In this document: positions 1 through 64,000 of the stretch, in pieces | Numbering within the stretch: position 1 is the stretch's first letter | How the letters are laid out: the number at the start of each line of letters is the position of its first letter | Source of the DNA: Glaciozyma antarctica PI12 | Lineage: Eukaryota > Basidiomycota > Microbotryomycetes > Kriegeriales > Camptobasidiaceae | DNA: 64,000 nucleotides | Direction of reading: 5' to 3' | Assembly: GCA_002917775.1 (NCBI GenBank) | Contig: KZ627149.1 | Span: 165,689-229,688, forward strand | The notes under the pieces: generated by a model | Told to the model about the DNA's origin: nothing | The model's database searches: none | The model's input: the letters and a program-made list of their open reading frames with translations, nothing else | Made by a program: the position numbers and the translations under genes

Positions 1-795
1 GCCTCGAGATAGGTCCAGGATCACCCCAGCGAGCGCAAAGCCGCAACCTCGGATTCCGGCACTGCCTGCGCCTGCTCCTGCTCCTGCACGCGTACTTTCG
101 TCAGGATCGCTTCCTCTCTCTGGTCACGAAATGCCTGCACATCCCGTGACGAGGGATCCGATTGAGCCGGCCAAGAAGGCTCTGTAAGGAACGCACCGGT
201 CAGTCTGTCAGTCCCCGACGACGGACCGGTGAGAGAGCGACGAGGCTGCGATCGCCAACGGAGAGAAAGCGTGAGAGACCGCCGCAGTGGTGAGCGAATA
301 AACGCACGTACCTCGTCTCCAAGCGATGTTGAGAACCCATCCGAAGCTGCTGTACGCGCGAGGGAGACTGTAGACGCTGCGCTAGACGCTGCACTGGAGG
401 TGAAACCAGGTGCTAATCGGCCGTGATTTCCGCGTGCAGGATCTGTGTTTGGAGGAAGGTCAGTAGGCACTGCGAGTTGACCGGCGCCTTTCAAAGGCGC
501 ACCGTGTTCCTCGGTAAGAAAAGAGAGGTCGTAGTCCGCCGAAGACTTGGAGAGCACCAGTCTGATTTGTTCACGCATACGCATAAGGCAGGGGTGAACG
601 TAAGTGTAGGCTGGTGCTGGAGTAACGGCAGCCGATCGTCAGCTTCAACCCGACCAGATGAAAGGAATGTGCGCACATTCAAGCCTGTCGGCTGCAAGTC
701 CCTCAGCCCGGACCAGAACGCAATCTTTTACGAGACTCTGAGCAACCGTTCCTTGAATGTAGTGATTCGGAAGGACACCACGGAGGAAGATTCGC

Positions 796-809
796 CTCTC
801 CGACTGCGA
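796..809. repeat. LINE target-site duplication, left copy
   Basis: Plus-strand ctctccgactgcga, identical over 14 bp to 1446-1459. It lies directly beyond the (GATA)n tail of the LINE. Confidence 0.85.
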
Positions 810-1445
810 TGGAAAGATAGATAGATAGATAGATAGATATCTTCATTTCTAGTCATGTCGAGCTATGCCCATGTAGACCACCAGCATTTGGGAGAGCCCG
901 AAGGCGAGGAGAGGGGGGGAGTACGGGGGTGTGGAGCGAGTCCTGTCCAGATACTTAAAACGCAATGCAATGTAAACATAAATGCCTCCCCCCATCACAC
1001 CGCCCGATCCCAGCGCCGCCGCGCTCATCACCAACCAGCCTCGCTCCTCCCGTCCATCCTAGTCCCTCCAATCCATCCCTTCCCACTCACACCTCCGAGT
1101 ACCCTCCCCCGGCATACTCCTCCCCGCTCAGCCCTTACCCTTCCACACACCCTTCCCTCCCGCCGTGAGCCTTGCCTTGAGCTCCTCGTGGTACCTCAGA
1201 AAGCGACTGGTGTTGGTGACGAAAGCGAGCGTGTGAGGCACGACCTTCGGGTTGCTGAGGAGGGAGGAGAGATCGTAGGCGTCCGGTCCGACGGCGTGGA
1301 TGAGTCGGGCGCGCTGCTCCTCGTAGAGCTCGCACCCGAAGAAGAAGTGCCGCCTCGTTTCGGGTCTCCCGCACTGGCAGCGGTTGTTGGGCCAGCTACG
1401 GGTCTTGTGGAGGTCGGCCTTGAGGTGGGAGCGGCCGGTACGGTG
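810..1445 (-). mobile_element. 5'-truncated non-LTR retrotransposon (LINE), 3' end only
   Basis: Read on the minus strand, about 1445-1131 encodes the C-terminal tail typical of fungal Tad/I-type LINEs. It starts at HRTGRSHLKADLHK, runs through a zinc-knuckle-like CQCG...HFFFGC, and ends with the LLSNPKVVPHTLAF...F block found just before the stop of these elements. A 3' untranslated stretch of about 300 nt follows, closed by a (TATC)n tail at about 810-840. A perfect 14-bp target-site duplication flanks it (796-809 and 1446-1459). Reverse transcriptase and endonuclease are missing, so the copy is dead on arrival, as is common for target-primed insertion. The perfect duplication and open tail ORF suggest a young insertion. 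It lies in the 3' part of the kinase-like gene. Confidence 0.85.
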
Positions 1446-1459
1446 CTCTCCGACTGCGA
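1446..1459. repeat. LINE target-site duplication, right copy
   Basis: Identical 14-bp copy at the truncated 5' end of the LINE. On the minus strand this is coding sequence of the host kinase-like gene. Confidence 0.85.
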
Positions 1460-2577
1460 GGTACTGAGAGAGCCGCAGAAACGCGTCTACTCAGCTTTGC
1501 TCATGTTCCCCACGGTTAGGACCTGGAATACGCACGTGAGAAAGCGGTGTGCGACTTTGCAGCGCCGGGAATCAGAATCGGCGTTCTCGGTGTCGGCCAA
1601 GCAGAAGGCCTCCTTGAATTTGTCGAGGGCTGGTCTCAGAAAGAGCCGCCTTGTAAGCGTGTGGAAACTGCAGCCAGCAATATCGTATCAGCAAAGTGCG
1701 CATCCGACGCAAGAGAAGGCCGGTAACGCACATAGTGGCAGCGACGGAAGCAATGTCTTGCATTGTCGAATCCGCACTGTCTAGCTTCCTCGCGACGCGC
1801 TTTGCGAGCTCCACCATTTGCGGAACAACGGCGTTTGATCCAGCGGCGGTCTCGACCCCATCTCCTCGCTTCCCGAGCCAGTAGCTGATGCGACGAAGGT
1901 GGATCACCTCACCGCCATATTCGAAGGTCCCGATTCCCGATCCGGCATTTCTGCGAGACCAGCTAGGCGTCAGCAACTTCATAATCCCGCAGGAGCGAGG
2001 CTTTACGCACGGAGGAGAGCAGCGCCGATACGCGCTTCCGAAATCAGCGATCTTGAGGATCAGGTTCGTGTCGCTCCCGCAAAGAATGAGGTTGTGAGGC
2101 TTGATGTCGCTGCGAAAAGAGCGGGGTTGGTCAGTATGAGCTTCTCTGCGGAGCGTGGCACGAACCCATGGATGATCCCGCACTCGTGAATGAACTGCAC
2201 AAACGAAAGGTGAGGTCAGCTCAAAGGGAGGGGAAACAGTGCGTTGCACCCACGCACAATAGTACCTGCCACCAGCTGCTCAACAAACTCGCAGGCCGTC
2301 ATCAAGTAGATGGACGCACGGTCATCCAGCAAGGTTGGTCCAAGGAGCGTCGGACTTTGTATCCACTGCGCCAAGCTCTAAAGGTGCTCAACTTTAGAAA
2401 GGCAGGACGAAACGTTGACTAGAGCTGACGCACCATCATCCCAGCCTCGCACGCGAGGAACCGAGCATTGCCATGAACGAGAGAAGGTTGCTGCTTGAAA
2501 ATTCCGATACAGTACGCAGTGAGAACGAACGTCGACGAGCAAAGGTTGACCATCTTGAACTCGAGCTCGAGAGATGT

Positions 2578-2642
2578 GTCCTAAACAGGCAAATTGACCG
2601 ACCCGTCAGCGTCCTAAACAGGCAAATTGACGACCCGTCAGC
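2578..2642 (-). repeat. Tandem duplication of a branch point plus 3' splice site
   Basis: Two tandem copies (2578-2610, 33 bp; 2611-2642, 32 bp, one base shorter) inside the intron of kinase-like copy A that ends at 2580. Read on the minus strand each copy carries gctgacggg (branch-site-like) and a TTTAG acceptor, so the intron has two complete 3' ends about 32 nt apart. Confidence 0.8.
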
Positions 2643-3219
2643 GGATGAAGCGGAGTAGAAGGAACTGAGCACACATCTGAAGCTTGAAAGCGGCTTCAAC
2701 GGGAGTGCTTGAGCTCGCAGGAAGATATTTCTTGACGACCATAACCTGGCCAAACGTCCCCTTGAGTCCACAGCATCAGCGACGGCGTCCTTGCGAGCGA
2801 AATAGGAGATATCGCACCTTGCCGACACTCTTGGCCTCATGAAAGGCGAATTTTACCGCTCCCAGCTTGCTAGCAGAACAGTACCTTCCGAACGTAGCGC
2901 TCTGAAGCTTCCCACTGAAACGAAAGCTCTTGATAGAGCATCGCTTGACGGTTGAGAGCGCGATCTCTCTGACATCGCACACGACCTCCCTGCTCCCCAC
3001 TGCCAGAACCGGCTCATCCCCGACAAGATCCATCATCTTCCCTTTCCCTTTCCATCTGGGATCGCCTTCGACCAGAACGACTCCTTCGGACGACCGTCGA
3101 GGAGCTCTCGCCATGGAGGTAGTTTCGTCACCGCCGGGACCGTTGCCGCCGGGACCGTTGCTACCGGGACCGTTGCTGCCAGCCTGCTCGAGGATGCTTC
3201 GAGAGCGAGTGGTGACCAT

Positions 3220-4037
3220 TGGAGGCGCTGGAGAGGGCGAATGTAGCTGCTGTCGAAGTGCCGCTGGGATCGGAATGCTGCTGCTGGGGAGGAAGCCGGG
3301 ACGGATGGCGAAGGAGTGGGGTTACGGTCGATCGCTTGCGGTCTTATGCGTTGCCGTAGAGGTAGCTGGGAGCTTGGCTGTGCTGGCTTGGGGTGAAGGG
3401 AGGTCCGCATTCTCGGACTGGCGAGCAGCAGCCAGGCGGGAGCGCTCACGTCTGTTGGCCTGCACGCGAGCGAGCGCGAGGATCTACACGTTTGCCTGGG
3501 AGCTCTGTAGCTTACGCTGCTGGTTCTGATGGCCGACGCCGACGACGTTGTCGAGAAAGTGCAAGGTTGACTGAAGTTCACGTTGCCGCGTCTTGTGAGC
3601 CGGCGGTCGCGCCGCTACTAGTTCCCTCCTTTCCGATTCTCGCCAAAGGGAAGGACACGGGGCGGCGGCTTTCACAACCACCGATGGAGATACACGCTCC
3701 GACTCGGAGTAGACGCTGTATTCAGAGGTCGGACCTTGCAGCGCACTTAGAGTTCTCTCGCCAATTTCTCCCGCCCAGCCAGGTTGACAAAGATGGTTTC
3801 GTTGCAGCAGTGCAGAGAGTATGGGATAGAGAGCGAGTGCGGTAGGGGAGGGGTAGTAACACGGGAGAAGTACGTCAAGAGTCGGGGGTGCGTGAGTTGC
3901 TGAAGGAGATGATGTAGACTGAGAGGTGGATAGCCACAGCACATTTCGGGCGGGAAAGAATGGCGAGGGAGGGAGGGAGAGGGTGGGGGGGGAAGGTTGG
4001 GGAGAAACGGCAAGGAGCGAGGTAGTAGCGGAGAAAC
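3220..4037. promoter_or_regulatory. Divergent intergenic region, kinase-like A / F-box-like gene
   Basis: About 0.8 kb between two divergent genes. Several open stretches exist on both strands, but none shows a recognisable motif or a consistent splice pattern. Upstream non-coding exons of either gene could lie here. No clear TATA box or operator seen. Confidence 0.3.
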
Positions 4038-6639
4038 GTGGTAAGTTTACGAATGCTGCGACTTCGAGCACGTCAGGTAAGACCGCGAAAGGCGAAAAGC
4101 GAAATAGCGCATCTTTGCCAGCGCAGCCGAGGCGAGATCGCACCTGTCCAGGTGGGCAAGGCGATCTTCGAGCACGTTGACCTTCTCGAACGATGCGTCC
4201 CAGAACACGCATTTCATCCTTTACGGCACGCCCCGAACTCGGCCGCTACCGAAGCCGTCTTCAAGTCGACCGATCCCCCGCCCTCGCCGCCCGCAGAGCC
4301 AGAGCAAGACGAGGGAGCAGACGACGACGGGAACTATCAGTGCGACATCTTCCCCGACCTCAGGAATGCCCGCGAGATCATTGCCTTCGTTTGCAACGCT
4401 CCTGGAAGGCAGGCGGAGCGCGATCAGTTGAGCGCCGAGCTGGCGACGAGGGTAAAGGACAGGCTGGCACGCCTGCGGGAGGAGCTGGAGGAGGGACGAA
4501 GTTTGAACTCGATGGGTACTCCAATGGAGGAGGGTGGGCGCTGGACGCGTCTGCGAGATGAGCGATTCCGGGAGGCAGAGGACGATGGACGCTTGCGTGA
4601 TGCGCTCTTCAACGCGGAGTTCCTGCGGGGGATGACGGCGGCGAGGCTGGGAGTGCAGAGGCGCTCTGAAGAGGACGAAGCGTTGGAGAGTGCGAAGGAG
4701 CTTCTTCTCTCGGTCATCGAGGAGGACGACAGCGGCACCGGCACCCCCAACGGCCCCGGCGAACGGCTCCTTCCCACCGAGATCCTAGGCCTGGTTCTCG
4801 ACCTCCTCCACCGCCCTCCGTTCGACACACGGTTTGGACTGGAGCACGCCATTTACTCCTACGAAGCCCTCTCGTCGGTCCTCGAATGGACGCAGAACGC
4901 CTTCGCTCGGGACGCCATCGCCTTCCAGCCGCGCGGCCCAGTTACGGCAGGCCTCCTGAGCAGCGCGCAAGTCGAAGACTCCTCTCCATGGCACCTCGGG
5001 ACTCGCGACCAAGTGTTCGAGAGCTGGCACGCGATCGTGAGTCCTTCGTTTCGCTTCGGGAGTGGGAACATGGCTGACAATGTGCGTGTTCTGCTTGCAG
5101 GAATCGGCTCTACGCGCTCGGCTTGATCGTTTGCGCCTGATCGGCCCGGCCGAGACGTTCCAGCGCATCTGGGAGGAGGCGGAGGCGAAGGCTCGCGCTG
5201 AAGGTCGCCTCAACGAGGAGGAGGAGGAGGAGGAGGAGGAGGAGACTGCAACGCCGGCGCGAGACGAGGAACTCGCAGCCGAGGCGGCGAGCAGTATTAC
5301 GATGACCGATGGAGTGGAGGATTATGCTGGCAGGGATTGCGCTGGCAGGAACGAGACGTCGGCCGTAGCTGGCATGCAAGGAGCCGCGCTGGACGCTGCT
5401 GAGGTGAGTTGTCCGAGTTTTACAGCGTCGCAGTCGTGCTGATTCCCGCTCCAGGTCTACACCCCAAACGCCGTTTCCGGGACAGGTTCTGCAGGTCCAG
5501 CCTTGGTGAGGATGGCTTCCTGTCGAAGCCTACCGTCGCTCACGACCTCTTTTTGCAGACCGCAACCTCGCTCCCTCCGTCACTTCCTTCCCTTCCGTAC
5601 TTCGCACTCGAGTTCATCCCGATCACGTTCTCGCCGACCACGCCTTCGGCTCAACGCTCGCTGAGCGAAGATCCCTCTCACGAGCATCCAGTACGCACGC
5701 CACTCTTTGTCTCCACGTGCGCGACTGACCAGCGGCTAATAAGGAACCGCTTTCATCGTCAACAATTCTCGACACCACCCAGCAGCATCGGCCCACTTCT
5801 TCCCGCCTCTCCCAGCTCTTCACCGGCGACGGCAAGTCCTCGCAGACCCTTGTGGAGGAGGATATGGACGAGGCGCTGAGCCCGGGCGACTTCGAGCGTC
5901 AGCAGGCGCTCACTTACGAGGTAAGCGCGAGATGGAGACTTTGTACGAACCCGAACACGCACTGACTCACCCGTGCCGTTCAGATTCGTACCTCGACGCC
6001 GCGTTCGGATCGGCCACTTGTGGCGATGTCGTCTCCGCCTCCAGCGGTAGGCATCTCCCCGTCTTCTCAAGCGTATCCTTTACTAATCAAACGACGCAGA
6101 AGTACGGTCATACCTCTCCCTGTCTGTCCATCGCGCCCACTCCGTCGGACGACTCCAGTTCCCGGCACACTCCTCCGCGAAACCATCGCGCCGTCTCCGA
6201 CTCCTCCGCGCTTTCGGAACGCTCCAGCAGCACGCTGGATCACCTGGAGGAGAGTTATGGGAGCGAGGGCGAGCGATCTACCGCGGAAGGCGAGGACGAC
6301 GATGGCGAGACCGACGAGGAGGATGTGGTTGGGTCTTTCTCGAGCCAGGTGCGCCGGAGCCCGTATTCTCGCGATGATGTTCTGAGCTGACGCTCTGACG
6401 ACCTGTCCTCACAAAGGACGAATCCGTCATGGAGGTATGGACGTACTCCACCGATGGGTTGAGCGTGATCCGTCAGATTACGGGGGCGGAGGATGCCGTC
6501 CTCTTCCATTGGGTGAGTCGCTATGAGCTTCAACCACCAGCTTACAGCTTGCTAACTCGCTCAACAGATCGACAAGACGATCTCTATCAGTCAGCGCATG
6601 GTGCATTCGCCATCTCCCCTGCTCGCGCCTCCAAGCTGA
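4038..6639 (+). CDS. Unknown protein with F-box-like motif and acidic tail
   Basis: Intact multi-exon gene: every intron I placed is phase 0 and the frame stays open to TGA at 6639. The N-terminal third has charged helical segments (about residues 90-230). A leucine-rich LLPTEILGLVLDLL near residue 250 resembles the first helix of an F-box, which would dock to Skp1 of an SCF ubiquitin ligase; that assignment is weak. A poly-Glu run (about 5212-5244) and a Ser/Asp/Glu-rich region follow. The C-terminus has MEVWTYSTDG and LFHWIDKTISISQRM. Introns include 5038-5100, 5404-5454 and 5505-5560, all 50-65 nt. The start at 4038 is only the first in-frame ATG; an upstream exon is possible. I do not recognise the family. 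Confidence 0.65.
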
Positions 6640-7091
6640 CGCTTCTTCGACCAGGCTGAGCTTGCGGCATTTACTGGATGCACCTTTGATAGCTTTGGTA
6701 CACACAATTCTCGCTTTGCTGTTTACCTGGTCGGGTTCCTCTGGAGAACCCCACGAGCGAGCCGAGGAGCGTCGGCCTTAGCGTCGCGGCGCCTGGCATT
6801 GCGGTTCGACGTTGGCAAGGTACGTAGGGAGTTGCGGTACGATTGGTTTCAGAAGGTTACGCTGAAGCGCTGAAGTCGCTCAGAACGAGCTGAAGTCGTG
6901 CTGAAGTCGTTCGAGGGAGCTGAGAATGCGGAGCAGCGAGATCCGCTGAGGAGCCTGACTACTGAGGCGGTTCGAGGGTCGTCGACTGGCGATTGCCCTC
7001 CTCCCTCCCGCTCTCCGCCTCCCAGCAGCCACCCAACGGGCCCAACGACACCTCCAAAGCTCAGCAGGGAGCTTGCAGTCCAGTCCCCCCC
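6640..7091. other. Intergenic / 5' leader of the NUP42-like gene
   Basis: No convincing gene. Around 6860-6910 a short imperfect repeat of gctgaagtcg occurs three to four times. The 3' end of this stretch must include the non-coding first exon of the next gene, because that gene's start codon begins at 7092. Confidence 0.35.
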
Positions 7092-8974
7092 AGTGAGCTC
7101 CTCACGCGCGGCTCAGTCAACCCAGCAGCAGCTCACCTCCTTGCCCTCGCACAGTGGTCGTCTGCCAGTTCTTCCAGCGTGGCACCTGCAGGTTCGGCGC
7201 AGACTGCAAGAATGAACACCCTGGCAGCTTCTCTCTCAAGACCGCTGCCGTACCAGCTACCTTCTCGTGAGCCGCTCACGACCCTCCCTTCGGGCTCACC
7301 AGCTAACGTTCGGCCTCTGCAGCCCCGAGACGATCAAGGCCGACCTCACGAGCGAACGCCCTTCCTACGCCCTCAGCTGCTATGCACCCGGCAAGAACGA
7401 GCTCAACATCTTCAGCGGGGACCTGAGCCCAGAGGAGCTCCGTCTGCAGTACTACGCGGCGCGGAACGCTGGCAACGCCTCTCTCTACGTGCGTACTTTC
7501 AGGGAGCGCCTCTGCTACTGGAGCTAATAATTCCTTGCAGGTCGAACCAGAGCTGGTCGCCAAAGCAGAAGCCTCGGTTCAGAACGTCCTCTCCAACCTC
7601 GACCAAGCCTTTCAGTTCGCCTCCTCCCAATCCCAGACCGCCGCCCAGGCACCTCCCTCTGGACCGTTCGGCGCAACCGCAAGTGTAGGAGCGTTTGGCG
7701 CGCCCGCGAGTGGAGGAGCGTTCGGAGCATCTGCGACAGGAGGAGCGTTCGGAGCACCGGCGACAAGAGGAGCGTTTGGGGCAGCGGCAGCCCCCGCCGC
7801 CGCTCCTGGCGTCTTTGGAGGAACTGGGTTTGGTGCGGCTAGACCCTCAGCATTCGGGAGTGGAGGAACGATCGGGACGTCCGCGTTTGGGAGCGGAGGA
7901 CGGGCGACGGGCTTTGGATCACCTGCTGCTCCCCCCGCCGCAGGAGGAGGGTTCGGCGCGTTCGCCGCAGGAGGAACTGTCGCCCCCGCGAGCGCATTCG
8001 GTGCCCCAGCATTCGGTACCTCCTCCACTCCCTCCGCCTTTGGCGCCCCAGCGTTTGGCAGCGCTCCCACTCCCTCCCCTTTCGGCCTGTCCTCAGCAAC
8101 GCCCTTTGGACAGCCCGCCTTTGGACAACCCGCCGCTCCCGCTTTTGGAGCTCCCGCCTTCCCCTCGTCTCCCGCCTCCCCCTCCGCATTCGGCACTCCA
8201 GCAGCACCCTCCGCGTTCGGCGCACCGGCGTTCGGCTCTCCAGCAGCTCCAGCTCCAGCGTTTGGCGCCACAGCATTCGGGGCGACCCCCGCGGCAGCTC
8301 CGGCGTTTGGAGCACCTGTGTTCGGAAGCGCACCGACAGCTGGCGGAGGGTTCGGAGGATTCGCAGGCGCGACGGCGGCGCCAAAGCCAGCGTTTGGAGC
8401 GAGCGCGTTCGGGAGTGGAGGAGTGCAGGGGAGCAGTGCGTTTGGCGCTGGTGGGGTACAAGGGACGAGTGCATTCGGTGCTGGAGCGGCACAGGCGCCG
8501 TCAGCGTTCGGGAGTGGAGGAGTACAAGGGTCGAGCGCGTTCGGCTCAGGAGGAGTTATCGGCCCTCCTGCCGCTGTTCCGGCTCCAACGAGCACATTCG
8601 GGACGTCAGCGACGACCGCGTTCGGAGCACCAGCGTTCGGAGCGCCGCCAGCGACGAGCGCAGGATTCGGCGCCTTTGGGTCGACGCTGGCCACGACATC
8701 CGCATTCGGCGGGGGCGGCTTCGCGACCGCTGCGTCTTCCCCTGCGACCGGATTCGGCGCATTCGGTCAGACAGCGGCGGCGTCGACCGCGTTTGGAGGA
8801 GGAGGAGGAGGGTTTGGACGACCGCAGGCTGCGCAGTGGAAGCCGGAGAGCGACCCGTATGCGTCGCTGTGGAAGGAGGAGGAGCGGAGCGAAGAGGAGA
8901 TCAATCTATGGAGTGCGGAGAAGTTAAGCTGGGGGATGATACCGCTCGGTGCGCCGCCAATGAGTGTTCGATAG
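7092..8974 (+). CDS. NUP42: NUP42-type FG nucleoporin with CCCH zinc finger
   Basis: mRNA-export nucleoporin on the cytoplasmic face of the pore. Exons: A of the ATG at 7092, then 7155-7266, 7323-7488, 7541-8974. The start codon is split A|TG across the first intron (7093-7154). Residues 4-22 form a CCCH finger (CQFFQRGTC..., C-x7-C-x5-C-x3-H), as in human NUP42 and fission yeast Amo1. A helical stretch follows, then about 400 residues of FG repeats, mostly AFG[A/S/T] with GGFG. The C-terminus INLWSAEKLSWGMIPLGAPP matches the Gle1-binding motif of NUP42 (aromatic residues, then G-x-IP-x-x-PP). That motif activates the Dbp5 helicase through Gle1. All three family hallmarks are present, so the assignment is strong. 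The long open frames in other phases here are by-products of the repeats. Confidence 0.88.
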
Positions 8975-9392
8975 GACCAGGTGCGCTCGTCAACCTTGCC
9001 GGAGAGGATACCGCTGATCTCGCTTCCTCTTAGTCTTCGCATCGCTGCGACACAGTGCTGGACGTCAGCAACGTTGATCTGGTCCAGCGCCTGGACTGGG
9101 CTGGAGGTTGAGGCGGACTTGTGGGGAGGAAGTGGAGGGTGGGGACATGGAAGGTCGTTGTTGTAAGAAGTTGTCCACCTAGGAACGCTTTCTCTCTGCG
9201 TTCTTTCCTCCTGCAGCTTCGAAGATCCGGCGCTGGGAGCCTGGTCGACTGGAGGAGGTATCGCTCGCTAGCCGAGATACTCCCGCTCAAGATCTGTTCT
9301 CGCTCTCTCCAAGACTCGTCCTCCTCCTCAAGGTCGGGAACGCAATAGATAGCAATTGAGCTGGTTTACATCTCTGTCCCTTCCTCCAGCCT
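8975..9392. other. Convergent 3' intergenic region
   Basis: About 420 bp between the 3' ends of the NUP42-like gene and CLF1. I see no gene, repeat or RNA structure that I can support. Confidence 0.5.
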
Positions 9393-12297
9393 TCATTCGT
9401 CTTCGTCCTCCTGGTCCTCCCCGCTCTCGTCGTCGTCGTCGTCCTGTCCCTCCTCCGTCGCGGTCGTAGCTGCTGCTGCCGCCGCCGCCGCCTTGAGCTT
9501 CCACGCGTGCGCGAGCTCGAGGAATTTGATCGAAGCGGGGTTGCTGGCGGTCTCGTCGTCCGCAAAGAGCATGTCGTAGTCTGCGTCGCCAACGAACCGT
9601 CAGCACGACGTTGAAGAACACTGGAGGGAACCAACGTACACTCCTCCATCATCGAGGCGTCGCCGTCGACCTTGCGCATCTTCTTGACGACGCGAGGGAG
9701 CATGCCCTCGACCTTGGCCAAGGACTCCGAATCTCCCTGCGCAGTCTCGAGCGCCTTCCATGCCTCGAGCAGCACAACACGCTGCGACGTGCACGTATCA
9801 GCCCCCGTTATACCACACCAGGACACACGACGACTCAACTACTCACTTGAGCATCTTCTGCTTGAGGTCCTGGTACCCCCTCTCGAAGACCTTCCTCGCG
9901 CGGCTGCAAGCCATCCTGCTTCGCCTGCTCGACCGCCTGCTCGTCCACCTCGACCTTCGTCGCTCCCTCTCCTGCCTCCTCATCCTCCTCCTCTCCTCCG
10001 CCCGCAAGCGCCTCAGCAATCGCAGCTCCCGCGTTGGCCTCGAACTGCGCGAACGAGACCCAGACCTTGACGTGGCTCGTTCGGCGGAGAAGACGCTCGT
10101 AGAGGTCGCGCGTGCGGTCGCAGTCGTCATCGTCGTACTCGAAGTCGATCCAGCTCTTCCAGAGTAGCTCGGGCATGTCCATCGATGGCTGGTTGATGGC
10201 GAGCTCGAAGATGGCGCGCACACGATCGACGTCGGAGAGCTGGCCTTCGAGCTCGGCCCACTTGATCCAGGCGGAAGCGTTGGAGGCGTCGTACTGGAGG
10301 CGCAAAGAGGGTCAGCCTCTGCGAAGCCAAACTGGAAGAACGAACGCACCTCGAGCCACTTCTGATAGAGCATGCGGCATCGATCGAACTCGCGTAGCTG
10401 GAGCTCAAGGTCGATGTAAGACTTGAAGAGCTGTGTCGACCACCTATAGTCAGCTCCGGCTCAGGGTGACAGTTGGAGCAAGACGCCGAACCTTCTCCTT
10501 GGGTGCGAGTCCAATCCCAGTGCCCATGATCTTCCTCGCCGTGTCGAGCTCGAGCTGACGGACCTCAAACTCGGCGTACTGAGTCCAGACCTTGGCGAAC
10601 GAGAACCGCTTGTGAGGGATGAGCTTGAGGCACGCCTTGTAGATGTCGCGAACCCTCGTCAAGTCCTGCGTCGCGAGCGTCAGCTTCGTGCCTCGACGTT
10701 ACTTGCAAGAGATGTCGCACCTTGGTCTCGACCTCCTCGAATAGCGCGTACCCGAGCCACGTAAAGATGTACCTCCTCCAATGTCTCTTCTCATCACTCG
10801 GAGGCACTTGCGCCACGGCACGCTCGTAGACCTCCCGCACACGCGCCAGCGCCTCGGGACTCTGATCCCCAGAGCGGTAGGCGTCCTCCTCCAAGCGCGC
10901 ATAGTCGAACCAGACGTCGTAGTTGCGCGCTTCGTGCGTGAGCTCCTCCTCGTATTGGAGGCGTCGCTTGCCGAGGACGGTCGTCTCGATGCCTGAACGA
11001 TCGCCGAACTGCTTCTCAAAGTTGCTGTAGGCGGCGTAGAGCTGAGTGGAGCGGGAGCGGGGGAGGCGGTCCAGAGCGAACTGTGCGAGGGGAAGAGTCA
11101 GTGGGAGAGAGGTGGACGGAGGGCGACGAAGGCGCACCTTGTAAATCACGCGGGCTCGGTCGTACTCCTTGTGTCTGACCTCCATCTTGGCGAAAGCCGA
11201 GTACAGGGACTGTGACTTATCGACTCCCTCCTCCTCCTGGCCGAAGAACTCGAAGCCCATCGTAAATATCTCCCTCGCGCGGTCTATGACGGTAGTGCGG
11301 TCAGCTTCCACACTTCCCCCTCCCGTTCACCACGCAAAGGACGCACCTATCTTGTTCCGCTCCTCCTCGAACTTGGCCCACTTGACAAACATCTTGGGCT
11401 CAGGGTGGCAGTTGACGAGTCGCTCGTAAATCTTGCTCGCGCGGTCCATCTCCTGGTACCGCACCTCCATCTTGATGTACGAGGACCACGCCTTCTCATC
11501 GGGCTCCCACGCCATCCAGCGCTCGAAGACCTGGCGAGAGCCGGCGACGTTTCCGAGCAGCTCCTCCAGGTAGACGCTGACGAGAGTCATTAGCAGGGGC
11601 AAGCAGTTGGGTAACGATGTACGCACTATTTGTACCAGATCTGGTCGATACGGGGGAGGAGAGTAACGGCGCGGTCGAAGAGGTTGCGGGCGTGAGAGAT
11701 GTTGCGGGCCTTCAGCTCCTGTGGGCCAGAGAGGATCAGCAGGCACACATTACCACGGCGCAGGGCAACGAACCATCTCGGTGTAGGACAGCCAGAGCTT
11801 GATGTTGGTGGGGTCGACATCCATAGCACGCTCGAACACAGATCGCGACCTGGGAGTAGCCTCAGCGTCAGAACACCATCGCACACCTCCTCACGAACGT
11901 GTACGCACCTCGGGAACTCTCCCTGAGCAGCCTCCCAGTTGGCATACTTGGTCCAGGCGGTGATCTGAAGGAAACACAACCCAAGTCAGCTCCCCGCCCC
12001 TCCCTCGTCCAGTCCACCGACTCACGTTGCTCCTCGTCCTCCGGATAACCTCCTCAAACTCCTGCCTCTTCCGCCCTCGGTACTCGTGGAGTTCCTCGAA
12101 GTCCTCTACTCGCTGGCGGGGTTTGGGGAGCGTCTTCTCTTGAAAGTCGGCCGCCTCGCGCAGGAGTTGCTCTGCAGTGATCTGTGGAGAGGCGCGAATG
12201 GTCAACGGGGACCACAGCGGCCTTAGCAGGTGACTGAGCGTACCTGGAGAGGGGCGGGCGCCCTGTTCTTGACGCGGCCTCCTTCTCTCGACGCCAT
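9393..12297 (-). CDS. CLF1: Pre-mRNA splicing factor CLF1/SYF3 (crooked neck)
   Basis: HAT-repeat scaffold of the Prp19-associated (NineTeen) complex, needed for spliceosome activation in the nucleus. Starts [16 protein letters not shown] at 12297, the conserved N-terminus of the family (basic stretch plus NRAPAP). At least ten half-a-TPR repeats follow, recognisable by W..Y...E and A R..[YF]ERA signatures, for example [42 protein letters not shown] and [12 protein letters not shown]. The gene ends in a family-like Ala-rich and acidic tail ([14 protein letters not shown]) with TGA at 9393. More than ten introns of about 55-80 nt split it. No damage seen. It is divergent from VPS41 with only 283 bp between the start codons, so a shared promoter is likely. 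Confidence 0.92.
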
Positions 12298-12580
12298 GAT
12301 GAGAGGGCGGGGGGTAGGGCGCGGGTTGTACGAGGCTTGAAGATTCGCCGAGTGGTCGCGCCTGGCTGTGGATTAGGCCGAGCTGGCGAGCGAGCTTTGA
12401 TGGGCTTTGTTTGAGGGTCGCGGTGTCGAGTAAAGGAGCTCAACGACGAGCAGGCCACAGAGGAGGAGATCTGAATCGAGCCGAGTCAAGTTTCGAGTCG
12501 GCGCTGCTGCCCTGCCCTCCCCCCGCCGTCGCTGGGCTCTGGTTGCTGTTCTCCTTTACGCCCCAGCTTTGGGTCAAGGA
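12298..12580. promoter_or_regulatory. Bidirectional promoter region CLF1 / VPS41
   Basis: 283 bp between two divergent start codons. CAATT-type motifs occur near 12598-12615, just inside the proposed VPS41 start. If the true VPS41 start lies further downstream, the promoter is longer. Confidence 0.5.
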
Positions 12581-15500
12581 ATGAAGCCAATACGCTCAAT
12601 TGAATTCTTATCAGCAGCAATTGAATCGCCAATCTCAGCAGCAGCTCTCCTTTCCTTGCCGTCCTCGCCCACTCCTCTCGACACCTCTCTTGGCCGCATC
12701 CAGCCAATCCCTTCGACCTCCGTCCTCCATTCGATCAACGCACAAGGTAGCACTCAGCCTAAACCACAGCCAGAGCCTCAAGCCGAACCGGAGGAAGAGG
12801 AGGAGGAGGAGGAGGACGAGGAGGAGGAGGAGCTCGAGTCGGATGATGGCGAGGACACGGACGACGAGCTGGGGGAGGACGAGTCGGAGCCGGAGAGTCC
12901 AAAGAAGGTACTCGTGCTGCCGTTGGATGAGGTGCAAGAGGGAGCGGATGGCGCTGAGGAGGACGAGAAGGGGAGCTCAGCGGAGGTCGAGGCGGAGGTC
13001 GAGGGGAGCTCGAGCTCGGATGGCTCCGACGCGAGTGGAAGCGACGAGGAGGAGGACGAGGAGGAGCCGACACTCAAGTACAGCCGGCTAGGAGGAGGAA
13101 CTGTTGAGATCCTCGCCAAGGACAGCGCCAGCGCCCTCGCCGTATCGACCAAGTACATCGTGCGTCGCTCCCTCTCGTGCAGCTGATGCTGGCGGCTAAC
13201 GCTGCATTCACAGGCTCTCGGAACACACAACGGAGCTATATTCATCCTCGACTTTCAAGGCGCCATCGTCAAGCGTTTCCGTCCCCACTCGGCCATGATC
13301 AACGACCTCAGCATCGACACCGGTAGCGAGTTTGTGGTCAGTGCTTCCATGGATGGTACGTTGTGTACGTTCAAAACTTTGGAACGGAAGCTGATGTTCT
13401 CCTTGTAGGCAAAATCTCGATTCAAGCCCTCGCGACTCCCGAAGCCTACGTCTTCGACCTGCGACGACCGATGCGCTGCGTCGCGCTCGAGCCCAACTTT
13501 GGCAAGCGGAGCACGCGCCAGTTTGTCTCGGGAGGAATGGCGGGAGCGCTCATCCTTCACGAGAAGGGCTGGCTCGGGCACAAGGAAGTGACGCTGCATT
13601 CGGGCGAGGGACCAATCTGGGCAGTCGAGTGGAGAGGGACGTTGATTGCTTGGGCGAACGACGCTGTGAGTGTTCTTCTATGCGTAAGAAAGACTCAACT
13701 GACTCAGTGGTGGCGAAGGGTGTGCGGATCTACGATACCTCCTCCAGCCAGCGAATCACCTACATCTCCCGCGCCGAGGATTCGCCCCGAGCCGACCTCT
13801 TCAAGTGCACGCTGCACTGGCAGGACGACCGAACGCTCCTTGTTGCCTGGGCCGACTTCATCAAAGTCGCCGTCGTCAAGTCGCGCGAAGGCAAGCGTGG
13901 TCAGCTCGGCGTCGGCCCCACTGCGACGGAGCTCTTCGTCGAAGTCGAGTCCATCTTCCAGGTCGACTGCATGATCTCGGGCATCGCTCCGCATGGCGAT
14001 TCGTACCTCATCCTCGCCTATCTCACCGAGGAGACTTTCGACAACGAGGCAACCGAGAACCGGGACGAGCAGCGACGCAAGGCCGGCAGTCGACCCGAGC
14101 TTCGCGTCATCTCCAAGGACGGCGAAGAACTCTCGAGCGACGCTCTCAGCCTCCGCAGCTACGACCGCTTCCAGTGCCGCGATTACAGCCTCTGTCCTGC
14201 CCCGACGGACGGCAGTTTCTACGTTATCTCGCCGCAGGACATCGTCGTGGCGAAGCCGAGGGACGAGGCGGATCATATCGCCTGGTTGATCGAGCAGCGG
14301 ATGTACGAGAAGGCGCTGGAGGCATTGGAGAGCTCGGGATTGACGGGGCTGGACGGGGTCGACATTACCGAGGTCGGAAAGAAGTACCTTGAGTACCTCG
14401 TGCAAGATCGTAAGTCGTCGGTCGTTGTTTCGACCTCGAAAGCTATCGCTGACTTGCCCTTGCAGATCAATATGCGAAGGCGGCGGAGACGTGTCCGAAG
14501 ATCTTGGGCATCAACGCGAAGCTCTGGGAGGACTGGGTCTTCCTCTTCGCCGACAAGGGCCATCTGCAGGTGCGTTCGCTCCTTCGAGTCCCCGTAAGCG
14601 TCGCTCAAGCATCAGAACGCAGACGATTATCCCTTTCGTACCGACTCACGATCCTCAGCTCAGCCGGCTAGTCTACGAGATGATTCTCTCCCACTTCCTT
14701 CGCCACGATAACGATGTGCGTTCCCTCTCCGTCACTTCTCACGCTTGGGCTGACGATCGCCTCTCCTCGCAGGCACTCCTTCGCACGATTCGCGCCTGGC
14801 CTCACGATATCTACGACGTGGCCGCCGTCATCCTCGCTATCCAGGGTCAGATCGAGCGCAAGCCCAATGCCAAAGTTCTCATGGAGAGTGTCGCCGAGCT
14901 GTTCGTCCCTCCTGCCTATCGCGCCTTTCCTCACGCTTACCTCCCGTCGCAGGTTCGTCCTCAACCGCCAACCGGGCAAAGCCCTCCCCTACTTTCTCAT
15001 GCTTCGCCGACCGGGCGTCTTCGACCTCATCCGCGAGAACAACCTCTTTACCGATGTGCAGGACCAGGCCCTGCTCCTTGTCGAGTTCGACCAGGACGTG
15101 CAGAAGGATCGTCTCCTTCTTCGGGGAGCCACCGACGCTGCATCTCTGAGCGAGCCGCCGAAGCACGGGACTGCTATCGCACTGCTCGTTGACCATACCC
15201 ATTCTATTCCTGTGAGTCCTGGGCTGGTCGTTTGCGCCGGATGTAGCTGACGGGGTGAGCGCGCAGATACCCCGAGTCGTTTCGCAACTGCAATCTCATC
15301 GTCAATACCTCTTCATGTACCTCGACGCCCTTTTCGACAAGGACCCTCACCTAGCCTTTGACTACAGCGACTTACAGGCGCGTTTCTCTCACACACTGGT
15401 GAGGCGAGCGGTGGTACTGACGTTCCGTGCGCAGGTCGATCTCTACGCCGAATACGAGCCCAACAAGCTTATGGACTTCCTTCGTGCTAGCAACTACTAC

Positions 15501-16597
15501 AGCCTCGAACGAGTGCGTCAAGCGCCTCACCTCTCCTCGCTTAGCTGATCTCCTCGTTTTGTAGGCCTACAACATCTGCGACTCGCGCGATCTCGTGCCT
15601 GAGATGGTCTTCCTGCTCGGGCGAATGGGCGACAACAAGCGTGCGCTCAACCTCATCATTGAGCGACTTGGCGATGTTCAGCGTGTAAGCCGTCGCTCGC
15701 TTCGATACGGGGACTTTCGCTGACGGTGCTCTCTCGCAGGCTATCGAGTTCGCCAAGGAGCAGAACGACAACGACCTCTGGGAGGACCTCCTCAAGTACT
15801 CGGAGACCAAGCCCGGTGCGTCCTCGTCTCTCGGTCGCCCGTCTGGCACATACTCACGCGCGAAACTACAGACTTCATTCGGGGACTCCTAGAGAACGTC
15901 GGTGCCGAGATTGACCCGATTCGCCTCATTCGTCGCATCAAGAATGGACTCGAGATCCCGGGACTCAAGCGCGCTCTGATCAAGATCTTGCAGGACTTCA
16001 ATCTCCAGGTGCGTACTCTCTCTCGTGCTCGTCGCATGACGGCTGATGTGCGTTCTCCAGATTTCGTTGATGGAGGGCTGCAAGACGGTCCTGTACAGTG
16101 ACTGCAGGCAGCTCGCTCTCTCTCTCCACGATGGTCAGACGAATGGCTTCCTCTGGACGGGTGAGATCCTTGCTCTGCTCTCTCAGCCTCGCAATCCTGA
16201 CGTGTTCTCTGCAGGCGACACGCTTTGCCGGGCCTCCCAGCATCCAATCTTCCCGCAGCTCGCTGGTGCTGCTGTTCCTTCCGCCCTTCCGTTCGCGGTA
16301 CGTCTTTCCCTTGACGTACTATTTGATTCTTCGCTCACGCCGCGTGCGTAGGTCCACTTCCTCTGCGGCGACACCTTCGATGGCGCGCACGCCTTCCCCT
16401 CGACCGAAACACAAGCCCCAACACAGCGCGACAAACTACTCGCTGCGAGCTTACTGGACTCTTCGAACGCGTATGTTGATGGAGGATCGGCGAGTGCGAG
16501 GGCGATGAGCGCCAAGATTCGGTTGGCGGGGGATCTGAAGGCGAGGAGGAGGGAGGAGGGGTGTCCGGAGTGTGCGAAGGCTGTTAAATTGAGATGA
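12581..16597 (+). CDS. VPS41: HOPS complex subunit VPS41
   Basis: Subunit of the HOPS tether, which docks vesicles at the vacuole through Ypt7/Rab7. A long acidic N-terminal stretch (poly-Glu/Asp, 12790-13070) precedes LKYSRLGGGTVEIL, the conserved start of the beta-propeller, with WD-like strands (LGTHNGAIFILDF, PIWAVEWRGTLIAWAND). A clathrin-heavy-chain-like helical repeat region follows (YNICDSRDLVPEMVFLLGRM, ALNLIIERLGDV, GLEIPGLKRALIKILQDFNL). The C-terminal RING is degenerate: DTLCRASQHPIF keeps one of two expected cysteines, CGDTFDGAH replaces CGH..H, and the last pair (CPEC) is intact. About 15 short introns; TGA at 16597. The ATG at 12581 is tentative because the acidic leader is not conserved. 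Confidence 0.9.
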
Positions 16598-16780
16598 GCT
16601 TTTGCTGCTCGTTGTGCCTACGCAGTAGAAGATCTGAACTTGCTCTGTCCTTGAACGTGTCGGCGAAGGAGGTGGAGCACGAGCTGAGGGAAAGAGGCGA
16701 GGTCGCGAGAGCGCGGTCGACAACAGCTCTCTCGCTCTCTCTCAGCAGTCCTCCTCGTATCCAACACCGTCAAGCCTGGG

Positions 16781-19700
16781 AGTGAGTGTGTAGCACCAGC
16801 GTGCGGTGCAGGTCCAGCTCAGCCGGACGAGCTAACCCTCTTCGCCCACGCAGTGGCAGACCCGCCGCCGTCCTCGCGCAAGCTTCCCTTCCTCAGCCGT
16901 TCCCGACCTCATTGGAGCCGTCGAAGCGTCATCCCAGGAGGTGAACCACCGGCACCCTCTCCTCGCTCTACCACCTCGCTCGACTCGGCGGACCGCCCCT
17001 CTGTCAACGTCGACTGGACGAGCTCGCGCCCCCCTCCCTCCTCTAAGGTCGCGTACGCTGCTGCTGGGAGGGGGACTGGGCGACCAAGCGGGGAGACGCA
17101 CCAGGAGGGTAGTGGAGGAGCTGGAAGTGCATCAGCAGGAAGGTCGGAGGCTTCGTTGGTCTCGCACCTCATCAAGCGCATCGTCGGTCGGGTACGTGCG
17201 GCGGGAGCTACGGAGCTCGAGGAGGGAGCTGACCTTTCCGTACGAAACAGCTACCTCTACACGCATCTACAGGCGCTCTATCAGTCGAGGACGATGCGGT
17301 GGTCCTGCAGGCCCGCCGAACCTTGAGCGACTTCGCGAAGGGGCAGCTGCCCGTTGTGCTAGCGCCGCTGATGTATGAGATGGACTCTCTCACCAAGGTG
17401 AGTAACTGCTGGTGAATGCGAGACGACAGGAACGAGCTAACTCGCAGCCGCAGCCGCCCTACTACAGCCCCGACACCGACTTCGTCTCGCTCGACCTCCT
17501 TCGATCTCAGCTACTCCTCCTCCGCACTCTCGTCGACTGCACAATCCACCACTGGGCGGCGCACCTCACCCAGTCCGCAACCAGCAATTTCGGCGACCCT
17601 CCACCTCTCGACGAACCCCTCGCCAAGCAGCTCATCACCCTCGCATCCTTCTTCCTCAAGCAGCACGCACTGCACGACGACACCTCCTCCCTTCTTTCCT
17701 CGTCATCCCTATCCGTCGCTCTCCTATCCCAGTCCGCCCTTCGTGCTGCCGCCTCCGACTCACCGAATCGGGGAGAGGCGACGGACCTATCTACTCGGAG
17801 CGCGGTCGCGCAGGAGATCTTTCGTCTCGCTGGACGGCTCATCTACTTCGTCTCGGCAGCGAACTGGAACGTCGTGTTCGCAAGGGTCAGGAGTCGGATC
17901 ACGCATCATGCGAACTCGGACGACCCGCTCGATTTGAGTGAGGTGAGGATCCTCGAGTGGTGCTGCCTCGATCGGCGGAGGTTGAGTGCGGTGATCCAAG
18001 GTACGTTCTTCTTCCCCGTACCCTCCATTTTTCCGATCCCAATATTCGTACGAATAACTCTGACGCTCGACATGAACGACAGAACTCTGCAACGCCTTCA
18101 TCCACCTTAAGCGCCCCGCCCAAGCCTCCCTCTCCGTCATCCTCCGCCGCGCCATTTGGTCCTGGATCGAAGCATCTGGCGGGGAATTCGCGGCGCTTAC
18201 GGCTGCCGGACGAAGACTCGAAGGCGGGCCGGAGGTGCTGTTCGACATCGTCTTCTCGCTCAGCGAGAGCAGCAAGCAAAAGACGTTCGCATGGCCCGTC
18301 ATGACGATGCTCTTGGCGTGTTGTCCTGATATCCTTGGGAAGCTGGTCGTGGGAGACGGAGGCAGAGCGAGTGGACTCACAAAGAAGGTGCGCTCGTTTC
18401 CGGAGGTTGGCAGCGAGGGGTCGCAGAGCTGACCTTCATCACTCGAGCAGGTTCAATTCTTCGAGAGACTGGGAAAGGCGCTGAAGGGTGCGAAACTGGC
18501 GGATGTCGCCGCGGCCTGCTACGTCGACCTCGTCAAGGCAGCAACCTACACGCAGCCCAATCCCGATGACCCCTCCGCTCTCCGACTGCTCGTAGCCGAC
18601 CTGGACTCGGATCTTAAGGTGCGCCTTCCCGTTTCGATCCCTCTCGTGCTGGCTAACGATTGCCTCGATGCAGTCGAAACTCTTCGACCCGGCTCGACCA
18701 TTCACGACTGCCGAAGGAGCCCACGACGTAGGCCTCTCGACTGAAGCTCTCGTCTCGCTCCATCGACTGGATCCAGCCAGCGTCATCTACGCCGCTTTTC
18801 CGGCCCTTCTGGCCCCCGAAGCGTCGGAGTCGTCCAAGCTCACGGCAGTGTACGCATGCCTGGTCCTTGTTCGCGAGGTGAGTTTCCACGGTTGCTGGTG
18901 AGGACGCAGTAGAGCTGACGGGTGTTTCCTGTAGCCGAGTCAACCAGCTTGGATTCCTCCAGTGAGTGTACTGCGCGCTGCGGTCGCTCGACCTCTTCGT
19001 CAACTCTTCCTCGTGAGTCTTTCTCTTCTGCCTCTCGCAGCCGACTGACGTCGCTTGCAGGAGACGATCTCATCGGAGAAGGACGACAACCAGGCTCCCA
19101 CCGCCCGTCGTGGGCCGTCCAAGACTTCTATCCGATTCACCTCCGCCGAAGAGCACTCGGATAGGAACGAGCTCCTTCGATCGATCCTCAACGTCTGGTG
19201 CGCCGACCTGCAGTTCCTCACACACGACGTGCGGGTCCCAAGTACAGTCGAGGACGGCGACAACCTTTCGACGGTCATCCTGGCGGTCGTCGGATTGCTG
19301 GGCGAGCCGAATCACGCGAGCGGTCGGGAGGCGGCGAGTAGGACGTTGCTGGCGCTCAATCAGTCGGACGAGCACGACGTGGCAGGAGCGAGGGATGGCG
19401 TGTTCGAGGTGTCGGCGTGAGTGGGCTTCGATACGTGCGGTCGTGAGGTGAACCGAGCTGATATTTCACGCGCAGACTTGCGGTGAGCTACGGGATCTGT
19501 AAGCATGTCATCGAATCGAGGAACAACCCTTCGGAGGAACGAGAAGCGCTCGAGCTGCTGCTGCACGACCTAATGCGTTACCAAGCGCTCTTCCAGGCTC
19601 CTCCCGTGCGTCTACAGCTCTTTTAAAACCGCCGCTGCTGACGTTACTCTGTTCCAGTCAGTACAAGCGACAAATCTCATCTCGCAGCCCGGCTGGGCAG

Positions 19701-22700
19701 GGCATTGGGCAGCGGTCGAGATTCCCCTCTTGCTCTGCCTCTGCTCCAGCGATTCCGGGAGTCGAGCACTCGCCATCCTGTGCTTCCAGCGAGCAGCGAT
19801 TATCCTTGCCGAGATGGAGGCGCTGGACGAGGGGGAGCATGGGTCACTCGTCATTCGGGAGTTCGCGGCAGAGTTCGCAGGAAGGGGAGGTATCAGCAAG
19901 TCCGTTCCACAGCTCATTTGAGCTCCTGCTGACCCCGCTTCCCGTTGTGTAGTCCTGGCGCCGGACGTACAGCAGAAGCAGGTTCGCAAGGTCCTCGCCG
20001 CCCTCAGGAAGCCTACGCCTAGCCTGGTCGCAGCATGGGACGATGGGATGCGGAGATGGAAGGAGCTCTCGTCGGTTATCTTCTCGCGCGTAACGGACGA
20101 AGATCTGGAGAACGGGGCCGCGAGGGAGCAGATCGAGTCGTCGAAGACTCCCGAGGTACGTTCCATCGTGCTCCTCGTTCCGGGTGTCGCTAATCTCCTC
20201 CCTCGTCCCGCAGCAACAATTCGAGGAATGGAGTAACTTGTCCGGGTTCCTCCTCGCCGCCTCGGGTGTCTGCGGACCTGGCTGCGAGTCGCTAGCGAGA
20301 CTGGACAGCCTCGTCCCGCCTGCATCTCTCCCTGCGCAGTTCTTCCGCCGAGTCGACCGCTCGAAGCACATCGATCGACTGGTACAGGAACTAGTGGATC
20401 TTTTGGGTGAGCGCGTCTCTAGGGCGACAAAGTGGACGCTCCTGATCCCGTCTCTTCGCCAGTCTCCGACTCGATCAAGGTTCGCGACGCGGTCAAGGAT
20501 GCTCTCGGGCTCGATCTCAGCCAGATTCAGTTTCCTCTCTTCTTCAAGCACCTCAAGTCAATCGTCGGGCACTTCTTCGACAACGAGAAGGGGACGCCAG
20601 TGACCGAAGAGGTGCGTTGGGGGTGGAACCTCACTGCGCCGAGTCCTAACGTTCTCTCCAGGCCTTCACCGTCTTCATCGTTCAAACTGCCGCTGTGCTT
20701 CGCCTCATGTTCGACCGCCTCTCCGAGCCGCTCTCCAAGCCCGCCATGGCGACGATCGACAGTCTTTCTCCTCTCATTCAGCATCTACGTCCAGCGACTG
20801 GGCGCGTCCCTACAAGCCTACCGACTCAAGATCCGACTGCTCCAGCTCTGCAAAGTGCTGTTGACCAAGCGCGGTCGTGCTCAGCAAGACTCGACGTTCC
20901 GCAACAAGCTGCTGGAGAACTTCGTCGCGTGGGGCTCGGACGTGCGAGCAGTACGTTTGCTTTTGGTGGTTCCCGTTCTGAACCTGTGCTGACATGGATC
21001 TAGATCGTTCCGGACGAGGGACATGAGCGTCTTCGTCGGGATCTTGATGCTGCGTGCCTCAAGTCACTCGCGCCGCTTCTGAACGGTCTCGTCGTCCACC
21101 TCACCGACACCGATTCGCCTACGAAACACCCGGAGACGGACCGCCGACGTGTGCCCTTCACACTTCCGCTTTATTGAACCAGCTGACCCGATCCCTCGCA
21201 GTCTTCAGCCGGTACTTCGATTTCTTCGGCCACAGCTTGCGGAAGGCGACGCAGCTCGAGGTACGTCGAGCGGTCCTGCTTGGTTCGCAACTCTCGCTGA
21301 TTCCTCCGCGTTCTTTTCAGCGCTTACCGACGGCCAAACACGCTGCTCTCTGCAAGGAGTACGCTATCGAGGCGCTCGCCAATCTCGTGAATGCCAACGT
21401 CGATCCCGCTTTCCATCGCTTCACCGAGATGGGAACTACCCCGGACATCGACCTCCGCACCGCTTACCTTCAAAGTACGTCTGCTTCTTAAGCGTTCCTC
21501 AACGCCGTTCGCCTCACTGACCGGCAATTCTCCAGCTCTGGTCAAGGTCGTCGACAAGGGGACTCAATTCGACTCAGTCGCACAACTTCCCGAGGAGAAC
21601 ACCTACGCGCAGCTTATTTCTGTGAATAGCCTCCCATTCCTCACGTCGAGCAGCACTGAAACCGTGAGCAGCTCATTCGGCAGCCCGATCTCACCCTCGC
21701 GATGGCTCTTTGCGAGGTCTGCAGCGCGTCCAACTTCGAGGACCTTGGCGAAGTCTTTCTCAAGATCTTCGACACCCGGAAGAGCGTTGCGAGCTTCCTC
21801 AAAGCAGTCATCGAGATGGAAGTCAACGCGACGGGTGAGTCTTTCGCAATCGCCTTTTGGGAGTCGCTGACTTCTCGCCGCTCGCACAGACCACGAATCT
21901 ACACTGTTCCGGGGAAACAGCTTCGCCACCAAGATCTTGACCGCTTACGCACGCGCTCGTGGATACCACTGTGTGTTGAGCTTCTTTCTCGCTGACTTGG
22001 TCGTGACTGATCGACGTACGTGTTTACAGATCTTCGGAACACGCTCAAGGACTTGCTCCTCACGCTATGCGAGAAGCCGCATGCTTTTTCGATGGACTTT
22101 GATCCTCATCGCGAGACGGCTGCAGATGACGCGGCGTCGAAGAATCTCGAGCAGGTGAGTCTCCTTTCGCGTACGACAGCGAGACGATCTCAACGCAGAA
22201 TCTCTCGCAGGTCACCGCCGCCTTCCTCGTCTGCATTGGCCAGTCAATCGATCAAGTTCCGCCTGCGATCAAGGAGATCACCCAGTTCATCGGCGTCGCC
22301 GTCTCGAAGCGATTCCCTGAGAGCGTCTTCACCGCGTACGTCCCCTCTCCGTTTGGCGGTCAAGACCTGGCTCATTCTCCTCGACACAGCATCGGCGGCT
22401 TCATCTTTCTCCGCTTCATCAACCCCGCGATCGTCAGCCCGGAGGTCATCGACCTCGTCCTGCCCTCCGACCACCGGGATGTTCGCAGAGGTCTCGTGAT
22501 GATCACCAAGGTCGTGAGTCGCTGTTCAGTCGCTATGGACCCCAGTGCGCTTTAACTAAGTCTGTTTGCAGCTGCAGGCGCTTGCGAACAACGTTCGGTT
22601 CGGCGCCAAGGAACCAGGGCTGCGCGTAGGTGCTCTCCCCTACCTCTTCTCGCCAGAGGCTAACGCTGAGCTTACAGGTTCTCAACTCTTTTATGGACAC

Positions 22701-25700
22701 CAAGATCTTCGACATGACCCGATTCCTCCAGTCTATCTCGCACTACGCCGAAGAGCCTCTCGAGGTAGCGAACGAAGCGACGCGTGAGCCTCCGCCAGGC
22801 CTCGATGCCGCCGAGCAGGAGTTCCTCTTCCAGTTCATCTCCGACAATACGGATAAGCTTGGGATGGAGCTGCTTCAAGGTTCGTGAGGCTGGCGTGAGG
22901 AACGCGCGTGTCGCGAGCTGACTCCCCCGCAACGCAGGCAAGCAATCATCGGGCCAGGTGGGAGCCCGTACTTGGGAGCGCGTAACTACCCTCGTCGCGA
23001 CCCTAGGACCTCCTCCCGAAGCAGCGAGTCGAGCTGCGGCAGCAAGGTGGGATGCCTCGCCCGAGCAAGCGTATCGAGCATTCATGGCCAGGAACGAAGC
23101 GCGCGCCACTGTCGACGGGAGCTCTCTTTGGCGACGATGCTTCTTCCCTATTAGCGGGAACAATGTTCGCAGCTCTACGTTGTCGATAGATACCGGTGCT
23201 GACGCTGTCAACGCGCGCAGAGCGGGCTTCCGACGTTCTGCATCCTCCTCGATCGCATCCAGGCCGAGACGGCTGACGTCGAGTCGCTTCTTTACTGCAT
23301 CTTCCTCGTACGCTCCCCGCATCTCTTCACAGACGTCGCCTTTCGACTAACGCGTCGCGCTTAGCAACTCGCCAGCGTCCAGGGCCCTTTCGAGATCCTC
23401 GTGGATTGCAGCGCGTTCGCCTCCGTCAACGAATTGCCAGCAAGGTGGATCCAGCAGCTCGTTTCTATCCTTCCTCCCGCCACCGCCCAGCACGCCGCTC
23501 GATTCATCCTACTTGCGCCCAACACCCTCTTCAAGCGCCACGTCCGAAAAATCGGCCGACTTCTCTCGCTCGATCGGCTCGACTCTCGACGAACGCTCGC
23601 GCTGTCGTCCATTTCGGAGCTGGAGCTGTACTTTAACAATGTGGACGGGCTGCCTTTGTCATTGGGTGAGCCAAACCATCGTCCCTTGCCGCGCGTAGTC
23701 TCTGACTTTTCGCAACCAGTGACGCTGAGCCGGGAGAAGCGCGCTGTATTCAATCGCATCACGGAGCGACATCAGGTCAAGGTCGAGCACCCCGTCGTTC
23801 TGAAGATTGGAGAGCGCACGCTCGTCATCAGCACCGTGGGTCTCTCTCATTAAAAAAAAAGATCAAAGGTACCTCTAACTCATTCTCTCGCAGGCCAAGA
23901 AGCAGGACCTCTTTTCAGACGTCAAGTGCATCCTCGACGATACCATCGACTTCTCTGACGTCGAGGAGATCCGTAAGCTGTCGCTGGACGGCGAGGGCGA
24001 CGGTATCAGCATCCAGATCCTCGGCGAACCCGCTCCTCGCCAGTTTCTCGTCAACACTCGCAGGGACGAGCTCTTTACGGTGCGCTAGTTTAGCCCTTTC
24101 GCGGATGCAGCTGACGCATTCGACTACAGGCGTTGGTAGCAGCTCAGCACGACGTTTCGAGCCAGCTTCAAGTTCCGCGAAACACGAACCTTCAGCCTGA
24201 AGACGTCTCGGCCGTCTTCATCAACACCATCCTCTTCAACCTTTGCTCGACTCAAGATCGGCTTCGAGCTTCTGCTCACGACCTTCTGGGCTCACTCGCT
24301 CGCGCCTACGCCCTTGACGGTTTCGAAGATCCTGAGGCCTGCGGAGGTGAGTCCTGATCGAAGCGCGCGCGTTGTTGAGACGCCTAATTCCAGCAACAGG
24401 GATCTACGTACCTCCCGCCATCGGCTTGCTCTCCTCGGTTAGCGAGCGACTTGCCGGGGCTGCGCCTTCGCACTCCTTGAGCGTTATCGCCCACTTCGCC
24501 GCGACCCTCGAGCTCGCCACCCCGTCGGAAGCTGCCCGCTACATTCACTGCCTACGTCCTTGGCTCCACAACCTTCACAGCCTCGGTCACACGCCCCGCG
24601 AGGAACGCGCTGCTGTCCAGCTCAAGCTCCGGAAGTTCCTCCGACAACTCATTAAGTCGGCTATTCGCGAGCCTACCGTCAGTCTGATTTCTGGAGACGC
24701 CGTTACTCTTTCGCTGACTTGCGCTGCAGATCCACGCCATCTTGGCGACGAGGATCTGGCCTGCCATCGGGAAACTCGACTTCCTCCTGCCGCTGGTTCT
24801 GGACGAGACGGTTCGCGCCGTCACGGCTTTTGACGTCGGATCGGATACGGACCCCATCGCCAAGGTCAGCGAAATCGTCGTCAACCTTGCGGCTGGGTCT
24901 GCCTTTCGTGGCAAGCTACTCGCTCGCTTGCGTCGCGTACGTCGTTCGCGTTGTTCCTTCTCCGCATCTGGGAGCCTAACCCCTTGTCTTGCCAGGTTAT
25001 TGCGCGCTCGGCTATCCAACCGGTCGCCTCCCTCGCCCAAAGCCCCGAATGGCCCGAGATTGCGGCTCTCGTCCGTCTCGACCTTCCCCTGTCCTTCGAT
25101 TCGCACCTTCAAGCCCAGCTCTACCTCCCCGACATCTTCTACGTCGTCGTCTCTCTCTTCTCCACCGGTCCTCTCACTATTCGACAGACGCTGCGCGGCC
25201 TCGTCGTCAACACGGTCCACTCCCTCGCTCGCGACAACACTGGCGGCGTCGACAGCGCGAGGCTCGCATCGGTCTTGTCGACTCTCAACGGGCCGTCAGC
25301 AGAGCTCATGTTCGACCTTTCGAAGGCGGCTCCTTCGGCAACGGACACCTGGGAGAACGCAGCGTCTGCGGAAGAGCTAGTTCGTCTGCTGGTGGAGGTA
25401 TGCGACGCCGGAGCGCCTTCCTTGGGTACGTCTTATCTCCAGTCCCCCTCTGAGCCTCACTCGAACTAAATCGCAGACACCGCGAACGTTTGGCGAGCAC
25501 GCTGGACATCGCTGGCAACTGCGAACTGCTTCCAGCACAACCCCGCCCTCCAGAGTCGGGCCTTCCTCGTCCTCTCGGCTCTGGGAAGACAGGCGCACGA
25601 GTGTGATGGTGATCTCGTCTTCCAGGTCCGTCCCGCATCCATCAGGCGAATGACGCTTGACGCTTGCCGCTCCAGATGTTAACCACTTTACGGAGCGCCA

Positions 25701-27059
25701 TTCGCTTGAGTCCCTCGAACGATGGCTTTCTTGCCGTCACAGTCGTCGACTGCATCGCCCAGACGCTTCCAGGACTACCGAGCGACTCTGGATTCTTCGG
25801 TTCGAGCTTTTGGGTCGTGAGTTCTTCTCTCTCAAAGTTCGTTGTGCGGGTTCTTATCAATCTCGCTATTCAGGGAATGGCACTCGTTCAGATCGGCTCT
25901 CCGAGGTACGCTTCGTTTTCGCTAACAGCTTCGCGCTGCCGCCGACTGATTGAGATTGCAGAGTCACGGCGGCAGCAGTAGGACTATTGGCGACCGTCCT
26001 CGACGGGCTGTTCGACGCTGGCTGGTTCAGCGACCGCACGTTGGCCGACCTCCTCGACTTCCGCAATGCCGAGGTGTCTGGACCAATCGACGGCCTGTCC
26101 GGTACGTCCTTTCTTCCCCTAGCAGCCGTCGAGCCCCTTCTAAGTCTCGTCGCAGGCGTCAACTTCAACACGAGCTGCTCGTTCAGCATGGCGACGATTC
26201 TAGTCAAGGGCCTGCGGTTTTCGCCTATCGCAGACGAAACGTCCACTCTTCTCGTCAAGTTCCTCCTCGCCGCGCGCAACTTGGATCCCACCGTCGCGCC
26301 GGTTCGAGCTGGGCTCGCGACGCATGCCGACGACGCGGTCGCACACCCTCGCTCGCTGGATCGCGAGTCGACTCCGATCTTCCTCGCCCTCCTTCCCTAC
26401 TTTGCTCGAACAGGCCGAATGGAGGAGCTCCTCGACCTCGCGGGACTCGACGACCTTGCTGGAGCAGCCACCACCGATCCGCAGAAGTACGCCGCCATTG
26501 CTGCTCGCCTTTCGGTCGAGGACGCCGATACGGCGACGCTCGCATTCGGCTTGCTCGTTGCGCAAGCTCGAGTCGCCGATACCGATAGCGAGTACCTCGC
26601 CATCTACACCGTCATGGCGCAGATCTCTCACCACTTCCCCTCTGCTGCCAACTGCCTGTGCGTTTCTCCTTCGCTCCTCCTCCTTTTCGTTGGAACTGAT
26701 CGCCAGTTCTTTTGCAGCTACGATGTCGCCGTCCCCATCCTCAACGACCTCGTCGACGTCTGCGAAAGCCCTTCCGTCCTCGACGCTGCGCACTCCATCA
26801 TCGCCGCTCTCGCGAACCACTCTTTGCAGGATTCGAAGGAGACGGACTCGGCCCTTGAGCGACTTGGGTTCGCGGCACTCGCGACGGGCAACGCTGGTTC
26901 GTTCGCCCTGGCGGAGCTTCGTGAGGTTACCGCTCTCCAGGTCGAGTTGGCGGTGCGTTCATCTTTCTCTCTCCTCCTCTCCATCCTCTCGCTGACTCGA
27001 CGGTTCTGCAGGACCTAACGTCGACCCTCATCGGCGACGCCCTCGCCAACCCGCAATAA
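16781..27059 (+). CDS. IRA1: Neurofibromin/Ira-type Ras GTPase-activating protein
   Basis: Negative regulator of Ras: speeds GTP hydrolysis and so dampens cAMP/PKA or MAPK signalling. About 10.3 kb and roughly 30 exons, the largest gene here. The start codon is split: A at 16781, TG at 16854-16855 after an intron at 16782-16853, giving MADPPPSSRKLPF. Helical HEAT-like repeats fill the first half. The RasGAP domain spans about 21.9-22.9 kb: LFRGNSFATKIL carries the catalytic arginine finger, FLRFINPAIVSPE is the family signature, and RRGLVMITKVLQALANN follows. A Sec14/CRAL-TRIO-like segment (FEILVDCSAFASVNELPA, about 23.2-23.65 kb) and a PH-like segment come next, the neurofibromin order. A further helical C-terminal third ends TAA at 27059. 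Known family size is 2,800-3,100 residues; this is comparable. IRA1 is used as the nearest yeast name. Confidence 0.93.
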
Positions 27060-27145
27060 TCTCGCAACCCGTCTTGTCGTAGCCATTCCTTCGCACCCTT
27101 CGCACATTCGTAATCCATCTGTGCATCAGTTCAGTCTACCTCTCC

Positions 27146-29648
27146 ATGCACTCCGATCAAGCTCAAAGCAGTCGTCCTCGTCACGTCCCCCGTGTGAGGG
27201 TTTCAAGGGTTTCGCTTCGAGCGAGCGAGCGAGACTGCCGCCGTGTCTCTCGCTTCTGTGGTTTTCGACCAGAATCAGTCTCGGCCCTCGTACACACCAA
27301 GCAGCAGGTTCCACAACGCCCTGAGAACGGCCGTAAAATCTCCCCACGTCGGCGACTCGAGATCCCGGCGACGACGACGACGCGGGTTGGGGAGGAGAGT
27401 TGGCTCCTACGACGTCGGCAGTCAACTGCAAGAGCAGCACTCGAGCAAGCTGGACTCACCAACTTCAACCCCAACTGGGGCCAAACGCCCTAGCAGCTCC
27501 CCTCCCGATCCTCCCCAACCTTCTCCTCGTCGCGCCCGCTTCGACCTCCCCGCCTTCACAGATCTCACCGACAGCCACTCGACGCGCTCCAACTCTCCGG
27601 AACCTCTCATGACGCCCACGCTCTCCGAGAGCTATCGCGGCTTGCGGAAGAACCTCAGCTTCAAGAGTCTGCGGGAGCTCGAGGTGCGCGAGCTCCAGGC
27701 GGCCGTGTGGAGGAAGGGCGGGAGGGGAGAGCCGGGGGAAGAGCGGTACAGGCCCAAAAACTTGGATGAGCTGTTGGTGCATGCTGCTAGTGGAGGAGCG
27801 CGTGAGTTCTTTCGTGGCGGGGGGAAGGTGCGGGGGGGAGTGAGCTGACGATGGCGCCGCTGTCTAGGATCGTTCTTGCTCGGGTGTTCCCTCCGTGCGG
27901 GAGTCAACTTGCTCGTCGTAGCTCTACGAGTAACCAAGAAGCGGTGAGTGCGGTCCAGGAAGCCGCAGAGTGAAGGGAGAAGCTCACTCTCGGGCGACAG
28001 GGGAATCCCGCCTTCTCTCCTCCTTCACGCTCTCTTTGGCAGCGATACGATCCGTTTTGGAGCAATGCTAGGAAGCTTCACGTTCCTCTAGTGCGTCCAC
28101 GTTCTCCCCTCGTGTTGCCGGGGCGTCGCTAACCCCACACGACAGCAAATGGGTCCTCCACGGCCTTCGCATCTTCAACGTCGGCAAGAAGGGCCCAGGG
28201 CAGGAGGAAGTCTGGCATGCCGCTGTAGCAGGAGCTGTCAGTGGTATCGCGGTCTGGGCGGAGAAGCCCAGTCGACGCGTTACGATCGGGCAGCAGCTCC
28301 TCGTTCGGTGCGTTCTCTCGCTCCTCTCTCCCGAGAGCCCCTGCTAACGATGAACTCGGCAGTGGACTTCAAGGCAACTACAACATCGCCAAGCGTCACG
28401 GGTACATCAACATTCCTCACGGCGACGTCCTCCTCTTCGGCGCCGCCTGCGGCCAGATCGTTCGTCCCCCACCACATTCCTTCCCAGCATTCCCTAACGT
28501 AGCTGTCCCCAGATGTACTCCTGGCTCATGGCTCCCGAAGCTCTTCCTACCGGCTACAGACGCTGGGTGACCAACGCCTCGCGCGTCGCCGAACCCTGCC
28601 TGCCCATCAACATCTCGTTCGTCCGCTCCCTGTCCTGTCGAGTCTCCGCTAACCGAGCAACAGAACGTACCGTGAAGGGACCTTTGATCCTGCTATCGCG
28701 CGCCAGGCGCTCGTATGGAAGGGAGGAGCGACGCCGCATAACGCTGCGCTCATCGAGGCGTACGCCGCTGCGGGCGAAGCGGGAGACTTTGGACCTCCGT
28801 TCGCGCCGTGTGCGGTCGTTCATCCTTGGATGGATTCGTGCGTATCGACGGGCTTTGATCGATGGCAGGCGGTGTTCCGGTACGTCTTCCTCGTCTCTCC
28901 GTCTGCGGAACCGAGCTGACCTCTTCTTCGACAGCTGGATGTTCCCCGTGTACGCTGCCCTGCACGTTATCCCTCCCATCCTCCTCCGCCGCAAGATGTT
29001 TATGAAGGAGTCCGTTCTTCCTTCTCAATCGTTACGGGCGCTGACTCCTCCAAAGCCCCCAGCGCGTCCTCGTCAAGTCCGCTCTCGGGACCTTGCGAAG
29101 CTGCTCCTTCCTCGCGACGTTCGTGACGTTCTTCCAAGGGCTCGTTTGCTCGCAGAGGAACATCTACTTTGCGATCCACGGTCGCGTTCCGGTTTGGGTG
29201 GAGAACATGCTGCTTCACAAGGGGTACTACTGGCTCTCGGGTGCGTCCTCCTCGCTCCGCGTCTTCAGCGCCCGTGCATGAGCAGTACTAACGGCCAGTC
29301 GACGCAGGATTCGCCACGTGCCTCTCCCTCTTCATCGAGGAGAAGAAGCGTCGTGGCGAGTTGGCGATGTACGTCCTCCCGCGCGGACTCGAGTCCCTTT
29401 GGTCCGTCCTGCGGAGAAGGTCCTACGTGCCTTTCGTTCCAGGTGGCGAGGTACTCTTGACGAGGTGCGTTCCATTCCCTATCCTCCCGCGACCTCGACG
29501 ACCTGCCCCTCCTCGGTCTTAAGACCGATGCTGACCTTTCGCGCGCAGTTTGGGACTGTCGATGGTGATGTCGACGTATCATCACGAGCCCAAGATGCTC
29601 TCTGGCCTCGTCCGTTCCGTTCTCTACCAATTCGTCGGGCAAGGCTAG
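27146..29648 (+). CDS. TMEM135-like multipass membrane protein
   Basis: Start MHSDQAQSSRPRHVPR, then a phase-0 intron. A basic, Pro/Ser-rich cytosolic N-terminus (about 170 residues) precedes membrane segments (FLLGCSLRAGVNLLVVALRV; WHAAVAGAVSGIAVWAEKPS; FGAACGQIMYSWLM). A cysteine-containing segment (APCAVVHPWMDSC) matches the family's Cys-rich region. The second half has LRSCSFLATFVTFFQGL, PVWVENMLLHKGYYWLSGF, LPRGLESLWSVL and VPGGEVLLTSLGLSMVM, the TMEM135 signature, and ends VLYQFVGQG. In animals TMEM135 acts at peroxisomes and mitochondria; the family is distantly related to Tim17. Fungal function is not established. It starts only 86 bp after the RasGAP stop and ends 55 bp from the convergent CobW gene. 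No damage seen, though the splice near 28990-29060 was not fully resolved. Confidence 0.85.
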
Positions 29649-29703
29649 ACCGAATCCCCATGTACATTCCTATAGACCCCTTCTTACACACTCTTGGTGG
29701 AAT

Positions 29704-31253
29704 CTATGTCGTATTCCCCTCCATCCCCGCCTCCAGCGCCGTCAAAAACCTCTCCCGCACTCCCTCTCCCAGTCCTCGACCGATGAGAACGAGCTTCGGC
29801 GTCACTTCCTCCTCGGCGACGGCGCTGAGAGGGACTTCCCGGATATCGAACGTCTCGCGCACGCCTTGGAGGACGTACGCGCGCCCGTCATGCGTCCGTA
29901 GAAAGGCTTTCGTGCGGAGGATGTCGAATTCGGGTGGAGCGGGCTCGGCGTCCTCCGCGTCGTCCGTGTGCGTGGGCGGAGGAGAGGAGGACGGAAGAGC
30001 GGGGAGAGATCCTTCCCAGAGGAGATCCATGACTAGGTCGCTGAACGTTCCTCGATTGACGTCGGCGAGGAAAGGGAGGGGGATCGCGACGCTGGTGATA
30101 TCGTTCGCGTGCGCCTCGTACGCATGATTGTGACCCTCGTCCTCGCAATTCGCATGATCGTGTGAGGGTTGAACGAAAGGGGATAGTGTGGCGCCGTGGA
30201 TTGGGGCGGCGGGGGAGGCGTAGATGTTGAGATCGAGGATTGAGGAGAGGGGGATGGAAGCGCGGGTGGTGGGGTGGATGAGGGCGGTGGAGTTGATGGA
30301 GCTGTGAGAGGTTAGTTAGGAAGAAGATAAGGAGTAGGTTGAGACGGACGAGATGACGGAAGTGAGGTGGGAGAGGGACGTGGAGGGGAGGAGGTCGATC
30401 TTGTTGAGGAGGATCACGTCGGCGCTGGCGATTTGTCTTCAACAAAGAGGGAATCAGCCGAGGAGATCAAGGGAGAAGTCTAAGCTAACCTTTGCGCCTC
30501 GTTGAGCTCGCCATCAGCGCGCACTTCACAGATTTGCTGAAGAGAAAGGTCAGAACGGAAGGAGGGAGTCGAGGTGACGACCGCACCTTTTCGATTCCCG
30601 CCGCATCAACCACAGCTACCACAGCATCCAAAGCAATATCTGAGCAACTCGTCAGCGAGTCAACCATCTCAGGCACACGAAACGACGCACCCAGCGCCAG
30701 CGAAGGCTCGTTCCAAAACGCGCGAATGATCGGGGTCGGATCCGCCAGCCCAGTCGTCTCGAGAACAATCTGGTCGAAGCGGCCCTTCTTCTCCATGAGG
30801 CTTTGGATCGCCAGCATTCCCGTATCGCGAACTGAGCAGCAGATGCAGCCGTTGTCGAGGTCGAGCCAGACGAGGACGAGGGAGTCGTCCTGAGCCACCG
30901 AGATCGATTTGGCTGCGCGCCGTGCGTGTTAGTGCGCTCCTGAAGCTGTCTAGGGTCGTAAAAGCCCACATTCAATGTCCTTGGTGTCGCCAAACTCGTT
31001 CAGGATGACGGCGATGCGGCGGCCGTGCTGAGTAGTGAGGATGTGATCGAGGAGCGTCGACTTGCCAGAGCCCAAGTAGCCAGTGATAATGGTCAGGGGG
31101 ACTTTGTCGTGGCTTTGCGTGACTTGAGGCCTGCAGATCGGGGTCAAAAGCGGGGAAGAGAGGAGCAGGAGGAAGGGAGACGCACGCTTCCTCCGAGTCT
31201 GAATCGACCTGGACTGAACTGGGAGGCTCGAGAGCAGTAAGTTCTGAATTCAT
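29704..31253 (-). CDS. ZNG1: CobW/ZNG1-family metallochaperone GTPase
   Basis: G3E-family GTPase that delivers zinc to client enzymes; in human and yeast ZNG1 the client is methionine aminopeptidase. Start [15 protein letters not shown] at 31253. Walker A is GYLGSGKST, followed by [20 protein letters not shown], the metal-binding CxCC as [11 protein letters not shown], Walker B/switch as [11 protein letters not shown], and base recognition [10 protein letters not shown] His-rich segment ([18 protein letters not shown]) lies between the GTPase and CobW_C domains, as in the family. The CobW_C part begins [13 protein letters not shown] and ends [13 protein letters not shown] at 29704. Seven or so short introns. 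I did not find the CPELVPI client-binding motif at the N-terminus, so a different client is possible. The neighbour upstream (STYX-like) is divergent with 262 bp between starts. Confidence 0.9.
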
Positions 31254-31515
31254 TCCGTCAAAGAACTGAGTGAACGAGCAGTGTGGAGGGCAGAAAGCCC
31301 AGCCAGCTTCCAGGCGGAGGAATTGGCCGCTGGACGAAGCGCGCCCTCTCCGAGTTGATCAGATTCGACTGCTCCGACCACCTCCACCAGAGACTAAATA
31401 CGACCACAGCAACCTCCCCAGGACAGCCGCAGAGCGCCCCACTTCTCCCCAGACCCCCAACTCCCACCGCCGACCTCTCACCACCTCAGACCCTCCGCCT
31501 CTCTCGGAGCTCAGG
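31254..31515. promoter_or_regulatory. Bidirectional promoter region ZNG1 / STYX-like
   Basis: 262 bp between divergent starts. No clear TATA box; several C-rich stretches (ctcccca, ccagaccccc) occur in the half next to the phosphatase gene. Confidence 0.45.
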
Positions 31516-32455
31516 ATGAACGGCATCAGCCCCGCCCTCGCCGCCCTTGACGCCCAGGTCCCCAACAAGCTCGAATGGAAGTACGAGATGCGGCGTGAAG
31601 CTCAGGAGATCCTACCAGGTTCGTCCTTTCTCGCCCAGCACACTCCCACCGCTCCGAGCTCACACCCCCTCCCCGCAGGACTCTACGTCGGACCCTTCCA
31701 GCCTTCATGGCGCCTAGCAACGCTCCAAACCCTCGGCATCACCCACATCCTCTGCATCGCCGAATCACGAGAACAGTCAGCCGCCTTCCTACCGACCTTC
31801 CTGCGCGCGCCCCGCTGACCCTCCCTCGCCCGGCAGACACCTCTTCAGCGCCCGCTTTCCCGAGAACTTTGTGTACCTCATCCTCGAAGTGCGAGACGCG
31901 GACGACCAGAACCTGATCCGTATCTTCCCGAGGTGAGCAGCTCTGTTCCCCGCTCTCCGAAACGCGTGCTGATGGCGGCTTTGGGGGGCGCAGTACACTA
32001 GCTTTCATTGACCAGGCGTTAAGTGGAGGAGGACGAGTGCTAGTACATTGTGGGGATGGGATCAGTCGTTCTCCGGCCGTCGTGTGAGTCCGCGATGGCG
32101 CTGCGTGTGGGGAGCCGAAGAGGGAGCTGACAAGAGGTTCGCAGGACCGCTTACGTGATGTGCAAGACGGGGCTCTCGCATGAGGACGCCTTCCAGTTTG
32201 TTCAGAGCAGACGGTTCTGCGTATCTCCTCGGACAGAGTTCCAGCACCAACTCGAGGTGCATAGCTGCGGGCCTTCGCGAGGAGGGAAGGCAGCTGATGA
32301 GGCTGGTGGCGCAGGCGTATGGTCCGATCTTCGCGGCGGGACAGACGATGGCGATGGATGCTGGAGCGCAGACGGGACAACGGGCGAGGCGGCGAGGGAG
32401 GGAGGACGACGACGAGGATGACACGGATGAGAACGCGGATGGGTCAGCGATGTGA
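31516..32455 (+). CDS. STYX-like dual-specificity phosphatase
   Basis: Start MNGISPALAALDAQV; exons 31516-31618, 31679-about 31778, then three or four more. Domain order of a small dual-specificity phosphatase: YVGPFQPSWRLATLQTLGI (substrate-facing strand), ILEVRDADDQNL (general acid Asp), LVHCGDGISRSPAVV (active-site C-x5-R loop, Cys near residue 118), then QSRRFCVSPRTEFQHQLEAY, which matches the RFC..P...F.HQL.EYE block of STYX. Animal STYX is a pseudophosphatase with Gly in place of the catalytic Cys; this copy keeps Cys and Arg and should be active. It ends in an acidic tail (EDDDEDDTDENADG). The intron before AYGPIF (donor gtgcat, branch gctgat) is needed to keep frame. An orthology call to STYX over other small DUSPs rests mainly on the RFC block. 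Confidence 0.82.
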
Positions 32456-33244
32456 GTTGTCCAAGCCACGTCGAGGAGGTCGAGCAGGGACTGCGGAGCT
32501 GATCGACTTGGGCGAGCGCAGGGACCAGGACATGGTGCAGCGAGTGCCGAATTGGCAGCCGCAAGAGCAGATTGGATGAGCCGAGGAGAGCCCGCGTACA
32601 CGCCCCATTCGCATTTCGGTATACCCTTGTTGTGCTTGCAACCCTTTTTCGCTTCGTGTGAGCACGGTCTGGCTACGAGTTCGCTGGGCTGCGGGATGGG
32701 AGCTCCGCCGTTCGCGGGGAGTCTCGAGCTTGCGAGGCTTCTCCTGCAGCGAGACAAGCTTAACGCGACTCCCTTCAGCAGTGAGCTCTAGTCGAGCTCG
32801 AATGCGCAGCCTGCCCAAAGGAGAAGCGACTCCTCTCGGCACCACTTAGCTTCGACGCTTCGACCAACGCACGTCGAACTGCTTTCGGCGGGATCGCCAC
32901 CTCGGTTTCCACGCAGACAGCCTAAAAACTCACCATCCTCGAGCTCTTATTGCATGCGGTATGGAAGAGTTTGGACCTTGCGGGCTCGGGAGACTGGAGC
33001 TCGCTGAGCGAGCCAGACGGAGCTTCGCACGGAATGCGGGTATCTCGATAAAATTCGAGAAGGTGGGGGCGAGGGGACGTTCGAAAGAGCAGTCGAGGAG
33101 ATTTTCTGGTGAGGAGGCGATGGTGGAGAGGGAAGCGGAAGTAGGAAGGTCTTCGCAGCGCCTTTCTCCAACCAGCCGCGCTCTGGGCAAACGCTCTCTC
33201 TCCGATCCGAAAAGCAGCGCAACTAATTAAAAGCGATAGTACAA
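32456..33244. other. Gap at the left edge of the accessory island
   Basis: About 0.8 kb after the phosphatase gene. Open stretches on both strands lack motifs or paired splice signals. I can support no gene here. Confidence 0.4.
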
Positions 33245-34171
33245 TCAACCCCCTCGTCGAAGCTCCGCCGCCACTTTTCGACGACGTTGCCCCTCCACGT
33301 CCCCGGGCTTGGACCACTGCAGCGACAGCTCCAAAAGTCCGCTCTCGACCGAGGGATGCATTTTGGCTAGGTGCCTGCGCACGACGTCAGCAAATCAACT
33401 AGTAGAGAGGTACACAATCATACGTACCTCTTGACGTCGCCTCGGTGCATGGTCTTTCGAGGCGGACACTTCGGAACGACCTGGCAGGTCCAGCGGTGCC
33501 TGCTGCTCTCCGTCGCGACGGTCTCGAGGTTGGGGTACTGCGCTGGAAAGCCGAAATAGAAGCCTCCGTGGATCTCTTCCTGCGATGCTCACACGGAATT
33601 AGCGACGCCTTGTGAGATAGATACCCGCATCCTGCTCAGGATCGCTCGGACTCCTCCTCGCTCGCCTCGCCGGCGCTGTCCGCGCTGTCGCTGACCTTCA
33701 TCCCTCACTGCACACCTAATATCAGCCCCTACTCCTCCCTTCGACCTCGCAAGAGCACCGCACCTCTCCCGCTCCAACGTTATCCTCCATCTCCTCCTCC
33801 TTCCCATCGGCGACCATTCCTCCGTGCTGCTCTTCCAGGGAAGCTTCCGCGACAGCAAGCCTGCTCATGAGTTCTACCTCATCCTCCTCGAGGACCGCCT
33901 TCATGTTCTAGAGGACCGCGTTCTCCCTCTCGAGGACGGCCTTCTCTCCCTCAACAATTGCCCTCCCCCTTTCGCAAGCCCCAATCTTCTCCGAGAGCGT
34001 CGAAATCTCCAGGTGCCTCGCAGCGATCTTCAAGGTGAGCTCTGCGTTCGTCGCCTCGCTGGCTTGGAGGAGCTTGAGGTAGTGCGAGCTGGGAGGAACG
34101 TGCGCCGCTGGGTTGTCGCTGGGAGGAATCGCGAGGCGAGAGGGTGGTGGGAGGGAAGAACAGCGGTTCAT
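33245..34171 (-). pseudogene. Coiled-coil plus zinc-finger gene, paralogue 1 (broken)
   Basis: Starts MNRCSSLPPPSRL at 34171. A predicted coiled coil follows (LKLLQASEATNAELTLKI, LEISTLSEKIGACERGRA, EGEKAVLEREN). An in-frame TAG at 33908-33910 interrupts the coil; the frame then continues (MKAVLEEDEVELMSRLAVAE) into an acidic end. Later exons encode YFGFPAQYPNLETV and a C2H2-like finger (WTCQVVPKC, then HLAKMHP; C-x5-C-x13-H-x4-H) before TGA at 33245. The paralogue at 39979 shares the N-terminus [N/S]RC[S/T]SLPPPSRL, coil and acidic end. Function unknown; the finger suggests DNA or RNA binding. Head-to-head with kinase-like copy B. Confidence 0.6.
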
Positions 34172-34712
34172 ACTGAGTTGGTGAAGCGGAGGAGAGCGTA
34201 GGAGGTTGAGGGTAAAGGAGGAAGCAAAGGAGGAAGCGCCAGCTTTTGCAGCTTTCCCCTCGAGTAATCTCGTTAGACGACTCTCCCTAGCCTCTTTTGC
34301 GCACACTCCTTGAGCGCTTGAGTTTGCAATATTAGTATATCGTATTCAAGAGACTGCTGGTCCGCATCGTGCCCTTGCTGCACCGTCTCGCACTCGGCAT
34401 TCCTGCCTCAAACAGACAGCGACAGTGGCACTCCACGAACTCTCGAGCTGTCCCAAAAGCCTGTTAATTCAATCACTGACATTCCAAATGCTTTCAGAGA
34501 CGAGTGACCAGAGTAAGGGAGGACGGAAGGGGAGGAAGAGACTTGGAGAGACTCGCTCCCTCTTTCCTTCCTTCCCACCACCCGCTCGCAGGAGCAGCTT
34601 GAAGACAGCGCTCTCGAGTATTGATTGCCCCAGCGACCTATCTCCACGTCTGTCACACGCGCAACGGCCCGCAAACCTCTCTCCTTCAACGAGTCGTCGT
34701 TCAGCAGTGGGC
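34172..34712. promoter_or_regulatory. Divergent region, coiled-coil 1 / kinase-like B
   Basis: 541 bp between two proposed divergent starts. It contains an AT-rich patch (caatattagtatatcgtat near 34327-34345) that is unusual in this GC-rich DNA. Confidence 0.35.
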
Positions 34713-36898
34713 ATGCGCACCCGCTCCGCCTCCGCCTCCGCCGCTCTACGCGAAGCCAGCATCAATACAGTACCTTCCCAGAAGCAGTAGCAGCAAACTC
34801 TCCAAGCTCCCTCTCGCGAATCGCCTCTCCAATCAACTTCCCGGCAACAGCCAACTCCTGTCGCGTCTCGACAGGAGTCGAGCACTCCCGCAGGAACGCC
34901 AGGCGAGCTGGCAATCGAAGTCGCAGGGCCGCTTACAGGGTCGCCAGCGAGGACTGAGAGCTCTCTGAGCTTCGTGGTGGAGGAGGAGGAGGAAAGCGAG
35001 GAGCTCGAGGAGGAGCCTTCTATGCTGGGAGAGGAGGAGCAGCAGGACCAGCGCCAGCTCATCGTCTCGTTTCAATTCACGAGACGTTCAACTTGCGTAG
35101 TGCTTCGGGCATTTAGACGTTTGGTCTGGCGTTGTTTGGGGTGAATTGCTCGGCTGGAGAGGCGGAAGGGATTTGGCAGCTGGGTGCGGGAGTCGTGATT
35201 GGGAAGGTGTGCTCCCCCTCTTCTGCAGATGATCTATTTCTGACGCGATACACTAATAGGGAGCGAGCGGAACCGTCATGAAGGTTCGGAACATTTTCGG
35301 CACGAAGAGTTTGGCGTTCGAGAACACCGGGGTCCGTCACTCCAGATCTTCGGCTTCCTCCCCCTGACGTCCAATCTGCAGCGGTCTCTCATGGACGAGT
35401 TCATTATGGCGTTCAAGTGCCGCTCACCCCAGGTCATCACCGTTTTTGCACTCGCTCAGATGCCTGGCGAAATCGGCGATACCATGAATGGCGAGCTTGG
35501 CGCCTGCGGCGTACGTTCTCCTCTCGTTTCAAAATCTCGCAGCTGAATTGAGCAACATGCAGAATTTGAGCGACTACGTCAAACGCAAGGACGTACGGGC
35601 GCTCACCGGCCAAGATCTCGAGGACTGGGTTGCGGTCGTCGTTAAGCCTGTTATCTCCCAAGTCCTCGCAGGAGCAATCGTGCGTTTCGCTTTCTCGTTG
35701 TCTCTAAGGTCGTGATCTGACGCGTCCCGCAAGCGATACATGCGGAAGGAATCCTTCACCGGTTCGCGTCGCTCCCGCATTTCGCTCTGCGCTCTCGCTG
35801 ACATTTCCGCACGCAGTGACCTCAAGCCCGCCAACATCTTCATTATGACAGACACAGGACCTTATCCTCTCCTCAAGATAGGCGACTTCGGATCCGCGGT
35901 CGACTCTGCCGAGGAATCACACGAGTGCGCGGTCCTTCTCCCAGCGACGCTCGTGCGCTAACCGTTTCTGCTCGCAGCGGTCTCGAAGGAACGCCGGCGT
36001 ACGGAGGCTTGCGTTTTATTTTCGAACGGATTTTCTACTGGCTCGACTCAATTCAGACGCCGGGTACGAACAGAGTTGCGCGTGAGCGGCGGCTGGCGGA
36101 GGACCTGAAGCGTGAGCTGGCGCTGCTCGATACCTTTGCTTAAGACGCTTCTGGTGTTCTCGCTATCGCGTAAGCGTATTCCTGTACGTTCGTCATCGAT
36201 GATTGTAGCTGACTGGAACGGACGCAGGTTCCAGTGCATCACTGGAGAGCCCATCAGCTCCGCTGAGCTCAACGGCTACCACGACCTCTTCGGCAAAGCC
36301 AACCTCGACACCTCGAACACTTGGCGAGAATCGTTGCGATGTATACTTGGAGAAGCGTACGTTAAGTGAGTTGCTTCTTCTCGTCGTCGCATCCCCAGCC
36401 CGCCGAGATTCGCTCTCGTCCCGCGCCGTTCTGACTTGGCTCTCCTCCCTCAGTATCCCCCGCAAGTTCCGCTCCAGCATCGCCGCGAATGTGCTTCCAG
36501 AACAGTACCAGCTTCAATCTGTCGTGATCGACTGCTGGTTCCCTTTCGTGGCCGCCGGCCTCGGATTCTGGCGCCCAAGCGAAGGTGCGAGCTCGTCCTT
36601 TCTCATCTTTCTCCACTAATCAACCCAATCTCCTCTTGCACCAGAATCTCCGTCGAACGTCCAGCTGATGAGCGACGCTTGGGGGATCCACCACCGCGAC
36701 GCTCCAGCTCTTGGTTCCCAGGCCTCATCCTCAAACGGTGAGGGCTTTCTGATCGATAGTCTCCAGCGATCGCTGACTGTTCTTGCTACCAGAAGATGGC
36801 TCCACGCAAAGTGAGCTTTGCGCCTCAACGTCGCTCTCCTTGTCAACGTCGCTCTCCTCAATCCCTCAGCCGAATCTCGCGGGCGCCTCGTCCATTGA
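34713..36898 (+). pseudogene. Divergent protein-kinase-like gene, copy B (broken)
   Basis: Proposed start MRTRSASAS. Acid-rich leader (VEEEEESEELEEEPSML), then the family block NCSAGEAEGIWQLGAG-VVIGK directly before a phase-0 intron and the glycine loop GASGTV. The VAIK position reads LAFEN, so Lys is Glu (35320-35322). Then DEFIMAFKCRSPQVI, LSDYVKRKD, ILHRDLKPANIF, LLKIGDFGSA and GTPAYGG. The shared C-terminal domain follows (GLALLxx..., FQCITGEPISSAEL, NVLPEQYQLQSVVIDCW, NVQLMSDAWG). Damage: in-frame TAG at 34788, one missing base at the exon start near 35735, in-frame TAA at 36141. Known: the VAIK lysine holds ATP phosphates. Inferred: a dead copy of a kinase family. The 3' end is approximate. 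Confidence 0.6.
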
Positions 36899-37399
36899 TC
36901 TCCGCCGTTGAGCTCGAGATGTGAGCCGAGGCTGGTGGAGGATTAAGGGGAGGAGAAGAGAGGGAGGGACTGACCAAGAGTGCGTCCAAGGACGCGGTGC
37001 CGTGAGGCCGAGAGACGACCGCACGTCGGGCAAAGATAAATGGCATCTTCAAAAGATAAGGCGGAGAGGGATCGGTTCCTGGGGAGGAGATGAGGATCTA
37101 TCAGCTCGCGGCGGTCGGAGAGCTCCATGAGGCCACGCACCGTCAAGTCATTCTCTGGCCGAGGCACCCGTAGAACCTTCGCGCAAGGCGTGAGCCAGCG
37201 CCGAAGACCTTAAGGTGAAAGAAGCGCACCATCGTAAGGTCTTGTGGCCAATAACGGGGTCACTGTGAGGAGCAAGAACATCCGACGACGCAGGCCGTTC
37301 AGCGGAGGTGAGTTGTCCGAGAAGAGCTGGAGACCAAGCCGGGGCGTCCTGGGACAGATTCAATGCCCTTTCGAGAGTCGGGGCGAGCTGAGCCAATGT
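36899..37399. other. No gene supported
   Basis: About 0.5 kb between kinase-like copy B and the inverted duplication. A minus-strand open stretch (37148-37396) runs on from the duplicated segment and may be its 3' end. Confidence 0.35.
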
Positions 37400-38330
37400 C
37401 GACTCGAGTGATATCGCGAGAGGACGCCTCCCTTGAAGCAGCGAGTGTCGAGCGCGTGCTGTGCGAGTCCCCTGCCAGACAAAGGTCCGGTCAGCTCTGC
37501 GAAGTCCTCAGCAGCAGCTTAAGAGCTGCAGATCTGTTCCGAGCAGGCAAGGACTCACCCGAGTACGCTGCTCCTCTCCCCCTCAGCCTTCGCCCTCGCT
37601 CTCCTCCGCCTTGCTCAGCTCCCTCCCAGTCCTCCCTTCCTGAGCACGACCTCCTCAACAACTCGAAGAGAAGTTCCGTTGCCCTGCGTGACTGCAGCCG
37701 TCTGGTGGCGACGTGTCAAGCAGTTCGGAGAGAAGGTCGAGGAGAGGGCGGGGGGAGCGCTAGGACGTGAACGGTTCCTCGTCGAGCTGGACGTACGGCG
37801 CCGGCGAGTGAGTTCGTCGCGGAAAGCTCGAGCTGGGTAGAACGCCTGGCGATTAGGGCAACGTGGGCTGTGATAGAAGACAAGCTGGCGAGCTCGAGAG
37901 GACTTCGCCGCACTCAGCGGGAGGTGGGTTGCTCTCTACCACCACTCCGCCCTCTCGCCCGCCCTCTAGGCAGTGTCAATCCACCCCAGGACGCCATCTA
38001 GTCCAGCGGATCGCTCAGTACCGGCCCACGCTTCCACGACAACCGCGCGCCTTCCTCTGAGTCGGCAGCTCTCCGTCCTCCTCCTCCTCCTCCTCCCCAG
38101 CAGCGCCACTCCCCTCCAAACGCACCACACCGCAGGCTAGTAGGTACGACTACTTTATCCACAGCCGGTAGCCCAGCCTCCTCGCCAGCGCCGGCTTCCT
38201 CGTTCTCGTCGAGCCAAGCAGGTCGGACGCATCTGCTGGTCCGGCCGCAGGAGCGGAAATGAGCTGGAGAGCGCCTGGTTTGCAGGGCGTAGGAGGGCTA
38301 TGGAAGTCGTGTGGTGGTCCTGCGTGCGGC
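37400..38330. repeat. Inverted duplication, left arm
   Basis: About 0.93 kb whose reverse complement closely matches 52930-53975. Landmarks: the stretch around aggacgcctcccttgaag (37420) and agcaggtcggacgcatctgc (38220) recur at 53905 and 53070 on the other strand. Read on the minus strand, both arms keep a plausible intron (gtgagt ... gctgacc ... ggcag) near 37480-37560, so the segment probably derives from a spliced gene, but I cannot name a product. No terminal inverted repeats typical of a DNA transposon were seen. Confidence 0.75.
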
Positions 38331-39281
38331 AAGGGTGGCCTCAGATCTGAGTGCGCGAGGGAGCGTTGGCTGCTCTGGGAGGGACGGGAGCTCTGCAGAG
38401 CTCAGGAGCTGACAGCTACCTTTGCACGCAGACACGCCCTTTTGAAGGCTTCGTCTCGGCAGACCCAACGAAGTACAACAAGATCGGCCTCCCCGCTTCC
38501 TCCCTCGCTCCCTCCAGGCTCTCCCGACCTCACTTCGGCAGCTACTTCGACCTTTTCAGTCCAACGTACGACGCACACGAACCCCTACCGAGCTCGGCAG
38601 GTCAGCAAGCCCCGTCTCAAAGACTTTTGGCGGGATCGCAGCGCGGAGGCCGACGAGAGTCTGGCGTCGCCGAATGGAGTGAGAAGTGCTGCTGGATACG
38701 CTCCCCGGGATTGCGCAACCCAGCGACGGTGTGGTGGATGGCATCGAGGAGGAGGGGCAGAGGAGGCGATGTGGACGTAGCGCATGAGCAGGGCTTTATG
38801 AGCACGCAATCCAAGGACGCTTCCGCTTCTGCTCGGCTTGCGAACTGCTTTTTCCGCCAAGTCTACTGCTCGATTAATCTGCTCAAAAGATCTGCTCCGC
38901 TTGCTCGGCTCCTGGTCTTCGCAGCCGCGACCTCCACGACGCTGCTTCAACCCGTTCGTATGCTCCTTCTCTCCGGCTCTCGCACTAGCAACTATCCCGC
39001 CTTCAACCACAACTTCACGCGCATGACAGCGCCGCCATCGGAGGCGAGCGGGCCGCTCTCGGCTTCCTCGCTGCTGGCCGCCGACCTTGCTCACTCAAGT
39101 AAAGCTCGACCGAGAAGCTCCTGTTCCCAGCTCCTGTTTCCCATGTTGATTTACGCAACAGCCAGCCGGCTCAGCGGTGACGAGAGCCTGGCGTGCTGCC
39201 ATTCACAGTTCTCGGTAGGTGGTTCACTGTCTCGACTTGGCTGGTGCTGATCGCAACCAATCCTTTGCATACGCGTCGAGC
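38331..39281. other. Unresolved open stretches beside the inverted duplication
   Basis: A 299-codon open frame on the plus strand (38351-39250) and a 169-codon one on the minus (38585-39094) overlap. Neither shows a known motif. A possible plus exon follows an acceptor near 38441 (TRPFEGFVSADPTKYNKIG). I cannot decide between them; gene debris is likely. Confidence 0.25.
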
Positions 39282-39979
39282 TCAAAAGCTGAGGCTGACT
39301 TCTCCAGCAGCATCTACGCACGCACTGAACCGCTTATTTGCACCTCGACAAGTTGTACTCAATATCACCACCCCTCCATGACAGGACCCCACTTCTTCAC
39401 GCTCCAGTCCCTTTCGTAGCGGCACAGCGGTCCAGTTTGCTTCACGTGCTGCTGGACATGCCTGTTTTCAACAAGTTAGCGAGCGCCATCCACACAGAAC
39501 TCAGACGCTAGCTCTCCACTATGCAGGCATCCGCAGGAACGCACCTCATCTCCCTCCGCGTCGGGCTCCATCTCGATACCGCCCTCGGAATGCTCTCCAT
39601 CGCGCAAATCCGCTTCGGCCCGTCCCTCAAACTCCTCCACTTGCTCCTCCGCGCGAGCGAGCTTGCCCACTAGCTCCTCCCGTTCCCTCTCGACGGCCAC
39701 CTTCTCCCTCTCCACGAGCACTTTCTCCCTTTCCACGACCGCCTTCTCCCTCTCCGCGACCGCCTTCTCCTTCTCGCAGAAGGCGAGCCTCTGCACGAGC
39801 ATGAGGTTGTCCGCCTCGCTCGCCGCCAACTTCTCCCTCAGCTCCGTAATCGTGGCGACGTGGTCTTCGAGGAGTGCGGCGGAAGCGGCTGTTTCGAAGG
39901 GGCCGTGCAGAGGTGGGAAAGCGTCGTTGAGCGAAGCTGTGAGGCGAGAGGGAGGTGGGAGTGAGGTGCACCGACTCAT
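39282..39979 (-). CDS. Coiled-coil protein, paralogue 2
   Basis: Starts MSRCTSLPPPSRLTAS at 39979. Strong coiled coil from about residue 40 (VATITELREKLAASEAD, LAFCEKEKAVAEREKAV, then a run of VEREK heptad-like repeats, LVGKLARAEEQVEEFEG), ending acidic (GGIEMEPDAEGDE) at an intron placed as in paralogue 1. Unlike paralogue 1 the coil is open throughout. After the intron (donor gtgcgt, acceptor aaaacag) no clear zinc finger is found, so the 3' end may be lost or truncated. If unspliced, the frame stops at 39476. Function unknown. Confidence 0.5.
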
Positions 39980-40573
39980 GGATAGAGGTGGAGATGGGGG
40001 AGGAGTGGCGGAGAGTGGGGGGAGGAAGAGAGGAGCGTCCCGTAGAAGACGCTCGTGCCGCCAAACTCTCTCTCGCAGGCTCGATTTGAGCACAGATTCG
40101 GTGAGGATAGCCAGCCTCTGCTGGCTGCGCCTGAATGGACTTCCAGCTTTCGCTGCGCTCTCGCAAACGCACGCTTCGCGAACAAAAGCTCTCGCAAAAG
40201 TGGTGCCATAGCTACAGGCGCGACGGATAAAGGGCAGCGATGATGGGAATTCAGCGCGCGGGAGTGTAAAAGCGTGGAAGAAGAAGAGTGGGGAGAGGAA
40301 TGCTAGCTCGGGGAGAGTGACTGGGGTGCGGTTGGATCGGGGAGGTGGACGAGGGGAGTGAGGTATAAACCGAGGCGACGATGCGAACGATGATGAATGA
40401 GAACGATGATGAACGTAGAGGTCTAGTTCCCGCTGTCAACGTGTGAATCCGAGAAATCAGCGAAATTCCCTCGGCAGCGAGAAACGGGAAAATGGGACGC
40501 ACGAGCTTCGCACCGGTAGGGTGGTACTTCTGGAAGTGCTGGAAAAGCGCCGCTCCGTCGTGCAGCGGGATCA

Positions 40574-41512
40574 TCACCGTTCCCTGGCAGCAGGAGACGA
40601 ACTTGCCGTCCCCCTGCGGAGCGTCAACACCCGCAGCAAGACAGCGCGAGACTTGAGGCCAAAGCTGCTCACGTAAGACGAGGATGTTCCTCCCACCGTC
40701 TCCGACGAACTCTTGCGATCCAAGGGCTCAGATGAGATCTTCGGAGCCGTTGGCGCGCCAGTGGGGAGCTTCTTGCCACGAACCGAGGACTCCTGCGAAG
40801 GCCGTCAGCTAGAAAGCCAGATACGGCAGCAGCGTCCTCACAATCCTGATCTGGGGAGGCACCTTGACGAGATTCTTTGGCTTGTGTGTGAGGCGATCTG
40901 AGCTGAGAGTGGGAGTAGCAGAGGTCTTGCTCTTCGTCGAGAGTCAGCGCTGAAATTTAACCAGTGGAAGAAAAAGTGCGTACCGTCGTCGGGTTGTTCT
41001 TGGGCAAGCTCTGCGATCCAGATTAGCTGCGCTCCTTGAGAGACAGCGAAAGTCGTACCTCAGCAGATCTCCCCAACAGTCACTTCGTCTGCGTCGTGAG
41101 CCCAGAGCCTTTCGTCGCCTCCTTCGCAAGGCGAGCCCGGAAGTCCTGCACCCGTATGGCTGTTTCCGCCGTGGAACCCTGCTTGTAAACCGTGTATCCT
41201 GCTCCTATGAGAGGAGAGGGTCGTGGAATCAGCTCGCCGCCATCCTTCTTCACGAGACTACGCCCCGAGTACGGGAGCTGAGGAGCCAGCGCCTTGACCC
41301 GCTGGAATAGTCAGACGAGCGGCAACAGACGAGCCGCCCAAGGAAGAGGTGACGAGAGTGGAAGCCTCGCTCGGAGCGAGGGAGGGGCGGCGTGACGACA
41401 CGGAACCGGCGTGAGACGACGTGTGTTTGGTGGAGGGTTCCTGGTGATGGTGAGTAGACGGGGCTGTCGGCTTGGCCTTTGAGCGAGTAGTACGTTGCAA
41501 TGGCTCGCTCAT
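40574..41512 (-). CDS. Low-complexity Ser/Thr/Lys-rich protein, unknown
   Basis: Start MSEPLQRTTRSKAKP at 41512, then a Ser/His-rich stretch. Later exons read VYKQGSTAETAIRVQDF, SLPKNNPTT, SATPTL-SSDRLTHKPKNLV, ESSVRGKKLPTGAP and SSSYVSSFGLK, with TGA at 40574. Introns of 45-90 nt carry usual donors and branch sites, but one join (near 41010-41055) does not keep a single frame, so the model is provisional. TTRSKAK at the start resembles the TRS start of the kinase-like genes (MVTTRSRS, MRTRSAS); this may be chance. No domain recognised. Confidence 0.4.
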
Positions 41513-41911
41513 CGTGTAACTGTGGTGGTTCTTGAGGTATGGACGGAGCAGAAGAGCAATTTGAGCTCAGGAGCTCAAGAGTTGCCAGGAGCTTGCTGAC
41601 GGCGCTTGTTCGACATCCTCACGCGCTTTCCAGGTCGCGCGGGTTGTAGGAATCGATTGAGTCGCTGTATCACTCTCTTAGGAGATAACCGCGCAGGCAG
41701 TGTTCTGCAGAGAAAGCTGAGCTCGACTTGGGGACTCCGCAGAAGGTTCCTCGAGATTAGGTTATCTTTCTCCCACCGACACAGAGACGTGTATCGCAGC
41801 AGAGAGAGAGATGTAGCGGGAGAGGAACTAGTACTCAGCTCGACGAGGAAGGTGGGTAGTAGATCTGCGAAATGGGTTCCAATATGATGGGAGAAGAAGG
41901 AAGGACCTCGT
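41513..41911. other. Intergenic, no gene supported
   Basis: About 0.4 kb between two minus-strand genes. It must hold the promoter of the Ser-rich gene. A 93-codon plus-strand open stretch at 41606-41887 has no motif. Confidence 0.4.
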
Positions 41912-44900
41912 CTACTTGTTCGGCGAAAAGTAGCTCCCCGTGGGCCGAACCGTCTTGACGCCCATCCGCTTCGCCGCTGCCGTCCACTGGCGGAACTTGC
42001 CCATGTAGCTCGTACGAACTTTGAGCTCGACCATGCGGCTAACGGGAGGGACGAAGGCGCGCGAGGTCAGGTCCGAAGCTGCTTGCGGAGGGAAGAAGAT
42101 TTAGCGCGACGCGACGTGCCGAACAGCAAAAGACGCACGAAGCGCGTTCTCCTTGACCATCTTGCTCATCTCCGACTCGGTACCGTTCTTGAGGATGAGA
42201 ACAAGATCTACAGAGTTATGTGGACGTCAGAAGAGCCAAAGCGACCAGGAATAGGAAGCGGCGCACCCTCGATTGACACTTCGCAATGCTCCCCCACCAC
42301 GCCCTCAATCCCGACCTTCGTGTTGACAATCGCCGAGCTCCACACCACATCCGCCGCCTTCCTAGCACTCTCCAGCTCTTGCGATACCTCCATCCTCGCC
42401 TGCTGCGCCGCCTCGAGCCTCACAACTTCGCCATCTGTCGTCGCGAGCACGTTGCGAGCTGCCTCCCTCTCCTCGATCAATTCGATCCCCATCGTCCCTT
42501 CCATCCTTTCGATAACCTCGATCAAGCACCTCGATAGCGAATTGAGGCTCGGTCGAGTCGTGTTACCGAGCCTGCGGTACCAGTACTGCGCGTCGCGCCA
42601 GACGAGGCGATATTGACCGAAGAAGGCGGGGTGGTCGTCGACGAAGGTGAGGGCGAGGATAAGGAGGTCGAGAAGGTAGGAAGCGGCGCCGTGATGGATG
42701 TTCGTGGCGTCGGGGAGGAGGTACGTGTAGAGGGTGAAGTGGAGGAGCTCTTTGAAGACGATCGGAAGAGCTTCGCGGCGTCCTGCAGCATGCTGGTACG
42801 CGTAGAAGGTTTTTTCGATCTCCCTGATCGCTTCGACCCAGGCCTCGCTGCCGCTTCCCGTCTTCCCTCCGACGTCGGATCGCTTTCGAGCGCCTTCGAG
42901 GGCTGCGATCGCGCAAGCCAGCATCGGTGCAACTTTGTCGATAGGCCGACGAAAGGCATCGGAGGAAGCGAGCTAATAGGAGCAGAGTGAGCGAAGACCG
43001 CAGACGAGAGATGTGGCGTAGCTCACCTCAAAGTCGAGCGACTGCTGAGCGCGAAGACCATCGCTCTGCAATCGAAAGCGTCAAGACAGTGCTCGGAATA
43101 CCTTCCTAGAAACCGCACCTCAGTGTACCGCTTCCCCGAGAAGGGTTCCAGCGTGCAGAGCGAACCGCCATCGAGAGAAGAAATAACGAGCATGGTCTTC
43201 GTCGCATTGAAGATCTCGGCGCCGTACGTCTTGAACTGCGTCTTATATCAGTCGCGGCTCAGAAGTTGAGCGGCTGGCGAAGACGAACAGGAGTCACGAA
43301 TTTCTTGAGAACCTTGTACCGATGTACTTCTTGAGCTGTAAGCGCGCGACCGTCCCAAGTCTTGACGAAGCCAAAGAACGTCAGCTTGCGATAAGGAAAA
43401 GAGAGCTCTGGGAGAGAGGAGAGTGGGGAGAAGGGGGGGAGAGACGGGCGACGAACCAGAGGAGCGTCAACATCTGCGAGAGCTTCTTCAATCGTGACCT
43501 GCGCTCCACTCCTCGATCAGCTTTGGCCTCTCCAACAATTCTGAAAAGCTTCTTACCGTTTGGTTACCATTCTCCTCAAGCTCGTCGAGAGAAGCCTCGC
43601 CCCGAGAGCCGTCGTCCTCCGGGAGCTCGCAGTGCCGAGCTCGGTAGAAGGCAGCGCGAACCTCGAGGACGGTTCCGACGGGGATAAGATCTCCGCAGGT
43701 GCCTTGCAGCTTCCCGATAAGGTCGGTCCAATTGTCGGCGATGTCTTGCGGCGATTCCTCGGACGTCGATTCCCACGACCGATCCTTGACACACCGAACG
43801 TCGTCAGCTACGTCTTCGCCTGCATCTCAAGAGGTCGGAACGCACCTCGAATCCTCCTGCGGACGACTCAGGATCTGATGGCGACGAGCGCAGCGAAAGT
43901 GAGGAGGTTGTGCTCAGACGAGGACGATAACCGATTTGCCGCTGGAATGGGCTTGCAGCGCTGGAAGGAGATGCGGAGAAAGCGTAGGCGGGCTGGAAAA
44001 TGTAGCGTCAGCTGCTCGAGTCTGTCCAGGATAAGAGACTCAAGACGTACGGATTCGCGGGAGAGGGGAGTCGACTGCAAAACGCGCCCGTGCAGCTGAG
44101 GACTCGAGAAGTGCTGGCTCTAAAATGCAGGAGATCAGCTATCAGCGAGGTAGCTACGGCGCGGCGCGAAACCGGCGACGTACGCCTCGAGTTTCCGATC
44201 CATGAGCGACGTCCGAGTTCGGCGAAGAAGGGACCGACACGTTGGTGACGCCACTTGAGCGAAAGAGGGTAGGGAGGTTGAGAGAGTTCTGTGGAAGCGT
44301 TGTGTCAAACACGCACGGTGCAGAAACCAACGATTGCGACAACGTACGAGGAAAGGAGTCGCGGGGGAAGGAGCCGTAGCTTCGGCGGGTGAGTGCGGAC
44401 GACGCTGCTTTCGACGGGGCGCAAGCTGGTGCGTGAGGATATCCGTGCTTTGGAGGAAGGCGCTCCTCTGTTGCAAAACATCAGCATCGGCGAACGCTCA
44501 CTCTGTAAACTTACGATGAGCTCGCACGTCTTGATTTTGGCCTGAGATGCGGCCAGCTCATGACCCATCCGCGCCGCATAGTCGCGCTCCTCCAGCGATA
44601 CCATGAAAGCATCGTCGACCCATTTGGCCACGCCGTGTCCATCCTCCGCTAGCTGAGCAAGACGGAAAGTCGACGAGCTCTCCTCTCCGGATCCCACAGC
44701 GAGCAGGTTCAACAACGCGCTAGCGAGATCCCCCATCCCTTCTCCCCTCTCCCTCAGAAGCTGCGCTGCGGCTACCACAGCTTCCACGGTCCCCTTGACA
44801 AGCTCCTCGATAGCGGCACATTCCCCGATCTCGCTCCCGCTCCTCCGCAACGCGTCCACCTTCTCGATCTCACACCTGCAGTCATCAAGAATAGCGACAA

Positions 44901-45069
44901 TGTCCTCCATTCTCAGACGGAAGCCGCGCTTGCGGTCGTCGACCTTTGGTGGTGGTGAGGCGGCGGTTCGGGAGGGGGTTGGCGCGCTTATCGGCGGCGG
45001 AGCGGAGTGGGCGTCAGTGAAGGTAGGAGAGGCGGGAGGAGAGGGATCCAGGGAGACGCTCCTCGCCAT
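41912..45069 (-). CDS. Large intact protein of unknown function
   Basis: Start MARSVSLDPSPPASP at 45069; about 12 exons; TAG at 41912. The N-terminal half is Ser/Pro-rich with helical parts (MEDIVAILDDCRCEIEKVDA; AIEELVKGTVEAVVAAAQLL). The C-terminal half looks globular: FKTYGAEIFNATKTMLVISS, GSLCTLEPFSGKRYTE, WVEAIREIEKTFYAYQHA, ALTFVDDHPAFFGQYRLVWR, then a coiled segment (EVVRLEAAQQARMEVSQELE) and FRQWTAAAKRMGVKTVRPTG near the end. Introns (for example the ones ending before FKTYG, SDGLRAQQ and LASSDAF) are all short with good signals and the frame holds, so the gene looks functional although it sits among decayed sequences. I do not recognise the family; a lineage-specific orphan is likely. 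Confidence 0.65.
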
Positions 45070-45534
45070 CTTGACTGCTGAGGTCGGGGGAACAGGAGAC
45101 GAGGAGCTGGTTCGGCGCGTCGGCGGGAGGTGGTGCTGGTTCGTGCTGGCGGTTCGGGGGGCGCTACGGCTATGCTCTAAGTAATCCTTGGTGTTCGCAG
45201 AGATTCGCTGCTGCTGTACTCGAGCTTCGAATGAGAGCGGGAGGGGAGGAGGAGGAGCTTCCCGGGCCCACGCCCAGGCTTCGCGCTCTGACCCCTCAGG
45301 CCTGAGTACCCGCTCCTTCTCTCAGATCTCGACCCGATTTTGGCTAATTCTCGTGATTATGTAGAAGAGCAATTTCAAGAGAAATAGGCTCGCCACAACG
45401 AGGAAAAGTAAAGGCGGATTTCTGCAGCCTGCGAGAGAGAGCAGACGCGGGCCAGCGCTGCTGGAGCCACGAGCCCAAACTCAAATCCACCCAAGTTCTC
45501 TTTTCTCCTCCTCTCCCTCCTCTTCAGCATTCTC
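45070..45534. promoter_or_regulatory. Divergent region between two orphan genes
   Basis: 465 bp between the minus-strand orphan (start 45069) and the zinc-finger gene (start 45535). Contains pyrimidine-rich tracts (about 45500-45530) just before the plus-strand start; no other site recognised. Confidence 0.4.
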
Positions 45535-46892
45535 ATGAAGCCCACCAGCCAGGAATCAAGCTCCTCTAGCGCGCGACGAGGAACGGCGCCGGCCAGCAAG
45601 TCGACGGTGCCAGCGCTGCTGCCAGGAACGCCCACTCCCTCGTCTCATCCTACACCCTCCGGAGCGTCTGCTTTCTCTACCGCCACCTCAGCGACCGCCG
45701 TTTTCAACTCAAGCGCCTTCTCCACCTCTTCGACCGCCTCGACCGCCGTCTCCAGCAGCCCGTTCACGCTTCCCGTTGACCGCAGTAAGTTTGACTCCTG
45801 TGCATTCCTTGCAGCCAGCTGATCGTTCCATCTCTCCAGGCTACCGGACGAAAGTCGACCTAGGGGCTCCCGGTAGCACGCGTACCGCGTACGAGGAGGT
45901 TGAGGCGATTACGCACGCTCAGCGATGGCAAGGGTCGCCGACGAAGGGTGGTACTAGGGAGAAGCAAGACGCACGTAGCGCTTCTCCCACGAAGGTAATA
46001 AGATTTCGCTCGGTCTTGTTCACAGCTAACCACTGGTTGTTCCACCAGGATTCTCGGTCGACCAAGGTTCGCCTTACTCCCGCCGACCCCCCTGCGCGTC
46101 AGAAAGCTGATTCGTCCTCTCTCCCTCCAGACAAGGCACGCGGTGGATACTACTCCACGCCCTCGCCATCCCAACTTCGAGATTGGATCTCCGGCTCCCC
46201 GCAAGAGCAAGTCGCACGTGTCGGAGAACAGGACTCCCGTCGTTCGTCCCTCTCCCCCTCGCGCTTCGCAAGCTGACGATGAACGTAGCACGGCCCAACT
46301 GAAGACCGCGACTCCCATTCGACGCCTACACAAGTTTTCAAGACTCGCTCTTCCCCGACGAAGAAGAACATCGAGAGCTCCCACGGATTCAAGGTGCGCT
46401 CTCATCGCGCGCCCCCCTCTGTAATTGTGTGCTCGCGCCGTGCCTGCTGCACCACTAGTCTGGATCGAAGAAGAACACCGCTTCCTCGTCTCCTTCTGCC
46501 ATTTCTGCCTCCAAGGACTCGGTGAGTTGCCATGCACTTTTTGTCACGCAGTTCTGACGGACGATGCGTAATTCCAGCACGGCCTCTTCATTGCCCTCGC
46601 CGAAGCCGACCGATACTGCAACAAGTGCGGAAAGGAGCACGACTACTTCTCTAGCCTCGTATCGCACCTCGAGACGGCTCACAGTAGCCCCATCCTCCAT
46701 CCTCCATCTCGGCCTCCCCCGCCCTCCGACCCGCCCTCTCCCACCTCTCCCCCAACATCAATCGCTCAGACCCTCAGTGCATCCAGATCCACACCTACCC
46801 AGTCATCACCCATTCCACCCGCGTATCACCCCCAACATCAGCATCTCACCCCGCAGGCCTCGTACTTCAGGAATCCCCTCTCGTCATGTTGA
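45535..46892 (+). CDS. Ser-rich protein with one C2H2 zinc finger
   Basis: Start MKPTSQESSSSSARR. Exons: Ser/Thr-rich first exon ending at 45783; YRTKVDLGAPGSTRTAY; DSRSTKVRLTPADPPAR; HGPTEDRDSHSTPTQVF (after acceptor gtag at 46290); SGSKKNTASSSPSAIS; then HGLFIALAEADRYCNKCG. The last exon holds one C2H2 finger, C-x2-C-x12-H-x4-H (CNKCGKEHDYFSSLVSHLE then TAH), followed by a Pro-rich tail and TGA at 46892. Repeated SPTK sites (GSPTKGG, SASPTK, SSPTKK) fit proline-directed kinase targets. A single finger plus basic Ser-rich sequence suggests nucleic-acid binding; that is inference. The splice around 46265-46290 is the least sure. Confidence 0.6.
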
Positions 46893-47663
46893 CCCCCCTT
46901 GTTACTCCCCTCCTTTGTTATTCCCCGCCACGATAGCCCATGCTTTGCAGCCCATTTTAACCTCCTACGCCTCGAGAGAATCGTTTGCGTCGGCTTTAAA
47001 GATACTGCTAGCCGAACGGAGAGCAGAGAGCGGGTAGCGAAGTCAATCGCTGGACCTGCCCGTTGGGAGCAGGCTCTCCGATTCGTAGCGAGCATTTAAA
47101 CTACCTGGATGAGTCTCCCACATCCGAGCTACGACAAGGGCGAGGCATCCGCGCCTGCGAGAGCAGACTGGAAGAGCTTCGGTAGCGAGTCGGGAGCGCC
47201 AGTCGACCTAAAGCTACGAGTTTCTACGCCGCCACAGCTGTATCCCTTGTTAATTAAATAACTGCCTGTGGTCAGCTTGGAAAAGAAGGTGCCGCTGCGA
47301 ACAGGGAGACGGAGCGATGGCTCTTCCTGAGTCACTGACCGCCTGTGAGGGGACGGGGCTAGATAAAGCGTATCTTCGCAAGCCAGAATGCGCGTAAAAG
47401 TACTTTGGCAGAAGGAATGCGTTAAAGTCTGGCGGAAGAGGCTACGGTGTGCTCCAGCGCCTCGTCCAAGGAGGAGAGAACCTGGCTCAACTTGCATTCC
47501 TCGACTTCAGCCCTCTCTCCTTTCTCCCATACACTCCTACTCTCGTCAACCACGCCAGATCTCCAGCTTCAATCGCACGCATTGTACTCGAAACTAGCTG
47601 CCGCCCCTTTCTCTCAGCGCTTCAAGCACCCTCAAGCTCGACTTGCGCCAACGCACCACCTCC
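46893..47663. other. Intergenic, no gene supported
   Basis: About 0.77 kb. Includes an AT-richer patch (ccttgttaattaaataact near 47245). A 122-codon minus open stretch (47129-47497) lacks motifs and splice signals. Confidence 0.4.
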
Positions 47664-49761
47664 ATGCGCGCGCGCTCTGCCCCTCGCCCCCACACCTCCT
47701 CAAACCCTCGTCCGAAGGTCACCAAGGCATCCTCTCACTTTTTCCTCCGTCTCCTCCGCACAGCAGCCGCCGGAAAGTCGCGCCAGTTCGAGCTCGATAG
47801 GAGAGGAGGGTGAGGTGCTCCACGAAGTAGAGGAGGAGCGGGGGAGCGAGTTGGGAGAGGAAGAGGAGTTGGAGTACGTTGATGATGAGGGGGGACCGTG
47901 GTGGGGCGGAAGAGCAGCGGAATGGTGGTGAGCAGGTCGGGGAAGATGTAGGACAGCGTGCGTCGCTCGTCTACCTCACGGCTACGTGCGTCCGCCACTT
48001 CAGCATCTGGGCGGAAGATAGTGGAGGGGAGGTGGTTGAGGCGATGTTCAGTGGCGGGTGTTCGGCGAGGGAGGCGGAGGGTCTTTGGGTTGTTAGAGAG
48101 GGAGAGGTGCTGGGCGAGGTGAGTGCACAGGATTCCTTGACAGGAACGGCCTAGCTGATAGCTCATTCCAGGGATCTTATGGATGCGTTTAACGGGTTTC
48201 GACTATGGACGGTTCGAAGACGCTGGCGTTCAAGGTTTCGACCAGGGCGAACGCCAGCAAAGGGGTGCGTGTCTCGTCTTTCCCTCGCCGTGCTGTGAGC
48301 GAATTCACCTGCCTTCCACAGCGTGCCGCTTTCCGTCGAGAGTTTACCATGATTCGCAACTGCGCCTCCCCGAACGTGATCGACATGTACCTTTTTGCCT
48401 GCGACGGTCCCGAGACGTACCTGGTTGGCGAGTTGGCGCTTTGTGTCCGGGCTTTCGCTGTCGCCAGGGGATCGCACTGACTAAACGACACCGACAGAAC
48501 CTCAAGGAGTAATTGGACGATTATGCCCCCAACGATACGACGACTGCTGCGGGCAGAGAGCACCGGATCACCTCCGTCGTCCTTCCGGTGATCTCCCAGC
48601 TTCTCGACGGCGCTGTGGTGCGGATTGATTCGAGCCTCCAAGCTTACGAAGCTGATATCTTGCCAACTTGTAGTACATCAACGACTGCGGCGTCATTCAC
48701 CGGTGCGTGAGGTCCGTTTCCAGTAGCGCAGTTGCTTATCTTGCCGAACAGGGATCTCAAGCCTACGAATCTACTCATCACGCAGGAGCGTCGTGGGAGC
48801 TACCCCATTATCAAGATCGGGGACTTCGGATCCGCAATTACTCGCGGCGGAGATGCGTTCGCTTCCTCCTTCTTCGTCGGCTTCCTTTCGCTGATCTGCT
48901 CTCGCAGGATTCCTGAAGGCACAGCTCTCTACGGCGGCATCTACTACATCATTGGTATTGCTTTCCACTGGCTCCACCGAAAGCCAGAGTCCGAACAAGC
49001 TCCCGGCGACGAAATCTTGCACAGCTTCCTCGAGCTCGAGGTTGACAAGCTCGCCATGGACCTTCAGGACGCTAACGCTATCGTTGCAATCGCGTGAGCT
49101 CTTTTCACGTTCCCTGCATCAGCAGATGAAGCGGATGCGAGTGTCTCCAGGTACCAAATGATGGACGGACGCCCTTGCACCTCGCGCGAGCTGACGGAGT
49201 TTATCGAGGTCTTGGAGTCCAGAATGAGAGACAGCTCATTGACGGCGCGGCGCTGGCAGGCTGCGAGCAGCTTTTCGAGGTGAGTCAATCGTCAAGCCAG
49301 CTTGTCTGCCGTCGTAGCTTCCTGACACCTCGGCTCCTCGCAGATTTCCAGCCCTCATTCGAGAATCTCTTCGTGAGAACCGAGTTCCCGCCGAACTAGG
49401 TCTTCCACCGACTGTGGAGCTGACCATCTGGAACGACTTCATCCTCGCTGCCTTTGGTCTGCTGCTTCCTCAGGGTAAGCGCGCTTCCTATTCTCGCCTC
49501 AAAAGCCATCGCTCGCTCGCCCGTCATCCCAGATTCCAGTGGCGCACTGCCATCGGGCTTGCAGCTAATGCGGGAAAGGTGTCCGCACCATGTTACCGAT
49601 CTCCCTGTCTTCGCTCACGAAGACTCTCCCGCTCTCAGTAAGTTTCCTTTCGCTTGCTCCGCAACGTCGCTGACTCGCTTTTGCTGCGTCTTAGGTGCCT
49701 GCACGCGAAGGGAGCTTCGCATCTCAACGCACCTCTCCTCGAGCACTCGACTGGAACTTGA
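47664..49761 (+). pseudogene. Divergent protein-kinase-like gene, copy C (broken)
   Basis: Proposed start MRARSAPRPHTSS, phase-0 intron, acid-rich leader (GEEEELEYVDDEGG), then the family block CSAREAEGLWVVREGEVLGE ending at an intron just before GSYGCV. TAA follows at 48190-48192. VAIK is intact (LAFKV), then FRREFTMIRNCASPNVI, a second in-frame TAA at 48510-48512, LDDYAPND, VIHR|DLKPTNLLI, IIKIGDFGSA and GTALYGG. The shared C-terminal domain follows (LAMDLQDANAIVAIA, RYQMMDGRPCTSREL, ENRVPAELGLPPTVELTIW, GLQLMRERCPHHV) and ends near CLHAKGASHLNAPLLEH. Intron positions match copies A and B. Apart from two stops the frame and splice signals are well kept, so loss looks recent. Confidence 0.6.
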
Positions 49762-50528
49762 AGATATCTCGCCCCATCGTTCGCCTACTGCGTCGCACGT
49801 CGAGCCAGCTGCGCCACCGTTTCAGCATTCTCCTCTCCCTGCCATCTCTATCCAAATGCGATATGACTCTTATTGCTGCCCAGCCGAAGCTGATTCCTTG
49901 TTCGTCTGCAGGCGGCTTTGGTCCCTTCCGAGCTCCCGAATCCGCGCGTAGAGCAGTCCGCGAGCGGTAGTGGCTTGAGTCGGAGCGAGATTCTCTCGAG
50001 TAGGTGGGGATATATTACGTGGCGAGGCCGTGGCTTACACGGATTAACGTTAGGTCTGAGGCTTTCTCAAGCTGAGAAGGAGAAGGCACGCGCTATGGGC
50101 GATGGCTCGGATGTGGTTTGTCCCTTTCTCCCTGAGATGTTGATTTCCCTGATTCCATTTCGCGGGCAGGCCCGAAGTTCCAGATAGTCAATCGAGGGGA
50201 CGTTGCGGATGATGCGTGGATAGCGCGGGCAACGAGGTGGCAAAACAACAGGTTCTTCTGTCTGCGAGGTGAATGCAGGAACGTGGGACGGAATCGGAGA
50301 TCGTTCACGAGGTGGTAGTTAGAGCAGTGTGTACTCTTCGCCAACGACAACACTGGTGCTAACGAGTCACAAGCAGGCATGTGGTTGTTCACGGCGTACA
50401 CATTCTGGTCTGATGTGCCGCTTTGAGGAAGGCGGGGGAGTGGCAAAATGGGGACGGTTGCCATAGGGATGGTAAGGTGTGAACGCGCTGTAGGGTGGAC
50501 ATTTGCGAGGATGGGTAACTTGATGCCT
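49762..50528. other. No gene supported
   Basis: About 0.77 kb after kinase-like copy C. One plus open stretch (GYITWRGRGLHGLTLGLRL, about 50007-50063) looks weakly coding but has no partner exon I can justify. Confidence 0.3.
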
Positions 50529-50906
50529 TCAATGAAACAGCGAGAGGAGGTTCTGGAGTTGCTTGATCCCCGGCGTCAGCGGGATCGGGTCGTGCGCCTT
50601 GCGAAGGTAAGCGAGGACCTCGCGCGCCAAATCCTTGGTCTCCCACTGGGATTGAGGAGCTCTATCTCCGGGATCAGGCTTGAATCAAACTCTGAAGACT
50701 TCCAGCTCTTTCATGCGCATCAGCCTGAGGCTTGTTCACAGGTCTCGCGGCCCTTGCGGAGGTAGCGAACACCTCGCGCACCAAATCCTCGATCTCCCAC
50801 TGAGACTGAGGAGCTCTATCTCCAGAATCAGCCTCGCATTCGAGTCCGAAGACGTCCAGCGCTTCCACGCGCATCAGCCTGAGGCATATTCATAGGTCTC
50901 GCGGCC
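50529..50906 (-). pseudogene. Gene fragment with internal tandem duplication
   Basis: Minus-strand coding-like sequence ends KAHDPIPLTPGIKQLQNLL plus SLFH and TGA at 50529. The motif GDRAPQSQWE[I/T] then [E/K]DL[V/A]REV[F/L]A occurs twice, once in each 155-bp repeat copy. Because 155 is not a multiple of three, the two copies lie in different frames, so the duplication breaks the reading frame. Product unknown. Confidence 0.4.
50597..50906. repeat. Tandem direct repeat, 2 x 155 bp
   Basis: Copy 1 at 50597-50751 and copy 2 at 50752-50906, with shared blocks gaggagctctatctcc, catcagcctgaggc and caggtctcgcgg/ataggtctcgcgg. I estimate about 80 percent identity by eye, so the duplication is not recent. 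Confidence 0.75.
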
Positions 50907-51666
50907 CCGCTCGCTGCCTGTGGATCTGAGTGATCGTGATCATGGCCGTTGAAGGAGGGGAGCCGATGATCCACTTCAGGTGCTTGAATACAGGACAGAA
51001 GACGTGGAGCGCAGCCTTAAACCCGCCCTGTTGGACGTGTCGCTCTGGCGCAAGATCTCGGTACCCAGCTCGCTGTCTGCGGATTGAGTGAGAGAACCTC
51101 GCTAGCGAGAGCCGGTTCTCGAGGCTGAGGTGCCAGGTTGCACGATTCATCGCTATCCCCGGGCTGTACAACACTCCTCCAAGAGCGTCAAGCACGTAGG
51201 AATTGCAAAACAGGCTCTCCAGTCGCGCGATTCAGCAAGTTGCGCAGAGGAGAGAAGCTCGCGAGCCAGAGCTGGTTCTGGAGCCTGATTCATTTCTACT
51301 GGGAGAAAGTGCCCAGAACCTTTTTGTTGCCCTCTGCCCCAGTGATCTATTTCGTTTTCCCTCCATTGTCCCTCCCCGCCCGAAACTCCTTCAAAAGCCC
51401 TTTTGTGACCCCCTCCTGAACCAAGTGCCTGCCCTCTCGAAGTCAGCGGCTATTCTCGACGTTTTCAGAGAGAAGTGCCGACTTTTTGTTCCCCCGTCGG
51501 CCCACGGCACTTCCGCAGCCCAAGTATCGCCATAGCCCCTCCCTGCTCCCCTTCGCCACTGGCGCGAGGTTAGGGTGCTGATCCTGGTTTCCGAAGAAGA
51601 GCCCTTTCCTTCCAGCAGACAAGGCAGCGGCGAAATCCTGAACTCCAGTAATCAGCTCCTGTAGCT
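50907..51666. other. No gene supported
   Basis: Minus-strand open sequence (about 51195-50890; ALHVFCPVFKHLKWIIG) may be an upstream exon of the fragment at 50529-50906. The rest (51300-51600) is pyrimidine-rich with no motif. Confidence 0.3.
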
Positions 51667-52141
51667 CTAGAACGCAAGCACAAACTCGTACAGTGGATGA
51701 TGAAGGCCTGTGGATGCGCGCGCAAGAAGTAGAAGGTACAGAGCGGCGCGTATGGTAGCCTGTGGAAGCTGAGGTGTGAGCAGGAGATCCTGCGTTGGGA
51801 GCGAAAGCAATCGTACCTTCCTCCTCGCTGTTATCGAGATTGATTCGTTCCTTGAAATGTGGTCAGAGCTCTCGAATCCGGTCCATTCCAGAGGTGCCGA
51901 AAGGTTCTGCTCCTGAGAAGCAGGGTGAGTGAGGCTCGCTGCGAAGCTCCTGATACGCACCTTCGAGTCGGTAATAGTCAAGGCCAACGAGACAGATCTC
52001 GATCCAGTCCTCGGCATCAATGTCGGTTCCCTCGGGAATGTTGGCGATCTCAAAGTACTGAGGAATCTCCCCGCGTTCATGGCGTAGGTTCTGCTCGTCG
52101 GCTGCTCTGCAAAAAAAATCGCACGCCTTCATCAGACCCAC
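51667..52141 (-). CDS. Small unknown protein or gene fragment
   Basis: Starts MGLMKACDFFCRAADEQ at 52141; first exon continues NIPEGTDIDAEDWIEICLVG and DYYRLEG to a gtgcgt donor. One or two small exons follow, with the frame ending FVLAF at 51667. The acidic, aromatic first exon looks like genuine coding sequence; the rest is uncertain. No family recognised. Confidence 0.35.
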
Positions 52142-52243
52142 TTTCGAAACTCCAGTTCTGGGAGTCCTGTCGCTCAGAAGCTGTCTCGTTATTCTGTGCG
52201 TGATTCAGAAAGTGAGGCTTGCTGTGATCCTGACCGCGACCCG

Positions 52244-53007
52244 GCACAGGGTGTCTCCCTCGCCTTCACCAAATCCTCTCGCCCCGCTCTCGCTAGCGAC
52301 GTCTCCAGCAGCAGCTCTGCGGGTCTCTCAAAGTTGGTGAGTTGACTCGCGAATCGACGCCCGCCTGTATTCAGGCTGACACTTCTCAGTTTGACGTTGT
52401 CGACACGAATATCGCCGAGCGCGAAGCGTCCTGGTGGAAGTGGCGCACGACGACGGAGGAGCTTTTTGCAGGACAGCTGGACGACGAGGACTTTTAGGCT
52501 CCTGAAGCACCGGTTCTATCTCTCGCACGGCGATTCGGAAGCTCGGAAGGCGGGAGAGGTGTGCCATCGCCAGGAATCTTCCTTCGTGAGTAGATTGCCG
52601 GTCCGCGTGCTTAATGAGAAGTGTAGCTTATCATCAACGCAGGTGAGCTCGTCGTCGCCGCAGCTGGACGAGGACAGTCTCGTGCGGCATTTCTCTTTTC
52701 CGTCGCCCACACCGCTGACCGGGTTTCGATTCTCATGGCAGTCCGAAGCGAGCGCGGAGGTGCGCGAGCGCGCTGTGTCCTCGGAGGAGCTGGAGGCACA
52801 GGCGAGGCTGAACGCGGTAAGTGGGACTTAAATCGGGGTTGACTCGACGCTGATCGTTTGCTGCAGTTCTTCGAATACCGCGACATCATGTACGCGTACA
52901 ATGGAACCGTCGTCTCTATCGCTTCGCTGGACCGAAGCTCCTTGACGGCCTGCGGCACGCAGAACCTCCGCAGGCCTTCCATGGCCCTCCTCTCCGTGAA
53001 AACCTAG
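52244..53007 (+). pseudogene. Gene fragment of unknown function next to the right inverted arm
   Basis: Coding-like exons with good splice signals: GVSLAFTKSSRPALASD, FDVVDTNIAEREASWWKW (runs to TAG at 52496), VSSSSPQLDEDSLVRHF with PTPLTGFRFSWQSEASAEV, and FFEYRDIMYAYNGTVVSIAS, ending TAG at 53007. The TAG at 52496 splits an otherwise consistent exon chain, and no start could be placed. The last exon overlaps the end of the inverted duplication, which may have cut the gene. No domain recognised. Confidence 0.35.
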
Positions 53008-53975
53008 GCCGCTCTCCAGCTCATTTCTGCTCCTGCGGCCGGACCAGCAGATGCGCCCGACCTGCTAGGCTCGACGAGAACGAGGAAGCCGGCGCTGGTG
53101 GGAGGCTCTGCGTTAGCGGCTGCAGATGCCGTAGTCGTACTGGCTAGCCTGCGGTGTGGTGCGTTTGGGGGGAGTGGGCGTTTGGGGGGAGTGGGCGTTT
53201 GGGGGGAGTGGTGCTGCTTGGGGAGGAGGAGGAGGAGGATGAAGAGGAGGACGGAGAGCTGCCGACTCGGAGGAAGGCGCGCGGTCGTCGTGGAGGTGTG
53301 GGCTGGTCCTGAGCGATCCGCTGGACTGGATGGCGTCCTGAGGTGGATTGGCAGCTGTCTAGAGGGCGGGCGAGAGGGCGGCGGGAGGCCGGAGTGGTGG
53401 TAAAGAAGAACCCTCGCTGAGTGCAGCTGAGTGCAGGCGAAGTCCTCTCCAGCTCGCCAGCTTGTCTTCTACCACGGCCCCCGTTGCCCTGCTCACCAGG
53501 CGTTCTACCACAGCTCTAGCGTGTAGCGACGCACTCACTTGTCGGCGTAGTACGTGCAGCTCGACGAGGAACCGCTCACGTCGTAGCTCCGATCCCCTCG
53601 ACCTTCTCTCCGAACTGCTCTAAGTCTCGGCTCCAGACGGCTGCAGTCACGCAGGGCAAAGAAGCTGCTTATTGAGTTGCCGCGGAGGTCGTGCTCAGGA
53701 AGGGAGGACCGGGAGGGAGCTGAGCAAGGCGGAGGAGAGCGAGGCGAAGGCTGAGGGGGAGAGAGAGCAACGTACTCGGGTGAGTCTGAGTCTGGGCCTG
53801 CTCGGAACAGATCTGCAGCTCTTAAGCTGCTGCCGAGGACTTCGCAGAGCTGACCGGAACTTTGTCTGGCAGGGAACTCTCACGACACCTCCCTCGACGC
53901 TCGCAGCTTCAAGGGAGGCGTCCTCTCGCGATATCACTCGAGTCGAGGCCAGCTCCGCTAGTCCCTGCGCTTGAC
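52930..53975. repeat. Inverted duplication, right arm
   Basis: Reverse-complement partner of 37400-38330, about 15 kb away. Slightly longer than the left arm, partly because of a 17-bp repeat expansion at 53162-53212. The possible intron (gtgagtctgag ... gagctgaccgg ... ctggcag, about 53780-53872) is read on the plus strand here. Confidence 0.75.
53162..53212 (+). repeat. 17-bp minisatellite, three units
   Basis: Unit cgtttggggggagtggg repeated three times head to tail, the last unit with one change. The left inverted arm has a single related copy (near 38080), so the array grew after the duplication. Confidence 0.85.
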
Positions 53976-55063
53976 AAGGCATTGCGCTTGTCGCAGGACA
54001 CGCGAGACTGGCCTTCGTCACCTCTCTGACCAGGGCGCAGCCCGCCGAGGTACCGCTCCATCGCTTCCGCCGACACGCCCTTGGTACGGGGGAGCTGCCC
54101 AGACGGGCTAAACCTGCTGACACCTGATTCAAGACGATGATCCCAGGCTGGTCGGTGCCTCGACTCATACCTCCTGAACGTAGTCGACGTCCTTCTTCAA
54201 CGCAGGCAGCGCGTCTCTGCGACAGCTGCCTCTGCCTGCTCAACCCAGACGATCACTCGAACATTTAACCTCTTCTCTATTGCGAACCTCCTGCTCTCGG
54301 ACTTCTGCGTCGGTCTCGACACGCTTCACGCCTCAACTCCGCCAGCTGGGAGCTTCGACAACTCTCGTTCCCCGCTCTCAGTGCTCTAGATCTCGCTCAT
54401 GCACCAAAACCTCGGTGGATAAGAGCGTGGCTATCTATGACCTTCAGCTCCTTCCTGTCAGCTCGATTTTCGTTCGCCCAACCTCGCTTCGCAGTGAACC
54501 TGGCCGGCCTTGGATCTATCCGTTCTTCTTCGCCACGCTTGAAAGCAACGGGACGGAGATCACCATTCGTACCTGGCCTGACTGATGCGTGGCGAACGCG
54601 GAATCAAGGCTTGACACGCCAACAGCGGCAGCGCGCGGGCGAGAACTTGAACGTCGTAGTCGCTCACGACCCAGACGGACGAGATGCGTTCCCTGTTGCA
54701 AGAGATCGCAGGCGATATTTCCTTCCTCAGCGAGAGGATCAGACTTAGCACTCCCGCCCAGCTGATCTCAACGCACCTCTCTCGAAATCCGCCAGGCTGG
54801 GCGATAGAGTTTCGCCTGGCCTCCGCGGGAAGGAGTTGCAAAGCGATCTTGTAGCAGGGGCGCACAAGGTTTTGGCTTGCTAGTCGTCTACGCTGACTGT
54901 CTGGCTTTCCCCTGCCGCCCAGCAGCCGGCAGGGAGTCGAAGGCGGCAAAAAAGGCCCGGGACTCTGGGAGGTCGTCGCGCCCAAGTTCGCGCCCAAACA
55001 GGCTTCGTCTCCTCCCCTTACTCACTCTCGATTAAACTGAGCGTGCGAGGATTAGAAGGGAGC
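53976..55063. other. Gene debris at the right edge of the island
   Basis: One plus open stretch about 54379-54585 (VAIYDLQLLPVSSIFVRP ... ESNGTEITIRTWPD) looks coding by composition but has no recognised relatives or splice partners. A 17-base match (atctcaacgcacctctc) to kinase-like copy C occurs near 54767. Otherwise nothing supported. Confidence 0.3.
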
Positions 55064-58000
55064 ATGGTCCACGGCCAAGTAGCTAGAGGGAGCAGCAACA
55101 TCCACCTCGACCTCCCAGCCAGCCCGCCGCTCCCACGCAGCTCACGTCCTCACTCTCCTCAAGTCCCAGCCTCTCCATCACCCAGGACCTCCCCAGGCCT
55201 TTCAGCAGCATCAACAGGACTTTATTCACCACCATCCTCCTCTTCGTCCCTCCTCCTACCCAACAACGACATCTCCCTACTCCCCCTCTCCCCCCTCCCG
55301 CACCACCTCGTCCCCTTCCTCCTCCCCTCCTCCCCGCTCTCCCCAACCGCCAAACGCGACCTCTTCACCTCCAACTTCCTCCGCTCCGCCTCCTCCGGCA
55401 ACAGTGACACGCTCGAATGGCTAATGGTCCATCCCCGACGCTCCCGACTCCGCAGCTCTTCGCCGGTTCTCCAAGAGCTCCCTTAGCGCGGTCGAGAGGG
55501 CCGGAGGAGAGGAGGGGATTCCCGATATGGCGCCGAGGAAGTGGGTGGACTTGGAGAGGAGGGATGAGGATGGGAACTCGGCGTTGGGACTGAGTGTCGC
55601 GCTGGGCCACGCGGAGGGAGTGCGGTTGCTTGTTGAGGCGGGTGCGAGTGTTAGTGGAGGAGATCGAGGTGAGTGTCGCGTAGGCTTGATGACTGCTGTT
55701 GCCTCTGTTGGGGGTGATTAGGGAGTGAGGTGTTTACCGGAGCGTGCGCGGTGGAGCGTGGGTCAAGAGCTGGGTCGTTGGAGCTGCTGAGCGGGAAGTG
55801 CGAGTGGGCTGGAACGCTAGGGATGCTCTTTCCGCTCCAGCGTGTGCCCCGCCAGCGACCCTACAGCTTCAGGATCCCACCAAACAGCATCCGCTAACGA
55901 CCTCCTTCTCTCCGAACAGCCGGCTGGACTCCTTTACACTGGGCGGTACAGAACAACGACATCCCCATCGCCGCCTACCTCCTCAACCACCGCGCCTCTC
56001 CCACTCTTGCCTCTCACAAAGGCCTCACTCCCCGCGACCTCGTTAAACGCGGTCGAGAAGGCTCAGCGATGCGCGAAGTCCTCAAGAGCGCCGAGGAAGC
56101 GATCGTGGAGCGGGACGGGGAGAAGGGGAAGGGGAAAGACGAACGACCGGGCTCGAGTATGAGCTTGGTGAGCACGGCGAGTTCGAGTAGGCCGGGGTGG
56201 GCGGAGGTGCCGGATATGGTCGAGGAGGCGGCGAGGGAGTGGGAGATGAAGAAGAGGATGGAGATGGCGATGGAGAGTGCGAGGAACCTCGAGGTCGACC
56301 TGAATGTGCTCGGTTTAGGAGGGCGGACACCGAATGGGGGTGTGGACCGGCATGAGGTGTGTTCTTTTCTGGCGGTGGGTCTGCGATGGAGCTGACGCGG
56401 GTTGCGTGCAGGACGACGAAGAGCAAGGGATACTCAATCCGTTTATCTGGGATCGCTGCCTGCCCGACCAGATGCTTGTCTTCTCCCTCCAGGACCTCCC
56501 CGTCATCTTCGACGTCGTAATCACCAACATGAAGCCCGTCCGAGCACGGCTTTACCGCGTCATCCCCGCCAACGTCGTCTTCCTCTCCGCTAGGTTCGCG
56601 CACTACTTTGGCAGCACCGAGATGCTCGAGGAGCTGTTCTTGGGAGCGATCGAGCGAATAGAGGCCGCGGTGCATGTGCGTCCTCCCTTTCGCTTCTCTC
56701 ACCACTGAGCTGACGAGAAACGATGCAGGCTCGACCGGACGACATGGCCAACTGCGCCGTCTGGATCTCCAACTCCCTCCTCCTCCTCTACTACCTCCGC
56801 AAGGAGCCGAACCTCTTCAAGTCGACGAGCGAGTTCCAAGTCCACCTTTCGGACCTGATCAACGAGATCTTCGTCTTCGTCCTACGCGACGTCGAGCGCC
56901 GGATCGATCGCGTCCTCGAGCCCGCCATACTTGAGTACGAGTCCTTACCGGGATTCGAGGACGTCCAATTCGAGGGCGACTGGTCGAGCAGCCGGTTCGT
57001 CAAGAAGCTCACGGGGCGGGGGAAGAAGGCGATCCCCCGCACGTCGTCGGTGCGATCGATCTCCGAGTCTCCGGAGGCGGGGATGAACTCGGCGGCGGCG
57101 GCAGCGAGTCCACCGAGAGCGTCGCCAAATCCGCGCGAACCCTCGTCGAACGTCGCCACCCCCCGCGCCGTCACCTCCCTCCTTTCCTCGACCCTCTTCA
57201 TCCTCCAGATCTACGAGATCCCACCCGCCATTGTCGTTCAAGCCTTTTCCCAGCTCTTCTACTGGATCTCGTGCGAGATCTTCAACCGCATGTTGACTCA
57301 GGTGCTTGCCTTCCGCTTCGCTCGGTGACTGTTGCTAACGTTCCGTTTCTGCTGCAGAAAAAGTACCTCTGCCGCTCGAAAGCGATGCAGATCCGTCTGA
57401 ACGCCTCGAGCCTCGAAGAATGGGCCCGCCAGAACCGCCTGCCCTCCAAGATGGTCTCCGTCCACTTCGCGCCCGTCACCCAGATGCTCCAATGGCTCCA
57501 ATGCCTCTCGTCGGAATCCTCTATTGACGGCCTCATCGGAACGATCCAGACGCTCCGGTCGCTCAACCCGATCCAGCTTCGGCGCGCGTTTAGGGAGTAC
57601 CGGTACGAGGTCGACGAGCCGAGGATGGACGAGGATTGCGCGCAGTATTTGGCGCAGATCCAGAAACAGTGGGAGAGCTTCAGGATGCAGAAGACGGCGG
57701 AGGAGCGGAGGGGGAGCGTCGAGGAGGATGAGGAGGGGAAGAGGAGCATCTCGCCGACCGACTCGACGACAAGCGTGCAGAGCGATATTGTCAGGATGAT
57801 CGACGAGGTCTTCAAGGATCCTACGAGTTTCGGGGCCTACACTCCACCTGGAGGATCCGAGACGCTGGGAGAGTTGCTCAACTCGCGGTACATGGTGCGT
57901 TCCTCTCATTACCAAGCGTACCGCCACTAACTCTCACCATCGCTGCAGCTCCCTTTCGCCATCCCCAGCTCCGCCGAGATGCTCCTCAACTTCCGCACCA

Positions 58001-58233
58001 AGGACGCCTTCGGACCATTCGCCGAGACCACTACCCCCTCTCACCCCTCCAGCACTCCAACCAGCTCGAACCGCAACTCATTATCCTTATCCGACGTCGC
58101 CTCGTCCAACAGTACTTCGACCGCCGAACCATCGCCAGACGAGGATACTCGCTTTGTCCCTATCCTCCCGGACGACTTCTTCGCCGTGCTGGACGTTGCG
58201 AAGGGCGGACGGACGAGTGGCGAGGAGTGGTAG
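55064..58233 (+). CDS. Ankyrin-repeat plus DIL (dilute) domain protein
   Basis: Start MVHGQVARGSSNIHLD with a Ser/Pro-rich leader. The first intron begins at the gtgaca donor near 55405. Ankyrin repeats: DEDGNSALGLSVALGHAEG, VRLLVEAGASVSGGD, WTPLHWAVQNNDIPIAAYLL, KGLTPRDLVKRG. The DIL domain, known from class V myosin tails, spans about residues 330-720: FIWDRCLPDQMLVFSLQD, CAVWISNSLLLLYYLRKE, EIPPAIVVQAFSQLFYWISC, NRMLTQKKYLCRSKAMQIRL and VSVHFAPVTQMLQWLQC. Fungal ANK-DIL proteins are known as a family, thought to work in polarity or trafficking; the role is not proven. The frame meets TAG at 58231-58233 and then stays open in frame to TAG at 58357-58359. It converges on DBP2. Confidence 0.88.
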
Positions 58234-58359
58234 GAGATGGATGGCGAGGGGTGGTTCGATTGGAGGGAGGGGATGCCGGAGGATGAGGAGAGTGATGAGG
58301 AGGAGGTCGAGGTGGATGCGACGACGCCTAGGCCTCCGACGGGGTTTGCGAGGAATTAG
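58234..58359 (+). other. In-frame 41-codon extension after the ANK-DIL stop
   Basis: Directly after TAG at 58231 the same frame runs on as EMDGEGWFDWREGMPEDEE, an acidic patch, and PRPPTGFARN before a second TAG. Its composition (Trp-rich, then acidic) is coding-like. It may be the former C-terminus, a read-through product, or a sign of a sequence error. Confidence 0.5.
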
Positions 58360-58518
58360 ATGGGGCGGGAGATGTACGCGTGCATTTAGCAGGATCTGGT
58401 GGCGAGTTTGGAAAGCATTCATATACCCTCGTCCTTGAATGTTTGCGTGCGAGCAGTGTGGAGAGCTACAGTTGACCAAAACATTGCACGAAGCGACTAA
58501 AGCACCAACCCTGTCCTC

Positions 58519-61321
<2,803 letters not shown>

Positions 61322-61552
61322 TGCTGTAGCTCTGTAAGGGTTAAGTCTTCGAGAGTTGAGCAGAGGGAGAAGGGAGAGAGGAGACCTGCTGATCGCTCGC
61401 TGGCTCGCTCCCCCGCGCATACAACCACTTAGTCCCCACCTCTCTCCCGTTCAAGGTCCTCATCCACTCCCTGAGTACCAATTTACCAAGAGACCTTACA
61501 TTTACGACAACCAAAAATCATACTGATCCCCCAAGCCACAGCCCGCGTCGCC
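61322..61552. promoter_or_regulatory. Intergenic region upstream of DBP2
   Basis: 231 bp between the stop of the IQ-motif gene and the DBP2 start, both on the minus strand. It must hold the DBP2 promoter. No site recognised. Confidence 0.45.
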
Positions 61553-64000
61553 CTACTTCTCCCCTTCCTCCCCTTCCTCCCCTTCCTCCCCTTCCTCCCC
61601 CTCCTCCTCCTTCAGCCTCAACCCTCGCTCGAAGGCCCTCTGTACCAGCCTCACCCCTCTCTCAACCCTCTCCTCCTCCCCCATCTCCTCAACCTTCTTA
61701 CCCTCCCCAGGCAATTCCTCCCTCCCGTCCCCTCCTCCCCTCCCCTGCTGCGAACACTTCCCCTCGCGCAAATCCTTGACGTCTACCTCGCGCTTCTCCT
61801 CCTCCGCCGTCTGCCCGAGGTGCAGAGCCGATTTGATAGTTTGGCCCAGGTGCTTCTTCCGCTTCTGCATCGAGGCGACCTTCTCTATCGCTCCGATCGT
61901 GAAGAGCTGTTGCGAAGGCGTTAGCGAGCGATGGCACGATTAGAGGAAAAGGACGAACGGCTTTCGAAATGGAGACGCTGTGCGAGGGATTAGCGGGAAA
62001 GGACGAGAGGAGGGAGAGACGTACGAGCTCATGTCGGCGCCTTGCTCGGCCAGCGAGCGAACGAACGCCTTGAAGTGCATCGTCCCCGCGCGGTAGTGTC
62101 CCGAGAGAGGTGATAATGAGGTGAGCTTTCCCTTGTCGACCTGCGAGAGACGTCAGCTGAGCCCCTGGTGATACTTGGGACGATTCGACGGACTTGAATC
62201 AAGCCTGCGAAGGAAGGTGAGACTTGCGAGTCAGTAATGAGGGAGGACGCGGTGACGAACCTGCAGAAGTTACGCGCGAGCCGTAGAGAAAGGAAGAGTG
62301 CTGGAATTGACCCGCTGTGCGAGAGGCGTGAGCAGACTCGTGATGGGGTGGAGGGGAGACGTACTCCTCTTGATCGCGACGTAGAGGTTGTTCTGTGCCA
62401 CGCGGAAGTTCAGCAATCTTTCTAGCCCACCTGGTAGCTCGCGATCGTACCTGCATGTCCGACACGTAAAGCCACCTTCGCAACCGCATCAGCTCATCGT
62501 CTCCCAAGAAGCCCAAAGCGACGACTCACGTATTGTTCGCAATCGTCTCGCGCAGTAATCGATCCATCACCGCCCGTGGAGAGAGGTAGTAACGCGCCCT
62601 CGCCTTGAACTGCTTGATCCCCCTCCCCTGCCCCGCCGTTCCTCCCTATTCGCAGCCAAAGCCATCAGCTCCCTCTTCCTCGCCCCCCAAGTAAGGCGCA
62701 CCTTATCCTCATACCCCACCACCTCTCCATCACTATCACTCGAGCTGGAGCTCGACGAACTATCCCCCGTCTCCCTCGCCCGCTTCCTCCTCTCCGCCTT
62801 CTCCTTCTCCCTAGCCTTCAGCTCCTCCTCCCCCATCTTCGCCACCCCAACCTCCGGCCCTCCATCCTTGTACCACTTGGTCGTATCCACCGGCTCCCCG
62901 TTCCGTGCCCATACGAGGAGGCCGGCTTCGTTGATCCGGACGAGGTAGTTCTGTCGCTGAGAGGCGGTGAGGTAGGTGATGCGCTCTTTCTCGAGGCGCG
63001 GGCGGGGGCATTGGGGCAGAGAGAGGGTGCGGCCTTCGCCTGATTCGAGCCACTGTGAGGGGGTTAAGGAAGGAGGAATGAAGGAGGACGGACGGACGGA
63101 CGGACGTGGAAGAAGTTGTCCGAGGTCGAGGTTGCGTTCCACTGCGCTGAGACTTAGTGCGAGTGGTGAGAATGGAAGGGCGGGCGTACGCGCTGATGGT
63201 ACCACTTCAGGTTCGTGCCGTATCTGCGGGTGAGAGCGAGCGAGATCAGCTTGCGAAGGACACCAAGTTCGGAACCCTCGCTCACCGATGCTTTTCGTCG
63301 ACCATCTCAAGCCAATACTGCCCCTCCATGTTTTTTGAGGCCGCGCGCTCTTTCTTGACCTGTTCTCGCTCCTTGTCGTTCTGCCATCACCATCAGCTCG
63401 CTTCGCCCCCAGGTCGGAAAGAATCAACACTCACCCTCGCAAACTTGTCCATCTCCTCCCGCTCCGACATCTCAGGCGAATCATCCTTCTCCTGCCCCGT
63501 CGAGATCTGCTGCGCATAGACTTGGGACCGCTGCCATCGCGAACCTGCACGTCGCCACTCAGTTCAAGTCGCGTGGGCAAGCACCAAGACGACGCACTCG
63601 TGTCGTTCTTGCCCGCGTCCTGATCGCTCCCTGCGCGCTTGAGCTTCTTTGTTTGTATCCCATCGCTCCATCGCTCAGAGCAGCTGAGATTGAGCCCTCG
63701 CGAAGTGCGGTTCGAGACATGTGATCTGTCCATCCCAGCCCCATCAGCTCCTCCCCCCGTCCTATCCATAGCTCAAAACGCACCGATAAGAGCCTTGAAC
63801 GACCTTGGCCGCACGCTCCTTGCGGTCCTCCTCGCTCAGCAGCTCGTCGTCCTTCCTCGCTCGCGGCGCACGCTCGTCCTTCTTGCGCTGCTTGATGCGC
63901 TTCTCCACCTCCAAAGCGGCCGCGCGGTCTTCCGAGAGAGTCGATTGGCGGTAGTCGTAAGGCTCGTTGCCCGCTGCGGTGAGTGGGAAGGGGGCGTCGG
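61553..64000 (-). CDS. Fungal IQ calmodulin-binding motif protein (5' end outside the window)
   Basis: Partial: the N-terminus lies beyond 64000. Visible exons read EDRAAALEVEKRIKQRKKDE, an IQ-like KERAAKVVQGSYR (about 63790), KNMEGQYWLEMVDEKHRYG, GTNLKWYH, WLESGEGRTLSLPQCPRPRL, ERITYLTASQRQNYLVRIN, GLLVWARNGEPVDTTKWYKD, a Ser/Asp linker, FKARARYYLSPRAVMDRLLR, GQFQHSSFLYGSRVTSAG, LTSLSPLSGHYRAGTMHFKA, FVRSLAEQGADMS and SVSISKALF. This order is that of a widespread uncharacterised ascomycete and basidiomycete IQ-motif family of about 600-700 residues. Calmodulin binding is expected from the motif only. The C-terminus carries a short EEG repeat encoded by 9-nt tandem units. Confidence 0.82.
61559..61601 (-). 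repeat. 9-bp tandem repeat at a gene 3' end
   Basis: About five units of cttcctccc on the plus strand, coding for Glu-Glu-Gly repeats at the C-terminus of the IQ-motif protein. The 9-nt unit keeps the frame when copy number changes. Confidence 0.75.

Follow-up and report, generated by a model that had tools for sequence, protein, structure and literature searches.

Three copies of a kinase-like gene, here designated A, B and C, lie within about 50,000 bases of the genome of Glaciozyma antarctica PI12 (20.0 Mb, 18 contigs). The whole stretch analyzed, referred to as the window, comprises 64,000 bases (C4:165689-229688), and positions refer to the window unless a contig is named. Gene models were built from consensus splice sites and homology; those of copies B and C start at 35135 and 47927, respectively. 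The following features were assigned:

500..795, minus strand: probable tail of copy A past the insertion, ends approximate
796..809, minus strand: second copy of the 14-bp target-site duplication flanking the insertion in A
810..1445, minus strand: 636-bp LINE-like insertion interrupting copy A, ATCT repeat tail (tandem repeat 815-839)
1446..1459, minus strand: first copy of the 14-bp target-site duplication flanking the insertion in A
1536..3219, minus strand: part of copy A preceding the insertion, in eight exon pieces; Pkinase E 2.2e-14
2818-3219, 2677-2760, 2434-2577 and 2258-2377, minus strand: exon pieces 1-4 of copy A, from homology and splice sites
2166-2194, 2011-2109, 1732-1950 and 1536-1667, minus strand: exon pieces 5-8 of copy A, from homology and splice sites
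34713..36920, plus strand: copy B, kinase and C-terminal part, ten introns; Pkinase E 7.4e-18
35734..35761, plus strand: frame break in B, exon 5 having 28 nt versus 29 nt in A and C
36141..36143, plus strand: in-frame TAA in B, directly ahead of the alphaF-like stretch
47664..49951, plus strand: copy C, kinase and C-terminal part, ten introns; Pkinase E 1.5e-23
48190..48192, plus strand: in-frame TAA in C, glycine-loop exon
48510..48512, plus strand: in-frame TAA in C, exon 4
48908..49093, plus strand: exon of C that contains GTALYGG, the 43-residue segment after it and the first part of the alphaF-like stretch, from the profile alignment

In the alignment of the three copies, the glycine loop, the alphaC Glu, HxDxKPxN, DFGSA and GTxxYGG are invariant. 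The motifs read HGDIKPHN, DFGSA and GTFEYGG in A, HRDLKPAN, DFGSA and GTPAYGG in B, and HRDLKPTN, DFGSA and GTALYGG in C, with HRD in B and C and HGD in A. The N-lobe Lys is present in A, where its placement depends on a gapped alignment, and in C, and is replaced by Glu in B. GTxxY commonly leads into subdomain VIII. The APE that closes the activation segment is absent from all three copies, which have YGG after GTxxY; as judged from the alignment, the unusual points of the activation segment are this YGG and the sequence after it. The sequence-only reading had described HxDxKPxN, DFGSA and GTxxYGG in place of APE for all copies as well as HRD and DFG for B and C, and the alignment agrees with it in each of these points. 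Its CSA-x-EAEG-[IL]W block ahead of the kinase was found in full in B and C, but A shares only CSA and lacks EAEG[IL]W. The introns match among the copies, as had been proposed and as the gene models bear out, and the homology is backed by the alignment. Retention of the introns suggests that duplication took place at the DNA level.

As modelled, each copy is broken in this assembly by lesions of its own. Copy A has lost an in-frame splice donor at the second intron and carries the insertion, B has the frame break and one TAA, and C has two TAA codons. Two more stops in B, upstream of the CSA block, could belong to introns and were left out of the lesion count. Intron 2 of copy A also contains a 33-bp tandem duplication that includes the acceptor (2578-2643). 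We considered it rather improbable that one or more copies are intact in nature and that the lesions reflect allelic differences between strains, errors of assembly or wrong gene models. The models are indeed uncertain, since introns can be drawn where the two other stops in B fall, and C has just two lesions in its modelled part along with ten usable GT-AG introns. However, every copy has at least two lesions, these differ in kind, and in-frame TAA codons lie in exons conserved among the copies, where the shared introns cannot remove them. A neighboring CobW-type gene is sound: its stops are confined to stretches that its relatives lack, as expected of introns, which indicates that the assembly is not generally faulty in this region. 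Among the best 120 of its 478 protein matches, 40 consecutive ones (P0122-P0161) come from Rhodosporidiobolus, Sporobolomyces, Rhodotorula, Microbotryum and their kin, the best of these 40 being that of Rhodosporidiobolus nylandii with 52% identity; within the same best 120 of 478, protein P0121 is closer (78% over 63% of the query).

The insertion in copy A appears to be of LINE type. Its 3' end recurs on contigs C3, C6 and C14 with 81-88% identity and differing 5' ends, so that a shared 3' end, 5' truncation, a target-site duplication and a repeat tail are all present. The designation is based on this pattern of 3'-end sharing, the ATCT tail and a cysteine-rich stretch, which presumably resembles that of LINE-type elements. 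A 120-residue open frame of the insertion (1131-1490) had no Pfam match at E ≤ 0.001 and no reverse transcriptase domain, the piece being too short to contain one. Past the insertion, the probable tail of copy A resembles B weakly (38% identity over 26 residues, E 0.065).

Several local features surround the copies. An inverted repeat of about 1 kb (37346-38331, plus strand, and 52951-53999, minus strand; 81% identical, 15 kb apart) encloses copy C; its only other match in the genome is 83 bp long (C4:1092624-1092706), which marks it as duplicated locally rather than dispersed. Directly downstream of copy C, a 154-bp unit occurs twice in tandem at 50597-50907, the two copies being 83% alike. 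The open frames 33911-34345 and 39479-40435, both on the minus strand, are 39% alike over 93 residues (E 4.7e-12) and perhaps represent another small local family. Between B and C, the frames 38351-39247, 39479-40435, 42211-42972 and 44308-45321 have coding-like third-position GC and gave no Pfam match at E ≤ 0.001. A Pfam search of 30 open frames, 28 of them taken from a list of 104, identified a HAT-repeat splicing/3'-end factor, Vps41, a RasGAP with CRAL-TRIO and CobW at 9838-31129, and an ankyrin repeat, a DIL domain and a DEAD helicase on the other side (55898-60288).

Searches for further copies returned the same three genes. A profile of the three copies found nothing else across the window (best match outside the copies, E 0.12) and no copy within 10 kb on each side of it (best E 1.2). 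Protein searches of the genome with two parts each of A, B and C revealed no fourth copy, but their power is low: in only two of the six did one copy find another (C found B at E 9.5e-4 and B found C at E 4.8e-8), and an equally distant copy could escape. Fifteen matches lay outside the window, none of them stronger than E 0.0014, and each overlaps a place matched by PF00069, which marks them as ordinary kinases. PF00069 itself gave at least 159 matches over the genome, and of the 159 listed none lies inside the window, a consequence of the short exons. A DNA pattern of the KI[GA]DFGSA type matched the genome three times, each time at one of these copies. The many intact relatives that the sequence-only reading had named as support did not turn up in these searches; only three copies were found, each of them broken as modelled.

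In protein databases, 7993 proteins were scored with the three-copy profile, and 257 of them matched at E ≤ 1e-3. The best 120 of these 257 are generic kinases, mostly with about 40% of the first sequence aligned and in a few cases up to 85%, and PADLOC likewise gave generic kinase matches. The similarity between the copies holds in a proper alignment, and in a tree with 47 database kinases, namely those with the needed motifs among the first 60 profile matches and without the genome's own kinases, the three copies form one clade (support 99/93, stem 0.95, 98% of 200 bootstrap trees). Copy A is flagged there as a long branch of unsure placement. A tree of 14 rows, likewise without the genome's own kinases, again united the copies (99/98), with long branches flagged.

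The copies share with the eukaryotic protein kinase family PF00069 the glycine loop, the alphaC Glu, HxDxKPxN, DFG and GTxxY, with E values of 1.5e-23 to 2.2e-14. In contrast to PF00069, they have YGG for APE, followed by 43-51 residues before the alphaF-like stretch, and their match stops at profile position 146-163 of 263. It is very unlikely that they belong to a named group such as FunK1 or the eIF2-alpha kinases. According to the FunK1 study, FunK1 (Pfam PF17667) is a divergent fungal kinase family that grows by lineage-specific duplication and is diagnosed by a serine at active-site position 8 in subdomain VIB (PMC3203195). The copies are likewise divergent fungal kinases, and local duplication would fit this group, but they are not FunK1: the serine is Lys in all three, and PF17667 (Pkinase_fungal) did not match any of them at E ≤ 1. 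The single PF17667 match of the genome, below the cut-off, sits on another contig. With respect to the eIF2-alpha kinases, HRI/EIF2AK1 was the best PDB match of the three-copy profile, GCN2 was also among the matches, and some EIF2AK and PKR proteins occur among the protein matches listed. However, the alignment to HRI and GCN2 extends only up to DFG, and a search with just C put STK11, CDPK2 and CDK1 at the top of the PDB matches, showing that the rank of HRI is unstable.

About 200 residues follow GTxxY, which is more than a kinase C-lobe usually needs. Together with the end of the PDB profile matches at DFG or GTxxY, this length could speak for a kinase that breaks off after GTxxY and has gained a truly novel C-terminal domain by fusion, a reading we regard as unlikely. 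In the same direction, Pfam gave no match at E ≤ 10 for the C-terminal parts of B and C and a single chance-level match for A (E 0.058); the best match in NCBIfam was also at chance level (E 0.032). On the other hand, in a comparison of the three-copy profile with 98 kinase domains (out of 100 tried, from the best 120 of the 257 matches), the alignment ran on into the C-lobe. The C-terminal part alone aligned with alphaF (hhalign score 28.6, probability only 23%, E 8.9e-4 for a single comparison), and none of 150 column shuffles reached this score (mean 12.9, maximum 19.9; reversed 11.4). The stretch aligned to alphaF reads QDANAIVAIAYQMMDGRP in copy C; its Asp is invariant in the three copies, and B and C have a G-x-P-like end. 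From GTxxYGG to this Asp there are 43 residues in C, 45 in B, counting the stop position, and 51 in A. In BLASTP alignments of C with P0015 and P0055, the long segment is missing and their alphaF falls about 25 residues further upstream; we prefer the profile placement, since it draws on all three copies and the conserved Asp. The match between A and C over the C-terminal part alone does not exceed the largest shuffle. A search with the C-terminal part of C yielded 998 candidate proteins and none at E ≤ 10; it requires shared five-letter words, of which B and C have one in common and A none with either, and so it rules out only relatives closer than B is to C. The unnamed C-terminal domain of the sequence-only reading still matches no named Pfam or NCBIfam family above chance level, but part of it aligns with kinase alphaF and a new domain is only weakly supported. 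The C-terminal part would be, at least partly, a diverged kinase C-lobe followed by a tail.

Between B and C, identities at the three codon positions are 0.53, 0.59 and 0.39, and 0.39 of 79 fourfold sites are identical. This points to a divergence that proceeded mostly under protein constraint, with late losses. A, B and C are probably three anciently duplicated and now decayed members of a divergent kinase family, apparently restricted to this red-yeast lineage, whose C-terminal part is at least partly a C-lobe. The undescribed, lineage-restricted family proposed earlier remains the best reading as far as tested, given the lack of a Pfam or NCBIfam family matching the C-terminal part above chance level, the absence of any match at E ≤ 10 among the 998 candidates and the missing FunK1 residue, although intact relatives were not found; a literature search found no paper on this kinase family, which is weak evidence of absence. 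The ancestor was most likely an ATP-using kinase of the Ser/Thr type, as suggested by the glycine loop, N-lobe Lys, alphaC Glu, catalytic Asp, Asn and DFG in A and C. A catalytic ancestor, as previously assumed, is still favored by this motif set, but the Glu for the N-lobe Lys in B departs from it. The ancestral gene would have been duplicated at the DNA level with its introns retained, and the copies would have diverged mostly under constraint at the protein level. GTxxYGG in place of APE and the following 43-51 residues might have led to non-canonical substrate docking and regulation. Each copy then presumably lost its function late and separately by its own lesions.

There is a small chance that related strains or sister species still carry intact members. 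These would form a kinase family of rapid turnover and local duplication, with an APE-less activation segment and a large segment ahead of alphaF, perhaps shaped by selection of the conflict type (self/non-self, drive or defence), and only its remains would be left here. Such intact relatives, if they exist, would reveal how a kinase functions when APE is replaced and alphaF is preceded by a large segment, and they would join FunK1 as a further group of fungal kinases. As found, the locus is a record of losses that occurred separately in a small kinase family, apparently restricted to one lineage, and one of the copies was also hit by a retroelement.
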